Origin: Clostridiales bacterium
GTDB taxonomy: Bacteria; Bacillota; Clostridia; Lachnospirales; Lachnospiraceae
Direction of reading: 5' to 3'
Length of the DNA stretch: 64,000 nucleotides
NCBI GenBank assembly: GCA_012519695.1
Contig: JAAYPT010000105.1
Span: forward strand, 1 to 64,000
Shown here: in pieces, positions 1 through 64,000 of the stretch
Position numbering within the stretch: position 1 is the stretch's first letter
How the letters are laid out: every line of letters begins with the position of its first letter
Translations under genes and position numbers: made by a program
Notes under the pieces: generated by a model
Seen by the model: the letters and a program-made list of their open reading frames with translations, nothing else
What the model was told of the DNA's origin: nothing
Databases searched by the model: none

Positions 1-84
1 ATTTTCAATGACAGCAGGACGAGGATGGAGTTCGTAAATGATGTGTTCATAATAATCGGTAAAGATGGATTGTAATATATTCAT
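1..84 (-). CDS. IS91-like transposase, N-terminal 28 codons (cut by window edge)
   Basis: Reading the minus strand from the ATG at 82-84 gives an open frame to the window edge that begins MNILQSIFTDYYEHIIYELH and continues PRPAVIEN. This resembles, from memory, the start of IS91/IS801-type (zinc-binding, HUH) transposases common in Lachnospiraceae, where it precedes a Cys-rich zinc domain. Only 28 residues are visible, so the zinc and HUH motifs cannot be checked. No clear Shine-Dalgarno is visible upstream. The call rests on the N-terminal sequence style alone. Confidence 0.5.
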   Translation of the reverse strand, partial: MNILQSIFTDYYEHIIYELHPRPAVIEN

Positions 85-119
85 AATAGAATTTTACAAT
101 AAAGAAAGACAAAGGAAAA

Positions 120-150
120 CCCCTTTCCCCTCATGATTGAGGGGCAGGGG
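120..150. repeat. Strong imperfect hairpin near the transposase start
   Basis: CCCC-TTT-CCCCTCA, loop TGAT, TGAGGGG-CA-GGGG: an 11-bp G+C-rich stem with a small internal loop in otherwise A+T-rich DNA. It lies about 35 bp outside the transposase start. It could be an IS terminal hairpin or a terminator for a gene entering from one side. There is no T-run directly after it on the plus strand. Confidence 0.5.
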
Positions 151-462
151 AGTTGAGAGTGTCGAAGACATTTTCTTGTGCAAAAAGGAGGTGCCGTGTA
201 TGGGATATGCACGTAAAGATGTAGAGAAATAAGAAAAACGGAATGTTGAGCCATATATGAAGAATACGGACTTCCATGGTTCAATCTGTACGAAAAAGTG
301 TTATAAAATTTTCTTTTGCGTTTTGACAGGATTGAGGAATGTGTAAAATATTTCCTTGGAAAAAATTGATATTTTATTTAAAGAATTTGGCAAGCTGGGA
401 TTTGTAGGGAAAATATCACAAAAATCGAATGAAAATTTTGTGATGGGTTACACGTTTAACCT

Positions 463-491
463 TTGTGAAAACTATATTTCTATTGTAATAT
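463..491 (+). promoter_or_regulatory. SigA-type promoter candidate for the kinase-like gene
   Basis: TTGTGA at 463-468, a 17-bp spacer and TAATAT at 486-491, about 57 bp upstream of the ATG at 549. The hexamers are imperfect but the spacing is ideal. Confidence 0.4.
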
Positions 492-548
492 TGAACCAGA
501 ATATTAAAAATCAGTAATCAATGTGATGTAGACAAAAGGAGAAAACAC

Positions 549-1085
549 ATGAATAAAGAAATGACTGTAAATGGGAAAAGCTATACAATAATTAAATTGC
601 TAGGAAAGGGTAAAGGTGGATATTCTTATTTGGCAGAGTCTGGAAATAACAGGTATGTTTTGAAGCAGATACATCATGAACCTTGTGATTATTATCAGTT
701 CGGAAACAAGCTTGAGGCAGAAATCAGGGATTACAAGAAACTGAAAGAAATCGGAATAAAGATGCCTGCCATGCTTGAAACAGATGTGAAAAATGAACGT
801 ATTTTGAAGGAATTTATTGATGGTGACACTATTTATCAGTTGGTTTTAGAAGACAAGATGAAAAATGACTATATCGAGCAATTGCATAGAATGTGTGCAC
901 TGTTATATGTTGCTAATACAAATATTGATTATTTTCCAACGAATTTTGTTGTACATAATGAAGAAATATATTATGTGGATTTCGAGTGCAACGATTACAT
1001 GGAAGAATGGAATTTTGAAAACTGGGGTGTAAAATACTGGTCAAAGACACCGGAATTTTTGCAGTATGTGAAAGAACATTCATGA
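549..1085 (+). CDS. Small protein-kinase-like / phosphotransferase-fold protein
   Basis: A 178-aa protein with a compact kinase-fold pattern. A glycine-rich loop LGKGKGGYSYLAE lies near residues 18-30, and VLKQI near residue 38 supplies the probable ATP-binding Lys. DYFPTNFVV near residue 127 resembles the catalytic loop of small bacterial kinases, with Asn for metal binding. YVDFECNDY stands where DFG is expected. It is much shorter than Ser/Thr kinases (about 260 aa or more), so only a minimal core is present. The start has an AAGGAG site 8-9 nt upstream. It lies in an accessory patch next to a transposase fragment. Whether it phosphorylates a protein or a small molecule cannot be told from the sequence. 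Confidence 0.65.
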   Translation: MNKEMTVNGKSYTIIKLLGKGKGGYSYLAESGNNRYVLKQIHHEPCDYYQFGNKLEAEIRDYKKLKEIGIKMPAMLETDVKNERILKEFIDGDTIYQLVLEDKMKNDYIEQLHRMCALLYVANTNIDYFPTNFVVHNEEIYYVDFECNDYMEEWNFENWGVKYWSKTPEFLQYVKEHS

Positions 1086-1238
1086 TACAAATATGGGGTA
1101 CTAAAGTAGAAACTCTTCACAGCAATCTTACTGAAAGCAGCAGTATATATATTGTATATGTACGGTAATTGTGGGATGAAGTGTCTATATGAAACGGATG
1201 TGTTTTATAAAATCGGAAGTTGTGGAGAATACTGACTT

Positions 1239-1740
1239 ATGAAAATACATATTATTGGTTGCAGTGGTTCTAGAAAAACCTATTTAGCAAATGCACTTTC
1301 AAAAAAGTATAATATTTCCCATTTCGACTTAGATGATATTCAATGGGATAATAACACCAAAGAATATGGCAAAAAGAACGCATGATGAACGAAAAGCGTT
1401 ATTACAAGAAATATTATATAATAATGATGAGTGGATAATTGAGGGGGTATATTATGCCTGGGTACAGCAAAGTTTTGATGAAGCTGATAAAATATATGTT
1501 TTAGATATGCCTGGTTATTTATATAAAAGTAGAATTATTATGCGCTCTATAAAAAGAAAATTGGGAATACAAAAAGGAAAAAGAGAAACTTTGAAATCGG
1601 TCTATAACCTTTTGAAATGGACTGAAACTTTTCAGAATAAAAATCTGAAAGAAATAAGAAGTATTTTAGATAGATATGATGATAAAGTTATATGGCTATC
1701 AAGAAAAAAAGATGTAGAGAAAATAATAAAGGCGGTATGA
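1239..1740 (+). pseudogene. Frameshifted P-loop NTPase, FlaR/adenylate-kinase-like
   Basis: Two frames together give one family-like protein. The first, from the ATG at 1239, reads MKIHIIGCSGSRKTYLANAL and on through FDLDDIQWDNN to a TGA near 1380. The second frame (open from about 1333 to 1740) supplies THDERKALLQEIL, WIIEGVYYAW, YKSRIIMRS and the C-terminus. Removing one A from the A5 run just before AGAACGC (near 1371-1375) would join them as EYGKRTHDERK. The Walker A is also damaged: GCSGSRKT instead of GxxGSGKT. The family (DNA topology modulation protein FlaR, AAA-type kinases) is usually about 165-175 aa, as here after repair. A real pseudogene is likely because two lesions coincide, but a base-calling error in the homopolymer is possible. 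Confidence 0.7.
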
Positions 1741-1810
1741 TAACTTCCAGTTTGTAAAATCGGGCAAAGTAGAAAATTGAAATTGCCGGAGCTCTTTAGC
1801 GAAAAGGATA

Positions 1811-1833
1811 CTTCTTACCCGAAGGGTAGGAAG
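1811..1833 (+). repeat. Short hairpin between accessory genes
   Basis: CTTCTTACCC, loop GAA, GGGTAGGAAG: a 10-bp stem with one G-T pair. It is downstream of the broken P-loop gene and has no T-tract, so a terminator role is weak. Confidence 0.4.
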
Positions 1834-1898
1834 AATATAAAACGAGGTTAATACCTTGAAGTTATTTATTATCCATCACACGAAATGCGCAGAGAGTA

Positions 1899-1929
1899 AT
1901 GGCTAAGTGAGAAAATGCGCAATAGCCAT
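1899..1929. repeat. Inverted repeat ATGGCTA/TAGCCAT with short direct repeats
   Basis: ATGGCTA at 1899-1905 is mirrored by TAGCCAT at 1923-1929. AAATGCGCA-type sequence and CCATCACA(C/T)GAA each occur twice around it (about 1873-1935). This is non-coding, possibly a recombination scar. Confidence 0.35.
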
Positions 1930-1987
1930 CACATGAACGCCATAAAGAATAGTGAGAAATGGAAAAATCGGAAATCGGAGGTATCTT

Positions 1988-2542
1988 ATGAATATTTATG
2001 AAACATGTCCAACCTTAAAAAGTGAAAGATTTATCCTTAGATTATTTCAGAATGAGGATTGTAATGATTTATTAAAAGTATATAGCGATAAAAATGCATT
2101 ACCATTCTTTAACAGCGATAATTGCGATGGAGATAATTTTTATTATGTAACAGAAGAAAGAATGGCAGAGGCTATCCGCTTTTGGCATATGTCATATGAA
2201 AATGGTTGGTTTGTCAGGCTTTCTATTGTTGATAAGGCAATATTAAGTGCAATCGGAACTGTGGAATTGTGCTTGAGAGTGTCAGATGATGAATTTAACA
2301 ACATGGGAATTTTAAGAGTGGATGTGAGAAGCGATTACGAACAGGAAGATGCATTGTATGATATTTTTTCACTTGTCACACCAAAACTTGAAGAAATGTT
2401 GGGATGTAAAGGCGTGCCTACTAAGGCACCAATCTATGCCGTAGAAAGAATAAAAGCAATTCAGCGAGTAGGATTTGCTAAATCTGAACATTTGTTGATT
2501 GGTAAAACTGGATATGCTTATGATGGATATTGGACGATCTGA
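1988..2542 (+). CDS. GNAT-family N-acetyltransferase-like protein
   Basis: A 184-aa protein. The start is set at the ATG at 1988 because GGAGG lies 7-8 nt upstream; an in-frame extension to 1952 has no such site. The N-terminus YETCPTLKSERFILRLFQNED matches the opening strand of RimJ/RimL-like acetyltransferases (L-x-S-E-R-[FL]-x-L-R). FWHMSYENGWFVRLSIVD and AIGTVELCLR fit the central sheet. The usual acetyl-CoA loop (Q/RxxGxG/A) is not clear: NMGILRVDVRSDYEQED stands where it should be, so activity or substrate is uncertain. It sits in the accessory gene patch. Confidence 0.6.
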   Translation: MNIYETCPTLKSERFILRLFQNEDCNDLLKVYSDKNALPFFNSDNCDGDNFYYVTEERMAEAIRFWHMSYENGWFVRLSIVDKAILSAIGTVELCLRVSDDEFNNMGILRVDVRSDYEQEDALYDIFSLVTPKLEEMLGCKGVPTKAPIYAVERIKAIQRVGFAKSEHLLIGKTGYAYDGYWTI

Positions 2543-2665
2543 TAGTATCACTCACTTCCAGCGCATAGAACTGATAAAATCGTTGTTTGGCGATTTGGTA
2601 AATCCCAATAAATTAGTTTTATATGGAACAGAAACTTTGAAGTTTATGGAGGGTTATAAAATATA

Positions 2666-3220
2666 ATGAGAAAACTTTTATTGATTACAGGAGATTTGGC
2701 AACTGGTAAATCAACATTTTCTAATATACTTTCTCAAAGGTATAAAGTGAATGTGTTTTTCAAAGATTCAATTAAGGAAGTATTAGGCGATACAATAGGA
2801 TTTACAGATAGAGCAGAAAATAAAAAACTTTCAAATGCCTCAATGAGTTTGATGTTTTTTATCTTTTCAGAATTTAGCAAATTAGGTAAAGACTTAATAT
2901 TGGAGTCAAACTTCCATACAAAAGAATTAGAAAAGTTACATGAAATTGCACGAGATAATAACTATGAGGTTCTTACAATTTCACTTTATGGAGATGTTGA
3001 GATTTTGCATAAAAGATACTTGAATAGAAAAAATAATGAAAACCGTCACCCAGTTCATTTAAGCACAACTTTGGATGTATTTGAAGATTTTAAAAAGTAT
3101 TCGGATTATTTGACTAATGTGAAAATACCTGGGGAGGTAATAAGAGTAAATGCGGATGAGTTTTCTTATCAAAATAACTCAGATTTGCTATTTAAACTAG
3201 ACCAATTTATGAAAGGATAG
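2666..3220 (+). CDS. P-loop kinase (AAA_33/zeta-toxin-like)
   Basis: A 184-aa protein with a clear Walker A, GDLATGKST, near residues 9-17. ILESNFH near residue 93 resembles the Walker B/lid region of small-molecule kinases. NRKNNENRHPVH near 138-149 is an Arg-rich lid like those that bind phosphate. The family phosphorylates small molecules such as nucleotides, sugars or antibiotics; the substrate is not apparent. GGAGGG lies about 11 nt before the ATG. It is the last gene of the accessory patch, and its 3' end overlaps an antisense transposase remnant. Confidence 0.65.
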   Translation: MRKLLLITGDLATGKSTFSNILSQRYKVNVFFKDSIKEVLGDTIGFTDRAENKKLSNASMSLMFFIFSEFSKLGKDLILESNFHTKELEKLHEIARDNNYEVLTISLYGDVEILHKRYLNRKNNENRHPVHLSTTLDVFEDFKKYSDYLTNVKIPGEVIRVNADEFSYQNNSDLLFKLDQFMKG

Positions 3221-3335
3221 CTAGCATTACGTTGTTCTTTCTAAAGATCATTGTAAGCAAACGCTTTCCAGATTCTCTAACGCCTTTTACAGTATCCATT
3301 TCTGTTACTTCATCTTCTGAATATTTGAATTTCAT
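3207..3335 (-). pseudogene. IS30-type transposase remnant
   Basis: The minus-strand frame reads MKFKYSEDEVTEMDTVKGVR then ESGKRLLTMIFRKNN and stops within the 3' end of the P-loop kinase gene. E-M-D-T-V-K-G followed by L-L-T-M-x-x-R-K is the pattern around the first catalytic Asp of IS30-family DDE transposases. The rest of the catalytic domain and the N-terminal HTH are missing, and there is no ribosome site. The frame continues a few codons upstream to about 3357, abutting the end of the activase gene. The family call comes from recall of the motif. Confidence 0.5.
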
Positions 3336-3357
3336 CGCATGATATATTGATAAAGTG

Positions 3358-6300
3358 CTAAGATGAAAGTATAACATTACTTGTAAATGTAGAAATACGC
3401 CTTTTTAAGGAGCGTATATATGGAAATAAATAGAGATCAGTACTTGAACCAGTTAATTGAACGTAAGAACAATGGAAAGAACGAAGTTTTGACAAGGACG
3501 TTTCATCCCAGTCATGATCCAGTGAAATGGAATATACCGGCGCTTTGCATTTTTCTTCCAGACCTCTCATCTCAAGGATTATTGCAGTATTTTCATAACG
3601 CGGTGCCATTGTAAGAACCGCATCGGCATTCTGGGATGCATCCGCGGCTTTTGCAAAACGGTATCTGCCATTTCCACCGTTCAGCTCTGCCAGACTTGCA
3701 TCTGCAATTTTAAATAAGTGATCCAGATTCGCCGCAAACGGATTTCTTTCGCCCATCTTGTTGCCAAGTTGCGCGAGATGGTGTTTCAGTGTTTCAAGAA
3801 TATCCATACTTGTCTTTTGATCTTTCCAGAGGAAATACAGATATTCTATAAGAGGCTGCCTGAGTATCGCATATTCTTTTCCCAGTTCTTCCAGAATTCC
3901 ATCATCCAGTACGCCGAGACACATGGGAGTTCCTGTAGCTGCGATTCGTTTGCTTTCCACTGGGATTTGACCGATTTTTTCCGCCAGCGCATCAAGTTCC
4001 GCCCAGCTTAGGAGTATTTGTGGAAGTTCCTGTCCGCGTTTTGAAGGCGGTATTGCATATGCAAGGTCTCCGGTCAGAATTGCACGGAAAAACAAATCGG
4101 CATCCATCTCTCTCTTTTGGAAATATTCTGGGATACGCTCTAAAACCGGCGCTGCCAGGTTTGCCTGTTTCCAGCCATTTTCATGTAAAATTCCATAGAT
4201 TACGCGAGCATACTGTCCTTCTGCATCCGCCCCAAGTGTCTGTGGAATCAGATACTGAGCCTCTTTTTCTGCATTTTCCAAAGAATTAACTTGGGAAAGC
4301 ACACTTCCAAGAAGTGCCGAAAACGGCAGATACTCCTTGCTACTGGTATAACTGCGTCCCAGCGCAATCGTTTTTTCATCAATTGCAGGCATCTGATGTG
4401 TCTCATATCCCTGTGCCTTAAAATATTCTTGCAGATATCTTGTATACAAGCCAAAATCCGGAAGGTAGAGTGGCATTTTTCGGTCTGCATGCTCTGGAAT
4501 ATCCACTTTTCGTTTAGCAACTGTCTCCAGCCGGAAATCTGCCGGAAGTTCCTTTGTTTCTCGTTTGGACAGACTGTTTAAAAACGCTTCGATTCGGGTA
4601 ATCACGCCCACTTTACTGAAATGTTCATCCACCTCAATTTGCAGATACGGTTTATTCCCCATTTCTTCACGGAACATGTGACTGATCATACTGTCTGGTC
4701 CACAACCGTGATTCGTCAGATATACCGCATACAGATTGGGATGATGTGCAATCAGTTTTGCTCCGGATATGATATGTTGTCCAAACGGCCAGTACAGATT
4801 CGGATATTCCTCGGAAATATCCAGTGAATGCCCCGGCAGATGTGACAGAGTAATGACCTTATACCCACGCTCCAGTAAAAGTTCCGGAATCCCCATATTC
4901 AGAATTGGATCAGATACTCCATAATTACGCGTGATTAGAACGAGTACCTTATCCTCGGGCTTCAGACTGTCGAGAAGCAGTTTTCCCTGTTTTTCAACCG
5001 CATTGGTGTGTTTTCTGACTGCCATTGCCCCAGAGAGCAGTGCCTTGGCACACAGAGGCTTTGCAATGCCAAGTATTTTTCCAAGCCCGAGCATCGCAGC
5101 CGCCATTGCGTCCTTGCCAAAATCCAGGTCAAATATCGGGTTCAAAAGTGTAATGCCCTTTTCTTCCAGTTTCATGACTTTCGCAACAGAGGCAGCTGCG
5201 GTCTGCATGTATACACAGCCATAATTGTGCTCCACACGGCTGGTCTCATGTTTCATTGTATGAATCGATGGAAGAAAAATATAATCCACCTTCTCATCAA
5301 TCAGCTGTTTCATGTGTCCGTAGATTAGCTTGACCGGATAACAGGTTTCTCCGCTTGCATACTCCTGGGATAAACGGATTGTCTCCTCATTGGTGGGTTC
5401 AGAAAGTATCACATTATAGCCCAATGAGTGGAAAAACGCATTTGCCATTGGGAAAAATTTATGGATCATCAGTACAAACGGAACACCAACCGTTTTCTTT
5501 TTCGGATCACGTTTGCCGGAATATCCATCCAAAAGCAGTTTTTCTGTCTGATGGTAAAATTCTATGTTCTTTCGCACAATTTCGTTTGTTGTATCCATAT
5601 GGATTTCTTCACCGGAAAAATCAAATCCCACGAAACAGCTTTTTGCATCCTTTACCACATCCTGTGCAATCAGTGCTACGCCATATGCACCACTGATTGG
5701 AAAAAATGGATTGACCGTGATACGTTTTCCGTAGAGGGAACGGAAAGCTGCTACAATTCCCGGATTATATGCAACGCCACCCTGTAAGACAATGTGATCT
5801 CCCACTGGCTTGCTTCCCACGACCTTGTGCAGATAATTCTGCACGATGGAATAACAAAGTCCTGCCGCAATATCTGCCTGCTTGGTTCCTTCTGCAAAGG
5901 CGGCAGCAAAGGCAGTCTCGATAAATACCGTACAACGTTCTCCGAGATTTGCCGGTGATTCTGCCGTAAGTGCAAGTGGACCAAACTCTGTCACAGGAAT
6001 TCCCATGCGTGCCGCCTGTTCTTCGATAAAACTTCCGGTTCCTGCCGCACAGATCTTGTCCATTTGAAACTCCGCAACTTCGCCGTCTTGAAGATGGATA
6101 TATTTGCTATCCTGACCGCCGATTTCAAAAACGGTGTCCGCCTCCGGGACACAGTGCACAGCCCCCGCTGCCTGTGATGTGATCTCATCTCGGACAGCAT
6201 CTGCCCCAATCATGCGACCGATACGCTCTCTTCCCGATCCTGTCACGCCGACTGCGCGAAATTGCAGTTCACCGAAGCGTTTCCGGATGCTTGAAAATCC

Positions 6301-7329
6301 TTTTCGTACAGCAGCCTCCGGGTTGCCTGCTGTTCTAAGATACTGATAATCGAGAAGTTCTCCGTTTTCTTCGATAATGACCAGATCTGTACTGGTCGAG
6401 CCAATGTCAATGCCCAGTGTACATTTATGGGATTCAACCTTTCCCAGAGCCTTCGGTTCTTCTACAATCTTGTCTGGTTCTTCTTGCAATGCATCCCAGA
6501 CTTTCGAGCGTACAGGAGGCACAAACACGGCGGCATTCTGAATATCTTTTATGGTAAAGTTTCCCTTAGCATGCAGTGCCGCACCTATTGCACTGGAAAA
6601 CACCGCATATTCCGGCACTTTCAGTTCTTTCTCCCCAAGTTCAAAAACATCTTTGATTGCGCGGATAACCCCTTTATTCTTTGTAACACCGCCACAGAAT
6701 GCCACCGGCTTTTCCAACGGAAGTGTGCGCACAATGGTTGCCTTGTAATTTTTAATCATGGCATAACAGAGTCCAAGAAGAATATCCGGCGTTGGAACAC
6801 CTTCCTGCTGTCTGTGAATAATATCTGTTTTTGCAAAAACAGCGCATCTTCCCGACAAACGTGGAATACTTTTAGCCTGTTCCGTAAGTTCGGAATAACT
6901 TTCCATCGGAAGTCCCAGTCTTGACATCTGATCTTCAAAAAAGCTTCCTGTTCCACCTGCACAGTGTCCGTTTGTCGCAAACTGTGGCACCTGACTCAGC
7001 CTTGTAATAAATCTTGAACCCTGACTCCCGATTTCTATGATACTTTTTGCATCCGGCACAAGAAGTTTCGTACCTTCCACAATTGCCGGAATATCCTCTA
7101 AAAACCCAGAACCCGGGAGCCTCTGGTGAAAAAACTGAGCATGGATTCCGGTAAATCCCACCGCAAATTCCGGTTCTGAAATATGTTCTTTCATCTCTAC
7201 CAGCCCTTTGCAGAGTGTTGCGGCTGGCTGCTCATGATGAGGTTCCTCCCATGACCACAAAACTGATTTCTGATCCAGAATCAGAAGCTTAACTGTTGAT
7301 GTTCCAATATCAATACCAAAATGTAACAT
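3358..7329 (-). CDS. Fused acyl-CoA dehydratase activase (two BadF/BcrA ATPase domains plus HgdB-like region)
   Basis: A 1323-aa protein. The start is the ATG at 7327-7329, with GGAGGT 9 nt upstream; a TTG further up gives a longer but unlikely start. The first ASKHA ATPase domain begins LHFGIDIGTSTVKLLILD and has GHCAGGTGSFFEDQ near residue 122. The second begins TLGIDIGSTSTDLVII near residue 305 and has CAAGTGSFIEEQAARMG. The GxGxG-type phosphate loops and the single Cys in each (for a 4Fe-4S cluster shared between subunits) match 2-hydroxyglutaryl-CoA dehydratase activators (HgdC). The C-terminal half (after about residue 610: VGVPFVLMIHKFFPMANAFF, GETCYPVKL, NHGCGPDSM) matches the DUF2229/HgdB-like dehydratase-related part. 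Such fusions are widespread in Clostridia, but their reaction is not established. It is divergent from a Crp-like regulator and faces a candidate operator. Confidence 0.85.
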   Translation of the reverse strand: MLHFGIDIGTSTVKLLILDQKSVLWSWEEPHHEQPAATLCKGLVEMKEHISEPEFAVGFTGIHAQFFHQRLPGSGFLEDIPAIVEGTKLLVPDAKSIIEIGSQGSRFITRLSQVPQFATNGHCAGGTGSFFEDQMSRLGLPMESYSELTEQAKSIPRLSGRCAVFAKTDIIHRQQEGVPTPDILLGLCYAMIKNYKATIVRTLPLEKPVAFCGGVTKNKGVIRAIKDVFELGEKELKVPEYAVFSSAIGAALHAKGNFTIKDIQNAAVFVPPVRSKVWDALQEEPDKIVEEPKALGKVESHKCTLGIDIGSTSTDLVIIEENGELLDYQYLRTAGNPEAAVRKGFSSIRKRFGELQFRAVGVTGSGRERIGRMIGADAVRDEITSQAAGAVHCVPEADTVFEIGGQDSKYIHLQDGEVAEFQMDKICAAGTGSFIEEQAARMGIPVTEFGPLALTAESPANLGERCTVFIETAFAAAFAEGTKQADIAAGLCYSIVQNYLHKVVGSKPVGDHIVLQGGVAYNPGIVAAFRSLYGKRITVNPFFPISGAYGVALIAQDVVKDAKSCFVGFDFSGEEIHMDTTNEIVRKNIEFYHQTEKLLLDGYSGKRDPKKKTVGVPFVLMIHKFFPMANAFFHSLGYNVILSEPTNEETIRLSQEYASGETCYPVKLIYGHMKQLIDEKVDYIFLPSIHTMKHETSRVEHNYGCVYMQTAAASVAKVMKLEEKGITLLNPIFDLDFGKDAMAAAMLGLGKILGIAKPLCAKALLSGAMAVRKHTNAVEKQGKLLLDSLKPEDKVLVLITRNYGVSDPILNMGIPELLLERGYKVITLSHLPGHSLDISEEYPNLYWPFGQHIISGAKLIAHHPNLYAVYLTNHGCGPDSMISHMFREEMGNKPYLQIEVDEHFSKVGVITRIEAFLNSLSKRETKELPADFRLETVAKRKVDIPEHADRKMPLYLPDFGLYTRYLQEYFKAQGYETHQMPAIDEKTIALGRSYTSSKEYLPFSALLGSVLSQVNSLENAEKEAQYLIPQTLGADAEGQYARVIYGILHENGWKQANLAAPVLERIPEYFQKREMDADLFFRAILTGDLAYAIPPSKRGQELPQILLSWAELDALAEKIGQIPVESKRIAATGTPMCLGVLDDGILEELGKEYAILRQPLIEYLYFLWKDQKTSMDILETLKHHLAQLGNKMGERNPFAANLDHLFKIADASLAELNGGNGRYRFAKAADASQNADAVLTMAPRYENTAIILEMRGLEEKCKAPVYSISLDHDWDETSLSKLRSFHCSYVQLTGSSTDLYLFPYIRSLKRRISTFTSNVILSS

Positions 7330-7350
7330 ATGAAATACGACCTCCAAAGA

Positions 7351-7379
7351 TTGACTTTCTACTTATGTAAACGTATAAT
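7351..7379 (+). promoter_or_regulatory. SigA promoter of the Crp-like regulator gene
   Basis: TTGACT at 7351-7356, a 17-bp spacer and a perfect TATAAT at 7374-7379. Transcription would start near 7386, inside the palindrome at 7384-7399, which suggests autorepression. Confidence 0.65.
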
Positions 7380-7383
7380 GTGA

Positions 7384-7399
7384 GTTAGTTTAAAGTAAC
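7384..7399. promoter_or_regulatory. Candidate operator 1 for the Crp/Fnr-like regulator
   Basis: GTTAGTTTAAAGTAAC is self-complementary at 14 of 16 positions, with a 5-6-5 layout typical of Crp/Fnr sites. It overlaps the predicted start point of the regulator transcript. On the minus strand it sits between TTGGTT and ATTATA-like elements that could drive the activase gene. A related 16-mer precedes the ABC operon. The assignment is an inference from symmetry and position. Confidence 0.5.
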
Positions 7400-7437
7400 C
7401 AATATTATATACAACTAATTCCAAGGAGGCAATTGCC

Positions 7438-8142
7438 ATGGCAACCAATGAACCTTTTTTTGAATTGAACACATATATAAAATATCTCCGAAGTGCCAGT
7501 CTTTTCCGTGGAATTCCGGAGGATAAATATCAGAACGTATTAAACTGTTTGCAAGCAAGAGTCGAATATTATCCTGCCAGAACGTCCCTTGTCAACGCCG
7601 GTGATAAGGATTTCCGTGCCGGTGTGCTATTGGAGGGAGGACTGGAAGAATTTATTTATGATGAGAATGGCAATCCCGTTGTCATCAGTCATCTGAAAAG
7701 CGGTTCTGTCTTTGGTGCAGAACTGGCATGTGGCAGTTCCCTTGCCAGCCAGTTCTATCTGGATGCATCCGTTGACTCCAGAGTCCTGCTCCTGGATTTC
7801 CAGATTCTGCTTAATCCATCGACACTCACCTGTCCGTACCGCATGCAGGTGACCGCTAATCTGCTTCAGGAATTGGCGAATCAGATTACCTTTTTTAATA
7901 CGAAAGTACGCATCTTGAGCCAGAAAAAACTCCGGGATAAGATTAAGGTCTACTTACAGACCCAGGAAATCTCCGAGGACGGAACAATCCGCCTTCCATT
8001 TTCCAGAAGTAAGCTGGCTGAATTCCTGTATGTTGACAGAAGCGCACTCTCCCGCGAACTTTGCCGAATGCGCGACGAGGGCGTTTTAACATTTTCCGGC
8101 TCTAAAATCACCATGCTGGATCACTACTTTCTTGCAGGATAA
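7438..8142 (+). CDS. Crp/Fnr-family transcriptional regulator
   Basis: A 234-aa protein of the usual length for the family. The N-terminal cyclic-nucleotide-binding-type beta-roll covers about residues 18-130 (LFRGIPEDKYQNVLNCL, LLEGGLEEFIYDENG, LKSGSVFGAE). It is followed by the long dimer helix and a C-terminal winged HTH with recognition helix VDRSALSRELCRMRDEG near residues 200-216. No four-Cys FNR cluster is present; Cys residues are scattered, so the ligand is unknown. AAGGAGG lies 8 nt before the ATG. It is divergent from the activase and is followed by the ABC importer genes, which are its likely targets together with itself. Confidence 0.85.
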   Translation: MATNEPFFELNTYIKYLRSASLFRGIPEDKYQNVLNCLQARVEYYPARTSLVNAGDKDFRAGVLLEGGLEEFIYDENGNPVVISHLKSGSVFGAELACGSSLASQFYLDASVDSRVLLLDFQILLNPSTLTCPYRMQVTANLLQELANQITFFNTKVRILSQKKLRDKIKVYLQTQEISEDGTIRLPFSRSKLAEFLYVDRSALSRELCRMRDEGVLTFSGSKITMLDHYFLAG

Positions 8143-8193
8143 CCCCTCAGGGTAAGTAAATCTGTAGGTCATACATCATTCTTTTCCTAAAAT

Positions 8194-8207
8194 GTTGCTA
8201 TGGCAAC
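8194..8207. promoter_or_regulatory. Secondary dyad upstream of the ABC importer
   Basis: GTTGCTATGGCAAC is a 14-mer with a perfect 5-bp dyad (GTTGC/GCAAC) around four bases, an Fnr-like 5-4-5 layout. It lies 41 bp upstream of the better candidate operator. It may be a regulator site or chance. Confidence 0.3.
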
Positions 8208-8235
8208 CGACAGAGACATATGATTCTGTTAGAAT
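8207..8235 (+). promoter_or_regulatory. Weak SigA-type promoter candidate for the ABC operon
   Basis: CCGACA at 8207-8212, a 17-bp spacer and TAGAAT at 8230-8235. The predicted start near 8242 lies just before operator 2, the same order as at the regulator promoter. Confidence 0.35.
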
Positions 8236-8247
8236 ATTCAATCGTAA

Positions 8248-8263
8248 GTTAGATATAACTAAC
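8248..8263. promoter_or_regulatory. Candidate operator 2 for the Crp/Fnr-like regulator
   Basis: GTTAGATATAACTAAC is self-complementary at 14 of 16 positions with perfect GTTAG/CTAAC arms. It closely resembles the site at 7384-7399. It lies 24 bp before the ATG of the binding-protein gene. Confidence 0.5.
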
Positions 8264-8287
8264 TATAAAATGTTTAAGGAGATTTAT

Positions 8288-9433
8288 ATGAAAAAGTATG
8301 TATCTGTTTTACTGGTTGCCTGCATGACAACCTTTCTTTTCGCAGGATGCGGAGATAAAAAAACTGAAAAACCTGCCACTGACACTTCGGTTACGGAAAC
8401 CTCAGAGGCAGAAACACCTGATCCGAACGGAACTCACACAGTTGTTGACCACGCCGGTAATACCGTGGAGGTTCCAAACAACATTTCCAGGGTAGTCATT
8501 GATCAGATTCCAATTCTTTCCACCTACATGGCCTACTTCGGCGGAGATGCTCCAAACATCGTGGGCTACTGCGGTTCTTTTAAAGATACAATCACCAAGA
8601 CCGTTTTAAAAGACATCGCACCGGAACTTATGGAATCCTCTGATACCGTTTATGCTCAGAGTGACTTAAATATTGAAGAGATTATGAAACTCCAACCGGA
8701 TGTCATTTTCTACAACGCCGGCAATAAAGAGCATGCCCAGATTCTTCAGTCCAGCGGAATCCCATGCATCGGATTTGCAACCATTGGTGCTGAAACAGAG
8801 GCGGATCCTCTGGTACGTTATCAGGAGTGGCTGGATCTTCTGGAGGATGTTTTTGGCGAAAGCGGCAAAATGGATGACTTCGAAGAAGCCGGAAATAAAA
8901 TCGTGGACGACGTAGAATCCCGCATTGCAAATATTCCGGAAAATGAGCGTCCAAGTGCCATGATTGTATGGAAATATGCAGATGGCGTGCCTCAGGTGTC
9001 CGGTCAGGGAACCTTTGGAACTTACTGGCTGAAACACCTTGGTGTAACCGATGTGGTTGCATCGGAAGCCAAAGGATTCACGCAGGTAAACATGGAGCAG
9101 GTCTACAACTGGGATCCTGACATTCTGTTTCTTGATGGACCTGGACTTTTATCTTTAAAAACAGCTGATGTCCTTGAAAATAACGTAGAAGGTACTGATT
9201 TTTCCACATTGACTGCTGTGAAAAACAAACGTGTCTACGATACAACACTCGGCATGTGGAACTGGTTCACTCCAAACCCGGATGCACCACTAGTATTTGC
9301 ATGGATGGCATGCAACACTTATCCGGAAGCATTTGCCGATTATCCACTGGAAGACACCATCCGTGAATACTATCACGACTGGTATGGATATGATGTGACT
9401 GACGCAGATTTGGAGGAAATGTTACAGTATTAA
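8288..9433 (+). CDS. ABC transporter substrate-binding lipoprotein, Fe/corrinoid (PF01497) type
   Basis: A 381-aa protein. The start is the ATG at 8288, with AAGGAG about 7 nt upstream. A signal peptide ends in the lipobox LFAGC, with the lipid Cys at residue 21. A Ser/Thr/Glu-rich linker follows, then a BtuF/FepB-like fold: HTVVDHAGNTVEVPNNISRV is the typical opening, and LNIEEIMKLQPDVIFYN is the typical hinge-side motif. Such proteins bind ferric siderophores, haem or cobalamin outside the membrane; which one is not decidable here. It is translationally coupled to the permease by a TAATG overlap. Confidence 0.85.
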   Translation: MKKYVSVLLVACMTTFLFAGCGDKKTEKPATDTSVTETSEAETPDPNGTHTVVDHAGNTVEVPNNISRVVIDQIPILSTYMAYFGGDAPNIVGYCGSFKDTITKTVLKDIAPELMESSDTVYAQSDLNIEEIMKLQPDVIFYNAGNKEHAQILQSSGIPCIGFATIGAETEADPLVRYQEWLDLLEDVFGESGKMDDFEEAGNKIVDDVESRIANIPENERPSAMIVWKYADGVPQVSGQGTFGTYWLKHLGVTDVVASEAKGFTQVNMEQVYNWDPDILFLDGPGLLSLKTADVLENNVEGTDFSTLTAVKNKRVYDTTLGMWNWFTPNPDAPLVFAWMACNTYPEAFADYPLEDTIREYYHDWYGYDVTDADLEEMLQY

Positions 9434-10455
9434 TGAAAAATAACTGCTTGATTAAAAAAGGACATTTTACCCCTCTGGCCATCATTGTGATGTTCGCACT
9501 TCCGGTCATCATCGGGATGATTTGCATGTGTGTCGGACGAATGGAGGTTCCACTTTCCGATGTGGTAGAATCCATCGCCGCCATCTTCACCGGCCAGAAA
9601 AATAACATTCAGAACTATTCCATCATTGTGAATCTGCGACTTCCTCGTATTTTAATGGCAATTATCGTCGGGGCAGGCTTAACCTGCGCCGGCAATACAT
9701 TCCAGTCGCTTTTTTCCAATCCACTGGCAACGCCGGATATTCTCGGTGTTACAAGTGGAACGTGTGTAGGTGCCATACTTGCGATTATATTGTCCTGTAG
9801 TATTCTGGAAACACAGCTAATCGCCCTGGTCTTCGGACTTGCTTCGGTTGCATTTACCATACGCATTGCAGGGAAAAACAAAAGCGGGTCTATGGTATAT
9901 CTTGTACTGGCAGGTGTGATTGCATCCTCGCTTTTTAATGCCATTGGCTCGCTTTTAAAATATACGGCTGACCCACAGGACAAACTACCGGAGATTACTT
10001 ACTGGCTCATGGGAAGCTTTACGAGCGCAACTTACCATAAGATACTGATTGGCTCTCCGTTTATCCTGATTGGAATCGCAATCATCTATCTGCTCCGCTG
10101 GCGGCTTAATATTCTTGCGCTCAGCGAAGACGAAGCTAAGGCAAGCGGAATCGACCTGAAAAAGACACGAATGATCTTTATCCTTGCCTCCACCATTATC
10201 ACTGCGTCCGCCGTATCTATGTGCGGACAGGTTGGTTGGATTGGACTTTTGATTCCACACTGCGCCAGAATGCTTGTGGGCAGTAACAACCGTTACGTTG
10301 TGCCCGTCAGCATCAGCCTTGGCGCAAGTTTTATGATACTGATTGATACGCTCTCAAGAACGCTCAGTGTGATTGAACTTCCACTGTCCGTGCTGACTGC
10401 GATTATTGGAGCACCTGTATTTATTTCATTATTGAACAGGAGTAATCTGCGATGA
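9433..10455 (+). CDS. FecCD-family ABC transporter permease
   Basis: A 340-aa integral membrane protein with about 9-10 hydrophobic segments and family hallmarks: RLPRILMAIIVGAGLTCAGN near residue 68, LATPDILGVTSGT, and WIGLLIPHCARMLVG near residue 270. It forms the channel for the substrate delivered by the upstream lipoprotein; a homodimer is expected because only one permease gene is present. It starts within the stop of the binding-protein gene and overlaps the ATPase gene by ATGA. Confidence 0.9.
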   Translation: MKNNCLIKKGHFTPLAIIVMFALPVIIGMICMCVGRMEVPLSDVVESIAAIFTGQKNNIQNYSIIVNLRLPRILMAIIVGAGLTCAGNTFQSLFSNPLATPDILGVTSGTCVGAILAIILSCSILETQLIALVFGLASVAFTIRIAGKNKSGSMVYLVLAGVIASSLFNAIGSLLKYTADPQDKLPEITYWLMGSFTSATYHKILIGSPFILIGIAIIYLLRWRLNILALSEDEAKASGIDLKKTRMIFILASTIITASAVSMCGQVGWIGLLIPHCARMLVGSNNRYVVPVSISLGASFMILIDTLSRTLSVIELPLSVLTAIIGAPVFISLLNRSNLR

Positions 10456-11240
10456 TTTTAGAAATTGAAAATGGCTGTTTTGGTTATCCAAAGCAGGAAG
10501 AAATCTTAAAAAATATCAATCTTCATCTGGAAAAAGGACACATTTTGTCCGTCCTTGGTCCCAACGGAATCGGAAAAACAACCTTACTCAAATGCATGAT
10601 TGGGTTACTTCCATGGACGAAAGGGCGTTCTCTTTTAAACGGGACCGATCTTCGTGAAATGAAGTCAAGAGACATATGGAACACGATTTCCTATATTCCA
10701 CAGGCGCACAGTTTTTCTTTTTCCTATACAGGACTTGAAATGGTTATGCTTGGAAGGAGCTCACACCTGGGTCTATTTGAGCAGCCCGGCGCACGGGAGA
10801 TTGAAATGGCAGAAGCCATGATGGAAAAAGTCGGCATCACGCGGCTTGCAGGAAAAGACTGCAACCGTATGAGTGGCGGCGAATTGCAGATGGTTTTGAT
10901 TGCAAGAGCACTGATTAACGAGCCGGAACTCATCATTTTAGATGAACCGGAGACCGGTCTGGATTTTCATAACCAGATTCTGGTACTGAACATGATTGAA
11001 CGGCTGGCGCACGAAGAAGGCATCAGTGCCATCATGAACACCCATTATCCAACCAATGCCATGAGCATTGCCGATGAAGCTTTTATGATGAATCGCAAAG
11101 GCGAACGCTTCTACGGCACAGCAGATAGCATTTTGAATGAACAGAACATTTCCCGTTCCTTCGATGTGAATGTCATTGTAGATGAGGTCAATTATAAAGA
11201 CCGGTTAATCCGAAATATCATTCCAGTATCACTGACTTGA
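10452..11240 (+). CDS. ABC transporter ATP-binding protein (FecE/BtuD-like)
   Basis: A 262-aa ATPase of normal length. Walker A GPNGIGKTT is at residues 36-44, the Q-loop is in YIPQAHSF, the signature MSGGE is near residue 140, Walker B LIILDEPE is near 160-167, and the H-loop is in MNTHYP. It powers the adjacent FecCD permease. It starts in the ATGA overlap with the permease gene, so the three importer genes are one coupled unit. Confidence 0.92.
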   Translation: MILEIENGCFGYPKQEEILKNINLHLEKGHILSVLGPNGIGKTTLLKCMIGLLPWTKGRSLLNGTDLREMKSRDIWNTISYIPQAHSFSFSYTGLEMVMLGRSSHLGLFEQPGAREIEMAEAMMEKVGITRLAGKDCNRMSGGELQMVLIARALINEPELIILDEPETGLDFHNQILVLNMIERLAHEEGISAIMNTHYPTNAMSIADEAFMMNRKGERFYGTADSILNEQNISRSFDVNVIVDEVNYKDRLIRNIIPVSLT

Positions 11241-11267
11241 ATGAAAAAATAAGGAAGGTATTATGCC

Positions 11268-11915
11268 ATGGACCATGTGTTTACAATTGCGCAGTTGCGC
11301 CCAATCCGCGATGGAATGACGATTTCAAGAGATGCCAGGCTTGGATCTGAAAACAGCGTAACTTATTTTTCTCTCGGAAAAGAAACTTTCATCAGCCAGG
11401 AACGCTACGATATGACATCTGTCTACATCGGTGCCGAAGGCAATGGGGATTTTATTCTTGGAGCTGAACAGAAAAAAGGCAGGCTTACCCCCGGTGATGT
11501 TCTCATCGTCCAGGGCGGAACACTTTGCGGTGTGCAAAGTGATACCGGAGCCGTTTATACAGAAATTATTATAAAAAAGGAGATTCCTATGAACAACATT
11601 ATTAAATCAGGCGAAGTATTCAAATTAAAAGACCTTATCCAGTACGAGGAAGGCAGCATAAGCAACCTTGATGTGGTAAGCAACGATACCATGAAATTTG
11701 TTCTCATGGCTTTCGATGAAGGAACCGGTCTTCAGCCACACCGTGCACCGGGCAATGCCATCATTTTTGCTCTGGAAGGACAGGCTACCATCGGTTATGA
11801 AGGCAAGGATTACACCATTTCAGCTGGCGAGAACTTTCGTTTTGACAAAGAAGGTCTGCACAGCGTAACCGCAAACGGCAAATTCAAGATGGCATTATTA
11901 TTAGTCTTAGAATAG
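11268..11915 (+). CDS. Double-cupin protein
   Basis: A 215-aa protein with two cupin-like halves. The first covers about residues 1-105 (YDMTSVYIGAEGNGDFILG, LTPGDVLIVQGG). The second covers about 115-215 (LQPHRAPGNAIIFALEGQAT, YTISAGENFRFDKEGLHSV). The second half keeps the cupin H-x-x-x-G-x pattern with a probable metal site; the first lacks clear His ligands. AAGGAGATTCCT before an internal ATG at 11589 could allow separate translation of the second half, which alone looks like a complete small cupin. It follows the ABC genes by 27 bp and probably belongs to their operon. Its ligand is unknown. Confidence 0.7.
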   Translation: MDHVFTIAQLRPIRDGMTISRDARLGSENSVTYFSLGKETFISQERYDMTSVYIGAEGNGDFILGAEQKKGRLTPGDVLIVQGGTLCGVQSDTGAVYTEIIIKKEIPMNNIIKSGEVFKLKDLIQYEEGSISNLDVVSNDTMKFVLMAFDEGTGLQPHRAPGNAIIFALEGQATIGYEGKDYTISAGENFRFDKEGLHSVTANGKFKMALLLVLE

Positions 11916-12059
11916 GCACAGATTGTGAAATTGCTTGTTCTTTTATTCTGATTCTAGTATTGATTAGCAAGAATAGAAAAGAAATGCCGGAAGTTGCCTG
12001 GAAAATAGCATATTTGAAAAATTTTCTTAAAAATGTGAAAAAAGTATTGCGTGGTAAGG

Positions 12060-12094
12060 AGAAAACAAGTAACGGTAAGGATTACTTGTTTTCT
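12060..12094. terminator. Probable bidirectional terminator
   Basis: AGAAAACAAGTAA, a 9-nt loop and TTACTTGTTTTCT form a perfect 13-bp stem between the convergent cupin and C_GCAxxG_C_C genes. The A/T runs inside the stem supply U-rich ends in both directions. The stem includes the stop codon of the minus-strand gene. Confidence 0.6.
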
Positions 12095-12486
12095 TCTCGT
12101 GCCACCAATTCGTCTATTAATGCAATAGATTCCTTAATCATGTCATCACAATGAATTTTTTTAACACCGCCCTTTTGGGCATTGGCTCTTAGAAGATCAG
12201 CACAGTTTGTCATGCCATCGTGATTTTGTGCAATTCTTTTTTGAAATTCATTTGTAACAGAGGGTGAGTCGATGCCTTTGGCACCTAATACTATAAGTCC
12301 GGCAGTTATTACGCCACAAGTGCTTCCACATTTCATTCCGCCACCAAAGTTGCATCCCATAGAAGCAGCAAATTCTTCATCAATTCCCAGTTCTTTGGCA
12401 TATGTACGCATAATTGTCTGTGAACAATTATCCATCATAGGAGTTTTATTCCTAAGTTCCATAGCTTTATCAATGTGTTTATTCAT
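12082..12486 (-). CDS. C_GCAxxG_C_C family protein
   Basis: A 134-aa protein. The start is taken at the ATG at 12484-12486, which has AAGGAAGG 8-9 nt upstream; a longer frame begins at 12549 without a site. The conserved Cys layout is visible: NCSQTIM, then ASMGCNFGGGMKCGSTCGVITAGLIVLG, then TNCADLL and IHCDD. This matches the C_GCAxxG_C_C (PF09719) family of small redox-like proteins, some with membrane or selenium links. Its function is not established. It is transcribed alone toward the shared terminator. Confidence 0.8.
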   Translation of the reverse strand: MNKHIDKAMELRNKTPMMDNCSQTIMRTYAKELGIDEEFAASMGCNFGGGMKCGSTCGVITAGLIVLGAKGIDSPSVTNEFQKRIAQNHDGMTNCADLLRANAQKGGVKKIHCDDMIKESIALIDELVAREENK

Positions 12487-12565
12487 TTCGTTTGCCTTCC
12501 TTTTTATCCCAATAGTAATATTTCTTTTATTAAAACATTTTTTTGTCAAAAAGAAAAGGAAAATG

Positions 12566-12574
12566 TGGTATACT
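12566..12574 (+). promoter_or_regulatory. Extended -10 promoter of the histidine phosphatase gene
   Basis: TGGTATACT is an extended -10 (TGn plus TATACT), 35 bp before the ATG. The -35 region is poor, which is common with extended -10 promoters. Confidence 0.5.
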
Positions 12575-12608
12575 AATCAAAAACTTTAAAAGCGGAGGAA
12601 ACAGGAAA

Positions 12609-13148
12609 ATGGGATATATCTATTTTGTCCGCCATGGGCAGACGGTTTGGAATGTAGAAAATAAAATATGCGGTGCGACGGATATTGCCCTTACAGAGCT
12701 TGGACATGAGCAGGCAATGGAAACCGGAAAAAAGATTTTGGAAGAAGGAATTCAGGCAGATGAAATTTTGTATTCTCCTTTAAGCAGAGCCAAAGATACT
12801 GCACTTCATATATCGGAAATCACAGGAATTCCGGCAAAAGAAGAAATACGGTTAAAAGAGCAGAATTTTGGAAAATATGAATCCACGCCGAGAAACGGAG
12901 AAGAGTTCAAAGAGGCAAAGAAGCAGTTTTTGAATCGTTATGGAAATGGCGAATCCATGCTTCACTTAGCCCAGAGAATTTATAACTTATTGGATGAGCT
13001 GGCAACGTCAGATAAAACGTATATTTTAGTAGCGCATAATGGAATTGCACGGATGGTACACTCTTATTTCCATGAGATGACAAATGATGAATTTGCGGCA
13101 TACGGAGTAAAAAACTGTGCAGTGGTTCGGTATGAATTTGAGCGTTAG
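12609..13148 (+). CDS. Histidine phosphatase (phosphoglycerate-mutase-like) family protein
   Basis: A 179-aa protein starting at the ATG at 12609 behind GGAGG. FVRHGQTVWN near residues 6-15 is the RHG catalytic motif. Further family features are DEILYSPLSRAKDTA near residue 52 (Arg pocket), a Glu in KEQNFGKYE, and ILVAHNGIARM near residue 143 with the second catalytic His. This is the complete active-site set of small alpha-ribazole/sugar-phosphate phosphatases. The exact substrate cannot be named. It is a single gene with its own promoter. Confidence 0.85.
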   Translation: MGYIYFVRHGQTVWNVENKICGATDIALTELGHEQAMETGKKILEEGIQADEILYSPLSRAKDTALHISEITGIPAKEEIRLKEQNFGKYESTPRNGEEFKEAKKQFLNRYGNGESMLHLAQRIYNLLDELATSDKTYILVAHNGIARMVHSYFHEMTNDEFAAYGVKNCAVVRYEFER

Positions 13149-13324
13149 TAATTTACTTAAAAATAGATATTTTTTTGATTGCATATCATTTTATATTCAT
13201 ATAACCTATTTGTGATATATCAATAGAGTAAGCTTACTAGATAACTAAGAATGGAAAAATTGGAGGTCTTTGAAGTTCCGGGACACACACTGGGAGAAAT
13301 TGTCTTACTGGATTGGAGGTAGTC

Positions 13325-14314
13325 ATGGCGGAGAGAACATCGCAGAAATTGAAATTATTATATTTAATGAAGATATTATTGCAAAAAACAGACGAAACAC
13401 ACGGGATTACCATGCCGGAGATTATTTCAGAGTTAAATGCATATGGGATTTCTGCGGAGCGAAAAGGTCTTTACAATGATATGGAATGTTTACGAACCTA
13501 TGGAATGGAAATTGCAGGTTATCAGGAAGAGCGGGCTTATTATTATAAAGTGGTTGGCCGCCAGTTTGAGTTGGCAGAATTGAAGCTATTGGTTGATTCT
13601 GTACAGTCCGCCAAGTTTATTACCACCAAAAAGTCCAGGGAGCTAATCGAAAAGATTACGGGACTTGCAAGTAAGTATGAGGCAACACAGTTAAATCGTC
13701 AGGTGTACATGGCAGAACGAATTAAGACAAAAAACGAAGGGATTTATTATAATGTAGATGCCATTTACAATGCAATTGCAGAAAATGTGAAAATTACATT
13801 TCAATATTTTCAGTGGAATATCAAAAAACAAATGGAATTGCGACATGATGGAGCACTGTATCAGGTGAGTCCCTGGGCATTATCCTGGGATGATGACAAT
13901 TACTATTTAATCGCATATGACGAAAAAGAAGAAAAGATAAAACATTTTCGTGTAGATAAGATGCTTCATATTGAAATGACAGAAGAAAAACGAGAAGGTC
14001 GTTGGGTATTTAAGGAATTCGATATTGCTGTTTATGCAAGAAAAATGTTTGGAATGTTTGACGGCGAGGAAGAAATGGTAAAGATTTTGTGCCATAATTC
14101 CCTTGCGGGAGTTATGATAGACCGATTCGGAAAGGACATTTCTCTGATACCGGTAGATGAAGAACATTTCTCTGTAACGGTAAGAGTTGCGGTAAGCCGT
14201 CAGTTTTTATCCTGGGTAATGGCATTAGGAGAAGGAGCGAAGATTATAGGACCTGATATAGTGGTAGAACAAGTAAAGACAGAGGTAGAGCGATTGGTAA
14301 AGCAGTATTTATAG
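13325..14314 (+). CDS. WYL-domain transcriptional regulator
   Basis: A 329-aa protein. The start is the ATG at 13325, placed by GGAGGT at 13315-13320. The N-terminal HTH covers about residues 1-65 (QKLKLLYLMKILLQKTDETH, MPEIISELNAYGISAERKGLYNDMECL, a DeoR/HTH_11-type wing). A WYL domain lies around residues 140-220: ITFQYFQWN, YQVSPWALSWDDDNYYLIAYD, IKHFRVDKM. A C-terminal WCX-like extension follows. WYL regulators sense nucleic-acid-type or other ligands and control metabolic or defence genes; no target is evident. Confidence 0.85.
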   Translation: MAERTSQKLKLLYLMKILLQKTDETHGITMPEIISELNAYGISAERKGLYNDMECLRTYGMEIAGYQEERAYYYKVVGRQFELAELKLLVDSVQSAKFITTKKSRELIEKITGLASKYEATQLNRQVYMAERIKTKNEGIYYNVDAIYNAIAENVKITFQYFQWNIKKQMELRHDGALYQVSPWALSWDDDNYYLIAYDEKEEKIKHFRVDKMLHIEMTEEKREGRWVFKEFDIAVYARKMFGMFDGEEEMVKILCHNSLAGVMIDRFGKDISLIPVDEEHFSVTVRVAVSRQFLSWVMALGEGAKIIGPDIVVEQVKTEVERLVKQYL

Positions 14315-14375
14315 AGATTTGACAAGAGCAATAAATACAAAAATAGCAGGGTAGCAGAAAAATAACAGGAAACAG

Positions 14376-14404
14376 TTGACAAATGAGACAAAAAATGACA
14401 AAAT
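14376..14404 (+). promoter_or_regulatory. SigA-type promoter for the YARHG/zinc-ribbon operon
   Basis: A perfect TTGACA at 14376-14381, a 17-bp spacer and CAAAAT at 14399-14404. It lies 87 bp before the first ATG. Confidence 0.45.
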
Positions 14405-14490
14405 TTTTTATATCGCGTGCAATTTTTTAAAAGGGAGATAAAATTAAGAAAAGGTACGGGATAATAAATAAGTTTATGGAGATGTAACGT

Positions 14491-15051
14491 ATGAAGAAGA
14501 AAAGCAAAACAAGTATTATTGTTGCAGTTATCTTGGGCATATTATGTGCAGCAATGATCGCTCTTTGTGTACTTGTCTTTGTAGATGGCTCAGTAGGAAA
14601 ATTGAACCAGAAGGCAAGAACGGACAAAAAGAGCAATTTCAAAGAGACAGAAGAGACAAGTGGTGACGATGAATACGACGGAACCGGAAAGGACTTTGAG
14701 GTTGTAGTGAATGAGACTGCAGCAACAGAGGAAGCTGCCGGAGAAGAAACCACAGATTATATTTGCCCGGAAAGTAGCGAAAGAGAGCTGACTGAGGAAG
14801 ATGTAACAGCATTACAGAGCAAGACAGTAGCAAACCTTCCGGAAGGCAAAGATATCATTCAAATGGTAATTAACGAAATGTATGCAAAGAAGGGCTATCA
14901 GTTTACCGATACAGCCATTCAGGACTACTTCAACTCCAAGACATGGTATCAGGGAATTGCAGAAAAAACAGATGATGTGGATGCTATTTTTAACGGAATG
15001 TCAGATATAGAAAAAGCAAACGTTGAATTTCTGCAAACATATGTACAGTAG
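14491..15051 (+). CDS. Membrane-anchored YARHG-domain protein
   Basis: A 186-aa protein: a short basic N-terminus, one transmembrane segment at about residues 8-32 (IIVAVILGILCAAMIALCVL), and an acidic Glu/Thr-rich linker to about residue 88. An extracytoplasmic YARHG domain follows (YICPESSERELTEEDVTAL, VINEMYAKKGYQFTD, YFNSKTWYQGI). The domain is found in surface proteins and its binding partner is unknown. It is first of three genes (14491-17244) with 13-14 bp gaps, the next two being zinc-ribbon membrane proteins. Confidence 0.8.
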   Translation: MKKKSKTSIIVAVILGILCAAMIALCVLVFVDGSVGKLNQKARTDKKSNFKETEETSGDDEYDGTGKDFEVVVNETAATEEAAGEETTDYICPESSERELTEEDVTALQSKTVANLPEGKDIIQMVINEMYAKKGYQFTDTAIQDYFNSKTWYQGIAEKTDDVDAIFNGMSDIEKANVEFLQTYVQ

Positions 15052-15065
15052 GGAGGAGAAGAAGA

Positions 15066-16343
15066 ATGTTTTGTCAAAATTGTGGAACACAAAATAATGA
15101 TGCATCCGTATTTTGCGAAAATTGCGGAGCAAAATTAGAAAAACCGGTACAGCCAAACGTGGCAGCACAGCAGGCACAACCGGTACAGCCAAACATGGCA
15201 GCACAGCAGTCGCAACCGGTACAACCGATGAAACCGGCACAGCTAAAGAAACCAATGTCTAAAGCATGGGTTGTTGTAGCGGTAGAAGTAATTGTTTTAG
15301 TAGCAGCAGTCGCAGTATTCTTTAATTTCGGAAAAGAAATGAATAGTGCAGAAAAAGTTGCAGAGAAGTTTTTCGTAGAAGTTGCAAATCACAACTTTAA
15401 GGAAGCCTATAAGACTCTTGATGTAGAGGAAAACGATTTCATCAATGAGAAGAACTTTGAAAATGCAAGCTGTAATATGCAGTTAAGCAAAGTTAATACA
15501 TATGAAGTAAAAGAAAATCATTCAGAAGATAAACTTGGCAAAGATATTCGAATTCAATATCGTACCAAGGGAAGTTCCTCTAATCGTGATTATTATGTTT
15601 CCGTTAATAAGAAGAGCGGAAAGAACTTATTGTTCTTCAATAAGTGGGAAGTAAGTCCGGAAGCATTGATTGTAGAGGATTATAGCATTGCTGTTCCAAC
15701 AGGAGCAGAAGTTACCGTAGATGATATAAAGCTTGGTAAGAGCTATTACGATAAGAAACAATCTGCTGATTCAGACTATTACGATTACTATACCATTCCT
15801 GAAATGTTCGCAGGGGAACATCAGGTTGTGGTAAAAAAAGATGGAATGCAGGAAGTTAGAAAAGTCATTGACACAGATGAAGATTACAGCTATTATCTGG
15901 ACAATATGGTTATGGATGATAAGCTTTTAGAAGAAGCATTCGATACAGCAACCGGAGATTTACAGAAGATTTACGAAGCAGCAATAGCAGGAAAAGACTT
16001 TAGTGCAATTTCTGGTATGGTAGACAAGGATGCAGGAGAAGATTTAGAGTATGTTTATGAAAATCTGGTAGGTGACTTTGAAAGCAGTAGTTACGAAACC
16101 TTAAATAAGTTTTCTGTATCAAATATAGAAGGAACAGCGTCTCAGTATAACTGGTCTTCCGAAGAAGAATTGGTTGTACAAGTTGAACTTGACTATGATT
16201 ATGTAGTTGACTATACCAGAAATTGGTTTGATGAAGTAACAAATGAGACAAGTAATGACTCAAAAAGTTGTTATATAAACTTGGCATACAAGGATGGAAA
16301 ATGGGTTATCGTTGAAATTAGCGGAATGTATATATATTACTAG
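15066..16343 (+). CDS. Zinc-ribbon, single-pass membrane protein (TcaA-like layout)
   Basis: A 425-aa protein. An N-terminal zinc ribbon with CxxC pairs (FCQNCGTQNN, FCENCGAKLE; residues 2-24) is followed by a Gln/Pro repeat linker (about 28-60, QPVQPN repeated) and one transmembrane helix (about 67-88, WVVVAVEVIVLVAAVAVFF). A large Tyr/Asp-rich outer part follows, with NTF2-like and PEGA-like features (VPTGAEVTVDDIKLGKSYY). The arrangement resembles TcaA/YvbJ-type envelope proteins. The cytoplasmic ribbon and outer domain suggest signalling or scaffolding, which is inference. Confidence 0.7.
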   Translation: MFCQNCGTQNNDASVFCENCGAKLEKPVQPNVAAQQAQPVQPNMAAQQSQPVQPMKPAQLKKPMSKAWVVVAVEVIVLVAAVAVFFNFGKEMNSAEKVAEKFFVEVANHNFKEAYKTLDVEENDFINEKNFENASCNMQLSKVNTYEVKENHSEDKLGKDIRIQYRTKGSSSNRDYYVSVNKKSGKNLLFFNKWEVSPEALIVEDYSIAVPTGAEVTVDDIKLGKSYYDKKQSADSDYYDYYTIPEMFAGEHQVVVKKDGMQEVRKVIDTDEDYSYYLDNMVMDDKLLEEAFDTATGDLQKIYEAAIAGKDFSAISGMVDKDAGEDLEYVYENLVGDFESSSYETLNKFSVSNIEGTASQYNWSSEEELVVQVELDYDYVVDYTRNWFDEVTNETSNDSKSCYINLAYKDGKWVIVEISGMYIYY

Positions 16344-16356
16344 GAGGAAATAGAAA

Positions 16357-17244
16357 ATGGCAAGATTTTGTACAAGATGTGGACGCCCACTAGAAGAAGG
16401 CGAAGTATGTAATTGTGGACAGGAGGCAGCACAGCAGCAGGCAGCACCACAGCCGGAAGTAGCACAGCAGCAGGCAGCACCACAGTTCCAGCAGCAGACA
16501 CAGCAGCAGGCGGCACCACAGTTCCAGCAACAGGCACAGCAGCAGGGATATGCACAGAACTCACAGCAGTTCCAGCAGACACAGCAGGCAGTGACAGGAT
16601 TTTTAGGAAAAATGTTCGGAAGCTTTTTAAATATTATAAAGCATCCGGTTACAGGTGGAAGAGATGTAATCCTTGCAGGTGGAGTAGCAGTAGGAATCGC
16701 ACTTATGGTATTACAGGGAATCCTTACTGCAATCTTTGCGGCAATTGGAGCAAATAAGGCATTTGGTGATATGGTTGGTGTAGTATCATATTTTTCTTCT
16801 GATGATGTAAAAATTCCATATGTAAAAATTATCTTTTTAACATTGATTCTTTCGGTGATATTATCATTTGTATTAGCACTGTTATTATTCCTTGGAAACC
16901 TTATTATGAAAAATACTGTTTCCTTTACACAGATGATAGGAGCAGCTTCTCTTAGAAGTAGCGTAGTAATAATTACAAATATTCTTGCAATTATTGTATG
17001 CTTAATTAACCCAGTAGGCGGAATGTTGGTATTTGCAATAGGAAATATCTGGGGATTCTTTGTGATTCTTCAGGCAATGCCAATTGCAAATGAAACAATG
17101 CGCAATAAGTTACCATTAGTTATGATTTTAGTATATTTTGTATTCATGTTAGCTAATTATTTCTGTGTAAAACAAGGCTACACTGGTCTGTTAGGTGATA
17201 TGGGAAGCTTAAGTGGATTAGGTTCATTAGGAAACCTTTGGTAA
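16357..17244 (+). CDS. Zinc-ribbon, Gln-rich multi-pass membrane protein
   Basis: A 295-aa protein. The N-terminus RFCTRCGRPLEEGEVCNCG (residues 3-21) is a zinc ribbon. A Gln/Ala low-complexity stretch (about 22-80, QQQAAPQ units) leads to five or so hydrophobic segments from residue 105 to 275 (LAGGVAVGIALMVLQGILTA, IIFLTLILSVILSFVLALLL, VVIITNILAIIVCLINPV and others). The Yip1-like membrane part is of unknown function. It is the last gene of its operon and is followed by a strong terminator. Confidence 0.65.
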   Translation: MARFCTRCGRPLEEGEVCNCGQEAAQQQAAPQPEVAQQQAAPQFQQQTQQQAAPQFQQQAQQQGYAQNSQQFQQTQQAVTGFLGKMFGSFLNIIKHPVTGGRDVILAGGVAVGIALMVLQGILTAIFAAIGANKAFGDMVGVVSYFSSDDVKIPYVKIIFLTLILSVILSFVLALLLFLGNLIMKNTVSFTQMIGAASLRSSVVIITNILAIIVCLINPVGGMLVFAIGNIWGFFVILQAMPIANETMRNKLPLVMILVYFVFMLANYFCVKQGYTGLLGDMGSLSGLGSLGNLW

Positions 17245-17276
17245 TAAAGAATAAACAGCGAGATAAAACTCGTATG

Positions 17277-17309
17277 AAAAAAGAATTCCTTTCGGGGAAT
17301 TCTTTTTTT
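17277..17309 (+). terminator. Intrinsic terminator after the zinc-ribbon operon
   Basis: AAAAAAGAATTCC, loop TTTCG, GGGAATTC and seven T residues: a stem followed by a T-run, ending just before the SigD-type promoter of flgM. Confidence 0.85.
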
Positions 17310-17318
17310 GTTTCTTCC

Positions 17319-17345
17319 TAAAGTTTTCCGGGGAATAACCGATAA
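17319..17345 (+). promoter_or_regulatory. SigD/FliA (sigma-28) promoter of the flgM operon
   Basis: TAAA at 17319-17322, a 15-bp spacer and ACCGATAA at 17338-17345. This is close to the sigma-28 consensus TAAA-N14-16-GCCGATAA. It is 62 bp before the flgM ATG, so the anti-sigma factor is under its own sigma. Confidence 0.8.
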
Positions 17346-17407
17346 ATAGATTAGAATCATGAGAAATACTATAAAAATATAGTAGAAAATAGAAAGGAGA
17401 TGCCGTT

Positions 17408-17692
17408 ATGCGTGTAGAAGCATATAATCAGGTCGCTCAGATATATAAAACAGCAAACGCTTCTAAAATAAAGGGGGCACAAGCATCAGGAAAGCGTGAT
17501 GAAGTGCAGATTTCCCAGGCGGGCCGTGACTATCAGGTAGCAAAGCAGGCGGTAGCAGAAAGCTCCGATATCAGAGAAGATAAAGTTGCACAGTTAAAGG
17601 CAGAGATTGCATCTGGTAGCTACAAAGTAGAAACGGGAGATTTTGCGGCAAAATTAATTGAAAAGTACAATGCATATAATGTATATCTTTAG
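17408..17692 (+). CDS. flgM: FlgM, anti-sigma-28 factor
   Basis: A 94-aa protein of typical FlgM length. RDEVQISQAGRDYQVAKQAV (about residues 30-49) is the conserved D-x-V-x-[IL]-S motif. The C-terminal helix segment VAQLKAEIASGSYKVETGDFAAKLI (about 60-84) matches the sigma-binding region K-[IL]-x-x-G-x-Y-x-V-x-x-x-x-I-A-x-K-[LI]. It holds SigD inactive until the hook is complete. It heads the flgM-flgN-flgK-flgK-flgL-fliW-csrA run. Confidence 0.93.
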   Translation: MRVEAYNQVAQIYKTANASKIKGAQASGKRDEVQISQAGRDYQVAKQAVAESSDIREDKVAQLKAEIASGSYKVETGDFAAKLIEKYNAYNVYL

Positions 17693-17707
17693 AAATGAGG
17701 TTCAAAC

Positions 17708-18220
17708 GTGGCTAGTTTAATGGAAGATTTCATGGATGTCCTTGAAAAAGAGAATGTAGAATACGAGCAACTGACAGAACTGTCTTTGGAAAAAAGACAG
17801 ATTATCATTGCTGGCGATGTTCCGGCTCTTGAGGAGATTACAGGAAGAGAACAGGAAATAACCAGTAATCTGAAGAATCTGGAGAACAAAAGAGAACAGG
17901 TTGTGAAGGATATGGCTATCGTACTTAGTAAAGAGCCGCAAGAGCTTACCATTACTAATATGATAGCATTTTTAAATAAGCAACCGGAAGAACAACAGAA
18001 GTTACAGGATATCCGTAAGAGATTGAAGGATACTCTTAACAAAATGGCAGATATAAATACACAGAACGAAGTGTTGCTGACACAGGCAATGGAAATGGTA
18101 GAGTTTGATCTGACGCTTTTTAAAAGTATGAGACAGGCACCTACCACGGCGAATTATGATAAAAGAGCTAATAATACCGGTGATGTACTAGGTAGCCGGG
18201 GCTTTGATGCAAAACAGTAG
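17708..18220 (+). CDS. flgN: FlgN-family flagellar export chaperone
   Basis: A 170-aa mostly helical protein starting at GTG (17708) with GAGG 7-8 nt upstream. The N-terminal half is a long coiled coil (LMEDFMDVLEKENVEYEQLT, LSLEKRQIIIAGDVPALEEI, QEITSNLKNLENKREQVV). The L-x-x-E-x-x-x-Y-x-x-L opening is typical of FlgN. Its place between flgM and flgK fits a chaperone for the hook-associated proteins encoded downstream. The C-terminus has a disordered Asn/Gly tail. Confidence 0.85.
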   Translation: MASLMEDFMDVLEKENVEYEQLTELSLEKRQIIIAGDVPALEEITGREQEITSNLKNLENKREQVVKDMAIVLSKEPQELTITNMIAFLNKQPEEQQKLQDIRKRLKDTLNKMADINTQNEVLLTQAMEMVEFDLTLFKSMRQAPTTANYDKRANNTGDVLGSRGFDAKQ

Positions 18221-18234
18221 GAGGAAGAGTAACG

Positions 18235-19935
18235 ATGGCGAACGGAATGGGAAGTCTCTATATCGGAGCATCGGGATTACAACAGAGCCAGAATGCACTA
18301 AATACAACTGCAAACAATCTGGCAAACGTAGAAACTACCGGATATGTCAGACAGCAGGTACTATTTGCAGATAGAGATTACAATACATTTGATACCAAAT
18401 CAGCAATTAGTAAACAACAGGCTGGACTTGGTGTAAATATTGCAGACGTAGTACATACCAGAGATTATTTTTTGGATAAATATTATCGTACTGAGAATGG
18501 AAGACAGGCGTTTTATGATGCTACAAACGAGGCTGTTCAGGAAGTAATTACTTCTTTTCAGGAATTAGAAGGGACTACATTCCAGAGTGGAATGTATGAT
18601 TTCTGGACTGCTTTTCAGGAATTTGCCAAAATACCGGATTCTTCTGTAAATCAAAACCTTGTGGTGCAAAAAGGCGTTTTGTTCGTAGAACGTGCACAGG
18701 GAATTGTCGATAACATGAAGTCTTATCAGAGTAAGATTAATACAAAGATTTCCGAATCTATTGATCGTATTAATGAATTAGGACATACTATTCAGGAATT
18801 AAACTTACAGATTCAAAAGGTAGAAGCCGGTAAAGTAGAAACTGCAATGACTTTACGAGATGAAAGGGATAATGCGTTAGATGAACTTTCACAATATGCG
18901 CAGATTGATTTTTCTGAAACACCCGATGGAATTGTAAAGGTAAAATTAGAAGGCGTACAGTTTGTAGATGAAGTGCATGTATTTGAAATGGGTAAAAAGG
19001 TAGATAAAGCGACCGGATTTATCACACCAACCTGGCCACATTTGTCTGATGCATCACTAGGGCATTACACAAATGTGTTTGATTACAGTGTGGATATCAG
19101 TTCTGAAATGAATACAGATATCGGAATTTTAAAAGCACAGGTATTAGCAAGAGGAGACCATGTTGCAAATTATACTGATGTGACAGGACTTACTGCAGAT
19201 CAGTATAATGATGGCGCGGGAATGTCTGTAATGCTTTCTGCCCAGGCAGAATTTGACCAGTTGGTACATGGAATTATGACAGCCATTAATGATGTGTTAA
19301 GCCCTTTAACCACTAAAAGTTTTACAGGAGCAGACGGAACTGTTTACAACAATGTAAAAGTTTGGGATGAAGAAAAGGGTTGCGTTGGAAATGATGGCGA
19401 AAAACCTGGTCGTGAGCTTTTTGTAAGAAGAGGTATGGATCGATATAGAGAAGTTACGGCAGATGACGGAAAAGTGTACTATGTATACAACGAAGAAGAT
19501 ACTACAGATACTTCTAAGATGTACACTACTTACGGTGTGTCTGTAAATCAGGATTTATTAGATGCAGAATCAAATCTTCCGTATTTAAGACAAAACGGTG
19601 AAGTTGCACAGGCAATGGCAGAAGAACTGGCAGCAGTTTGGGAAAAGAAAGGAATGATTTTAAATCCGAATGATACAGACCCATGTACGTTTGAAGGCTA
19701 TTACGAGAAGTTTATGAATGAATTGTCTACAAAGGGAAATGTGTACGAAAGTATTGCACAAAGCTTGTCCGGTTCAGTTACAAGTATCAGTAATCAGCGT
19801 CAGCAGGTAATCGGAGTATCTTCAGATGAAGAATTGACAAATATGATTAAATATCAGAATGCATATAATGCGGCAAGCCGGTATATCAATGTGATTTCTG
19901 AAATGTTAGAACACATTATAACTCAGCTTGGATAA
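18235..19935 (+). CDS. flgK: FlgK, hook-associated protein 1 (first copy)
   Basis: A 566-aa protein. The N-terminal rod/hook motif GLQQSQNALNTTANNLANVE (residues 14-33) is followed by TTGYVRQQV. A long helical domain (to about 200) is followed by a variable middle. The C-terminus NMIKYQNAYNAASRYINVIS near residue 538 is the axial D0 coil. It forms the junction between hook and filament. A second flgK lies 18 bp downstream with low identity in the middle, so the two are not a recent duplication. Confidence 0.9.
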   Translation: MANGMGSLYIGASGLQQSQNALNTTANNLANVETTGYVRQQVLFADRDYNTFDTKSAISKQQAGLGVNIADVVHTRDYFLDKYYRTENGRQAFYDATNEAVQEVITSFQELEGTTFQSGMYDFWTAFQEFAKIPDSSVNQNLVVQKGVLFVERAQGIVDNMKSYQSKINTKISESIDRINELGHTIQELNLQIQKVEAGKVETAMTLRDERDNALDELSQYAQIDFSETPDGIVKVKLEGVQFVDEVHVFEMGKKVDKATGFITPTWPHLSDASLGHYTNVFDYSVDISSEMNTDIGILKAQVLARGDHVANYTDVTGLTADQYNDGAGMSVMLSAQAEFDQLVHGIMTAINDVLSPLTTKSFTGADGTVYNNVKVWDEEKGCVGNDGEKPGRELFVRRGMDRYREVTADDGKVYYVYNEEDTTDTSKMYTTYGVSVNQDLLDAESNLPYLRQNGEVAQAMAEELAAVWEKKGMILNPNDTDPCTFEGYYEKFMNELSTKGNVYESIAQSLSGSVTSISNQRQQVIGVSSDEELTNMIKYQNAYNAASRYINVISEMLEHIITQLG

Positions 19936-19952
19936 GAATAAGAGGTGAAAAT

Positions 19953-21785
19953 ATGCCATCAACATTTTTTGGATTAACAATTTCAAGTTCAGCCCTGACA
20001 TCTTTTCAGGCTGCAACAAATACGGTAGCGAATAATATTTCTAATGTAAATACCAAGGGATATACCAGACAAGAGGCAATTCGTGTAGCAGCAGATGCGC
20101 TCCGCGTAAACCAAAAGTATGGTATGGCAGGAAGTGGTGTTGATACCACAGAAATTAAGCAGATTCGTGATTTTTACTATGATGTAAGATATTGGGAAAA
20201 CAATGCAAAAGTGGGATTGTATGATAGTAAATTATACTATATGCAACAGATTGAAGATTATCTGATTGATGATGATAGTGCAAAAGGTTTCTCAACTATA
20301 TTAGATGAAATGTTTAATGCATTGAATACATTGAACAGCAATCCGAATGATTTAGATAAGCGTCAGCAGTTTATCAGTAAATCCCAAAGTTTTGCAACAT
20401 TTTTCAATGGCTTAAACACAGGACTTAGCAAGATTCAGGAAGATTGTAACAAGGAAATTGCAACACAGGTAGAAAATATCAACTCCATTGCACAGAAAAT
20501 TGCATTATTAAATAAGCAGATCAATGTAATTGAACTTCAGGGAACCAATGCAAACGAATTAAGAGACCAAAGAGCACTTTTGGTAGATGAATTGTCTGAA
20601 CTGGTTCCGGTAGAAGTGACAGAGACTCAGGTTAAAAACAGCAATTATCCGAATATGTATACCGGAGCAACCGATTATGTATTGAAAATCAATGGAAAAA
20701 CGTTGGTAAATAACTTTGAATATAAAACCCTAAAATGTGTTGCAAGGGATGAAAAAGTAAATCAGTCCGATATAGAAGGACTTTATGATATTTATTGGGC
20801 TGACAGCAATATTCCGTACAATGCAGCAAGTAAGGCATCGGATGGAAGATTAAGAGCCTTATTTGAAATCAGAGACGGTAATAATGCAGAAGGATTTAGC
20901 GGAAAAGTGCAGAATGTTACAGCCGGTACAGGCGGAGATATCGTAACACTGAAAAATCCGAGTATAACAGATGTGAACTATATGACAATGCCAACAGAAG
21001 GTATTCTTACTATGAATAATACACAGTACAGATATACCGGATTTACATATGATGAAGCTACTAAGATCTATCAGTTCCAGTTAGACACAACGCTTTCCGT
21101 AGAAGAAAAGAGTAAAGTAATGGGAAAAAATGCAGCAATCGGTGAAAATATCGATGCAATGGGAATTCCTTATTATCAGGCTCAGGCAAATGCATTTTTA
21201 AGAGAATTTGCAAAACAGTTTAACGAGATTCAAAAGAAAGGTGTTACTTTAGACGGAACACCGGGAGATTCTTTCTTCGTGGGAGAAAAGCCGGACGGAA
21301 CAGAATGGAACTTTGGAGATTACAACTCTACTGTAGGAAGCAATATGAATACTTCTGGAAACTATTATTACTGGTTGACAGGAGCGAATGTAAAGGTAAC
21401 TCAGAATGTAGTAAAGACACCGGAAAATATGGTAACACTTACTGCGGATGAGCTGGCAAACGGTACAGATAATCCATCTTTAGTAAATGAGATGGCACAG
21501 CTATATAAGAATGTAAAAATGTTCCGTGGTTCAGGAGCAAACGAGTTTTTACGTTGCTTAATCAGTGATAATTCTGTTGATACAGAAAAATCACAGCTTT
21601 TTCTGAAAAACTACAGTAATATTTCAGAAACTATTGTGCAAAAAAGAATGTCTATTTCCGGTGTGGATGAAGACGAAGAAGCACTTGATATGTTGAAATT
21701 CCAGAATGCCTACAACTTAGCATCCAGAATGATACAAACCATGAGCGAAATGTATGACCGGTTGATTTTGGAGACAGGTGTATAA
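19953..21785 (+). CDS. flgK: FlgK-type hook-associated protein, second copy
   Basis: A 610-aa protein. The N-terminus SSALTSFQAATNTVANNISN followed by VNTKGYTRQEAI is the same D0 motif as in the first copy. The C-terminus DMLKFQNAYNLASRMIQTMS mirrors it. The middle carries YWLTGANVKVTQNVVKTPEN and other segments absent from the first copy. Both ends are intact, so both proteins can join the axial structure. They may occupy different junction positions or be used with different flagellins. Confidence 0.88.
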   Translation: MPSTFFGLTISSSALTSFQAATNTVANNISNVNTKGYTRQEAIRVAADALRVNQKYGMAGSGVDTTEIKQIRDFYYDVRYWENNAKVGLYDSKLYYMQQIEDYLIDDDSAKGFSTILDEMFNALNTLNSNPNDLDKRQQFISKSQSFATFFNGLNTGLSKIQEDCNKEIATQVENINSIAQKIALLNKQINVIELQGTNANELRDQRALLVDELSELVPVEVTETQVKNSNYPNMYTGATDYVLKINGKTLVNNFEYKTLKCVARDEKVNQSDIEGLYDIYWADSNIPYNAASKASDGRLRALFEIRDGNNAEGFSGKVQNVTAGTGGDIVTLKNPSITDVNYMTMPTEGILTMNNTQYRYTGFTYDEATKIYQFQLDTTLSVEEKSKVMGKNAAIGENIDAMGIPYYQAQANAFLREFAKQFNEIQKKGVTLDGTPGDSFFVGEKPDGTEWNFGDYNSTVGSNMNTSGNYYYWLTGANVKVTQNVVKTPENMVTLTADELANGTDNPSLVNEMAQLYKNVKMFRGSGANEFLRCLISDNSVDTEKSQLFLKNYSNISETIVQKRMSISGVDEDEEALDMLKFQNAYNLASRMIQTMSEMYDRLILETGV

Positions 21786-21797
21786 GGAGGAACTTAA

Positions 21798-23333
21798 ATG
21801 AGAATTACTAATAGCATGATTAGCAGAAACAGCATGAATAATATGAATACAAATAAGACCAATGTGAACACTCTGAATAATCAGATGTCCAGTCAGAAGA
21901 AGATTTCAAGACCTTCTGAAGATCCGGTTGTAGCAATTCGTGCACTGCGTTTAAGAAGTAATCTGAATGAGTTGAATCAGTATTATGAAAAAAATATTCC
22001 GGATGCAGAGTCCTGGATGGAAATTACTGAGAGCGCATTGAAAAATATGAAGGATATTTTAACAACGATAAGAACTCAGTGTGATAATGGTGCCAATGAC
22101 TCGCTAACAGCAGAAGATAGAAATGCTATTTTGAAAAACCTTCAATCCTTAAGGAAGCAGGTATATGCAGAAGGTAATGCAGATTATGCAGGAAGAACTG
22201 TATTTACCGGATATAAGACCAATTCTACTCTTACTTTTTTAAAGGATGAGGAACAAATTAAGTATAGTATCAAAGAACCTGTTTCTTATGAAAATATAGA
22301 AGATAAAAATTACTATAGTAATTTGGTAACAGTTCCAACCAGCGCCAACGGGGTTACCGGTGGAGTAGCTATGGCAGATATGCCACAGCAGGTTTCTAAC
22401 AAACGAATCCGTTTATCCTATGAGAACTTAGGTGATATGAATGCAGATAATTTGAAATATATTGCAGCAGACGGAACAGAAACTACATTAGATGGATATA
22501 CTTATACAGATGCAAATGGAGCCAACCATACAGTAACTGTAAACACTGCAACAGATTATACTACCTGGGCAAATGGCGGTTATCAGGTAGGAGATGACGA
22601 AGTTATCTATTTAAAAGAAACAGGCGAGTTGATTCTTGGAAAAGATATTGCAAACCAGATGAGCAGTGAAAAGATGAAGTTGACTGCAACCTATACAAAA
22701 GAAGGATTTAAAAACGGCGAGTTAAGACCGGAACAATACTTTGATTGCCAGAACATTACAGACCCGGCAAATGTAATAAGTTATACAAAAGAAAATCAGG
22801 AAATATCCTATACCATTGCATTTAATCAGGACTTAGTAGTGAATACACAAGGCTCAGATGTATTCAATTCTTCAATAGGAAGAGATGTAGATGACCTTAC
22901 AAATGCAGTAGAAGCCGCAATCGCTGCACATGATAAAGTAGATAAAATTAAGGCAATGATGAAAGAGACGCAGTATTCTGATACAGTATCTCAAGAAGGT
23001 TTGAAACAGTGGCTAGAAGCAGCGGAAAAGGAAGCAACTTATGCAGATGACAATATGCAAAAGTTGTATTCAAAGGGAATTGGCAAGTTTGACGGATATT
23101 TGAACGATGTGGTATTGGCAACTACAGATTTGGGAAGCCGTGCAGACCGATTAAAACTTACCAAGAATCGTATGTCTAACCAGCAGGCAACTTATGAAGA
23201 ATTAAAGTCCAATAATGAAGATATGGATTTATCAGATATTATTATTGAGTATACATCTGCATATACAGCGTATCAGGCATCTTTGCAGGCATCTGCAAAG
23301 GCAAACGGACAGACATTGTTAAATTACTTATAG
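21798..23333 (+). CDS. flgL: FlgL, hook-associated protein 3
   Basis: A 511-aa protein. The N-terminus RITNSMISRNSMNNMNTNKT and ISRPSEDPVVAIRALRLRSN (about residues 38-57) are FlgL/flagellin D0-D1 motifs. The C-terminus STDL-type coil is LGSRADRLKLTKNRMSNQQA then DLSDIIIEYTSAYTAYQASL. It is longer than the usual 300 or so residues because of a central insertion (about residues 150-370), as in other large Firmicute FlgL proteins. GGAGG lies before the ATG. Confidence 0.9.
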   Translation: MRITNSMISRNSMNNMNTNKTNVNTLNNQMSSQKKISRPSEDPVVAIRALRLRSNLNELNQYYEKNIPDAESWMEITESALKNMKDILTTIRTQCDNGANDSLTAEDRNAILKNLQSLRKQVYAEGNADYAGRTVFTGYKTNSTLTFLKDEEQIKYSIKEPVSYENIEDKNYYSNLVTVPTSANGVTGGVAMADMPQQVSNKRIRLSYENLGDMNADNLKYIAADGTETTLDGYTYTDANGANHTVTVNTATDYTTWANGGYQVGDDEVIYLKETGELILGKDIANQMSSEKMKLTATYTKEGFKNGELRPEQYFDCQNITDPANVISYTKENQEISYTIAFNQDLVVNTQGSDVFNSSIGRDVDDLTNAVEAAIAAHDKVDKIKAMMKETQYSDTVSQEGLKQWLEAAEKEATYADDNMQKLYSKGIGKFDGYLNDVVLATTDLGSRADRLKLTKNRMSNQQATYEELKSNNEDMDLSDIIIEYTSAYTAYQASLQASAKANGQTLLNYL

Positions 23334-23351
23334 TAAATTGGAGGAAAACAA

Positions 23352-23816
23352 ATGAAGGTAAATACAAGACTATTTGGGGAAATTGAGATTGAACAGGAAA
23401 AGATTATCTGTTTTGAAAATGGAATTATCGGATTTCCGGACTGTAAACAATTTACATTGATTTTTGATGAGACCGATGATGGAGCGCGAAAAAATATTTC
23501 CTGGTTACAGTCTTTGGATGAACCTTCTTTTGCACTTCCGGTAATGGATCCATTATTGATAAAAGAAGATTACAATCCGCAGGTAGAACATGAATTGATG
23601 AAGAGCCTTGGTAATCTTACCGAAGAAAATACCTATGTATTGGTAACAGTAACCGTACCGGCAGATATTAAGAAAATAAGTGTAAATCTTCGTGCACCAA
23701 TTGTTATTAACGTAGAAAATTTAAAAGCAGAACAGCTGATTGTAGACGATAGTTATCCGGTAAAATATATGATATACGATATTTTGCAAAGTAAAAAGAC
23801 GAAAGCAGGTGAATAG
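23352..23816 (+). CDS. fliW: FliW, flagellin-binding assembly factor and CsrA antagonist
   Basis: A 154-aa protein of family length. FENGIIGFPDCKQFTLIFDE (about residues 24-43) is the FliW hallmark. FALPVMDPLLIKEDYNP and VNLRAPIVINVENLKAEQLI complete the beta-barrel pattern. In Bacillus, FliW binds either flagellin or CsrA, and when freed by flagellin secretion failure or success it tunes flagellin translation. The csrA start lies 1 bp after its stop, so the pair is co-translated. Confidence 0.95.
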   Translation: MKVNTRLFGEIEIEQEKIICFENGIIGFPDCKQFTLIFDETDDGARKNISWLQSLDEPSFALPVMDPLLIKEDYNPQVEHELMKSLGNLTEENTYVLVTVTVPADIKKISVNLRAPIVINVENLKAEQLIVDDSYPVKYMIYDILQSKKTKAGE

Positions 23817-23817
23817 G

Positions 23818-24033
23818 ATGCTTGCATTAACCAGAAAAAAAGGAGAATCCATTATTATTAACAACAACATTGAAATTAGCATTCTGGAAATGCGTGGTGA
23901 TCAGGTGAAAATAGGTATCAGTGCACCAAAAGAGGTTCCTGTTTATCGAAAAGAAGTATATTTGCAGATTCAGGAAGAAAATAAGGCTGCAATCACAGCC
24001 GAAAGCCTGGAGGCATTAAAAAATATACTGTAA
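23818..24033 (+). CDS. csrA: CsrA, translational repressor
   Basis: A 71-aa protein; the start is the ATG at 23818, directly after the fliW stop. MLALTRKKGESIIINNNIEI and the following VKIGISAPKEVPVYRKEVY are the conserved CsrA core, including the RNA-binding Arg/Lys at residue 6 and the V-x-R-x-E-V segment. It blocks translation of mRNAs with ANGGA loops. The main flagellin leader in this window carries such a site. Confidence 0.96.
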   Translation: MLALTRKKGESIIINNNIEISILEMRGDQVKIGISAPKEVPVYRKEVYLQIQEENKAAITAESLEALKNIL

Positions 24034-24038
24034 AGTCA

Positions 24039-24065
24039 TAAATTTTTACGCAAAAATACCGATAA
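24039..24065 (+). promoter_or_regulatory. SigD/FliA (sigma-28) promoter of flaG-fliD-fliS
   Basis: TAAA at 24039-24042, a 15-bp spacer and ACCGATAA at 24058-24065. The -10 octamer and the spacing are identical to the flgM promoter. Confidence 0.8.
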
Positions 24066-24112
24066 TTATCATAGACTAGGGAAAGTTTAGGAGTCACATG
24101 GAGGTGAATCAG

Positions 24113-24529
24113 ATGATAGATGGAGTGAAGAATGCGGGAATGGCATATCAGGGAAGTAGCCAGAGTTCCTCATCTGTGGAGACAACAAGCAGTGTTGAAA
24201 GTAGTGATACACAAGCAGACGCATTAAAAGAAAATAGCACTGCCAAGTGGAACAAGCAGGAACTAAATATAGATGATGGAAAAGACGCATCAGAAAACAA
24301 AATGACTTCTCCCACAGAGGCATTAAAAAAAGCAGTAGAAGAAATTAATAAAAATGCTACCAATTCAGAAGTAGTATTTGGAATTCATGAAGCAACAAAC
24401 CGTATGACCATTAAGATTGTGGATAAGGATTCCAGAAAAGTGATTAAAGAATACCCGCCGGAAAAAACACTGGATATGATTGCAAAGGTGTGGGAGCTGG
24501 CAGGACTTTTAGTAGATGAAAAAGGATAG
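24113..24529 (+). CDS. flaG: FlaG family protein
   Basis: A 138-aa protein. The start is preferred at 24113 because GGAGGTG ends 6 nt upstream; an ATG at 24098 in the same frame, behind AGGAG, would add five residues. A Ser/Gln-rich N-terminal half is followed by the conserved FlaG domain: LKKAVEEINKNATNSEVVFG, FGIHEATNRMTIKIVDKDSR and KVIKEYPPEKTLDMIAKVWE. FlaG influences filament length in some bacteria. It sits first in the flaG-fliD-fliS unit. Confidence 0.88.
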   Translation: MIDGVKNAGMAYQGSSQSSSSVETTSSVESSDTQADALKENSTAKWNKQELNIDDGKDASENKMTSPTEALKKAVEEINKNATNSEVVFGIHEATNRMTIKIVDKDSRKVIKEYPPEKTLDMIAKVWELAGLLVDEKG

Positions 24530-24540
24530 GAGGAATACAT

Positions 24541-26970
24541 ATGGCTATCAGAGTATCAGGTCTGGTTTCAGGATTGGATACCGATTCTATTGTACAGGAA
24601 TTAGTATCGGCATATTCTAAGAAAAAGGATACATATGTCAAGAAACAGACAAAATTGGAATGGAAAATAGATGCCTGGAAAGATTTGAATAAAAAAGTAA
24701 ATAGTATGTATAAGAAACTTGGTAACTTAAAGTTATCATCTGCTTATACGAAAAAGACAACCACTTGTTCAGATGCAACGAAGGCATTAGTATCTGCGTC
24801 TAATACAGCAATTAATGGAACACAGAGCTTAAAGATTACGCAGGTGGCAAAAACCGGATATATTACAGGCGCAGAGCTTGACAAGTCTGTAAGCAACTCT
24901 ACGAAGTTGAGACAGTTAGGAGTTACAGGAGATGCTTCTGTTGCAGTAACTGTAAAGGGCGTGACGAAAAATGTTGCTCTTAACGGTGATATGACGGTAA
25001 AAGATGCAGTGAATGCTTTACAGAAGGCAGGGGTTTCTGCAAATTATGATGAAGCAAATAAAAGATTTTTCGTAAGTGCTAAGGACAGTGGTGTAGAAAA
25101 CGATTTTGCATTGACAGCGACAGATGCCAATGGTATTAAGGCATTACAGGGACTTGGTATCTATGTAAATAAGAGTTCTAATACAGATGCTTATAAGGCG
25201 TGGACAGCTTATGCAGTAGATGCATCCGGAAATGCTGTATTTGATGCTAGTGGTAATCAGATTGCAACTATTGATGAAGCAAAGACAAAGGAAAATCTTC
25301 AGACATATTTGGAAACAATCCGTAAGTATCAGTGGAAAGCTGCGCAGGATAGCAGTGTAAATGGTGGTACAATCAATAAATTGGATGCAAACGGAAATGT
25401 TGCCGATAGAGAAAACAGCAGTATTAAGTTTTTGGAACAGGATTCTGCAAATAAGAGAACAGAAAATACCAACTTATTGGCAAAGATTACATATGCTAAT
25501 AATTACTTGTCATTAAGACAGGCACTGGATGCACAAACTGCGCAGACAGATGCAGACGGCAATATGGTATATGAAGCAGATGGAACTACTCCGGTATTGG
25601 TTTCAAAACTGACAGATGATGAACAGCAGGAAATGTTTAATCTTTTAACAAAAAAGGATGCCTTAACAGAAGATGAGACAACCAGATTAAACGAGTTAAA
25701 AGAAAAACTGGATGTAGATGCAAAGGACTGGAAGAAAATTGAAGGTCATGTTGATGCCGTAAAGCAGTTTGAGGCAGAAGATGATAATGCTTTGGATGTA
25801 GAGGCTGTTCGAGCTGCCTATGCAACGAATGGAAAAACAGGAATTGAAGCCCTGGTTGGTAAGGTGGAAACTGCTGAATCAGGAAATACTACTTATACCG
25901 GATGGACAGGCCAGATTGGTAAAAACAACGAAGAGATTAATGCTAATACAGAGTCTATTGCAGAAAAAAATGCTTACATAAACAGTCATGCACTTTTAAT
26001 AGGAGCAGCACCGGAAAATGACACCACGACCATAGATAAGCGTGTAAATGCATTAATGAACAAGATTAATTTTGCAGCAGATCAGTTAGTAAACGGACCG
26101 GCAGGTGGATATAGTGATGCACAGCAGGTTGATGCGAAGGATGCGATTATTGAGCTGAATAAAGTAAAATATACTTCTGCAAGCAATAACATTACTGTTA
26201 ATGGTCTTACAATTACTGCATTACAGGAGACAAATGGTGATGAGATTACCATTACAACTTCTGCAAATGCACAGGGAATGTATGATACCATTAAAGGTTT
26301 CCTAAAACAGTATAATGAGTTAATCAAGGAAATGGATACTCTTTATAATGCAGACTCTGCGAAAGGTTATGAACCGTTGACAGATGATGAAAAGGATGCA
26401 ATGACAGATAAGGAGATAGAAAAGTGGGAGCAGAAGATTAAGGATGCCATTTTAAGAAGAGATGATCGTTTGTCAACCGTTATGAGCACCTTTACTACAG
26501 CTATGTCAAAGAGTTTTAAACTCAGTGACGGAAAAACCTATAGCTTGTCTTCTTTTGGTATTAAGACACAGGGATACCTTGCAGCAGAAGAAAACGAAGG
26601 TTCTATGTATCATATTGACGGAGATCAGGATGATGAAATATCTTCCGGAAATACAGATAAGTTGTTAGCTGCAATTCAAAGTGATCCGGATGGAGTACAG
26701 GAATTCTTCCAGCAGTTAACAGGTAACTTATACGATGAATTGAATAAGAAGATGGGAAGAAGCACTTCTACACATAGTATCTATACCATATATAATGATA
26801 AGACTATGCAGACAGAGTATGATGAGTATACCAAGACCATCAAGAAGTGGGAAGAGAAAGTGTCAGATATGGAAGATTACTATTATAAAAAGTTTTCTGC
26901 TATGGAGACAGCTTTGTCTAAACTACAGCAAAGTACAAGCTCATTAAGTGGCTTGTTGGGAACATCCTAA
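24541..26970 (+). CDS. fliD: FliD, filament cap (hook-associated protein 2)
   Basis: An 809-aa protein. The N-terminus IRVSGLVSGLDTDSIVQELV (residues 3-22) and QTKLEWKIDAWKDLNKKV are diagnostic for FliD. Flagellin_IN-like parts lie near residue 100-170. The C-terminal FliD_C region is NGLTITALQETNGDEITITT, IKGFLKQYNELIKEMDTLYN and RLSTVMSTFTTAMSKSFKLS. It ends in a coiled coil (WEEKVSDMEDYYYKKFSAME). It is larger than most FliD proteins (450-700 aa) because of an Asp/Glu/Lys-rich central insertion around residues 210-520, probably surface-exposed on the cap. Confidence 0.92.
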   Translation: MAIRVSGLVSGLDTDSIVQELVSAYSKKKDTYVKKQTKLEWKIDAWKDLNKKVNSMYKKLGNLKLSSAYTKKTTTCSDATKALVSASNTAINGTQSLKITQVAKTGYITGAELDKSVSNSTKLRQLGVTGDASVAVTVKGVTKNVALNGDMTVKDAVNALQKAGVSANYDEANKRFFVSAKDSGVENDFALTATDANGIKALQGLGIYVNKSSNTDAYKAWTAYAVDASGNAVFDASGNQIATIDEAKTKENLQTYLETIRKYQWKAAQDSSVNGGTINKLDANGNVADRENSSIKFLEQDSANKRTENTNLLAKITYANNYLSLRQALDAQTAQTDADGNMVYEADGTTPVLVSKLTDDEQQEMFNLLTKKDALTEDETTRLNELKEKLDVDAKDWKKIEGHVDAVKQFEAEDDNALDVEAVRAAYATNGKTGIEALVGKVETAESGNTTYTGWTGQIGKNNEEINANTESIAEKNAYINSHALLIGAAPENDTTTIDKRVNALMNKINFAADQLVNGPAGGYSDAQQVDAKDAIIELNKVKYTSASNNITVNGLTITALQETNGDEITITTSANAQGMYDTIKGFLKQYNELIKEMDTLYNADSAKGYEPLTDDEKDAMTDKEIEKWEQKIKDAILRRDDRLSTVMSTFTTAMSKSFKLSDGKTYSLSSFGIKTQGYLAAEENEGSMYHIDGDQDDEISSGNTDKLLAAIQSDPDGVQEFFQQLTGNLYDELNKKMGRSTSTHSIYTIYNDKTMQTEYDEYTKTIKKWEEKVSDMEDYYYKKFSAMETALSKLQQSTSSLSGLLGTS

Positions 26971-26993
26971 TAAATCAAGGAGGATAATGAAGG

Positions 26994-27368
26994 ATGATTG
27001 CAAACCAAGGATATGCAGCATATAGTAACAGTAAGCTTATGACAGCTTCACCGGGAGAGTTGACATTGATGTTATATGAAGGAGCAATTAAGTTCTGTAA
27101 TATAGCAATTGTGGCAATTGAACATAATGATATTGAAAAAGCACATATCAATATTGTAAAAGTCGAGAACATTATAGAAGAGTTTCGAGCAACATTAGAC
27201 CATAAATATCCGGTGTCAAAAGATTTTGAAAAAGTCTATGTGTATATTTATGATCGTTTAGTTGAAGCGAACATAAAGAAAGACAAAGAAATCTTAGAAG
27301 AAGTATTGAAGCATCTTCGTACTATGCGTGACACATGGAAAGAAGTTATGGTTCGGGCAAAACAATAG
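26994..27368 (+). CDS. fliS: FliS, flagellin export chaperone
   Basis: A 124-aa helical protein of normal length. NQGYAAYSNSKLMTASPGEL then TLMLYEGAIKFCNIA (residues 4-38) is the FliS signature. The remaining helices (ALDH-like DHKYPVSKDFEKVYVYIYDR and LVEANIKKDKEILEEVLKHL) follow the fold. It protects the flagellin C-terminus in the cytoplasm. It ends 9 bp before a terminator. Confidence 0.94.
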   Translation: MIANQGYAAYSNSKLMTASPGELTLMLYEGAIKFCNIAIVAIEHNDIEKAHINIVKVENIIEEFRATLDHKYPVSKDFEKVYVYIYDRLVEANIKKDKEILEEVLKHLRTMRDTWKEVMVRAKQ

Positions 27369-27377
27369 TAAAAGGTG

Positions 27378-27414
27378 AGGGACTATTGCCAAAAAAGCAG
27401 TAGTCCCTTATTAT
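27378..27414 (+). terminator. Intrinsic terminator after fliS
   Basis: AGGGACTATTGC, loop CAAAAAA, GCAGTAGTCCCT: a 12-bp stem with one G-T pair followed by TATTAT. It separates the flaG-fliD-fliS unit from the next genes. A weak -10 (TATAAT at 27432-27437) follows for the next gene. Confidence 0.8.
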
Positions 27415-27472
27415 ATAAATATGATATATACTATAATAGGTGCGGTAGAAGAAGTGGAGGGTTACAAGTACA

Positions 27473-27952
27473 ATGCAGGATAAGGAATATATTGCAATTT
27501 TGCGTCAGAGTTTGGAAAAAAAAGTTCGAATTTTAGATTTGATTATAGAAAAAAATAAAGAGCAAAGAGCAATTTTTTTAGATGAAACAATGCCACCGGA
27601 AAGATTAGAAGAAAATCTAAAAGAAAAAGGTGAGTTGATCGATCAATTAAATCAGTTGGATGATGGGTTTGAACAGGTGTACCAGAGAATAAGAGAAATC
27701 TTAGCAAAAGAAAAAGACACTTATCGTGATGAAATAAAAAAAATGCAGGAATTAATACGGGAAATTACGGATAAGAGTGCAACAGTACAAACCCAGGAAT
27801 TGCGAAACAGAGAACTAGCCGTTCAGAAGTTTTCCTCGATTAAAAAGGAAATAAAAAAGGCGCGAACCACTACCAAGGCAGCTAGTCAATACTATAAGAA
27901 CATGGCAAAAATGAATGTGGTAGACTCACAGTTTTTAGATCAGAAGAAATAG
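27473..27952 (+). CDS. FlgN/FliT-like helical flagellar chaperone candidate
   Basis: A 159-aa protein, almost wholly charged alpha-helix: LRQSLEKKVRILDLIIEKNK, LEENLKEKGELIDQLNQLDD, GFEQVYQRIREILAKEKDTY. The spacing of Leu/Ile and the K-G-[ED]-L-I-[DE]-x-L-N-x-L-D-x-G-F motif occur in FlgN/FliT-type chaperones. GGAGGG lies 10 nt before the ATG. It is followed 24 bp later by the large divergent flagellin, for which it may be the dedicated chaperone. Sequence support is moderate. Confidence 0.65.
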   Translation: MQDKEYIAILRQSLEKKVRILDLIIEKNKEQRAIFLDETMPPERLEENLKEKGELIDQLNQLDDGFEQVYQRIREILAKEKDTYRDEIKKMQELIREITDKSATVQTQELRNRELAVQKFSSIKKEIKKARTTTKAASQYYKNMAKMNVVDSQFLDQKK

Positions 27953-27976
27953 TAAAGAATAACTGGAGGAATCCGG

Positions 27977-29629
27977 ATGGTAATACAGCATAACATGGCA
28001 TCCATAAATGCCAAGTGTCAGTTAGGGATTAACACGGAAAATAAGAAAAAGTCTACAGAAAGATTATCCGGTGGATATCGTATTAATCGAGCAGCAGATG
28101 ATGCAGCAGGGCTGGCGGTATCCGAAAAGATGCGATGGTCCGTTCGAGGATTACATCAGGCAAGCCGTAATATAGAAGATGGCACATCGTTGGTACAAGT
28201 GGCAGATGGCGGAATGGAGGAAATCCATGCCATATTACAACGCCAAAGAGAACTGGCAGTGCAGGCAGGAAATGACACGAATACAGTAGCTGACCGAAAT
28301 GCAATACAGCAGGAAGTAAATGCACTTTCTGTAGAAATAACCAGAATTGCCAATGATACTACGTTTAATGGAAAACATATATTAAATTGTAGCGGAAATT
28401 TAAGTCATGGTCCGGTAAATGCAGATACTGCAGTCACAAATTTATTAGGAGTGCCGGGGAGTAGAAGTGATGGAGTATTACAAGGTTTTATGGCAACGAA
28501 TGCGGCAGGGAATATACAATCCCAGCTGTTGTTTGGAGGCTATAGTGCCGGTACGTCTTTTTTGGAAGCAAAGGTATCTGTTGGAGGAGATAACTATACG
28601 TTGCGGACAAAGACTCCCTTACCGACGAATTGTGTAGTAACAAATGATACAACCAGTATTGCGAATGGAGTAAAAACCACATTTACCTATCAGGATGATG
28701 CGGGTAATGCGGTATTTTCGGTCATAAGAACCGTTGAAAAGATAGCAAATCCTACGGGAAATACCGGAGAAGTATACAAGATGAGTTATGCATTGGAAAA
28801 TCATACAACGCAACCTATGACCGGAAGTATTGAGGTGAGTCTGGACGTTAAGTTTACAGGGAATGACAATCCATCTTTTCTTATGGACAATGATGTAAAT
28901 GAAACAATCATTACCAATGCGATTCAGTATCCGGATAATGCAGGACATATGCCGGGAGTAATGAACTTGTTTTCTAACGATAATCCTTATTTAAATGTGC
29001 AGGCAATTGTAAATGGGTACGGGGCAACCACTCCGGATTATGTGAAAATAGGGCAGTATAATAATATAGCGGGAAATGATTGGAGAGCGAATATGACAAT
29101 TTCGGATTCTGCCTATGATGTAGGATGGAATAATATCAATGTGGGAGCAGGTGGAATCTCTGGGGCATATACCACAATGTATGGGGTATCTGACCCGTTG
29201 CTTAACCCGGTTCTGGCAGGAAGTCATTCTGTTCCGGTAGAATTAAATATTCAGGCAAGTGACAGAGCACATACGGCAATTACAATTCCACTAGTAAATT
29301 GTACAGCTGAAAAATTAGGTGTAGATGCATTGAATGTAATGTCCTTTAATGATGCAGGAGCAACCTTAGATAAAATCGATAAAGCAATCGATAAGGTGTC
29401 GGAATATCGTTCTGACATGGGAACAATATATAATCGATTGGAAAAGGCAAAAAATAACGTTAATAATATAGAGGAAAATGTACAGTCTGCCGAGTCTGGA
29501 ATACGTGATGCAGACATGGCAGAAGAAATGGTAAAGTATGCAAAAGACAATATTTTAGAGCAGGTAGGACAGTCAATGTTGGCACAATCAGGAAAGATAA
29601 ACGAGGGTGTTTTGCAACTTTTACAATAA
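27977..29629 (+). CDS. Large divergent flagellin (minor flagellin candidate)
   Basis: A 550-aa protein with intact flagellin ends. The N-terminal D0/D1 reads VIQHNMASINAKCQLGINTE, LSGGYRINRAADDAAGLAVS and QRQRELAVQAGNDTNTVADR. The C-terminal D1/D0 reads IDKVSEYRSDMGTIYNRLEK, ESGIRDADMAEEMVKYAKDN and LAQSGKINEGVLQLLQ. Between about residues 145 and 455 lies an unusual beta-rich insertion not seen in the 270-aa flagellin next door. It has several Cys residues (for example at 14, in ILNCSG and in VNCTAEKLG), which is rare for flagellins. Codon use is ordinary, not the highly expressed style of the second flagellin, so low abundance is likely. Confidence 0.88.
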   Translation: MVIQHNMASINAKCQLGINTENKKKSTERLSGGYRINRAADDAAGLAVSEKMRWSVRGLHQASRNIEDGTSLVQVADGGMEEIHAILQRQRELAVQAGNDTNTVADRNAIQQEVNALSVEITRIANDTTFNGKHILNCSGNLSHGPVNADTAVTNLLGVPGSRSDGVLQGFMATNAAGNIQSQLLFGGYSAGTSFLEAKVSVGGDNYTLRTKTPLPTNCVVTNDTTSIANGVKTTFTYQDDAGNAVFSVIRTVEKIANPTGNTGEVYKMSYALENHTTQPMTGSIEVSLDVKFTGNDNPSFLMDNDVNETIITNAIQYPDNAGHMPGVMNLFSNDNPYLNVQAIVNGYGATTPDYVKIGQYNNIAGNDWRANMTISDSAYDVGWNNINVGAGGISGAYTTMYGVSDPLLNPVLAGSHSVPVELNIQASDRAHTAITIPLVNCTAEKLGVDALNVMSFNDAGATLDKIDKAIDKVSEYRSDMGTIYNRLEKAKNNVNNIEENVQSAESGIRDADMAEEMVKYAKDNILEQVGQSMLAQSGKINEGVLQLLQ

Positions 29630-29665
29630 AAATAAAAAAATATAAAAAAATTTCATTTTAGGTGT

Positions 29666-29691
29666 TAAGTATTGGACAAAGAGTCCGATAT
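29666..29691 (+). promoter_or_regulatory. SigD/FliA (sigma-28) promoter of the main flagellin
   Basis: TAAG at 29666-29669, a 14-bp spacer and TCCGATAT at 29684-29691. CCGATAT is the Bacillus SigD -10 core. It gives a leader of about 125 nt before the ATG at 29825. Confidence 0.7.
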
Positions 29692-29783
29692 AAAATACAA
29701 GTAAGCAAGTTACTAAAGCTTCAGTGGCGGAATCGGAAGGAGCGTACGGCCGGACGAGAAGTCACAAACTAAATTTATTACAT

Positions 29784-29815
29784 GCAGCATGGATGCTGCA
29801 ACATATTCAAGGAGG
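29784..29815 (+). promoter_or_regulatory. CsrA-type control region in the flagellin leader
   Basis: GCAGC, ATGGAT, GCTGC (29784-29799) folds into a stem whose six-base loop AUGGAU fits the ANGGAN CsrA target. The second GGA site is the Shine-Dalgarno AAGGAGG at 29809-29815. This two-site layout, hairpin plus ribosome site, is like the Bacillus hag leader. csrA and fliW are encoded 6 kb upstream. Confidence 0.6.
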
Positions 29816-29824
29816 AATAATATT

Positions 29825-30637
29825 ATGGTAGTACAACACAACATGCAGGCTATGAATGCCAACAGACAGTTAGGAATCACAACAAGTGCACAGGCTAAAG
29901 CAACAGAGAAATTATCTTCTGGATACAGAATCAACCGCGCAGGCGATGACGCTGCTGGATTATCTATTTCTGAAAAAATGAGAAGCCAGATCAGAGGATT
30001 AAACAAAGCTTCTGACAACGCTCAGGACGGTATCTCTGCTATTCAGGTAGCTGAAGGTGCATTAAACGAAACTCATTCTATCTTACAGAGAATGAACGAA
30101 TTAGCAACTCAGGCTGCTAACGATACTAACACAACTATCGATAGAAATGCTATCCAGGCTGAAATGGATGCTTTAACATCTGAAATCGATAGAATTCGTT
30201 CTACCACACAGTTCAATACTCAGAACTTACTTGATGGTGATTTCAAGAACAAGAATCTTCAGATTGGTGCTCTTGAGGGACAGAACATTTCTATCAGCGT
30301 AAGCAACATGGATTCTTCTGCAATCGGAGTAAACAACTTAAAGGTTTCTTCTTTCGATTCTGCAGGATCTGCTATGACAAAGATTCAGTCCGCTATCGAT
30401 ATCGTATCTACACAGCGTTCTGCTCTTGGTGCATTACAGAACAGATTAGAGCATACAATTGCTAACTTAGACAACGTTGCTGAAAATACTCAGGCTGCTG
30501 AGTCTCGTATCCGTGACGTTGATATGGCTGAAGAAATGGTTGAATACAGCAAGAACAATATTCTTGCTCAGGCTGGACAGTCTATGCTTGCTCAGGCTAA
30601 CCAGAGTACTCAGGGTGTATTATCCTTACTTCAGTAA
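29825..30637 (+). CDS. hag: Main flagellin
   Basis: A 270-aa compact flagellin, D0 and D1 only. The start is the ATG at 29825 behind AAGGAGG; an upstream in-frame ATG at 29789 lies in the leader hairpin. The N-terminus reads VVQHNMQAMNANRQLGITTS, LSSGYRINRAGDDAAGLSIS and NELATQAANDTNTTIDRNAI. The C-terminus reads TQRSALGALQNRLEHTIANL, ESRIRDVDMAEEMVEYSKNN and ANQSTQGVLSLLQ. Codon use is sharply different from its neighbours (GCT, TCT and AAC-rich), the mark of very high expression. Own sigma-28 promoter, leader control site and strong terminator. Ser/Thr in the short central part (about residues 140-190) could be glycosylated by the island that follows. Confidence 0.96.
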   Translation: MVVQHNMQAMNANRQLGITTSAQAKATEKLSSGYRINRAGDDAAGLSISEKMRSQIRGLNKASDNAQDGISAIQVAEGALNETHSILQRMNELATQAANDTNTTIDRNAIQAEMDALTSEIDRIRSTTQFNTQNLLDGDFKNKNLQIGALEGQNISISVSNMDSSAIGVNNLKVSSFDSAGSAMTKIQSAIDIVSTQRSALGALQNRLEHTIANLDNVAENTQAAESRIRDVDMAEEMVEYSKNNILAQAGQSMLAQANQSTQGVLSLLQ

Positions 30638-30655
30638 TCATAATAATTACCATAC

Positions 30656-30686
30656 AAAAAAGAGTTGCCGTAGGCAACTCTTTTTT
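30656..30686. terminator. Strong bidirectional terminator after flagellin
   Basis: AAAAAAGAGTTGCC, loop GTA, GGCAACTCTTTTTT: a perfect 14-bp stem with T-runs in both directions. It serves the flagellin gene and the convergent glycosyltransferase genes. Confidence 0.92.
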
Positions 30687-30731
30687 GGTATCTTGGTATC
30701 ATAGGAAATACGGTATCATGAAAGTATGAAA

Positions 30732-31907
30732 TTAGTCATAAGTGTTTGGAAATACAATCTGAAAGATATTTTCAAAGAATTTTTCGAAACTATGATTCTT
30801 CTTTGCTTTTTCATGTCCGTTATGAGCAATTTCTTTTCTTTGTTTTTCGTGAGAAAGATAATATTCTACTTTTTCCACTAGATCTTCTTGGCTTTCATAA
30901 TAAACAAAATCCTCGTCGGGAACGAAATAATCTAAAAAGTCAGATTGAAAACTGGTAAGTAAAAATCCACCAGCACCTAAAATATCCATTCCACGTAAAG
31001 GAATGCCGGTTTGAATGCTTCGCAACGTAATATTTAGATTGATTTTACTATTTGCAAAGACATAAGGCATTTCAGAATAATAGTCAATAGCACCCATGTT
31101 TGTAGCGTTTGGAATAACTGCATTTTTGTTTAGCGTGTAAAGTCTTAAATTGCAATGCTTTGCAACCGCAGTTAAGAGACGTTGCCGTTCTATGGAAGTC
31201 AGCTTTCGGTCAATAAAGTAGTTAGAGTAAATATACTCAGGAGTTTCTATTCCGGATGGAGTGGATTGATAAGGTGCAACCCGCTGCAATTCGGCAATAA
31301 TATCAGGAGTAAGAACTTCTTCAATAAAGTTATAGCCTTGTATCTTTAACTGGGCTTCCATAATAGCATCCAAATATCCCTTGATATAGTCGTTTACCGT
31401 AGCAAGACGATCAAAGAAGTTATGATCTTCGTTATAGAGGGAACCAACGAAAGATACATCTGCAGAAAGCTTTTCATGATCATAAGGCTTTTCCTGTAAG
31501 TAATCAATAATCGTACTGTTTACCGGAAGAGTGCTATAATAAACTGTATTAATGCCACCATTTTTTAACTTTAAATATTCCTGTTTATCAAACATAAAAA
31601 CATAATTATTGGGATTGATAAGCGAATAGGAATAAAGCATGACGTAAGGATTGTCATAAAGGGCAGCAATATACTTAATCCCCAGTTTTTGACAGTTGTT
31701 AGAGACAATAGGAAAGTAATTAAAAGAGAAGCAACAGTCGTAAAAAGTGTCTCCAACAAATTCGGTAAATGCTTTGTCAAATTCGATGCTGGTTCGTTCT
31801 TGATAGTCTTTATGAAAAAAAGGTACAAATTCATGTCCGGCCTGTTCTAATGTAAATTGTACATCCACCTTTCCGAAGCAGGGCCAATCTAAATATAAAA
31901 TACGCAT
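30732..31907 (-). CDS. CgeB/DUF3880-type glycosyltransferase, copy 3 of a tandem trio
   Basis: A 391-aa protein. The N-terminal DUF3880-like part (MRILYLDWPCFGKVDVQFTL, FDCCFSFNYFP-like segment YDCCFSFNYFPIVSNNCQ) is followed by the C-terminal GT-B domain of the Glyco_trans_1_2 type (INLNITLRSIQTGIPLRGMD, ILGAGGFLLTSFQSD, YYLSHEKQRKEIAHNGH). DVSFVGSLYNE is the conserved hinge. These enzymes are retaining or inverting GT-B transferases often found in flagellin and spore-coat glycosylation loci. AAGGAG lies before the ATG. It is the last gene of the minus-strand operon and is convergent to flagellin. Confidence 0.8.
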   Translation of the reverse strand: MRILYLDWPCFGKVDVQFTLEQAGHEFVPFFHKDYQERTSIEFDKAFTEFVGDTFYDCCFSFNYFPIVSNNCQKLGIKYIAALYDNPYVMLYSYSLINPNNYVFMFDKQEYLKLKNGGINTVYYSTLPVNSTIIDYLQEKPYDHEKLSADVSFVGSLYNEDHNFFDRLATVNDYIKGYLDAIMEAQLKIQGYNFIEEVLTPDIIAELQRVAPYQSTPSGIETPEYIYSNYFIDRKLTSIERQRLLTAVAKHCNLRLYTLNKNAVIPNATNMGAIDYYSEMPYVFANSKINLNITLRSIQTGIPLRGMDILGAGGFLLTSFQSDFLDYFVPDEDFVYYESQEDLVEKVEYYLSHEKQRKEIAHNGHEKAKKNHSFEKFFENIFQIVFPNTYD

Positions 31908-31928
31908 AATAATCTCCTTTCTGCCTTT

Positions 31929-33110
31929 TTAAGAAATAGAAAATGCCAGTCGCAGTAATTGTTCCAGACGAACCGGATAGTTATAATCCCTGGCTACTCG
32001 TTCAAAACCGTTTTGAGCAATTTCCTGACGCTTTTTTTGGTGTTCCAGATAGTAGGAAGTAATGTCTTTTAACTCATCTAAATTCCCGTAAGTTACTAAG
32101 TCTGTGCCTACATTAAAAATCTCGGAAAGTTCCGGCTGGAAATTAGTTAAGACAAAACCACCGCATCCCATAATATCAAAAATCCGCTGAGGAAGACCGG
32201 AACGAATTGCTTTACAGGTGGTGTTGAGGTTAATTTTGCTTTCATGGAAAATAATAGGCATTTCCGTTAGTGATTTTGCAAAACCACGATTGTGAACTTT
32301 TGGTAAAACAGAAGTGTCACTTCCGGTATATAAATCTAAGTTAAAATGTTCTGACAAAATTTTCATTGTTCGTAATCGTTCCACAGCAGTAATTTTATTT
32401 CCAATATAAAGTTGTGCCATTGTTTTTCGGTCTGTTAAAAAAGTTTCCAAAGGATAGGTGTAAAATCCGGGTAGGTGTGCCTTAAAGGCAGCTACAATTT
32501 CATCTGTTAATAAGTCTTCAAGAAAGAAATAACCGTATACCCGTAGCTGTGCTTCGATTAAACCATTTAGATATCCTAAAAGGTATTCAGGGGGATTTAC
32601 CAGGTTGTCATAGGGGCATTTTTCGGTATAAAGCGAACCTACAAAAGAGATGTCAGCAGAAAAACGTTCTATGTCAGTAGAAGAAGCTGCCTGAATAACC
32701 TGTTGTTTTCCTTTGATATTGACGGCAAGTGGAAAATGAAATACATGTCCCGGATTGAGGGGGGAGATTTCATCGTACTGTGCCCGGTCAAAGAGAAATA
32801 TACGGTTGCAGGGATTCTGAATAGATTTGGCAAAAAGTTCTAATACAGGAGAATCCACGGTCCAACAAAGGTATGGAATTTTAAAGATATTGCAAACTTC
32901 AGAAATAATTGGAAAGAAGTTTACCGTAAAAATACAATCTTGGGGATGTTCCATTAAATAATCGCCTACAATGCGAGCAGAATCTCCAAAAACAAGTTCT
33001 TTATTTGTGATTTCTTCTGTAATTTGTGATACAGTATGTCCAAGTTCTTCAAACCCTTCGATAATATCAGGTTCGCAGATACTACCGTAGCGGTAAAATA
33101 GTATTTTCAT
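31929..33110 (-). CDS. CgeB/DUF3880-type glycosyltransferase, copy 2 of the trio
   Basis: A 393-aa paralogue of its neighbours, with the same domain order. The N-terminal part contains GDYLMEHPQDCIFTVNFFPI and PYLCWTVDSPVLELF. The hinge is DISFVGSLYTE. The GT-B C-terminal domain has INLNTTCKAIRSGLPQRIFD, IMGCGGFVLTNFQPE and YYLEHQKKRQEIAQNGF. GTP/UDP-sugar specificity cannot be read. It starts 1 bp after the upstream copy ends, so the two are translationally linked. Confidence 0.8.
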   Translation of the reverse strand: MKILFYRYGSICEPDIIEGFEELGHTVSQITEEITNKELVFGDSARIVGDYLMEHPQDCIFTVNFFPIISEVCNIFKIPYLCWTVDSPVLELFAKSIQNPCNRIFLFDRAQYDEISPLNPGHVFHFPLAVNIKGKQQVIQAASSTDIERFSADISFVGSLYTEKCPYDNLVNPPEYLLGYLNGLIEAQLRVYGYFFLEDLLTDEIVAAFKAHLPGFYTYPLETFLTDRKTMAQLYIGNKITAVERLRTMKILSEHFNLDLYTGSDTSVLPKVHNRGFAKSLTEMPIIFHESKINLNTTCKAIRSGLPQRIFDIMGCGGFVLTNFQPELSEIFNVGTDLVTYGNLDELKDITSYYLEHQKKRQEIAQNGFERVARDYNYPVRLEQLLRLAFSIS

Positions 33111-33111
33111 A

Positions 33112-34284
33112 TTAGTTTAAATCCTCCTGTACAATGGAAATTATTTTTTCAAGCTGGTGCTGATAAGAAAAGAGGTCACGCACTTTTTTGTATCCGTTTA
33201 TAGCAATGGTCAGTCGTTCTTTTTCATGAGTGAGATAATAGGAACATTTTTCCTGAAGTTCTTCTATGCTGCGAAATACTTCGATTTCTTTTCCTATGAC
33301 AAATAAGTCTTCCAGTTCTTCCTGATAGTTGGTAAGAACAAATCCGCCACATCCCATAATATCAAGAATTCTTTGGGGAACGCCGGTTTCAATAGAAGAT
33401 AAGGTAATGTTTAAATTAATCTTACTTAAGTAAAAGATTTTGTTCATAATGGTGTAGTAATCAACGCTGTTATGAACAGTTACATTTTGTAAAAAGTCAG
33501 TAGGACTTTTGGTATATAGATGCACATCAAAATTTTGTGCAAGTGTATTTAACACAGTAATACGCTCTAATTCAGCCAGTTTTCTTGGGAAAAATAGCAG
33601 TCCCAAATAAGTAGCATCACTTAAAAGGGCAGTTTGATTCCAACTGGAGACATCCGCCTGCTGAAGCAAAAAATCAATACAGTCTTGCGGTAAATCCTGC
33701 CAATAACGAGGAGCTTCCCAGTGACACATATTTTGCATTAAATATAATTTTAACTTTAGTTGTAAATGTTCGGGAAAGGCTTGTATAAGAGCGTTATATG
33801 TATTACTCTCATAGAGCCCCCCTACGAAGGAAATATCATGGGAATATAGTTGTTCATCTTCTGGAGTAATATCAAGACATCCGGTACGTTCTACGTTTAC
33901 TGCAAGCGGTAAGTGGTAGATATGTGGAGCATGTGCTTCTAACAGCCGTTTACATTGCATTTTGTCGAAAATAAAGGTATAATTTGTATTATGAAAAATA
34001 GCAGATGTAAAAAGCGAAATTAACGGAGAGTCATAGGTCCATGAAACATAAGGAATGGACATTTCTGCACATATATCAGATGCCGCAGGAAGAAACAAAT
34101 AAGAAATAACGCAATCGTAAGAATGGGAAGATAGTTGTTTGCGTAATTGTTCATTTTGTTCCTCAACGGACTGATTAGGATCAAAAGGAGTTGTCTCAAG
34201 AATATCCACAGGATAGTTCATGCTTTGTAAAGCCCATAGGATATCGTAGATAGAATTGTGTGCTGGAATAAATAAAAAGTTCAT
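33112..34284 (-). CDS. CgeB/DUF3880-type glycosyltransferase, copy 1 of the trio
   Basis: A 390-aa protein. The start is the ATG at 34282-34284, with GGGAGG 6 nt upstream; a longer frame runs into non-coding sequence. MNFLFIPAHNSIYDILWALQ opens the DUF3880-like part, which has PYVSWTYDSPLISLF. DISFVGGLYES is the hinge. INLNITLSSIETGVPQRILD, IMGCGGFVLTNYQEE and YYLTHEKERLTIAINGY mark the GT-B domain. First gene of the minus-strand operon. The acceptor is inferred to be flagellin or its glycan. Confidence 0.8.
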   Translation of the reverse strand: MNFLFIPAHNSIYDILWALQSMNYPVDILETTPFDPNQSVEEQNEQLRKQLSSHSYDCVISYLFLPAASDICAEMSIPYVSWTYDSPLISLFTSAIFHNTNYTFIFDKMQCKRLLEAHAPHIYHLPLAVNVERTGCLDITPEDEQLYSHDISFVGGLYESNTYNALIQAFPEHLQLKLKLYLMQNMCHWEAPRYWQDLPQDCIDFLLQQADVSSWNQTALLSDATYLGLLFFPRKLAELERITVLNTLAQNFDVHLYTKSPTDFLQNVTVHNSVDYYTIMNKIFYLSKINLNITLSSIETGVPQRILDIMGCGGFVLTNYQEELEDLFVIGKEIEVFRSIEELQEKCSYYLTHEKERLTIAINGYKKVRDLFSYQHQLEKIISIVQEDLN

Positions 34285-34324
34285 GGTAACCTCCCAAAAA
34301 TAATAAATAACAATATATAAGTTC

Positions 34325-34353
34325 ATTTTAGCGAAAAAGCAGGGAAGAAACAA
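34325..34353 (-). promoter_or_regulatory. SigA-type promoter for the minus-strand glycosyltransferase trio
   Basis: On the minus strand: TTGTTT (34348-34353), a 17-bp spacer and TAAAAT (34325-34330), 40 bp before the start codon. Confidence 0.45.
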
Positions 34354-34383
34354 GAGAAAGTTTGCGAAATAAGAGGTTAAGAA

Positions 34384-35457
34384 ATGGAAGATAGAGAAGC
34401 GTTTAAAAAGACAGAGCAATTTGCAATAGAAGAAGAAGCAAGAGAAAATCGCTGGCAGCAGGAGTACGGGAAAAAACTTCCGGAAGTAATGGCACAAATA
34501 GACCAATTACTAAAAGAAGGAACCGAGGAAGCAAAGTGGAAACTACATGCAATGTTTTTGGATAAGAGTTTTTTTAATAATTACCGACAAACAGATGAAA
34601 TGGCTACAATGTATGTGGTTATGCAAATTTTTGAAGGAGAACGAAATAGCGGCATTACACCGGGAATCTTAGATAGCGGAAGAGATGCAGAGCAGTTAAG
34701 AAACTATATACAATCAATAAAGTTTCTTCTATATCGTTTAGATTTTGAAATAGATGAGCAGGCGGGAGAAAAATTAATAGCGTATTTTCAAGAACAAAAT
34801 ACTTCCACAATTGTCATAGAGACTATGCTCACCACAGTTGTTATGCGCCCGTTTATTGTTGTAAGAAAGTTGGAACAGTTATTTGAACAACATCGTATGC
34901 TGAAAGAACTGTTTATGATATATAACTTTATCAATGATAAATATCCCGGAAATAAGCGGATTTTGAAGAAACAGGCAGAATTGTATGCAAGAACCGGGCA
35001 TCAAGAGCTGGCACAGCAATGCATGGAACAGATTGGCGATTATCCGGAAGGGATTTGCGGAAGCCGGGAAACAGTTTTGTCTATACAAGAAAAAATCTGG
35101 CGATTGCGTTATATGGAAAAAGAAGCATGCACGGAAATCGCAAGGGAAATAAAAACATTAAAATTATCACCGGAAGGGTGGAAGTGTTTTCTGGAAAATG
35201 AACCGGTGTTTGCTCCGGAATATTATTTGTTATTGACAAATGCCATGTTAAATGAGGAATTAACAGAAATTGCGGAAATAACATTATTGTTTGCAAACGA
35301 GAAAGTGTCCGGAAACGAAATGATTTTATCCTTATTGGCGGATATGTATATTAATCAGGGTGCATTTAAAGAGGCGTTGGAGGTTTTGGAACAAATCCAA
35401 CAGCCTAGCGATATCATATTAAAATTGCAGCAAGTATGTCGGGAGAGAATAGTGTAA
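34384..35457 (+). CDS. Helical repeat (TPR-like) protein of unknown function
   Basis: A 357-aa soluble, all-helical protein. The C-terminal half has TPR-like pairs (KQAELYARTGHQELAQQCME, LLADMYINQGAFKEALEVLE). The N-terminal half (IEEEARENRWQQEYGKKLPE, LLYRLDFEIDEQAGEKLIAY) is highly charged. No catalytic motif is seen. It overlaps the next glycosyltransferase gene by TAATG, so it is probably made with it, perhaps as a scaffold. TPR-like N-termini also occur in several transferases of this island. Confidence 0.6.
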   Translation: MEDREAFKKTEQFAIEEEARENRWQQEYGKKLPEVMAQIDQLLKEGTEEAKWKLHAMFLDKSFFNNYRQTDEMATMYVVMQIFEGERNSGITPGILDSGRDAEQLRNYIQSIKFLLYRLDFEIDEQAGEKLIAYFQEQNTSTIVIETMLTTVVMRPFIVVRKLEQLFEQHRMLKELFMIYNFINDKYPGNKRILKKQAELYARTGHQELAQQCMEQIGDYPEGICGSRETVLSIQEKIWRLRYMEKEACTEIAREIKTLKLSPEGWKCFLENEPVFAPEYYLLLTNAMLNEELTEIAEITLLFANEKVSGNEMILSLLADMYINQGAFKEALEVLEQIQQPSDIILKLQQVCRERIV

Positions 35458-36929
35458 TGAATGATAAAAAAATTTGTTTTATTATGTGCGTAAATAATGA
35501 AGATTACATGGAAGAACAAGTAGCATATTTAAATCATTTGCAAGTGCCGGAAGGTTATGAAATTGATGTATTAAATGTGTATGGTGCAACCTCTATGACC
35601 TCAGGATATAATGAGGCAATGCATGCAAGTGATGCAAAATACAAAGTATATCTTCATCAGGATACATTTATTATAAACCCTAATTTCATAGCGGATTTAC
35701 TGGAAATTTTTGAAGAGGAACAAATAGGGTTGGTTGGTATGGTAGGAACTCCACACATGCCGGAAAATGCAATTATGTGGAATGACTTTCGGTATGGAAA
35801 GTTATATTGCAGCATGATTTATCAGGCGGGTATCAGTGTCATTGGAGAGATGTCTGAAAAATATATGGAAGTAGAAGCAGTAGATGGTTTTCTTATGGCA
35901 ACGCAGTATGATGTAAAGTGGCGAGAGGATCTATTTCAAAAGTGGGACTTTTATGACGTTTCCCAGAGTTTTGAATTTCGGAAAAAGGGCTATAAAGTAG
36001 TTGTGCCAAATATGGAAACCCCATGGTGCATCCATGATGATGGATTTTTCAATTTAAAAAATTACTATGTAGAACGAAAGAAATTCTTAGAAGAATATCA
36101 TTGGGGCAAGCAGGCCAAAGAAAAAGTATCGATTATTATTCCTACTTATAACCGAGAACATTTAATACAACGTGCCATAAAAAGTGTATTAAATCAGAGC
36201 TATGGTGAGTTTGAACTTTTAATAGTGGATGACGGTTCTACCGATAATACCGAAGAAGTGGTAAGACAGATAAAGGATGACAGGATTCGATATATTCGTT
36301 GTGAAGAAAATAAGGGAGCAGCGGCAGCCAGAAACAGAGGAATAGCTGAGGCTAAGTATGATTACATAGCCTTTCAGGACAGCGATGATGAGTGGTATCC
36401 GGGTAAGCTGGAAAAGCAAATGAAAGTAATGTTAGAATCTTCTGAAAAAACAGGGTTGGTATACTGTGAGTACCATTACGATGGTGTAAATGGAGTAGAA
36501 GGCATTTCCCCTAGCAGAGAGATTCCTTTAGAGCAGAAACAGGGATATATCTTTCCGGAGCTTTTGGCAGGAAATATGATAGGAACACCAACCATGTTGG
36601 TAAAAAGAGAATGTTTTGATAAGGTGGGACTGTTTAATGAAAAGTTCCCTTGCCTAGAAGATTATGAGTTAGTACTTCGCATTGCAAGGGAATATGAAGT
36701 GGGATTTGTTCCGGAATGTATGGTGGAAGTGCATGCAAATACAGAATCGGTTACCAATAATGTAGAAGGCTATTTGTATGCTAGTTGTATTCTGGCAGGC
36801 ACCTATAAAAAAGAACTTTTAGAGTATGGAATGTTTGATATTATTGTAGGTTCTATTGTTGAAAAGGCAAAGGAATTGAACCGATTAGAAGATGTGGTGA
36901 AATATTTGGAAGTGGTTATGGCAAAATGA
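35457..36929 (+). CDS. Two-domain glycosyltransferase (PF13712-like plus GT2)
   Basis: A 490-aa protein; the start is the ATG at 35457 in the TAATG overlap. Domain 1 (about residues 1-215) has YGATSMTSGYNEAMHASDAK, YKVYLHQDTFIINPNFI and a W-C-I-H-D-D end, a GT2-fold type seen with PF13712. Domain 2 (about 222-340) is classical GT2: VSIIIPTYNREHLIQRAIKS, LLIVDDGSTDNTEE and IAFQDSDDEW with the DxD metal motif. The first domain is closely similar to the start of the gene at 58720. Two transferase units in one chain suggest two sequential sugar additions. Confidence 0.8.
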   Translation: MNDKKICFIMCVNNEDYMEEQVAYLNHLQVPEGYEIDVLNVYGATSMTSGYNEAMHASDAKYKVYLHQDTFIINPNFIADLLEIFEEEQIGLVGMVGTPHMPENAIMWNDFRYGKLYCSMIYQAGISVIGEMSEKYMEVEAVDGFLMATQYDVKWREDLFQKWDFYDVSQSFEFRKKGYKVVVPNMETPWCIHDDGFFNLKNYYVERKKFLEEYHWGKQAKEKVSIIIPTYNREHLIQRAIKSVLNQSYGEFELLIVDDGSTDNTEEVVRQIKDDRIRYIRCEENKGAAAARNRGIAEAKYDYIAFQDSDDEWYPGKLEKQMKVMLESSEKTGLVYCEYHYDGVNGVEGISPSREIPLEQKQGYIFPELLAGNMIGTPTMLVKRECFDKVGLFNEKFPCLEDYELVLRIAREYEVGFVPECMVEVHANTESVTNNVEGYLYASCILAGTYKKELLEYGMFDIIVGSIVEKAKELNRLEDVVKYLEVVMAK

Positions 36930-37957
36930 AAAAAGTAACAGTAATAACTCCATGCTATAATTCCCGAAAATATTTGGGAGAATGCCTGGAGTCATTAGAA
37001 AAGCAAACCATAGGAATGGAAAACTTACAAGTTATTTTGATAAATGATGCATCTACGGATGATACCTGGAAAATGATTTTGGAGTTTGAGAATAGATATC
37101 CGGAGTCTGTAGTTGCCATAAATCTGCCGGAAAATCGTAGGCAAGGTGGAGCACGAAATGAAGGGTTAAAGTATGCAAGCGGAGAATACATTGCCTTTTT
37201 GGACTCGGATGATAACGTATTACCACAAGCCTATGAACGGATATATCAATATGCTGTTAAGACAGATGCGGATATAGTTCAGTTTAATCACTATAATTAT
37301 ACGAAAAATGAAGAAGAGCTATGTGATAATTGCAAATTAGAAGGAACAATTCAGTTACAAGAAAAATCCACCAGAAAACTATTTTTAATGGCAGAAGCTA
37401 TGACAATGGGATGTTGGAATAAGATATATCGTCGTAAGATGGTAGAGGAAAGTCAGGCAACCTTTGCAGAACATCGTATTTACGAAGAACCAAAGTTTGT
37501 ATATCCGCAAATGTTTTATGCCAGAAAAGTCTCTTGCATGAAAGATGCATTTTACCGAATACGAATGAATCAGGAAAGTACCATGCATTGCGAAGCGAAG
37601 AAAACAGGAAGATTGTTAGATCATCCGGAAGTGCAAATGCAGACATTTCAATATATGACCGAGCATCAAGAACTGATGAAGAATTATTATGAAGAAATAG
37701 AATTCTATTTTTTAAAGACTTATTATATCGAAACGTTGTTTTTCGCAGGACAGGGAAAACTACTGCTGGATGTTGATTACTTTAAAAAGATGCAGGACAA
37801 TGTGAAGAATTTATTTCCCCGATGGAAAGAAAATTGCTATTTAAAGGAAAATGATGAGAAAAAACTAAGGAAAGTTTTGAGTACAGTACAAGAGACATAT
37901 GATCAGGGAAAATTAAATGTATTGTGCGAAGATGTATATAACATTATGATGGGATGA
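36926..37957 (+). CDS. GT2-family glycosyltransferase
   Basis: A 343-aa protein. VTVITPCYNSRKYLGECLES (residues 4-23), VILINDASTDDTWKM, RRQGGARNEGLKYASGEYIA and FLDSDDNVLP supply the nucleotide-binding and DxD motifs of GT2 (GT-A fold). The C-terminal half (YRRKMVEESQATFAEHRIYE, FVYPQMFYARKVSCMKDAFY, RIRMNQESTMH) is typical of WcaA/TagF-type small transferases. It overlaps the previous gene by ATGA. Confidence 0.88.
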   Translation: MKKVTVITPCYNSRKYLGECLESLEKQTIGMENLQVILINDASTDDTWKMILEFENRYPESVVAINLPENRRQGGARNEGLKYASGEYIAFLDSDDNVLPQAYERIYQYAVKTDADIVQFNHYNYTKNEEELCDNCKLEGTIQLQEKSTRKLFLMAEAMTMGCWNKIYRRKMVEESQATFAEHRIYEEPKFVYPQMFYARKVSCMKDAFYRIRMNQESTMHCEAKKTGRLLDHPEVQMQTFQYMTEHQELMKNYYEEIEFYFLKTYYIETLFFAGQGKLLLDVDYFKKMQDNVKNLFPRWKENCYLKENDEKKLRKVLSTVQETYDQGKLNVLCEDVYNIMMG

Positions 37958-37971
37958 CAGAAGGTGAGAAA

Positions 37972-39558
37972 ATGGAACAGCGCGAAGAGAAATTTGATAC
38001 ATTAGTAAGATTCATTGAAGAAGATGCTCTAAATGGAAAAAATTATGAGTATTTAGGTGATTATTATATGGAAGAAAACACAGAAAAGGCATATCTGTGT
38101 TATGAAAATGCACTCTTCTGGGGAAACGTGGATGAGGAAGAAATAAGAAATAAGATAAGGGAATTAGATAAGAAGAATGTTAATCACCATAAAGTATCTA
38201 TTGTGATACTTTCTTATAATGCAAAAGAGATTATGAAAGGATGTATTGAAAGTATTCGTAAAAACAATCCTAAAACAGCATATGAGTTAATTGTGGTGGA
38301 TAATGCATCTACAGACGGAGTTGTTGATTGGTTAAAGGAACAAAATGATATTGTTTTGGCATGTAACCAAGAAAATGTTGGTTTTCCGAAAGGGTGTAAT
38401 CAGGGGATAGAACTGGCTGGAAAAGAAAATGATATTATGCTTTTGAATAATGATACCATTGTAACAGAAAATGCATTATTTTGGCTTAGAATGACCATAT
38501 GTGAACACCCAATTGGGGCAGCCGGAAGTATTTCAAATATGACAGAAAAGGTATCGGCGACAGTAAAGGGAAAAGAAACAAGAAGTATGGAAGAGCAGTT
38601 GGAATATGCACGGTATAATAATGTATTATTAAAACACTCATTTGAATGCAGAGTGTCATTATTGGGATATGCCCTTTTGTTTAAGAGAACAGCATTAGAA
38701 AAAACCGGATATTTAGATGAGATATTTTCACCGGGATGTTTTGAAGATTTGGATATATCGATTCGGTTGATTCAGGAAGGATACCAGTTGGCGTTGTGCT
38801 ACAATAGTTTTATTTTCCATTACGGCAGTACAAGCTTTAAAAAGAATATTGATTGGTATGAAAATCTTATCACAAAAAATTTTTATGTATATAAAGAAAA
38901 ATACGGATTTGATGTAGATTATTATATGAATCAGAGAGATGATTTGATTGAACATCTGCCAAACGACACCAATTGCGCATTTCAACTGTTAGATGTTGGT
39001 TGTGGGTGCGGAAGTACCATGCTGAGAATAGAAGGATTATATCCCAATGCAGAAGTGGTTGGAGTGGAAAAGTGTGTAGAAGCAGTGAAAATCGGAAAAA
39101 AAATAGCGGAAATTTATGAGATGGATATAGAAAAGCAAGAATTGCCTTTTGAAAAAAGCAGATTTGATTATATTTTTATGGGAAATGTTTTAGAACAGAC
39201 ATCGAATCCTAGAGAAGTTCTGCGAAAAGTAAAAAAATATCTAAAACCGCAAGGAAAAATCATTGCATCTATTTATAATTGTGGAAATGTAAAAAATATT
39301 TATGGATTAATGCAAGGAAAAGTATACGAAACAGAACGATATGGGCTTTGGGATATAAAAAATATACAGTGTTTTACAGGAGAAAAGATTCTACAATTAT
39401 TTCAAAATGTAGGTTTGCAAGTTAAGGATATTACATATTTAGAGAATGAATTATCCGAAGGAGAGGAACTATTTTTAAGGCAAACGGAAGAATTGCCAAA
39501 CAGAGTGCCACAAGAGTTGTTGCGAGCCTATAATTATATTCTGATTGCTGAAAATTAA
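37972..39558 (+). CDS. GT2 glycosyltransferase fused to a SAM methyltransferase
   Basis: A 528-aa protein, start at 37972 (AAGGTGAG 5 nt upstream); an ATG at 37954 in the ATGA overlap is the alternative. A short TPR-like head (EYLGDYYMEENTEKAYLCYE) precedes a GT2 domain (VSIVILSYNAKEIMKGCIES, IVVDNASTDGVVDWLKEQND, MLLNNDTIVTENALF) of rhamnosyltransferase type (about residues 65-310). The C-terminal class I methyltransferase has LLDVGCGCGSTML near residue 340 and FDYIFMGNVLEQ. The enzyme may add and methylate a sugar. The gene at 62551 shares the same GT2-plus-methyltransferase design. Confidence 0.82.
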   Translation: MEQREEKFDTLVRFIEEDALNGKNYEYLGDYYMEENTEKAYLCYENALFWGNVDEEEIRNKIRELDKKNVNHHKVSIVILSYNAKEIMKGCIESIRKNNPKTAYELIVVDNASTDGVVDWLKEQNDIVLACNQENVGFPKGCNQGIELAGKENDIMLLNNDTIVTENALFWLRMTICEHPIGAAGSISNMTEKVSATVKGKETRSMEEQLEYARYNNVLLKHSFECRVSLLGYALLFKRTALEKTGYLDEIFSPGCFEDLDISIRLIQEGYQLALCYNSFIFHYGSTSFKKNIDWYENLITKNFYVYKEKYGFDVDYYMNQRDDLIEHLPNDTNCAFQLLDVGCGCGSTMLRIEGLYPNAEVVGVEKCVEAVKIGKKIAEIYEMDIEKQELPFEKSRFDYIFMGNVLEQTSNPREVLRKVKKYLKPQGKIIASIYNCGNVKNIYGLMQGKVYETERYGLWDIKNIQCFTGEKILQLFQNVGLQVKDITYLENELSEGEELFLRQTEELPNRVPQELLRAYNYILIAEN

Positions 39559-39591
39559 GTAGAAAAGGATAAGAATATAGACAATAAACAT

Positions 39592-39618
39592 TAAGATATG
39601 TTAAGAAGAAACCGATAT
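39592..39618 (+). promoter_or_regulatory. SigD/FliA (sigma-28) promoter inside the glycosylation island
   Basis: TAAG at 39592-39595, a 15-bp spacer and ACCGATAT at 39611-39618. It has the same TAAG -35 as the main flagellin promoter and the CCGATAT core. It lies 37 bp before the small gene at 39656. Confidence 0.65.
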
Positions 39619-39655
39619 ATATATTACATACAAAGCCATGGAAGGAGAAAGAAAA

Positions 39656-40003
39656 ATGCAGAATGAATTCAAGGAAGAAATAGAGGCACTGGAGACATTA
39701 AAAGAATACAACAAAAAGGTTGTAAAGGCATTAAAAGAAATTGTACCGGAATTAAAGGGGGATAAGAAAGAGGATACCGATGAGTATTTGCAGCATATTT
39801 TGAAAGGGGTTAACTGGGAGATACAAGTGCTGAATGGTACAATGAATTATTTAAATAGAGAGAAAGAGGTTATTTCTAAGGAAAAAGCAAATAAAGTTGT
39901 TATAACCATCAATGAGGCAGTAAGCAACAAGGATAATCAGAAGATAGCACAGGCGGTAGAAGAGGGCTTACTTCCGTTTCTGGAAAAATTAAATGAAATA
40001 TAA
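39656..40003 (+). CDS. Small helical protein of unknown function under a sigma-28 promoter
   Basis: A 115-aa soluble, charged, all-helical protein (MQNEFKEEIEALETLKEYNK, VKALKEIVPELKGDKKEDTD, KIAQAVEEGLLPFLEKLNEI). The start at 39656 has AAGGAG 8 nt upstream. No family is recognised. It is a monocistronic unit: sigma-28-type promoter just upstream, hairpin terminator 10 bp after the stop. Its size and helical nature resemble flagellar export chaperones or regulators, and its promoter places it in the late flagellar regulon. That role is inference. Confidence 0.65.
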   Translation: MQNEFKEEIEALETLKEYNKKVVKALKEIVPELKGDKKEDTDEYLQHILKGVNWEIQVLNGTMNYLNREKEVISKEKANKVVITINEAVSNKDNQKIAQAVEEGLLPFLEKLNEI

Positions 40004-40012
40004 AATCCAAAA

Positions 40013-40043
40013 TAGGGACTCTTAAAAAGAGTGCCCTGTTTTT
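40013..40043 (+). terminator. Intrinsic terminator after the small sigma-28-controlled gene
   Basis: AGGGACTCTT, loop AAAA, AGAGTGCCCT then GTTTTT: a stem with one bulged base followed by a T-run. Confidence 0.75.
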
Positions 40044-40079
40044 GCATTAGAAAATTTACAGATTTTGGTGGGAAGAGAA

Positions 40080-41120
40080 ATGGTATATTCGATGGCAGTT
40101 CCGCCATATACAATAGCGGACATAAATCAATATAATTGCAGTTATAATAATTTCCCGAACTATGCATTACTTTTGATAGATAAAGAAAGCTATATTTGTA
40201 GTTCGGTGATAGAAAATTCAGATGAAGGTCAAGTCCCTGATGATAGGGTGATACATAATCTTCAAGTAGGAAGATATTGTTCATTGTCAAATGATATATA
40301 TTTTTTGATTGGCCGTGGAAAGGATTATAGTCGTATAACTACGTCTGCAGCAAAAGTATTTCATCAAGCGCCTAATGTGTTTCAAAAACACCGTGAGAAG
40401 GGAAGCATTATTATAGAAAATGATGTGTGGATAGGGCGCAAAGCATCGATTATGTCAGGAGTTACAGTACACAATGGTGCAATTGTGTCGGCGATGGCAC
40501 ATGTAGTAAAGGATGTTCCTCCATATGCAATTGTTGGTGGCAATCCTGCAAGGGTAATTGGATATCGTTTTGATGAGGAAGTCATAAAGAAAATGCAGAC
40601 AATACAATGGTGGTATTGGACAGAAGAAAAAATTGAAGAAAACGCAAACTATTTTAATGACGATGTAGAGAGCTTTTGTTCACGGTTTTACAATGAGGCA
40701 AAAGAAGAAGTTGAGAAAATTGTTTCTAAGGCGGAAAAATGTGAGAAGGACAGATATTTCATCCTTTTGGATTATGATGACAATTATCCGGTGACACCAG
40801 ATGTAGTAGACGAATTTTTAGATGTGAATGGAATGAACAAGGAGAAAGAGTTAATTGTATTTTATAATGGGGATTCTCAAAAGCCGGGATTTGCAAGGCA
40901 ACTTCAAGAGATAATAGCGAAATTTAATAAGAACCCACAGATACAATGTTCTATTCAATGGAGAGAAGGCGGAATGGAACAAATAAAGGAATTAATGCCA
41001 ACTATAAAACATCTGATAATTAATAGAAGACCAGAAACGGTTCGACTAATGTGCTATGCGGATTTATATGGAGAAGAAGTAGAAATTATATCAGGTGTAG
41101 ATTTACCTATTTTAAAATAA
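40080..41120 (+). CDS. Hexapeptide-repeat acetyltransferase with C-terminal extension
   Basis: A 346-aa protein; the ATG at 40080 is preferred over a TTG at 40065 because GGTGGGAAGAG lies just upstream. The N-terminal 205 residues are a left-handed beta-helix acetyltransferase of the CatB/xenobiotic type: LQVGRYCSLSNDIYFLIGRG, IIENDVWIGRKASIMSGVTV, PPYAIVGGNPARVIGYRF. The catalytic-type His is in the VFHQAPN loop. The last 140 residues (RYFILLDYDDNYPVTPDVVD, IVFYNGDSQKPGFARQLQEI) match nothing recognised. It probably O- or N-acetylates a sugar of the island. Confidence 0.75.
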   Translation: MVYSMAVPPYTIADINQYNCSYNNFPNYALLLIDKESYICSSVIENSDEGQVPDDRVIHNLQVGRYCSLSNDIYFLIGRGKDYSRITTSAAKVFHQAPNVFQKHREKGSIIIENDVWIGRKASIMSGVTVHNGAIVSAMAHVVKDVPPYAIVGGNPARVIGYRFDEEVIKKMQTIQWWYWTEEKIEENANYFNDDVESFCSRFYNEAKEEVEKIVSKAEKCEKDRYFILLDYDDNYPVTPDVVDEFLDVNGMNKEKELIVFYNGDSQKPGFARQLQEIIAKFNKNPQIQCSIQWREGGMEQIKELMPTIKHLIINRRPETVRLMCYADLYGEEVEIISGVDLPILK

Positions 41121-41140
41121 TTTAAGAAAGAGAAGAACAG

Positions 41141-42025
41141 ATGAAGATATTGATAACCGGAGCTAGTGGGTTTGTAGGAAGAAACGTAAAAGAGTATTTG
41201 GAAAAAAAGAATGAGGAATACGAGATATATGCTCCGACCAGTAAGGAATTAGATTGTTTAAATGAGCAGGAAGTAACGGAATATTTAAAAAAGCACAGAT
41301 TTGAATATGTTTTACATTTTGCGGTATACGGAGACGGGATAGATAAAACCAAAGATGGCACAAAGATATTAGATTATAATCTGCGGATTTTTCTGAACTT
41401 TGCCAAGAATTCCATGTATTACGGAAAGATGTACTATACAGGCTCCGGTGCAGAATATGACAAAAGAAGTGAAATTGTAAGTGTGTCAGAGGAAGAAATA
41501 GGACAGTCCATACCGGTAGATCAATATGGATTGATGAAGTATACCATTCAACAGATAATAGAAAAAAGTGATAATATATATAATTTCCGACTGTTTGGTA
41601 TTTTCGGAAAATATGAATATTATCCGGTTAAATTTATCTCTCTTGCATGCTGCAAAGCGATTAAAGGACTTCCACTTGCTATGAGACAGAATGTGTATTT
41701 TGACTATTTATGGGTAGAGGATTTTTGCAGAATGGTAGAGCGGTTTTTATGGCAAGAACCTAAATTTCATACATATAACATGGTTTCGGGCCAAAAGATT
41801 AGTCTGGAAGAGATATGCAACATGGTATTGAAAGTAAGCGGAAAAGATTTACCGGTCTATATTTGCAAAGAGGGACTTGGAAAAGAATATACAGCATCAA
41901 ACAAAAGATTTTTAGAGGAATGTCCGGACTTTGTGTATACCCCAATGGAACAGGTAATCGAAAAATTGTATCGATGGTATATGCAGAATGAAACAATGAT
42001 TGACATATATAAATTACTTTATTAG
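41141..42025 (+). CDS. NAD-dependent epimerase/dehydratase (SDR) family protein
   Basis: A 294-aa extended-SDR protein. MKILITGASGFVGRNVKEYL gives the GxxGxxG NAD site, and YYTGSGAEYDK and the catalytic YGLMK (Y-x-x-x-K) follow near residue 130. It is shorter than 4,6-dehydratases, and the usual Thr/Glu dehydratase pair is not obvious, so a reductase or epimerase role is more likely. It lies before a PtmE-like nucleotidyltransferase and a TPP enzyme; a reductase acting on a keto-sugar from this island is plausible. Confidence 0.72.
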   Translation: MKILITGASGFVGRNVKEYLEKKNEEYEIYAPTSKELDCLNEQEVTEYLKKHRFEYVLHFAVYGDGIDKTKDGTKILDYNLRIFLNFAKNSMYYGKMYYTGSGAEYDKRSEIVSVSEEEIGQSIPVDQYGLMKYTIQQIIEKSDNIYNFRLFGIFGKYEYYPVKFISLACCKAIKGLPLAMRQNVYFDYLWVEDFCRMVERFLWQEPKFHTYNMVSGQKISLEEICNMVLKVSGKDLPVYICKEGLGKEYTASNKRFLEECPDFVYTPMEQVIEKLYRWYMQNETMIDIYKLLY

Positions 42026-42040
42026 GAAAGAGAAAAAACT

Positions 42041-43084
42041 ATGAAGCTAGAAGATATGTTATTAACAGAAAAAGAAAGCGTAAAAGACGCAATTGTACGA
42101 TTGGAAAAAGTAAGATGTAAAGTTGTCTATATCGTAAAAGGGAAAAAATTACTGGCATCGGTTTCAGATGGTGATATCAGAAGATTTTCTTTAAAATCCG
42201 GTGACATCAATGAGAGCGTTAGCTGCATTGCAAATTATGAACCCCATTCCTTCCGGGAGTACGAAAAGGATAAGTGGTTAGAAGTTTTTAAAGAAACACA
42301 GTTATATTCAGTTCCCATTACAAATCTGAATGGCGAGATTATCGGAATCGTATTCCGAAACGGAACTATCGTAAAAGAACAGAACAAAATGGATGTTCCG
42401 GTTGTAATGATGGCAGGAGGAAAAGGAACACGTCTTCATCCATATACGAAGATTCTTCCAAAGGCATTAATTCCAATTGGAGATATTCCTATCTCAGAGC
42501 ATATTGTGAATCGGTTTTATGAAAGTGGATGTACAGAGTTTTTCTTTTTGGTAAACCATAAAAAAGGAATGATACAGTCCTATTTTGATAACATTGAAAG
42601 AAAGTATGCCATTCATTATATCGAGGAAACAGAGCCCCTTGGAACAGGAGGTGGTTTAAGCCTGTTAAAAGGACAGATTCAGCAGGATTTTGTTTTAACA
42701 AATTGCGATATATTAATCGATGCAGACTATACTGCGATATATAAAATGCATGAGAAAAAAGGAAACTTTATTACGATGGTGCTTTCAGAGTATAATGCAC
42801 ATATTCCGTATGGAGTAGTGTCCATAGATGAGGAAAATAATTACGAAGGGGTAACAGAAAAGCCAACCCTTAAGTATCTGATAAACACCGGTGTATATAT
42901 TGTAAATGCACGTGTAATAGAAGAACTGGCAGATAATACAGCCATTGGATTCCCGGATATTATTGAAAAATATCGAAAAGCGGGCGAAAAGATTGGCTGT
43001 TATATCGTAAATGAATCAGCATATATGGATATGGGACAATTTGAAGAATTAGAGAAAATGAAAGAACGACTAAATGTACAATAG
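42041..43084 (+). CDS. ptmE: Sugar-1-phosphate nucleotidyltransferase with CBS domains (PtmE-like)
   Basis: A 347-aa protein. The N-terminal 115 residues form a CBS pair (VYIVKGKKLLASVSDGDIRR, YSVPITNLNGEIIGIVFRNG). From about residue 122 a nucleotidyltransferase follows: VPVVMMAGGKGTRLHPYTKI has the GGxGTRL pyrophosphorylase loop, then ALIPIGDIP and GTGGGLSLL. The CBS-plus-transferase layout is that of Campylobacter PtmE, glucosamine-1-phosphate guanylyltransferase of the GDP route to legionaminic acid. The partner Leg enzymes are encoded downstream, which supports the call. Nucleotide choice is inferred from the family. Confidence 0.75.
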   Translation: MKLEDMLLTEKESVKDAIVRLEKVRCKVVYIVKGKKLLASVSDGDIRRFSLKSGDINESVSCIANYEPHSFREYEKDKWLEVFKETQLYSVPITNLNGEIIGIVFRNGTIVKEQNKMDVPVVMMAGGKGTRLHPYTKILPKALIPIGDIPISEHIVNRFYESGCTEFFFLVNHKKGMIQSYFDNIERKYAIHYIEETEPLGTGGGLSLLKGQIQQDFVLTNCDILIDADYTAIYKMHEKKGNFITMVLSEYNAHIPYGVVSIDEENNYEGVTEKPTLKYLINTGVYIVNARVIEELADNTAIGFPDIIEKYRKAGEKIGCYIVNESAYMDMGQFEELEKMKERLNVQ

Positions 43085-43102
43085 AAGGAAAAGGACAGAA
43101 GG

Positions 43103-44887
43103 ATGAAGAAACGAGTAGCAGATATTATCATGGATACATTGATAGAATATGGGGTCACAGATTGTTTTGCAGTTGTAGGCGGTGGAGCAATGCATTTGGA
43201 TAATGCTTTGCTGGTATGCGACAAGATGAATAAATACTTTAATCATCATGAGCAGGCATGTGCTATGGCGGCGGAAGCATATGCGCGATACAGTGGAAAA
43301 ATGGCGGCTGTTTGTGTAACTTCCGGACCGGGAGCTACCAATACACTAACAGGTGTTATGGGAGCATGGCAGGATAGTCTGCCGATGATTGTTCTTTCCG
43401 GACAGGTTCGCTATGAAATTTCCGTTCCGAAGTCAGGTCTGAATCTTCGCTATAGAGGTATTCAGGAATTTGAAATCATACCAACCGTAAAAAATATGAC
43501 AAAATATGCAGCAATGCTTACCGACCCGTTAGCGGTAAAAAGAGAAGTGGTAAAAGCAATTCAAATCGCCATGGATGGAAGACGTGGACCGGTATGGCTG
43601 GACATTCCTCAGGATATTCAGAATGCAAGGGTAGAGGAAGAAGAATTGTATGCAATAGAGCCGTATCAAAGCAGTGTTCCAGAAGCGACAGGGGAAGAAG
43701 TAGAAAAGGTATTGAACATATTACAGGAAGCAGAAAGACCATGTATTCTGGCAGGTTCGGGAATCCGAAGCAGTCATTCTATGGAAGCATTTCTGAAATT
43801 TGCAGATAAAATGCAGATTCCGGTTATCGGAGGAGCATGGGTTGCAGATAATTTATATATGGAGCATCCACTTTATTTCGGACCATCCGGAAATATAGGA
43901 CCAAGAACCGGAAATTTCATTTTGCAGAATGCAGATGTAATTCTTGCTTTGGGAAACAGTCTGGGATTCCGACAGACTGGATTTAATCAGGAAGGATTTG
44001 CACCGAAAGCGAAAATCTATATGGTGGATGCAGACGCAGACGAAGCGAAGAAACCGGGAATAAAAATTGCAGGTTTCATACAGGCAGAATTGAATAAATT
44101 TTTTGAAACAACAGAAAGTCTGGAAATTTCGGTAAAAGAACATAAAGAATGGATGAATTATTGCAATAAATTAAAGATGAGATTCTCACCTTTCGAAGCA
44201 GTTGAAAAAGGAGTAGACTTGAATGAAAGAGTTTGTTCCTATTATTTTTGGAAGGTATTTCAGAAGTATGAGCCGGAGGATAGCATACTGGCGCTTGGAA
44301 ATAATACAGCAAATACAGCAAAACTTCAGGTTGGAATACAAAAGAAAGAACAGCGTGTTATTACCAATTATACATGCGGTTCTATGGGATATGATGTGCC
44401 GGCAGCGGTAGGAGTAGCGGTAGCCTCCGGGAAAAAAGTATATTGTGTCACAGGGGATGGAAGTGTTATGATGAACTTACAGGAACTTCAAACCATTGTA
44501 CAGTATAAGTTACCGATACATTTGACGGTATTTTCCAATGAAGGATACGGAGCAATCCGACAGACAAGTAAGAACTTTTTTAATGGAGCATATATTGGAT
44601 GTACACCGGATACAGGAGTGAGCTTCCCGGATTTCAAAAAAGTGGCAGAAACATTTGGATTTCGATATATTTGTTGCCATAATAACGGGGAAGTGGAAAA
44701 GTGCATTCAGGAAATGATGCAGAGTAAGGAAAGAGTGTTACTGGAGGTGTTGCAGGCATTTGATGATCCGGTTACGCCAAAAGTTATGTCAAGATTGGAT
44801 GAAAACGGAAAAATGCTGACACCTGCATTGCAGGATATGTATCCGTTTTTAGAAAAAGAAGAAATGGATAAGTTAATGTTTAATTAA
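43103..44887 (+). CDS. Thiamine-diphosphate-dependent enzyme (acetolactate-synthase-like)
   Basis: A 594-aa protein with the full three-domain ThDP fold. The catalytic Glu lies in FNHHEQACAMAAEAYARYSG (about residue 51). VCVTSGPGATNTLTGVMGAW follows. The cofactor motif GDGSVMMNLQELQTIVQYKL then HLTVFSNEGYGA is GDG-x25-N. Similar enzymes condense pyruvate with a 2-oxo acid (AHAS) or with a keto-sugar: YerE adds a two-carbon branch to CDP-4-keto-3,6-dideoxyhexose. Its place in a sugar operon that also has rfbF/rfbG/rfbH makes the latter attractive but unproven. No AHAS small subunit is nearby. Confidence 0.8.
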   Translation: MKKRVADIIMDTLIEYGVTDCFAVVGGGAMHLDNALLVCDKMNKYFNHHEQACAMAAEAYARYSGKMAAVCVTSGPGATNTLTGVMGAWQDSLPMIVLSGQVRYEISVPKSGLNLRYRGIQEFEIIPTVKNMTKYAAMLTDPLAVKREVVKAIQIAMDGRRGPVWLDIPQDIQNARVEEEELYAIEPYQSSVPEATGEEVEKVLNILQEAERPCILAGSGIRSSHSMEAFLKFADKMQIPVIGGAWVADNLYMEHPLYFGPSGNIGPRTGNFILQNADVILALGNSLGFRQTGFNQEGFAPKAKIYMVDADADEAKKPGIKIAGFIQAELNKFFETTESLEISVKEHKEWMNYCNKLKMRFSPFEAVEKGVDLNERVCSYYFWKVFQKYEPEDSILALGNNTANTAKLQVGIQKKEQRVITNYTCGSMGYDVPAAVGVAVASGKKVYCVTGDGSVMMNLQELQTIVQYKLPIHLTVFSNEGYGAIRQTSKNFFNGAYIGCTPDTGVSFPDFKKVAETFGFRYICCHNNGEVEKCIQEMMQSKERVLLEVLQAFDDPVTPKVMSRLDENGKMLTPALQDMYPFLEKEEMDKLMFN

Positions 44888-44904
44888 GGACTGGGAGAAG
44901 AAAA

Positions 44905-46038
44905 ATGATACATTTAGCAGAACCAAATTTAACAGGAAATGAGAGAAAATATTTAAATGAGTGTATAGATACCACGTTTGTATCTTCCGTTGGTGCATTT
45001 GTGAGCAAGTTTGAAGAGGAAGTGGTAAGGGTTACAGAAGCAGATTTTGGAACCGCAGTTTCTTCTGGAACCGCAGGATTACATATGGCATTGAAAGCAG
45101 TTGGAGTGGAAAAGGACGAGCTGGTATGTATTCCTTCTTTTACTTTTATTGCAACAGCGAATGCAGTAATGCATTGTGGGGCACAACCGTGGCTGATTGA
45201 TATTGCAAAGGATTCATGGACCATGGACCCTGATGTATTGGCACAGGAATTGCAGGAAAAGGCAGAGGTAAGAGACGGAAAAGTTTATCACAAGTCCAGC
45301 GGAAAAAGAATTGCAGCAATTATGCCGGTGTATACGTTGGGAATGCCGGCAGATATGGATAAGATAAAGCGTATTGCAGCAGAATATCACCTTCCGGTGG
45401 TTGCCGATGCAGCAGCGGCAATTGGTGCCAGATACAAGGGAAATAATATTGGAAAAATCGCAGATGTTACGGTATTTTCTTTTAATGGCAATAAAACCAT
45501 TACCTGTGGCGGAGGCGGCGCACTTGTTAGCGCAAATCAGCAAATCATTGAAAAGGCACATCATCTGGCAACTACTGCAAGATGCGGTATCGAATACGAG
45601 CATGATATGGTAGGATACAATTATAGAATGACAAATATTCAGGCAGCAGTGGGTTGTGCACAGTTAGAGCGTGTAGACGAATTCGTAGAAAAGAAAAAAT
45701 ACATAAGAGAGTATTACAGTAAACATTTAAGTGGAATTAAAGATATTTCTTTCTTCCCGGAAGTAGAGTGGGCAGAAAGTGCATGCTGGTTTTCCGGTTT
45801 GGTTTTGAGTGATAAGTATGAAGTGAAAAAGGTTTGCGAACTTTTGAAGGAAAAAGGAATTGAAGCAAGAACATTCTGGAAACCGGTACATCAGCAGAAA
45901 CCGTATGTGAATGAAGAACGGTCAGAAATGAAAGTTGCAGACAATCTTTGGAAACATGTATTAACATTACCAAGTTCCACAGGAATTACTGAGGAAGAAT
46001 TAGAGCAGGTTGTTAAGGCGATAAAAGAGATATTTTAG
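44905..46038 (+). CDS. legC: DegT/DnrJ/EryC1 sugar aminotransferase, LegC-like
   Basis: A 377-aa PLP enzyme. VSSVGAFVSKFEEEVVRVTE and AVSSGTAGLHMALKAVGVEK bind the cofactor phosphate, VVADAAAAIGARY holds the PLP Asp, and FSFNGNKTITCGGGGAL holds the Schiff-base Lys. The N-terminus with LAEPNLTGNERKYLNECIDT matches LegC-type transferases of the legionaminic pathway, which aminate the 4-keto sugar made by LegB. It precedes LegH-, LegI- and LegG-like genes in the usual pathway set. Confidence 0.82.
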   Translation: MIHLAEPNLTGNERKYLNECIDTTFVSSVGAFVSKFEEEVVRVTEADFGTAVSSGTAGLHMALKAVGVEKDELVCIPSFTFIATANAVMHCGAQPWLIDIAKDSWTMDPDVLAQELQEKAEVRDGKVYHKSSGKRIAAIMPVYTLGMPADMDKIKRIAAEYHLPVVADAAAAIGARYKGNNIGKIADVTVFSFNGNKTITCGGGGALVSANQQIIEKAHHLATTARCGIEYEHDMVGYNYRMTNIQAAVGCAQLERVDEFVEKKKYIREYYSKHLSGIKDISFFPEVEWAESACWFSGLVLSDKYEVKKVCELLKEKGIEARTFWKPVHQQKPYVNEERSEMKVADNLWKHVLTLPSSTGITEEELEQVVKAIKEIF

Positions 46039-46063
46039 TTGTGTGAACTTGAGATAGGAGTAT

Positions 46064-46717
46064 ATGGTGGAAGATATTATTCTATTGGGATTTGGCGGAC
46101 ATGCCAAAAGTGTCATAGATACCATTGAAAAGCAAAATAAGTATCAGATTGTTGGATTTACCGATAAAAGCCGGGACAAAGTATATAAAAAATATCAAAC
46201 AATCGGGACAGACGATGATTTGGAGAAGATTTTTCAAAAAGGAGTGAAAAATGCTTTTATAACCATTGGGTATTTGGGAGATTCCGCGATAAGAAAACAA
46301 TTATTTTATCGTCTAAAAGAAATTGGCTACCATATACCGGTGATTGTTGATGATACAGCAGTGATTGCAACAGATGCAAGAATCGGAGAAGGAACGTATG
46401 TAGGTAAAAATGCAGTCATAAACTCCGATGCCAGTGTGGGAAAAATGTGCATTGTTAATACGGGAGCTATTGTAGAACATGATTGTGTGGTAGGTGATTT
46501 TTCTCATGTTGCAGTGGGAGCGGTTGTGTGTGGTATGTCAAAAGTCGGAGCAGAGACATTAATAGGTGCAAATGCTACTGTGATACAGTGTATGGACGTT
46601 GGAAATCAATCAAAAGTCGGAGCAGGAGCGATTGTATTAAAACAGGTGCCTGACAATACAACGGTAAGTGGCGTTTGGAAAGGAAGCAAGCAGCAGAGAG
46701 GTGACGGAAGTGAATAG
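46064..46717 (+). CDS. legH: Sugar acetyltransferase of NeuD/PglD type, LegH-like
   Basis: A 217-aa protein. The N-terminal PglD-type Rossmann-like domain (LLGFGGHAKSVIDTIEKQNK, residues 7-26) is followed by a left-handed beta-helix (VIATDARIGEGTYVGKNAVI, GAIVEHDCVVGDFSHVAVGA with the catalytic His). It would N-acetylate the amine set by the LegC-like enzyme. The Shine-Dalgarno is unusually close to the ATG (about 3 nt), so a GTG at 46067 is an alternative. It overlaps the next gene by 8 bp. Confidence 0.85.
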   Translation: MVEDIILLGFGGHAKSVIDTIEKQNKYQIVGFTDKSRDKVYKKYQTIGTDDDLEKIFQKGVKNAFITIGYLGDSAIRKQLFYRLKEIGYHIPVIVDDTAVIATDARIGEGTYVGKNAVINSDASVGKMCIVNTGAIVEHDCVVGDFSHVAVGAVVCGMSKVGAETLIGANATVIQCMDVGNQSKVGAGAIVLKQVPDNTTVSGVWKGSKQQRGDGSE

Positions 46718-47708
46718 GGTATATATTATTGCAGAAGCAGGTGTAAATCACAATGGAAATATTGATATTGCAAAACAACTCATTGATGTAGCAGCGAAAG
46801 CGGGAGTAGATGCCGTTAAATTCCAAACATTTAAAACGGAGAGTCTGGTATGCAAAGATGCAAAAAAAGCAGAATATCAGACGGAAACTACAGATAAGGC
46901 AGAGTCGCAGTTTGAAATGTTAAAAAAACTAGAACTGACGCTAGATATGCATAAAGAATTAATAGAGTATTGCAAGCAAAAGAATGTTACATTTTTATCT
47001 ACTCCGTTTGATTTGGAAAGCATTGACTTGCTGGAACAATTAGGAATGGAAGTGTATAAGATTCCATCCGGAGAGATTACCAATTATCCATATTTAAAGA
47101 AAATAGGTCATACGGGTAAAAAGGTAATTATGTCCACGGGAATGAGTAGTATTGAGGAAGTAAGACAGGCAGTAAAAGTTTTAAAGGAAAATGGTAGTAA
47201 GGAAGTAGTGGTACTTCATTGCAATACCGAATATCCAACTCCGATGTCAGATGTTAATTTGAAGGCAATGCTTACCTTGAAGGAAGAATTGGGATTAGAA
47301 GTAGGATATTCTGATCATACCAAAGGAATTGAAGTTCCCATTGCAGCAACCGCTTTGGGTGCAACTGTAATAGAGAAACATTTTACGTTGGATAAAAACA
47401 TGGTAGGACCTGACCACAAAGCAAGCTTAGAGCCGGAAGAATTAAAGCAGATGGTACAGGCAATCCGAAATATCGAAAAGGCATTAGGCGATGGTAAAAA
47501 AGAACCATCCCAATCAGAGAAAAAGAATATTCAGGTGGTACGAAAAAGTATTGTTGCAAAGTGTGATATATCAGCAGGAGAAACTTTTTCAGAGGATAAT
47601 ATTACCACGAAAAGACCGGGAACAGGAATCAATCCGATGAATTGGGAAAAAGTCATCGGAAAGAAGGCAAAGAAAAATTTTAAGGTAGATGAGTTGATAG
47701 AGTTATAA
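46710..47708 (+). CDS. legI: NeuB-family nonulosonic acid synthase, LegI-like
   Basis: A 332-aa protein starting at GTG (46710), with GAGGTG 6 nt upstream inside the end of the previous gene. VYIIAEAGVNHNGNIDIAKQ (residues 4-23) is the NeuB start. VDAVKFQTFKTESLV, FLSTPFDLESIDLLEQLGME, YKIPSGEITNYPYLKKI and MSTGMSSIEEV follow. The C-terminal SAF/antifreeze-like domain includes RKSIVAKCDISAGETFSEDN and ITTKRPGTGINPM. It condenses phosphoenolpyruvate with a 6-carbon amino-sugar to make a 9-carbon nonulosonic acid. Both domains are intact. Confidence 0.92.
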   Translation: MNRVYIIAEAGVNHNGNIDIAKQLIDVAAKAGVDAVKFQTFKTESLVCKDAKKAEYQTETTDKAESQFEMLKKLELTLDMHKELIEYCKQKNVTFLSTPFDLESIDLLEQLGMEVYKIPSGEITNYPYLKKIGHTGKKVIMSTGMSSIEEVRQAVKVLKENGSKEVVVLHCNTEYPTPMSDVNLKAMLTLKEELGLEVGYSDHTKGIEVPIAATALGATVIEKHFTLDKNMVGPDHKASLEPEELKQMVQAIRNIEKALGDGKKEPSQSEKKNIQVVRKSIVAKCDISAGETFSEDNITTKRPGTGINPMNWEKVIGKKAKKNFKVDELIEL

Positions 47709-47724
47709 ATGGAGGAAAAATAAA

Positions 47725-48740
47725 GTGAATGCAAAATTTTCTAATATAGTAAATCAGAACAGACATGAGTTACAGGAAGTGTTACCTTTAGAAACCCCAT
47801 ATTCTATGTTTGTTGATGTTTGTAATGCTTGTAATTTTAAATGTAAATTTTGTGCAATTCAATATGCAGATAGAAAGTTGCCATTTAAAAAAATGTGTAT
47901 GGAATACGATCTTTTCAAAAAAGTGATAAATGATATAAAAGCATTTCCATCTCCGTTGAAGATGCTAAGATTAGCGGCAAATGGAGAGCCATTGATGAAT
48001 AAGAGATTACCAGAAATGATAAAGTATGCAAAGGATGCAGGCGTTGCAGACCATATAGAGATTGTTACGAATGCAAGTTTATTATCTCCGGAATTAAATA
48101 GGAAGTTGGTGGAAGCTGGCTTAGACAGAATTCGTATTTCTATTGAAGAAATTGATGCAGAAGGTTATTATCGAATGTCTGGAGTTAAAATTGATTGGGA
48201 AAAATTTGTTGACAATATTCGTAATTTTTATGAAAATCGTGGACAATGTGAAGTATATATTAAGACGGTAGATGCAGCAGTAGAAAGTGATGAAAAGAAA
48301 GAAAAATTTCTTTCTACATTTGGAAATATTTGTGACAGTATTAATATTGAACATGTTATTCCGATATGGGCTGGATATAGTGAAATTAATGATGACTTTT
48401 CTATAGAAAATGTAGAGGGATTACATGGTCATGCTATACAAGGTGTAGATGTATGTCCATTTCCATTTTATAGCTGTGTAATAAATCCTGATGGTGAGAT
48501 TACTATTTGTTGTAATGATTGGGAAAGAAAAAAAGTATGGGAAATGTAAAAACAGAGAGCATATATGATGTGTGGAATGGACCAAAGTATTATTATTTTT
48601 TAACAGAAATGCTGAAAAATGGTAGGAAAAAGAGTTGTCCAGAAGTATGTGCTAAATGTGAATATCCTTGTTACGATGCAGTAGACCATTTAGATCCTTA
48701 TCGTGAAGAGGTTTTAAAAAAATTTATAGACAGGAATTGA
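47725..48740 (+). CDS. Radical SAM/SPASM-domain enzyme, split by a -1 frameshift
   Basis: The first frame starts at GTG (47725, GGAGG 9 nt upstream) and runs 274 residues. CNACNFKCKFC holds the CxxxCxxC 4Fe-4S site of radical SAM enzymes (residues 31-41). It ends soon after CVINPDGEITICCNDWERKK, the start of a SPASM domain. The rest of SPASM, MGNVKTESIYDVWNGPKYYY then CPEVCAKCEYPCYD, lies in the -1 frame to 48740. Slipping back one base on the A7 run at 48528-48534 restores a continuous protein of about 338 aa. Loss of one A, a programmed -1 shift, or a sequence error are all possible. It sits between legI and legG, so it may tailor the nonulosonic acid precursor. Confidence 0.78.
48528..48534 (+). 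promoter_or_regulatory. Slippery heptamer A AAA AAA in the radical SAM gene
   Basis: In the zero frame the codons are AGA AAA AAA GTA, so the run reads A AAA AAA, a known -1 frameshift heptamer type. After a -1 slip the ribosome reads AGT ATG GGA and continues the SPASM domain. The zero frame stops five codons after the run. No strong downstream stem was found by eye. Confidence 0.45.
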
Positions 48741-48744
48741 TAGA

Positions 48745-49911
48745 ATGGGGAAAAAAATATGTGTAGTAACGGGAACAAGAGCAGAATATGGATTATTAAA
48801 ACCAATTATTGAAAAAGTACATCAATCGGAAGAATTGACATTACAATTGGTGGTGACGGGAATGCATCTTTCACCGGAATTTGGTTTGACATATAAGGAA
48901 ATCGAAAAGGATGGTTATCCCATTTGTACCAAGATAGAAATGCTTTTAAGTTCTGATACCACAGTAGGTATAACAAAGTCTATGGGAGTTGCATTGATGG
49001 GATTTGCGGACTGTTTTGAACAGCAAAGACCGGATATACTTATAGTATTGGGAGACAGGTATGAAATATTCATGGCGGTTTCGGCTGCGATGATAGCCAG
49101 AATACCCATTGCGCACATTCATGGGGGCGAATTGACAGAAGGACTTATTGATGAGGCAATCAGACATTCTATAACCAAAATGAGCCAGTTGCATTTTACA
49201 ACAACAGAGGAATATCGGAATCGGGTAATACAGTTAGGCGAGCAGCCTTCAAGAGTTTATAATGTGGGAGCACTAGGTGTCGAAAATATTAAAAATATAA
49301 AACTGTTAGAGAAAGCAGAACTGGAAAAACGGTTAGAATTTACATTTTCGGATAAGACCATTCTGGTTACTTACCACCCGGTTACATTAGAAAATGCCAC
49401 ATCAAAAGAGCAGTTTGAAAATGTGCTAAATGTTTTGGAGAAACATAAGGAATTAAAAATTATTTTTACAAAAAGTAATTCGGATACGGACGGAAGAATT
49501 ATTAATCAGATGATAGATGAGTTTGCGAAGGTGAATCCGGAACGGTGCGTAGTATTTACCTCTATGGGACAGTTACGTTACTTAAGTGCTTTGCAATTTT
49601 GTACAGCAGTAATGGGAAACTCCTCAAGTGGTATTATTGAAGTTCCTTCTTTTGGGATTCCGACGATTAATATCGGAGAGCGGCAAAGGGGAAGAGTTTG
49701 TGCCGAGACAGTCATAAATTGTGGAAATGGTACAGAAGAAATTGAAGAGGCATTGCAACAGGCATTGTCCGTAGAGTTTAGGAATGCTATTCGTTATTGT
49801 AAAAATCCTTATGAGGGAGAAAATACCTCAGAGAAGATAATAGAAATTGTAAAACATAGTCTGAATCAGGGAATAGAGGTTAAGAAAAAGTTTTATGATA
49901 TGGGAGAATAG
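48745..49911 (+). CDS. legG: Hydrolysing sugar-nucleotide 2-epimerase (NeuC/LegG-like)
   Basis: A 388-aa GT-B-fold epimerase. KKICVVTGTRAEYGLLKPII (residues 3-22) is the NeuC/LegG start. VLGDRYEIFMAVSAAMIARI, IAHIHGGELTEGLIDEAIRH and MGNSSSGIIEVPSFGIPTIN carry active-site and nucleotide contacts. It releases the nucleotide and inverts C2 to give the 6-carbon substrate for the NeuB-like synthase. The GDP- versus UDP-form is inferred from the PtmE-like gene. Confidence 0.88.
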   Translation: MGKKICVVTGTRAEYGLLKPIIEKVHQSEELTLQLVVTGMHLSPEFGLTYKEIEKDGYPICTKIEMLLSSDTTVGITKSMGVALMGFADCFEQQRPDILIVLGDRYEIFMAVSAAMIARIPIAHIHGGELTEGLIDEAIRHSITKMSQLHFTTTEEYRNRVIQLGEQPSRVYNVGALGVENIKNIKLLEKAELEKRLEFTFSDKTILVTYHPVTLENATSKEQFENVLNVLEKHKELKIIFTKSNSDTDGRIINQMIDEFAKVNPERCVVFTSMGQLRYLSALQFCTAVMGNSSSGIIEVPSFGIPTINIGERQRGRVCAETVINCGNGTEEIEEALQQALSVEFRNAIRYCKNPYEGENTSEKIIEIVKHSLNQGIEVKKKFYDMGE

Positions 49912-49913
49912 GT

Positions 49914-50798
49914 ATGAGAATTGTATTTGTTGGTTGTGTAAAGTCATCAGAAATCTTTTTAAAAAAGTTAATTGATACAAGAGCAGATATTGTGGGGGTA
50001 ATAGCCAAAAAAGAGTCAAAGTTTAATTCAGATTTTGTTGATATGGGCTTCATTTGTGAAGCAAATAATATTGATTATTTGTATGTAAAAAATATCAATG
50101 ATGCAGAGACGAAAGATTATATAAAAAAGAAAGAACCGGATATGATTTTGTGCTTGGGCTGGTCACAACTTTTGGATGAGGAAGTATTAAACATACCGAA
50201 AATAGGTAGTATCGGATTTCATCCGGCAGCCCTGCCAAATAATCGCGGAAGACATCCGTTAATATGGGCATTGGCATTAGGATTGCAAAGTACGGCATCT
50301 ACACTGTTTTTAATGGATGCGAAAGCGGATACAGGAGTAATTGTTTCACAAAAACCGGTCATTATTGACTATGAAGACGATGCATCTACGTTATATGATA
50401 AAGTTATGAAAGTTGCAGCAAATCAGTTAGAAGAAGTACTGGATGCTTTTGAACATGGTACGGTGCATCTGATTCCACAGGATTTGTCTAAAGGAAATTC
50501 CTGGAGAAAAAGAGGAAAGTGTGACGGTCAGATTGATTGGAGAATGTCAAGCAGAAGTATTTATAATTTAGTTAGGGCATTGACCAAGCCATATGTGGGA
50601 GCGCATTTCGTATACGGTGATAAGGAATATAAAGTTTGGAAGGTAAGAGAAATTGTTACTAAAGAGTACGAGAATATTGAGCCGGGTAAAGTTATTTCCG
50701 TAAAGAGTAAAAATAATTTTACAGTTAAGGCAGGAGAAAATGTAATAGAAGTTTTGACGTGCGATGATATAGAGCTAAATGAAGGAGAATATTTATGA
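49914..50798 (+). CDS. Sugar N-formyltransferase (FMT-like fold)
   Basis: A 294-aa protein. IGFHPAALPNNRGRHPLIWA near residue 102 holds the catalytic His and the R-G-R-H-P segment of sugar formyltransferases; FLMDAKADTGVIV near residue 140 holds the catalytic Asp. The Asn that usually precedes the His (N-x-H) is Gly here, which as far as I recall is normal for this subgroup. A C-terminal FMT_C-like part follows (YNLVRALTKPYVGAHFVYGD). The family uses N10-formyltetrahydrofolate to N-formylate amino-sugars. Its neighbour is a deacetylase, so the pair could exchange acetyl for formyl. Confidence 0.8.
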   Translation: MRIVFVGCVKSSEIFLKKLIDTRADIVGVIAKKESKFNSDFVDMGFICEANNIDYLYVKNINDAETKDYIKKKEPDMILCLGWSQLLDEEVLNIPKIGSIGFHPAALPNNRGRHPLIWALALGLQSTASTLFLMDAKADTGVIVSQKPVIIDYEDDASTLYDKVMKVAANQLEEVLDAFEHGTVHLIPQDLSKGNSWRKRGKCDGQIDWRMSSRSIYNLVRALTKPYVGAHFVYGDKEYKVWKVREIVTKEYENIEPGKVISVKSKNNFTVKAGENVIEVLTCDDIELNEGEYL

Positions 50799-51454
50799 AT
50801 GTATTAGTGGTATCCCCACATCCGGATGATGAGACATTAGGTGCAGGTGGAACAATTTTAAGGTTAAAAGAAGAGGGAAACAAGATATTCTGGCTTAATA
50901 TTACAGGAATGACAAAAGGTGGAATATTTTCCGAAGAAATGCAGGAGAGACGCAAGGAACAGTTAAAAAAAATAGAAGATTTCTATAAATTTGAAGGGAC
51001 ATACAACCTGAATTTGCCGACTGCTCAACTGGATAGTTATAATACTTCAGATGCAATAGATAAAATCAGAGAAGTATTTACAAAGGTGCAACCGGAAATG
51101 TTAATTTTACCGGATTACAACGATGCACATTCAGATCATAAGAAAGTTTTTGAATGGTGCTATTCCTGTTCTAAGGTTTTCAGATTTCCATATATTAAGA
51201 AAATTATGACAATGGAAATTGTATCAGAAACAGATTTTGGAAAGCCGGAAAATCCGTTTATTCCAAATTTTTATGTAGATATTACGGAGTATCTGGAAAA
51301 GAAAATTAATGCTTTAAATATTTATGATACAGAACTGGGAGAGCCACCATTTCCAAGAAGTATTGAACATGTAAAGGCATTGGCAACCGTGCGTGGTGCA
51401 GCAGCGGGTGTAAAATATGCAGAGACATTCAGAATGATTAAGTATATCATGTAA
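50795..51454 (+). CDS. PIG-L family deacetylase
   Basis: A 219-aa protein of normal length. VVSPHPDDETLGAGGTILRL (residues 5-24) is the PHPDD zinc and base motif, and LPDYNDAHSDHKKVFEW near residue 105 supplies the H-x-D-H zinc ligand. These enzymes remove N-acetyl groups from GlcNAc-type sugars. It overlaps the formyltransferase gene by ATGA, which implies that they act on the same sugar. Confidence 0.88.
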   Translation: MNVLVVSPHPDDETLGAGGTILRLKEEGNKIFWLNITGMTKGGIFSEEMQERRKEQLKKIEDFYKFEGTYNLNLPTAQLDSYNTSDAIDKIREVFTKVQPEMLILPDYNDAHSDHKKVFEWCYSCSKVFRFPYIKKIMTMEIVSETDFGKPENPFIPNFYVDITEYLEKKINALNIYDTELGEPPFPRSIEHVKALATVRGAAAGVKYAETFRMIKYIM

Positions 51455-51469
51455 AGTGAGGGAAATAGG

Positions 51470-52450
51470 ATGAAAAAAGTTTTAGTTACAGGTGCAGATG
51501 GATTTATCGGAAGTCATCTTACAGAAAGTTTATTAGAAAAAGGATATGATGTAAAGGCATTTACTATGTATAATTCCTTTAATACATGGGGATGGTTGGA
51601 TACATTACCAAAGGAAAAATTAGACCAGATAGAAATTTTTAGTGGAGATGTAAGAGACCCGAATGGAGTAAGAGAAGCAATGAAAGGAGTAGATGGAGTA
51701 TTTCATCTTGCAGCTTTGATTGCAATTCCATTTAGTTATCATTCTCCGGATTCTTATGTAGATACCAATATTAAAGGAACCCTAAATGTATTGCAGGCAG
51801 CACGGGAGCTGGAAACAGAAAGAATTATGGTTACATCAACCTCGGAAGTATATGGTACAGCACAGTATGTTCCCATTGATGAAAAACATCCATTTCAGGG
51901 ACAATCTCCATATTCTGCAACAAAGATTGGTGCAGATAGATTAGCAGAAAGTTTTTATCGTAGCTTTAATCTTCCGGTATCAATTGTCAGACCGTTTAAT
52001 ACATATGGTCCAAGACAATCTGCCAGAGCGGTTATTCCTACCATTATAACCCAGTTATTAGCAGGAAAAAGTGAAATTCAGTTAGGTTCTTTAACACCAA
52101 CCAGAGATTTCAATTTTGTAAAAGATACGGCGGCAGGATTTATTGCCATTGCAGAATCAGATAAGACAATCGGAGAAGAGATTAATATCGCAACACAGCA
52201 GGAAATTTCTATTGGAGATTTAGCACAGGAAATTATTCGACAAATCAATCCAAGCGCAAAGATTATTTGTGATGAGCAACGTTTAAGACCGGAAAAAAGC
52301 GAGGTTAATCGTTTGCTTGGTGCCAATGAGAAAATAAAGAGATTAACAAACTGGACACCAAAGTATACCTTTGAAGAAGGTATCAAAGAGACTATAGCAT
52401 GGCTTCGCGAGAATTTAGATAAGTATAAGACAGATATATATAACGTATAG
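51470..52450 (+). CDS. legB: Sugar-nucleotide 4,6-dehydratase, LegB-like
   Basis: A 326-aa extended SDR. KKVLVTGADGFIGSHLTESL gives GxxGxxG; TSTSEVYGTA supplies Thr and Glu of the dehydratase triad and YSATK is Y-x-x-x-K near residue 146; FNTYGPRQSARAVIPTIITQ and LTPTRDFNFVKDTAAGF are typical of the family. Similar to Campylobacter Cj1319/LegB, the GDP-GlcNAc 4,6-dehydratase that opens the legionaminic pathway. It is placed after the later-step enzymes. Confidence 0.82.
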   Translation: MKKVLVTGADGFIGSHLTESLLEKGYDVKAFTMYNSFNTWGWLDTLPKEKLDQIEIFSGDVRDPNGVREAMKGVDGVFHLAALIAIPFSYHSPDSYVDTNIKGTLNVLQAARELETERIMVTSTSEVYGTAQYVPIDEKHPFQGQSPYSATKIGADRLAESFYRSFNLPVSIVRPFNTYGPRQSARAVIPTIITQLLAGKSEIQLGSLTPTRDFNFVKDTAAGFIAIAESDKTIGEEINIATQQEISIGDLAQEIIRQINPSAKIICDEQRLRPEKSEVNRLLGANEKIKRLTNWTPKYTFEEGIKETIAWLRENLDKYKTDIYNV

Positions 52451-52474
52451 AGCGAAAAAGGAAGTAAGAATGCT

Positions 52475-53170
52475 ATGATATTAACATTGACAAAGAACGA
52501 ATTGAGAAATTATTTAGGAAAACAATTAGAAAACTTTTTTCCGGATGGATTGACCGAGAAATATTATAAGGGAAGAGATATTGACCTTGCCTTAGATTTG
52601 GCATTGCAACGGACAGAAAATTGTTTTAAACATATTAATAATGCGGCATACAGTGATGAAAAGGGACAGACCTATTTTTCACATTTGCACTCGGATCAGT
52701 ATTCTCAGTTCTTATACTTTTTTATGAATAGCCTGTGGCAGGAGTCAGAAAATAAAAATATTTGTGATAAAATTATTTTATTGAACAGAACGCTAAACAG
52801 TATATTTGTATCATATAAGTGTGCACTACCGGACATTTTTTTCTTTGGACATCCGGTAGGTACTATATTAGGAAATGCTAAATATTCGGATTATTTATAT
52901 GTATCTCAGAATGTAACCGTGAATACTGGAAAAAATGAGAAAAAAAGTTTAACACCTGAGTTGGGAAAAGGGTTGTATTTAGCAGCAGGAGCCAAGATTA
53001 TAGGCGAAGAGAGAGTCGGCGATAGAGTGGCAATCGGTGTGGATGCGGTTGTATATAAGCAAGAAATAGGCGATGATAAACTGGTAATTCGAGATGAGAC
53101 AGGCAATATTGTAATAAAAGAAAATAAAAAATGTATACAACAATCTTTATTTAGAACAACCATAAAGTGA
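52475..53170 (+). CDS. Hexapeptide acetyltransferase, serine-acetyltransferase-like
   Basis: A 231-aa protein. A helical N-terminal half (FFPDGLTEKYYKGRDIDLAL, HLHSDQYSQFLYFFMNSLWQ) precedes a short left-handed beta-helix (DIFFFGHPVGTILGNAKYSD, LYLAAGAKIIGEERVGDRVA, IGVDAVVY). The layout resembles CysE-type and Cj1321-like transferases found beside legionaminic genes. Acetylation of a sugar or of an amino-acid side group is likely. AAGGAAG lies about 10 nt before the ATG. Confidence 0.7.
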   Translation: MILTLTKNELRNYLGKQLENFFPDGLTEKYYKGRDIDLALDLALQRTENCFKHINNAAYSDEKGQTYFSHLHSDQYSQFLYFFMNSLWQESENKNICDKIILLNRTLNSIFVSYKCALPDIFFFGHPVGTILGNAKYSDYLYVSQNVTVNTGKNEKKSLTPELGKGLYLAAGAKIIGEERVGDRVAIGVDAVVYKQEIGDDKLVIRDETGNIVIKENKKCIQQSLFRTTIK

Positions 53171-53195
53171 TTGGAAGAATAAGAGGAATATAACT

Positions 53196-55556
53196 ATGAA
53201 TACACAAATAGAAGAATATTATCAGGTGTTGAATAACATTGAAAAGTCTTTGCCGGAAATGGCAATAGAAACAGCAGAAGCGTTACTGGAAGAGACCTTT
53301 CAGATAAAGCCGGTAAGGTTAAAGTGGTATTTGGTAAAAGCACAAGTTATGCTGAAAAAGGGCACTCCGGTAGAAGAGATTATCGAGTTTTTATCAGATA
53401 AATGTGCACCGTGGTATGATTATGATAATGTAAACGAGTATTTTGAACTGTTAAGTGAATTGTCAAAATACAAAGGAGATATTTTAGAGAGCGAGCGGTA
53501 TCGTTATAAAGAAAATAAAATGAACCTCTATTTTCATGGAGGCGAAGATAAAAACCATGCCATGGATGCAGAGCGCAAGAAACTTGTTTTAGAAATGGAA
53601 AAACAGAAGGAGTGGCAGCAGGAACAAATAGAACGATTAAGAGACTTATATTATATAAGTGGAAATATTTATTTGTATTTGTTGTGGCAAACAGTGATAA
53701 ATCGTCTGTTTGATGCAGAAGCACTGGTACATGAATGGATATTGAAGAAATTCAATGTGGGTTATTACTATGAAAGATTGCTTAATGATATAGAAGAAAC
53801 TTTTGTAGTTATGGCTTCCAATGAAGCAGAGGAAAAAGAGTGTCAGTTGATTGCAAGAGCGTTAAAAAGCTTGAAAAAACAGGCAATTGTCTTTTCTGCC
53901 CCTGTTTTATGGGAAGAAAACGAAGATATAAAGGATGCAGTATTAAAAAGTGTAGAATCCATAGCACAAAAAGAAGATTATATGACGGCAACCGTTTACT
54001 ATCTTGAAACCCCAGAAGGTAGAAGAGATAGTAAGAAGGAATTGTTAGAATATGTAGAACGTTCTTACAGTCCAAGCGGGGTAGTTATGATATTGGGAAG
54101 CGGTATTCTCTTAGATCAGACTGCAATGGACAATCGTATGAAACCGAAATTCGAGCGTTTAACGGACGTGGAAGCCGATTATATGGAAGAGAATATGGCG
54201 GTAGCAAGGTATGGAGATTATCTTGCGTATATTTCCAATATTTATCTAACATCAAAGGAAGAAGTAAAGAAAGATTTATATAAAAAACCTACTTGTTGTT
54301 TTTCCATTATTATTCCTTGCAGAAATGCAGGAAACACCTTATATTACACCTTAAAAACCTGCTTGAATCAAAGTTTTCAAGGAGAATACGAGATTGTTAT
54401 AAGCGACAATTCAGACAGAGCATGGGGAGCAGATACACCTACCTATCAGATTTGTCAAAAATTAAATGATAGCAGAATTAAATATTATCGGGCACCCAGG
54501 GATCTTTCTTTAATGAAGAACTTTGAATATGCGTATTTGAAGGCAGAAGGAGAGTTTTTGCTTTCTATGGGAGCAGATGACGGTATATTACCATGGGCAT
54601 TAGAGGAATTGGACAGCATTATTACAGAATATCCGCAAAGACCTGTCTGGTTATGGCATGAGGCATTTTATAAGTGGGCAGAAGTAAATAATAATATTAT
54701 GGCTGGTTCGGGAAAAGCTATCTTAAATGTGGAAAATGCATATGAAAAAGGAAGTCCAAATATATTCCAATATGCTACGCAAGGTATATTTCAGAAAGCA
54801 TTTACGCAATATGCATATATGTATTATTTGCCGCAGATATATCATAATTCGGGAATACGAAGAGAATATTTAGCAACGTTATATGAAAAGACAGGCGTAT
54901 TGTGGGCAGGTATTTCTCAGGATATGTGTATGGCAGTGACAGTTGCAAATGTGGAGCAGGAATTAGGATTTATAGACAATCTTCTTACCATTACCGGAAT
55001 CAGCAATGCATCTATCGGTGCTAATTGTCGAAGTGGAACGATAGATTTAGAACAGGAAACGATGGAAAAGAAAATGCAGAAAACATTTTCGCAGGGATGG
55101 CATGTACAGGGATATATGGAGCGACTATTTCCGATTATAGGAACAGAATTTGCAGGATTATATGCTTGTATTATGTATGCATTTGCCATTGGCGCAATTC
55201 CGGAACAAGTACTGGAAGAAGCAGATGCCAAAGTAATGTATGAAAAAATCATAAGAGAAAATGATAAGAAAAATATTTTATTTGATTCCATCCTGCATCG
55301 AATTCGCTATGCAGTATCTCTTCAGGGCGAGGAGCTTTTGGAATGGTTCGATAATAATTTTTATTATCAGTGCTTAATACCGGAGAGTGTAAAGAAGGAG
55401 GATATGAACCAGTCAAAAGAGGAATATAACGAGAGCATCGTTATAAACAATCAAATGATTGGAGCAGAAAAAGGCAGTATTAAAGATGTATATGAAGTAT
55501 CATTATTTTTAGAGAAATTTTTTGCAAAAGAAAATAGAAATGGAGAAAGCGTATGA
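53196..55556 (+). CDS. Large GT2-domain glycosyltransferase with helical N-terminal region
   Basis: A 786-aa protein. Residues 1-115 form a TPR-like helical head (VLNNIEKSLPEMAIETAEAL, VKAQVMLKKGTPVEEIIEFL). Residues about 115-360 are of unknown fold. A GT2 domain begins near 367 (FSIIIPCRNAGNTLYYTLKT, YEIVISDNSDRAWGADT, LLSMGADDGILPWALEELDS). The tail (about 600-786) is helical. It is translationally coupled to rfbF by ATGA. The acceptor is probably flagellin or a growing glycan. Confidence 0.75.
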   Translation: MNTQIEEYYQVLNNIEKSLPEMAIETAEALLEETFQIKPVRLKWYLVKAQVMLKKGTPVEEIIEFLSDKCAPWYDYDNVNEYFELLSELSKYKGDILESERYRYKENKMNLYFHGGEDKNHAMDAERKKLVLEMEKQKEWQQEQIERLRDLYYISGNIYLYLLWQTVINRLFDAEALVHEWILKKFNVGYYYERLLNDIEETFVVMASNEAEEKECQLIARALKSLKKQAIVFSAPVLWEENEDIKDAVLKSVESIAQKEDYMTATVYYLETPEGRRDSKKELLEYVERSYSPSGVVMILGSGILLDQTAMDNRMKPKFERLTDVEADYMEENMAVARYGDYLAYISNIYLTSKEEVKKDLYKKPTCCFSIIIPCRNAGNTLYYTLKTCLNQSFQGEYEIVISDNSDRAWGADTPTYQICQKLNDSRIKYYRAPRDLSLMKNFEYAYLKAEGEFLLSMGADDGILPWALEELDSIITEYPQRPVWLWHEAFYKWAEVNNNIMAGSGKAILNVENAYEKGSPNIFQYATQGIFQKAFTQYAYMYYLPQIYHNSGIRREYLATLYEKTGVLWAGISQDMCMAVTVANVEQELGFIDNLLTITGISNASIGANCRSGTIDLEQETMEKKMQKTFSQGWHVQGYMERLFPIIGTEFAGLYACIMYAFAIGAIPEQVLEEADAKVMYEKIIRENDKKNILFDSILHRIRYAVSLQGEELLEWFDNNFYYQCLIPESVKKEDMNQSKEEYNESIVINNQMIGAEKGSIKDVYEVSLFLEKFFAKENRNGESV

Positions 55557-56326
55557 AGGTAGTAATTTTAGCTGGGGGGCTGGGAACCAGAATATCAGAA
55601 GAAAGTCATTTGAAACCAAAGCCAATGATTGAAATAGGAGAAAAGCCTATTTTATGGCATATTATGAAGGAATACTCTCATTATGGGTTTAATGAATTTA
55701 TTATCTGTTGCGGATATAAGCAGCACATAATAAAGCAGTGGTTTTCTGATTACTATTTGTATAACAGTGATGTGACATTTGACTTTTCAGAACATAATAA
55801 AATGATTGTACATAATACGGAAACCGAAAATTGGAAAGTCACCGTTGTAGACACAGGATTGAATACCTTAACCGCAGGAAGAATTAAGCGAATTCAAAAG
55901 TACATAGGAAATGAAACCTTTATGATGACATACGGTGACGGGGTTTGTTCCGTTGATATTAATGATTTGGTACAGTACCATAAAAAGAGCGGAAAAGCTG
56001 CAACATTGACGGCTGCATTAGTAGAGCAGAGATTCGGTGTTTTAAGCATTGATGAAGACAATACAATTACAAGTTTCCGTGAAAAATCAAAAGAAGATGC
56101 AACAAGGGTAAATGCTGGCTACATGGTACTAGAGCCGGAAGTGTTTGATTATATTCCGGAAGAAGATGTTTATTTTGAGCAGGAACCATTAAAAAATCTT
56201 GCAAAAGACAGAAAGCTTGGAGCTTATAAGTTTAACGGATTTTGGCAACCAATGGATACAATGCGTGATAAAGAAAAATTAGAAGAATTATGGGCGAGTG
56301 GACAAGCACCATGGAAAGTGTGGTAA
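55553..56326 (+). CDS. rfbF: Glucose-1-phosphate cytidylyltransferase
   Basis: A 257-aa protein of exact family length. MKVVILAGGLGTRISEESHL is the G-G-x-G-T-R loop with the RfbF-specific S-E-E-x-x-x-x-P-K continuation. WHIMKEYSHYGFNEFIICCG and YGDGVCSVDINDL (metal Asp) follow. It makes CDP-glucose from CTP and glucose-1-phosphate, the first step of CDP-deoxyhexose synthesis. rfbH and rfbG follow directly. Confidence 0.95.
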   Translation: MKVVILAGGLGTRISEESHLKPKPMIEIGEKPILWHIMKEYSHYGFNEFIICCGYKQHIIKQWFSDYYLYNSDVTFDFSEHNKMIVHNTETENWKVTVVDTGLNTLTAGRIKRIQKYIGNETFMMTYGDGVCSVDINDLVQYHKKSGKAATLTAALVEQRFGVLSIDEDNTITSFREKSKEDATRVNAGYMVLEPEVFDYIPEEDVYFEQEPLKNLAKDRKLGAYKFNGFWQPMDTMRDKEKLEELWASGQAPWKVW

Positions 56327-56328
56327 AG

Positions 56329-57666
56329 ATGTTTGAAGGAATGAATGAATCAGAGGCAAGACAGAAAATATTATCGGAAGTAGCAGAGTATTGTCGTATT
56401 TATCATAAGAAAAAAGAGTATAAAAAGGGCGATAGAATATCCTATGCCGGAAGAGTATATGACGAGGAAGAAATGGTAAACCTTGTGGACAGTTCTTTGG
56501 AATTTTGGCTTACAGCAGGTCATTATACAGAGCAATTTGAAAAAGAGATGGCAGAGTATTTAGGAATAAGATATTGTGCCGTTGTAAACTCTGGTTCTTC
56601 TGCAAATCTTGTGGCATTTATGACGTTAACTTCTCCACTATTGGGCGAAAGACGAGTAAAGCCGGGAGATGAAGTTATTACAGTTGCAGCAGGATTTCCA
56701 ACAACGGTAACTCCCATACTTCAGTATGGAGCAGTACCGGTATTTGTAGATGTTACCATTCCACAGTACAATATCAATGTAGAGCAGTTAGAAAATGCAC
56801 TTTCCGATAAAACCAGGGCAGTGATGATTGCCCATACATTAGGAAACCCATTTGATTTGAAAACAGTAAAGGCATTTTGTGACAAACATAATTTGTGGTT
56901 AATAGAAGATAACTGTGATGCATTAGGAAGTGTATATGAGATAGACGGAGTGCAAAAATTTACCGGAACAATTGGAGATATCGGAACTTCCAGTTTTTAC
57001 CCACCACATCATATGACAATGGGAGAAGGCGGTGCGGTCTATACAGATCATCCCCTATTAAATAAAATTATCCGTTCTATGCGTGACTGGGGAAGAGATT
57101 GTATTTGTTCTTCCGGAAGAGACAATATGTGTGGACACCGATTTGATAAGCAATATGGAGAATTGCCGTTAGGTTATGATCACAAATATGTATATTCTCA
57201 CTTTGGATATAATTTGAAAGCGACCGATATGCAGGCGGCAATCGGATGTGCACAGTTAAAGAAGTTTCCATCTTTTGTAGAGGCAAGAAGAAAGAATTTT
57301 GCGCATTTATCTCAAAGATTGCAGTGTGTTAGTGAAAAATTGATTTTACCGGAGGCGTGTCCGAACTCAAATCCAAGTTGGTTTGGATTTATGATTACAT
57401 GCAAGGAAGGCATTGATAAAAACAAAGTCGTTACATACTTAGAAGAACATGGGGTACAGACCAGAATGCTCTTTGCGGGAAATTTAACAAAGCAGCCATG
57501 CTTTGATGAAATGCGTAAGAGCGGAGAAGGATATCGTATAGTAGGAAGTTTGGAAGTGACAGACAGAATTATGCGAGATACATTCTGGATTGGAGTATAT
57601 CCGGGAATGAATACAGAAATGTTGGATTACATGGCAGATACAATAATAGAAGCAGTGGAGAAATAG
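56329..57666 (+). CDS. rfbH: CDP-4-keto-6-deoxyglucose-3-dehydratase (E1)
   Basis: A 445-aa protein; the start is set at the ATG at 56329 just after rfbF, but 56313 and 56341 are also possible because no site is decisive. SSANLVAFMTLTSPLLGERR and GDEVITVAAGFPTTVTPILQ are RfbH-specific. SSFYPPHHMTMGEGGA has His in place of the PLP Lys, the hallmark of E1. DWGRDCICSSGRDNMCGHRF holds the 2Fe-2S cluster Cys residues. It works with a flavin/iron-sulfur reductase (E3, RfbI/DdhD) to remove the C3 oxygen. No E3 gene is in the window. Confidence 0.94.
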   Translation: MFEGMNESEARQKILSEVAEYCRIYHKKKEYKKGDRISYAGRVYDEEEMVNLVDSSLEFWLTAGHYTEQFEKEMAEYLGIRYCAVVNSGSSANLVAFMTLTSPLLGERRVKPGDEVITVAAGFPTTVTPILQYGAVPVFVDVTIPQYNINVEQLENALSDKTRAVMIAHTLGNPFDLKTVKAFCDKHNLWLIEDNCDALGSVYEIDGVQKFTGTIGDIGTSSFYPPHHMTMGEGGAVYTDHPLLNKIIRSMRDWGRDCICSSGRDNMCGHRFDKQYGELPLGYDHKYVYSHFGYNLKATDMQAAIGCAQLKKFPSFVEARRKNFAHLSQRLQCVSEKLILPEACPNSNPSWFGFMITCKEGIDKNKVVTYLEEHGVQTRMLFAGNLTKQPCFDEMRKSGEGYRIVGSLEVTDRIMRDTFWIGVYPGMNTEMLDYMADTIIEAVEK

Positions 57667-57668
57667 AT

Positions 57669-58742
57669 ATGGTAGATACGGGATTTTACAAGAACAGAAA
57701 AGTATTGATTACAGGACATACAGGATTTAAAGGGGCATGGATGTGTCAGGTATTAAAGGAATTAGGAGCAGATGTGACAGGATATGCACTAAAACCGCCA
57801 ACAGATCCAAGCCTGTTTTCCTTGTGCAAAATGGAACAGTATATCCATTCGGTAGAAGGAGATATTAGGGATTTAAAACATTTGCAACAGGTATTTGAAC
57901 GTGTACAGCCGGAGATTGTAATTCATATGGCGGCGCAGCCTATTGTGCGGGAATCCTATAAAAATCCGGTTTACACTTATGATGTAAATGTAATGGGAAC
58001 CGTAAATGTGATGGAATGTGTTCGATTAACAGATTCGGTAAAATCAGTAGTAAATGTAACAACAGATAAAGTATATAAAAATAAAGAGTGGGAATGGGGC
58101 TATCGGGAAAACGAAGAATTAAACGGATTTGACCCATATTCTAACAGTAAGTCCTGTTCTGAACTGGTAACAGAAAGTTATAAAAATTCCTTTTTTGCCG
58201 ATAGGAAAACAGCAATTTCTACCGCAAGAGCAGGTAATGTAGTTGGCGGAGGGGATTTTGCAGCAGATAGAATTATTCCGGATTGTGTAAGAGCCATTGA
58301 AAATAATTGTGATATTGTGATTCGAAACCCTCATTCCACCAGACCATATCAACATGTACTGGAGCCGATTTTCGCATATTTAATGATTGCAGAAAAGCAG
58401 TATAAGGATGGGGCGTATGCAGGTCATTATAATGTGGGACCGGATGAAAGTTCCTGTGTTACTACCGGTGAATTAGTGGGGACATTTTGCAAATGCTGGA
58501 ACTCACTGACCGGAGAAACGTTAAAATGGGTACAGCAAGGAGACGGCGGCCCGCATGAAGCTAACTTTTTGAAGCTGGATTGTTCTAAAATAAAAAGCAA
58601 ATTGGGTTGGAAACCAAAGTGGAATTATGAGGAAATGTTGGAGAAAACAGTAGAATGGATACAGGCTTATATTGCTCAAAAAGATGTATCGGAAGTAATG
58701 ATAAAACAGATTTACGAGTATGAAAAAGATGGAAGAGAATAA
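57669..58742 (+). CDS. rfbG: CDP-glucose 4,6-dehydratase
   Basis: A 357-aa SDR. KVLITGHTGFKGAWMCQVLK is the RfbG-specific NAD loop (GHTGFKG). IVIHMAAQPIVRESYKNPVY, NVTTDKVYKNKEWEWGYREN and PYSNSKSCSELVTESY (Y-x-x-x-K) follow. It converts CDP-glucose to CDP-4-keto-6-deoxyglucose, the substrate of the rfbH product. Gene order rfbF-rfbH-rfbG differs from the common F-G-H. It overlaps the next gene by 23 bp. Confidence 0.95.
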   Translation: MVDTGFYKNRKVLITGHTGFKGAWMCQVLKELGADVTGYALKPPTDPSLFSLCKMEQYIHSVEGDIRDLKHLQQVFERVQPEIVIHMAAQPIVRESYKNPVYTYDVNVMGTVNVMECVRLTDSVKSVVNVTTDKVYKNKEWEWGYRENEELNGFDPYSNSKSCSELVTESYKNSFFADRKTAISTARAGNVVGGGDFAADRIIPDCVRAIENNCDIVIRNPHSTRPYQHVLEPIFAYLMIAEKQYKDGAYAGHYNVGPDESSCVTTGELVGTFCKCWNSLTGETLKWVQQGDGGPHEANFLKLDCSKIKSKLGWKPKWNYEEMLEKTVEWIQAYIAQKDVSEVMIKQIYEYEKDGRE

Positions 58743-60294
58743 GAAAAAAATTGCCTTTATTATATGTAGCAATGACAAGCAAGAAACAGAGGAATGTCTT
58801 TTTTATTTAAAAAATTTAAAGGTTCCGGAGAAATATAGCATAGAAATTATTCCAGTTTATGGTGCTGTGTCTATGGCTGCAGGATATAACACAGGCATGA
58901 GAGAAAGCAATGCAAAATATAAAGTATATTTGCATCAGGATACATTTATTATAAATACCGATTTTATATATGAATTATTAAAGGTATTTGAGGCAGATTC
59001 CCAAATTGGTATGGTGGGATGTGTTGGCCATCGAAGAATGCCGGAAGACGGATTCCCCATAGATAGTTGGAATACAGGAAAAGTTTATCATAATTTAGGC
59101 AGATGTCATCAATATGAACAAGGAATTTGTGAAGTAGATGCAGTGGACGGATTATTGATAGCAACTCAATATGATATTCCATGGAGAGAAGATTTGTTTC
59201 AGGGATGGGATTACTATGATATATCCCAGTGTTACGAATTTCATCGAAAAGGATTGAAGGTTGTTGTACCAGAACAACGGGAATATTGGTGCTATCACGA
59301 CAATAAATTCAGTAGATTGGCAGATTACGATAGATGGCGGAAGAAGTTTGTAGAGGAGTACCAGGATGTATATCCTTTTAAATATAGTGCCCGCGTCACA
59401 GAAAATCAGAAAGAAATGGAAGCATTGATAAATAGTCTTTCTGATATTTTGAAACAGCATCTCACAAGAGGAGAAATGCAGGAATTTAATACAATCTGTT
59501 CTAATAGTGAAATAAAACAAAAACTTTGGGCAAGAGAGTTTTGCGAAATAAGCAATATTTATATAGGAGAAGAAAATGGAAACACAGAAAAGAACATTTG
59601 CCAGGAGGATGCCAAAAGTACATTAAATCATTTGCGGAGATTAAGACATTTATTAAAGCGAGTGGAATATAATGCTGGGATACAGGAAGATAACTTACGG
59701 GAGATTATAGAAGGTTATTCTATGTATGCTATTTGCATAGTTTCTATTAGTTATTGCAAAAATAGAAAAAAAATCTATGAGAGTTTGCGAAAATATTTGT
59801 GTGCGAAGAATATAAAAGTAAAGGAAATGCTTTTGCTTGAACAGATAAACAAAGAGGAAACTGGTTTAGAGAGACAGAATATGGTCCCTCTTGTTTTGCG
59901 TGAAGAAAATTGGCAAAAAGTTTCACAGAAGCAAGTACTAATAGTGGCAGATGTAGTAGGAAAACAGAATGAAAAAGTTTTGGAATTGTGCCGGAACATG
60001 AAAAAGCAGTATGAAGTCTGTTTGGTTGTACGACAATATGAAGAAGATGTTTTACAAGAATTAGATCAGATGCACATAGAGACTTTTTATATGGAACAGC
60101 CAATGTATTTGATGTGGGACATGAAAGAGAAGCTGTTTAGGCAGTTTGAAGAGGTTTTGGTAGTAGGAGCAGATATGAAGTGTATTGTAGAGCAGTGGCA
60201 CCGTACTAATATTCCTGTAAAATGGTATGTGGATAAGAAACAGGTGCAAGGTGCCACTACATATAGTAAGAATATAACTATAATGAATTATTAG
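58720..60294 (+). CDS. Glycosyltransferase with PF13712-like N-terminal domain
   Basis: A 524-aa protein; the start at 58720 overlaps rfbG, and an ATG at 58729 would also fit. Residues 1-220 match the first domain of the gene at 35457 closely (YGAVSMAAGYNTGMRESNAK, YKVYLHQDTFIINTDFIYEL, AVDGLLIATQYDIPWREDLF). The C-terminal 300 residues (LSDILKQHLTRGEMQEFNTI, VVGADMKCIVEQWHRTNIPV) have a helical part and a Rossmann-like end that I do not recognise. Its stop codon overlaps the stop of the opposing gene. Confidence 0.72.
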   Translation: MKKMEENKKKIAFIICSNDKQETEECLFYLKNLKVPEKYSIEIIPVYGAVSMAAGYNTGMRESNAKYKVYLHQDTFIINTDFIYELLKVFEADSQIGMVGCVGHRRMPEDGFPIDSWNTGKVYHNLGRCHQYEQGICEVDAVDGLLIATQYDIPWREDLFQGWDYYDISQCYEFHRKGLKVVVPEQREYWCYHDNKFSRLADYDRWRKKFVEEYQDVYPFKYSARVTENQKEMEALINSLSDILKQHLTRGEMQEFNTICSNSEIKQKLWAREFCEISNIYIGEENGNTEKNICQEDAKSTLNHLRRLRHLLKRVEYNAGIQEDNLREIIEGYSMYAICIVSISYCKNRKKIYESLRKYLCAKNIKVKEMLLLEQINKEETGLERQNMVPLVLREENWQKVSQKQVLIVADVVGKQNEKVLELCRNMKKQYEVCLVVRQYEEDVLQELDQMHIETFYMEQPMYLMWDMKEKLFRQFEEVLVVGADMKCIVEQWHRTNIPVKWYVDKKQVQGATTYSKNITIMNY

Positions 60295-62423
60295 ACAAAT
60301 TTATTTAATAGTTCTTTTACGGTAGTTTCAAAATGTTGTTCTGAAAAAAGGGTGTCGTAAATACGACGTCCTTCCTTTTTTATGCTCTCCATCGAGGTAT
60401 AATTTTTTACAATGTGTTGGATAATCTGACAAAGCTGCTCGATATCGTTTGTTTTAAAAATATAACCATTGATACCGTTTTTCATATAAGCTGAAATGCC
60501 AGTGTGGTCGGTGCAGATGCAGATTTTTTCTTTCATGAATCCTTCTATCATAACTGCAGACATAGATTCGATTCGTGAAGGAACCACAAGGCAATCAATA
60601 GAATCATAAAAATGGTATAAGGTATTCCGATCCATGGAGTCCATATAATGAATACATGGAAAAAGGACACAGCTAGATGTAATTAGTTTTAAAACATCAG
60701 GATTTGCAGTGTTGCGGTCACCGCAAATAAAAAATTCACATTGATTACGTATTTCTTCCGGTAAATTTAAAATTGCACCAAGAAAAATTTCTTGTCCTTT
60801 CGTTCCATCAATAAGACCAATCTGTGCGAAACGAATAGTTTTATGATCGGTGAATGTAGAAGGACAATAGGCATCTGGAATACAAATGTTTAATATTTCC
60901 GATGGATAGTGTAAATAATTGGTTACTAGTTGCTGTACATATTTTCCCGCTGCTAAAACTATAATGTTTTTCGTAAGTTGCATAGAAGCAAGATAAGTTG
61001 CTATTTGTTGGAATAGAAGCTCATTTTCGTGAATCCACCAAAAACATTTTTGCTGCGTATGACATAAAAAGTTAATGAGTGGGGCACAGGCCAAAGTATT
61101 TGAAACGATAAAATCGTAGATGCCCAATAGGGCTGTCATCTGTTCGTAATTATCCATAAGGTCAGGAAGAATTATACTAGAGATGCCAAGCTTTTCATAT
61201 TCGGTTCTTAATGGTCCGTCTTTCAGAGAAATAAGGTCAATCGTATATCCTAGTTTTTGTAGAAGTACAGCAAGGTCATAAAGGGCACCTGGTGCACCGG
61301 TACGGGATAATTGATGGGTAACTAAAAGTATCTGTTTGGAATGGTGATTCCATTTATCTGCAAGAAGCTTTTTGTTTCGGGATAAAACACTACTCCATGT
61401 AGACAAGTCTTTGCTAAAGTTTTGGCTTCCCCAATGAAGAATAAAACTATTTTGACAAAGTATCCGTTCATATCCTGCTTGCTCTAAGCGTAGTCCATAA
61501 TCATAATCTTCATAATTTCCAGGGGAAAAAGATATATCTAAGGTTCCTACTTCTTTAAGTGCCGAATGCTTTATCAAAAGAGCAAATCCTACTAGCCAGG
61601 TTTTTGAAATGTATGGATTCTTTTCGGGAACATTAATGGAAGATGCTAATTTCAAATAGGCTTCAGGAGAAGGATTGGGAATGGTAATTTTTTGCCCGTT
61701 GGAGGCATAGTTCGTTACACTTCCGGCGGCACCTACAGAAGGAGAGCTGTATAATCCCATGCGAAGATAGAAAAGGGCATTAGGAGGGAGTATAGTATCA
61801 TTATTTAATAAAAAAATATCATTTCCGGGAGCCGCTAATTCAATTCCCTGGTTACAGCCCATGGGAAATCCATTATTGGTAGGATTACAGATAAGTTTAA
61901 TATCAGATTGTTCACGTAGCCAATCGGTAATACCGTCAGTTGAAGCATTATCAACAACAATAATTTCATAAGTGCCGGGAGAAAGAGTAGCGCGTATGCT
62001 TTTGATACACAGCTGCATCAAATCTTTTGTGTTATAAGACAATATTACAATAGATACAGGAGGGACGCATAATGAGTGCTTTTGAGCAACAGATTGCTTT
62101 AGTTCTCGTATATAAGTAATATCATCGTTTGTGCAGTAAAATTCGGATTGTTCATAGCAAAGATAAGAGCGAGCAAATTCCTTTAATTCGTAGTAATAAT
62201 TTCCGAGCATAAAGTAGAGTTCATAATTCTGTCCATTAATGGAGAGACCTCTTTGAATACAGGAAAAAAGCTGATCTAAATCATGAAGGGATTCATAGAC
62301 TGCTCCCTCTAATATAGCCAATTCATCGCCTGCATATGTGGAATCTGGTTTGTATTTAGAAATAAGGGTCAAAGCGGTTTGATAATCCTGTTGTGCAAGT
62401 GCTGACTTAATATCTTCAAACAT
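60291..62423 (-). CDS. GT2-GT4 double glycosyltransferase with TPR-like head
   Basis: A 710-aa protein; the start is the ATG at 62421-62423, with AAGGAG 7 nt upstream. Residues 1-115 are TPR-like (YFMLGNYYYELKEFARSYLC). A GT2 domain of rhamnosyltransferase type spans about 120-375 (VSIVILSYNTKDLMQLCIKS, IVVDNASTDGITDWLREQSD, FLLNNDTILPPNALFYLRMG). A GT4 GT-B domain spans about 380-700 (LLVTHQLSRTGAPGALYDLA, FAQIGLIDGTKGQEIFLGAI, CLVVPSRIESMSAVMIEGFM with the E-x7-E type end). One chain should carry two transfer activities. It is the only minus-strand gene within the second half of the island. Confidence 0.82.
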   Translation of the reverse strand: MFEDIKSALAQQDYQTALTLISKYKPDSTYAGDELAILEGAVYESLHDLDQLFSCIQRGLSINGQNYELYFMLGNYYYELKEFARSYLCYEQSEFYCTNDDITYIRELKQSVAQKHSLCVPPVSIVILSYNTKDLMQLCIKSIRATLSPGTYEIIVVDNASTDGITDWLREQSDIKLICNPTNNGFPMGCNQGIELAAPGNDIFLLNNDTILPPNALFYLRMGLYSSPSVGAAGSVTNYASNGQKITIPNPSPEAYLKLASSINVPEKNPYISKTWLVGFALLIKHSALKEVGTLDISFSPGNYEDYDYGLRLEQAGYERILCQNSFILHWGSQNFSKDLSTWSSVLSRNKKLLADKWNHHSKQILLVTHQLSRTGAPGALYDLAVLLQKLGYTIDLISLKDGPLRTEYEKLGISSIILPDLMDNYEQMTALLGIYDFIVSNTLACAPLINFLCHTQQKCFWWIHENELLFQQIATYLASMQLTKNIIVLAAGKYVQQLVTNYLHYPSEILNICIPDAYCPSTFTDHKTIRFAQIGLIDGTKGQEIFLGAILNLPEEIRNQCEFFICGDRNTANPDVLKLITSSCVLFPCIHYMDSMDRNTLYHFYDSIDCLVVPSRIESMSAVMIEGFMKEKICICTDHTGISAYMKNGINGYIFKTNDIEQLCQIIQHIVKNYTSMESIKKEGRRIYDTLFSEQHFETTVKELLNKFV

Positions 62424-62550
62424 AACAATCTCCTTTAGATGTAGAATAATAATTATTATATCATAGAGAGAGATAAAATGAATAGAGGGGAAGATTGAAA
62501 AGTATAGGCAAGTTTGATAAAATGAGCACATAGAAAGAATGGAGTAAAAA

Positions 62551-63921
62551 ATGGAAAATAGCAAAAATCAAGTGGGTGTATGTTATCCCAAAACAGCCAT
62601 TGTAATTATATCTTATAACAATGCAGAATTAACCAAAGAATGCATCAAGAGCATTCGAGTAAACAATCCGGCAGAAATATATCAGCTCATTGTAGTGGAT
62701 AATGCTTCAACAGACGGGATTGTGGAGTGGCTAAGGGAGCAATCCGATGTTATATTAATTGCAAATACAGAAAACAAAGGATTCCCTTATGCTTGTAATC
62801 AGGGAATTGCAGCAGCGGACAAAGAAGCAGACATATTTCTTTTAAATAATGATACCATTGTACCGAAAAATGCACTGTATTGGCTGCGAAAAGGATTGTA
62901 TTTCAATGAAAAAGTAGGTGCAGTGGGAAGTGTTTCTAACAACGTGGTGAATTACCAACAAGTGCCGGAACAGTTTAATACCGTAGAAGAGTGGATGGCG
63001 TTTGCAGAGAAGAATAACGTAGAAATGGAATATCCTTATGAGAAAAAGGGATGGCTGGTAGGTTTTGCCATGCTGATTAAGCGAATAGCCATTAATAAAA
63101 TATTAGAAGCCGAAGGAACAGCAAAGGATCGTTTGCCGGAGGTGTTGGATAATCGTTTTTCACCGGGAAATTATGAAGATAATGACCTGAGTATTCGGTT
63201 ACTGAAAAATGGATATGAATTGTTACTGTGCAAAAATAGTTTTATCTTTCATCATGGCGGAAAATCCTTTGGAAAACAACAGGAGAAATATAGAAAATTA
63301 TTGTTGGAAAATCAGTCTAAACTGGCGAACAAATATGGAATAGACTATATTCCTTACAGCTATGTGGAATCAGCATTGGTAAATATGATAAAACCACAGC
63401 AAGAAGAATTTTCCGTATTGGAAGTAGGGTGTAAGCTGGGAGCAACACTGGCAAGAATTCAAAGTAAATATCCACAAAGCCGTGTGTGCGGTATTGAGAA
63501 AAACGAAAAACTGGCAGAGCTTGCAACACATGTGGCAGAAGTAACATGCACCGATTTTTTAGAAACAGATATGTCATTGAAAACGTATGATTATGTGATT
63601 TTGGATGGAGTATTAAACCCGAAAAAGAAAGCAGACGAAATGTTGAAAAAGGCAAGTCAATGTGTAAAAGCAGGAGGAAAATTGCTGCTCACTGTGGATA
63701 ATAGGCAATGTATCAGGCAGCTTAAGGGTGGATTTACATTGGATGAAATCGTAGCATTGTTTAATGAATGTGGAGTAGCGTTAAAAGACTTTCATTATAG
63801 AGCGGCAGTACTTAATAAGGAAGAAAAAAAGCAATTAGAGGAACTTATGGCAAGTAGAAATCCGGCAGAAAGACCACTGTATGAGGCAGAGCGGTTTGTT
63901 TTTGCAGCAGAAAGGCAATAA
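62551..63921 (+). CDS. GT2 glycosyltransferase fused to a methyltransferase-like domain
   Basis: A 456-aa protein. The GT2 domain (AIVIISYNNAELTKECIKSI, IVVDNASTDGIVEWLREQSD, FLLNNDTIVPKNALYWLRKG) spans about residues 15-275. A class I methyltransferase-like domain starts near 290 (VLEVGCKLGATLARIQSKYP, YDYVILDGVLNPKKKADEML). Motif I is degenerate (VGCKLGA for VGCGxG), so methyl transfer is less sure than in the gene at 37972. GGAG lies before the ATG. It is divergent from the GT2-GT4 gene. Confidence 0.8.
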   Translation: MENSKNQVGVCYPKTAIVIISYNNAELTKECIKSIRVNNPAEIYQLIVVDNASTDGIVEWLREQSDVILIANTENKGFPYACNQGIAAADKEADIFLLNNDTIVPKNALYWLRKGLYFNEKVGAVGSVSNNVVNYQQVPEQFNTVEEWMAFAEKNNVEMEYPYEKKGWLVGFAMLIKRIAINKILEAEGTAKDRLPEVLDNRFSPGNYEDNDLSIRLLKNGYELLLCKNSFIFHHGGKSFGKQQEKYRKLLLENQSKLANKYGIDYIPYSYVESALVNMIKPQQEEFSVLEVGCKLGATLARIQSKYPQSRVCGIEKNEKLAELATHVAEVTCTDFLETDMSLKTYDYVILDGVLNPKKKADEMLKKASQCVKAGGKLLLTVDNRQCIRQLKGGFTLDEIVALFNECGVALKDFHYRAAVLNKEEKKQLEELMASRNPAERPLYEAERFVFAAERQ

Positions 63922-63922
63922 A

Positions 63923-64000
63923 ATGAAAAAAATGACAGTGCTGGTACCGTGTCTGGAAGGAGCGGGAGGAATCGGTGTATTAAGAAATTTGTTGTGGGTA
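63923..64000 (+). CDS. Start of a further gene, glycosyltransferase candidate (cut by window edge)
   Basis: The ATG lies 1 bp after the stop of the previous gene, and 26 codons are visible: MKKMTVLVPCLEGAGGIGVL then RNLLWV. The G-G-I-G pattern near the start is seen in GT-B (GT4) transferases. Too little is present for a firm call. Confidence 0.4.
   Translation, partial: MKKMTVLVPCLEGAGGIGVLRNLLWV

Follow-up and report, generated by a model that had tools for sequence, protein, structure and literature searches.

A gene cluster at positions 42041–52450 of a 64,000-nucleotide stretch of a Clostridiales bacterium genome (the window) combines a standard set of legionaminic acid (leg) genes with a two-gene insert encoding a formyltransferase-fold protein (FT) and a PIG-L deacetylase. 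We consider it fairly probable (roughly 0.6) that this pair performs an N-acyl exchange on the GlcNAc-derived nitrogen, yielding 5-N-formyl-7-N-acetyl-legionaminic acid. Replacement of acetyl by formyl during legionaminic acid synthesis, the core of the original prediction, is the best reading of the conserved adjacency of the two genes, their ATGA coupling, their co-variation with legG, and the existence of 5-N-formyl-legionaminic acid elsewhere.

All the predicted PtmE-, LegC-, LegH-, LegI-, LegG-, and LegB-like genes, as well as those for the formyltransferase and PIG-L, are found on the plus strand with profile support for their families. The ptmE-like gene (42041–43084) encodes a CBS and sugar-1-phosphate nucleotidyltransferase protein (PF00483, 110.3 bits; the CBS match of 21.6 bits is under the cut-off of 24), and its closest solved chains (70–72 bits) include both uridylyl- and mannose-1-phosphate guanylyltransferases. 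Downstream of it are the legC aminotransferase (44905–46038; TIGR04181, 443.6 bits, cut-off 420), a legH-like NeuD/PglD N-acetyltransferase (46064–46717; TIGR03570, 200.3 bits, cut-off 160.8), and the NeuB-like synthase legI (46668–47708; TIGR03569, 526.1 bits, cut-off 399.65). The legI match starts at residue 18, and the real start of the gene probably lies a little 3' of the annotated one. Further downstream, the NeuC-like hydrolysing 2-epimerase legG (48745–49911; TIGR03568, 492.6 bits, cut-off 235.9) is separated from the NDP-GlcNAc 4,6-dehydratase legB (51470–52450; TIGR04180, 525.6 bits, cut-off 475) by the FT and PIG-L genes, which occupy positions 49914–51454, as predicted. Thus, LegB, LegC, LegH, LegG, and LegI of the GDP-route CMP-legionaminic acid pathway all score above their model cut-offs, of which the NeuB, NeuC, and NeuD models do not discriminate between legionaminic and neuraminic enzymes. 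The GDP-route label is suggested by homology of the PtmE-like CBS-nucleotidyltransferase and LegB. The nonulosonic (sialic-acid-like) sugar of the cluster is probably destined for flagella.

A gene between ptmE and legC (43103–44887, plus strand) had been missed previously. It encodes an acetolactate-synthase-like TPP enzyme with three TPP Pfam domains, whose top solved chain is 8rph (327.6 bits over residues 2–592; runner-up, 238.1 bits), identified as JanthE in the available text of PMC12188165; the enzyme is accordingly JanthE/YerE-like, of the branched-sugar type. Elsewhere in the window, the CDP-sugar genes rfbF, rfbH, and rfbG, named from sequence, are located at positions 55553–58742.

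The FT gene (49914–50798) matches both PF00551 Formyl_trans_N (73.1 bits, cut-off 26.1) and PF02911 Formyl_trans_C (64.9 bits, cut-off 21.1). Its structure model (pLDDT 95.6) aligns with ArnA (2bln) with Z 33.8 over 284 residues at 27% identity, and both the N- and C-domain folds of the ArnA/Fmt-type formyltransferases are present. ArnA, whose substrate is UDP-Ara4N, and Fmt have the catalytic triad Asn-His-Asp. The Asn of ArnA is visible in the FT–ArnA alignment, where Gly101 of FT takes its place; thus, the two proteins share the fold, whereas the Asn-His-Asp triad of 10-formyl-tetrahydrofolate formyltransferases is absent from FT. Because of the missing Asn, we class FT as a fold relative that probably works like a formyltransferase. 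Gly101, His103, and Asp139 are invariant in the 32 rows of the FT alignment, and Gly101 is at least 97% conserved among 82 aligned rows, so the substitution is a stable change throughout the clade. Such a change could also mean that FT is no longer a formyltransferase, and uses another donor or only hydrolyses, so that the added N-acyl group is not formyl. We regard this as very unlikely, because FT retains His103, Asp139, and a complete ArnA-type fold with its C domain, and because the same Gly-x-His occurs in a formyltransferase of the nonulosonic acid (NulO) cluster of Halorussus.

The PIG-L/LmbE N-deacetylase gene (50795–51454; PF02585, 81.0 bits, cut-off 28.2) starts with an ATG at 50795, and the FT stop codon ends at 50798, giving the predicted ATGA overlap. 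The best fold matches of the PIG-L model (pLDDT 95.0) include diacetylchitobiose deacetylase, BC1534, and BshB, and its solved relatives include diacetylchitobiose deacetylase, BshB, and MshB, all of which take acetyl off 2-acetamido-glucosyl residues. PIG-L shares the fold and the metal-site motifs with BshB and diacetylchitobiose deacetylase at 21–24% identity. The window protein has both motifs, HPDDE and HxDH, as does every one of the 33 rows of its alignment, which were chosen in part by the first motif; in an unpicked set, 62 of 83 matches contain both under a strict pattern that misses variants and cut sequences.

From these predicted activities we infer the substrates, the nitrogen position, and the order of steps as follows. 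PIG-L would remove the acetyl from the GlcNAc-derived nitrogen, which sits at C2 in the hexose and at C5 in the nonulosonic acid. FT would then formylate the freed amine with 10-formyl-tetrahydrofolate as the donor, the product being 5-N-formyl-7-N-acetyl-legionaminic acid. Acetyl removal would be needed because the pathway begins from GlcNAc, and no exchange would be needed at the C7 nitrogen, which is acetylated by LegH. The exchange would most likely occur close to LegG, with either the substrate or the product of that enzyme as its target.

Many unrelated bacteria have the FT–PIG-L pair in gene clusters of a similar kind. A single-sequence scan of genome contigs for FT relatives gave no match; an alignment-based scan identified 214, and the best 80 of these were kept as FT loci, which are the closest relatives of FT, hence not a random sample and uninformative about distant FTs. 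Neighboring genes were named by the best blastp match (1e-8) to the window proteins and, for LegF and PIG-L, also to those of relatives. Among these best 80 of 214, PIG-L lies directly 3' of FT on the same strand in 77 loci (the exceptions are L083, L102, and L108), legG adjoins the pair in 57, and at least one leg-type gene (LegB, C, H, I, G, F, or PtmE) is present in 77, weak matches (22–35%, admitted as LegB, PtmE, LegC, or LegH) included. The PIG-L start overlaps the FT stop by ATGA in 44 of 75 measured pairs, the start closest to the FT stop being used. In plasmids, a search with FT at 1e-40 retrieved three records (Halorussus, Palleronia, and Parabacteroides). On the plasmid of Halorussus, a haloarchaeon, neuC, PIG-L, and neuB are direct neighbors, and two formyltransferase genes lie nearby; the Palleronia FT adjoins an ATP-grasp gene, and neuB and neuC are not annotated there. 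Among 16 LegG plasmid records, FT and PIG-L are not annotated in the Haladaptatus and Azospirillum stretches, for which the gene table is incomplete.

Within the family, 37 of the 397 genomes searched contain LegB, and FT is found in only three of them. The overlap of FT and LegB (P 0.003 over the 397 genomes) includes the window's own genome, picked for having all these genes, which makes such P values optimistic; without it, FT occurs with LegB in two of three cases. The pair is absent from all 35 LegB stretches (5.3 to 19.9 kb) of other family genomes and likewise from that of genome G156. This rarity implies that FT–PIG-L is an optional addition to a standard leg cluster.

Distances between FT and PIG-L proteins correlate with r 0.62, PIG-L and LegG with 0.61, and FT and LegG with 0.47, while LegI correlates with FT, PIG-L, or LegG at just 0.24–0.29 (47 loci, ancestry uncorrected). 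On quickly built trees, FT presence is clustered for LegG (10 changes against a shuffled mean of 18.8, with 0 of 500 shuffles reaching so few; this tree has 16 of its 53 inner branches drawn open) and unclustered for LegI (16 against 15.6). It is also clustered for LegB (11 against 16.5, 2 of 500 as low); thus, the link with LegG is not unique and may merely reflect neighbors travelling together. Specialization of LegG into a single FT clade was considered and rejected: FT-linked LegGs are interspersed on the tree (the 10 changes), and the pair was therefore gained or lost repeatedly. A further scenario, which we advance tentatively and rather doubt, is that FT and PIG-L join LegG in a three-gene unit for N-acyl exchange, widespread and operating at the LegG step, on an NDP-sugar or on free 2,4-diamino-trideoxy-mannose, with an FT clade whose catalytic Asn has become Gly.

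The pair might instead have a different amino sugar of the glycan as its substrate. Candidate genes are at hand in the rfbF, rfbH, and rfbG group and the YerE-like enzyme of the window, and one full-length locus (L058) contains FT–PIG-L without any leg gene. Yet 3,6-dideoxy CDP-sugars have no N-acetyl group to offer; this, the leg-type genes in nearly all of the best 80 loci, and the co-variation with LegG leave only a slim chance for such a substrate.

Placement of the formyl group on N5 has also to be weighed against N7. PseJ, which formylates the corresponding 4-amine in the pseudaminic pathway, takes the place of an acetyltransferase and has no need of a deacetylase; it is a distant solved relative of FT (PDB 6ci2; 32–33 bits). 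By analogy, FT could formylate the 4-amine made by LegC (the future N7), and PIG-L could free N5 for another acyl group or a bare amine; the legionaminic acid of Clostridium botulinum flagellin indeed has a different acyl group at N5. Both FT and PseJ are tied to nonulosonic acid pathways, but the window keeps LegH together with the coupled deacetylase, and a LegH match is present in 50 of the best 80 of 214 loci as well. Moreover, in L070, L086, and L103, which have no LegH match in their stretches, a second formyltransferase, 24–30% identical to FT, occupies the place of LegH 5' of legI, beside a normal FT–PIG-L pair. In that place the amine is fresh, hence no deacetylase would be needed. 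The second enzyme is not always a LegH replacement, since three of the six loci containing it (L049, L073, and L113) keep a LegH match. These observations, and the 5-N-formyl form of the natural product on record (PMC6137143), make the N7 assignment unlikely.

The radical SAM enzyme predicted downstream of legI is only partly borne out. Domain-bearing sequence is there, split between two frames on the plus strand, an N-terminal part (47725–48549; PF04055, 62.1 bits) and a SPASM C-terminal part (48519–48740; PF13186, 33.4 bits, profile positions 28–67 of 67), broken at a run of seven A (48528–48534); one intact gene with both domains is absent from the window. The 18 other homologues, from 17 family genomes (E <=1e-35), are single open frames of 330–377 amino acids. 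Homologues occur in just six of the best 80 of 214 FT loci, and at the same threshold 18 of the 397 family genomes contain one; two of these, the window's own and G415, also have FT. The proposal of an additional radical modification of the sugar is thus not supported, and a part of this enzyme in the acyl exchange is rejected.

Campylobacter jejuni has a GDP-linked CMP-legionaminic acid pathway, reportedly described by Schoenhofen in 2009 (cited in PMC6137143), which shares the PtmE-like, LegB, LegC, LegH, LegG, and LegI homologues with the window; the window adds FT–PIG-L. A second difference is LegF, the CMP-legionaminate synthetase, which is absent from the region; the 3.16 Mb draft assembly (111 contigs) has no match to PF02348 or to a 97-amino-acid LegF piece from a relative. 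PF02348 is found in 22 of 24 genomes (this one and 23 hand-picked carriers of FT loci). The pathway is thus incomplete in the draft assembly, and the sugar may never be activated in this host. We give little credence to decay of the pathway in this strain, with the pair yielding nothing that reaches flagellin, as the lack of LegF and the broken radical SAM gene could suggest: the assembly is a draft, the remaining leg frames are open, and a homopolymer run is prone to sequencing error.

The claim that the variant had not been described falls for the product and, among the open-licence PMC papers matched, holds for the deacetylase step and its spread. For Halorubrum sp. PV6, both 5-N-formyl-legionaminic acid and a legG-adjacent formyltransferase gene are on record; the available text of that account names no deacetylase and contains neither "deacetyl" nor "PIG-L" (PMC6137143). 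The two systems share LegB, LegC, LegG, LegI, a LegH-type enzyme, and the position of the formyltransferase gene, but in Halorubrum the glycan is an archaeal N-glycan, LegF is present, and a formyl group on N5 of the product is reported (PMC6137143). Flagellin glycosylation islands with formyltransferase genes (PMC5109656, PMC4875605) and uncharacterised deacetylase genes from the pseudaminic islands of Aeromonas (PMC7874193) also appear in the available texts. No deacetylase–formyltransferase exchange in a nonulosonic pathway was found among the best matches in the open-licence PMC literature, including the available text of PMC5553009, PMC12342839, and PMC4101496. Within that literature, the novelty is therefore the deacetylase step and its spread.

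In summary, the acyl exchange would fill the step left open in the published account, the origin of 5-N-formyl-legionaminic acid from a GlcNAc-based pathway. If the three-gene scenario is true and the free hexose is the substrate, FT would be a sugar formyltransferase independent of nucleotide sugars. Replacement of acetyl by formyl removes one CH2 (14 Da) and is easy to misread in spectra of flagellin glycopeptides. The FT–PIG-L pair may serve glycan chemists as a marker in choosing strains. N-formylated legionaminic acids are predicted to be far commoner in bacteria than the archaeal case implies.

The legionaminic-type gene cluster at 42041-52450 contains, in order on the forward strand, a ptmE-like gene, a gene for a TPP enzyme, legC, legH, legI, a radical SAM gene, legG, a formyltransferase-fold gene (FT, 49914-50798), a predicted N-deacetylase gene (PIG-L, 50795-51454), and legB. 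It is surrounded by glycosyltransferase genes. Upstream of it are flagellar genes and two genes for flagellin (27977-29629 and 29789-30637; names assigned from sequence), and the cluster has the appearance of an island for flagellin glycosylation. The genome is a 3.16 Mb draft of 111 contigs, and the PIG-L of the cluster is the only one detected in it. The gene at 52475-53170 encodes a 231-aa protein without a Pfam match, a homologue of which (47%) lies directly 3' of PIG-L in the FT locus L103.

The structure model of FT (pLDDT 95.6) best matches the formyltransferase domain of ArnA (Z 33.8, 1.8 A, 284 residues). FT retains His103 and Asp139, but the Asn of ArnA is replaced by Gly101 in all 32 rows of the FT alignment. 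This Gly is at least 97% conserved in 82 aligned rows, the direct pattern being readable in 64 of 81 and showing Gly each time, and a haloarchaeal formyltransferase from a nonulosonic acid cluster carries it too. The PIG-L model (pLDDT 95.0) is closest to diacetylchitobiose deacetylases, BC1534, and BshB.

FT orthologues (E <= 1e-60) are present in 4 of 397 Lachnospiraceae genomes, including the genome studied, and in 1 of 60 relatives searched, the same-genus genome G023. In all five genomes PIG-L directly follows or overlaps FT, and legG adjoins the pair. A profile scan of named genomes with the alignment of these five FTs yielded 214 relatives, of which the best 80 were analyzed. Among these best 80 of 214 loci, PIG-L is adjacent to FT on the same strand in 77, and legG adjoins the pair in 57; matches anywhere in the locus number 79 for PIG-L, 65 for LegI, and 61 for LegG. 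The exceptions to adjacency are L083, with PIG-L on the opposite strand, L102, with PIG-L 4.5 kb upstream, and L108, where no PIG-L was found, even in 10 kb of downstream sequence. The titles of the 80 loci include Lachnospiraceae, Paenibacillus, Brevibacillus, Flavobacterium, Chitinophaga, Sulfurimonas, Ectothiorhodospira, Verrucomicrobiaceae, Omnitrophota, and Prochlorococcus. Counting weak matches and retaining short contigs, 25/80 match all of LegB, LegC, LegH, LegI, LegG, PIG-L, LegF, and PtmE, and in three the pair has no other leg-type gene (L037, 3.8 kb; L053, 6.6 kb; L058, 20.9 kb, full length).

Judged by gene content, the pair is an insert in leg clusters. LegB (E <= 1e-100) was found in 37 of 397 family genomes, in 36 of them above the curated cut-off. 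None of the 36 LegB stretches outside the genome studied (35 opened together, 5.3 to 19.9 kb, plus that of G156) contains the pair; weak matches among the 35 are to PIG-L in three (23-28%) and to FT in two (29%). In G302 and G415 the pair and a legG lie on a different contig from LegB. In L157, L161, and L163, LegB loci without FT, weak PIG-L homologues (23-28%) adjoin legI-like genes, perhaps reflecting another acyl exchange.

Co-variation across the 47 loci having all four proteins is higher among FT, PIG-L, and LegG than of any of these with LegI. On the LegG tree the presence of FT changes 10 times, fewer than the shuffled mean of 18.8 (0/500 shuffles as low), and so is clustered; on the LegI tree, with 16 changes vs. 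15.6, it is not. The LegB tree, however, also shows clustering of FT (11 vs. 16.5, 2/500), and the LegF tree shows it to a slight degree (13 vs. 16.3, 30/500). Co-variation and clustering point at the LegG step for the putative exchange, but joint transfer of neighboring genes can also produce both signals. In L070 (7613-9998) and L103 (7612-10004), two legG genes stand in tandem ahead of FT and PIG-L, as if the second legG, FT, and PIG-L had arrived jointly; on the LegG tree, the first legG of each tandem is placed in a clade apart. In L034 (8832-12732) the pair lies between two legG genes that group together on this tree, probably a local duplication.

A LegH match is retained in 50 of the best 80 of 214 FT loci, which gives the C4 amine (later N7) an acetyltransferase of its own. 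A second, different formyltransferase match (24-30%) occurs in 6/80 of the same loci. In L070, L086, and L103 it precedes legI, and no LegH match was found at the locus; in L049, L073, and L113 it coexists with LegH. The second enzyme has the canonical Asn wherever the motif pattern is readable (4/7 sequences). It would formylate a fresh amine without need of a deacetylase, a pattern that would leave the pre-acetylated, GlcNAc-derived nitrogen to FT and PIG-L. This target agrees with 5-N-formyl-legionaminic acid, a reported natural product (PMC6137143).

The further radical modification of the sugar that had been proposed is not supported. The radical SAM/SPASM gene is broken at a run of seven A (48528-48534, within 48519-48549), where the reading frame shifts, whether through decay, phase switching, or an error in sequencing; 18 other homologues in 17 family genomes are all single frames, and homologues occur in only 6 of the best 80 of 214 FT loci. 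In addition, no CTP_transf_3 (PF02348) protein was found in the whole draft assembly, which thus has no recognizable CMP-nonulosonate synthetase. In a set of 24, this genome and 23 hand-picked genomes holding FT loci, PF02348 was matched in 22, the other negative being G451. The Gly substitution in FT and the missing LegF are among the weak points of the predicted exchange.

A second sugar is suggested by the TPP enzyme (43103-44887, forward strand), whose closest solved chain is JanthE (8rph; 327.6 bits vs. 238.1 for the next), a YerE-like enzyme. The substrate of YerE is CDP-3,6-dideoxy-4-keto-glucose, onto which it builds a two-carbon branch (PMC12247030). An SDR gene (41141-42025) accompanies the TPP gene, as in G302, G153, G156 (twice), G384, G212, L070, L103, and L096; none accompanies it in G122. 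Together with the CDP-glucose genes rfbF, rfbH, and rfbG (55553-58742, named from their sequences), these genes suggest that a C-branched 3,6-dideoxy sugar may also be present in the same glycan.

In summary, the original prediction that PIG-L removes an acetyl group and FT replaces it with formyl is probably right, and more general than could be seen from one sequence. It is less new in product than was supposed, as 5-N-formyl-legionaminic acid had already been reported; the novelty rests in the deacetylase-formyltransferase route.
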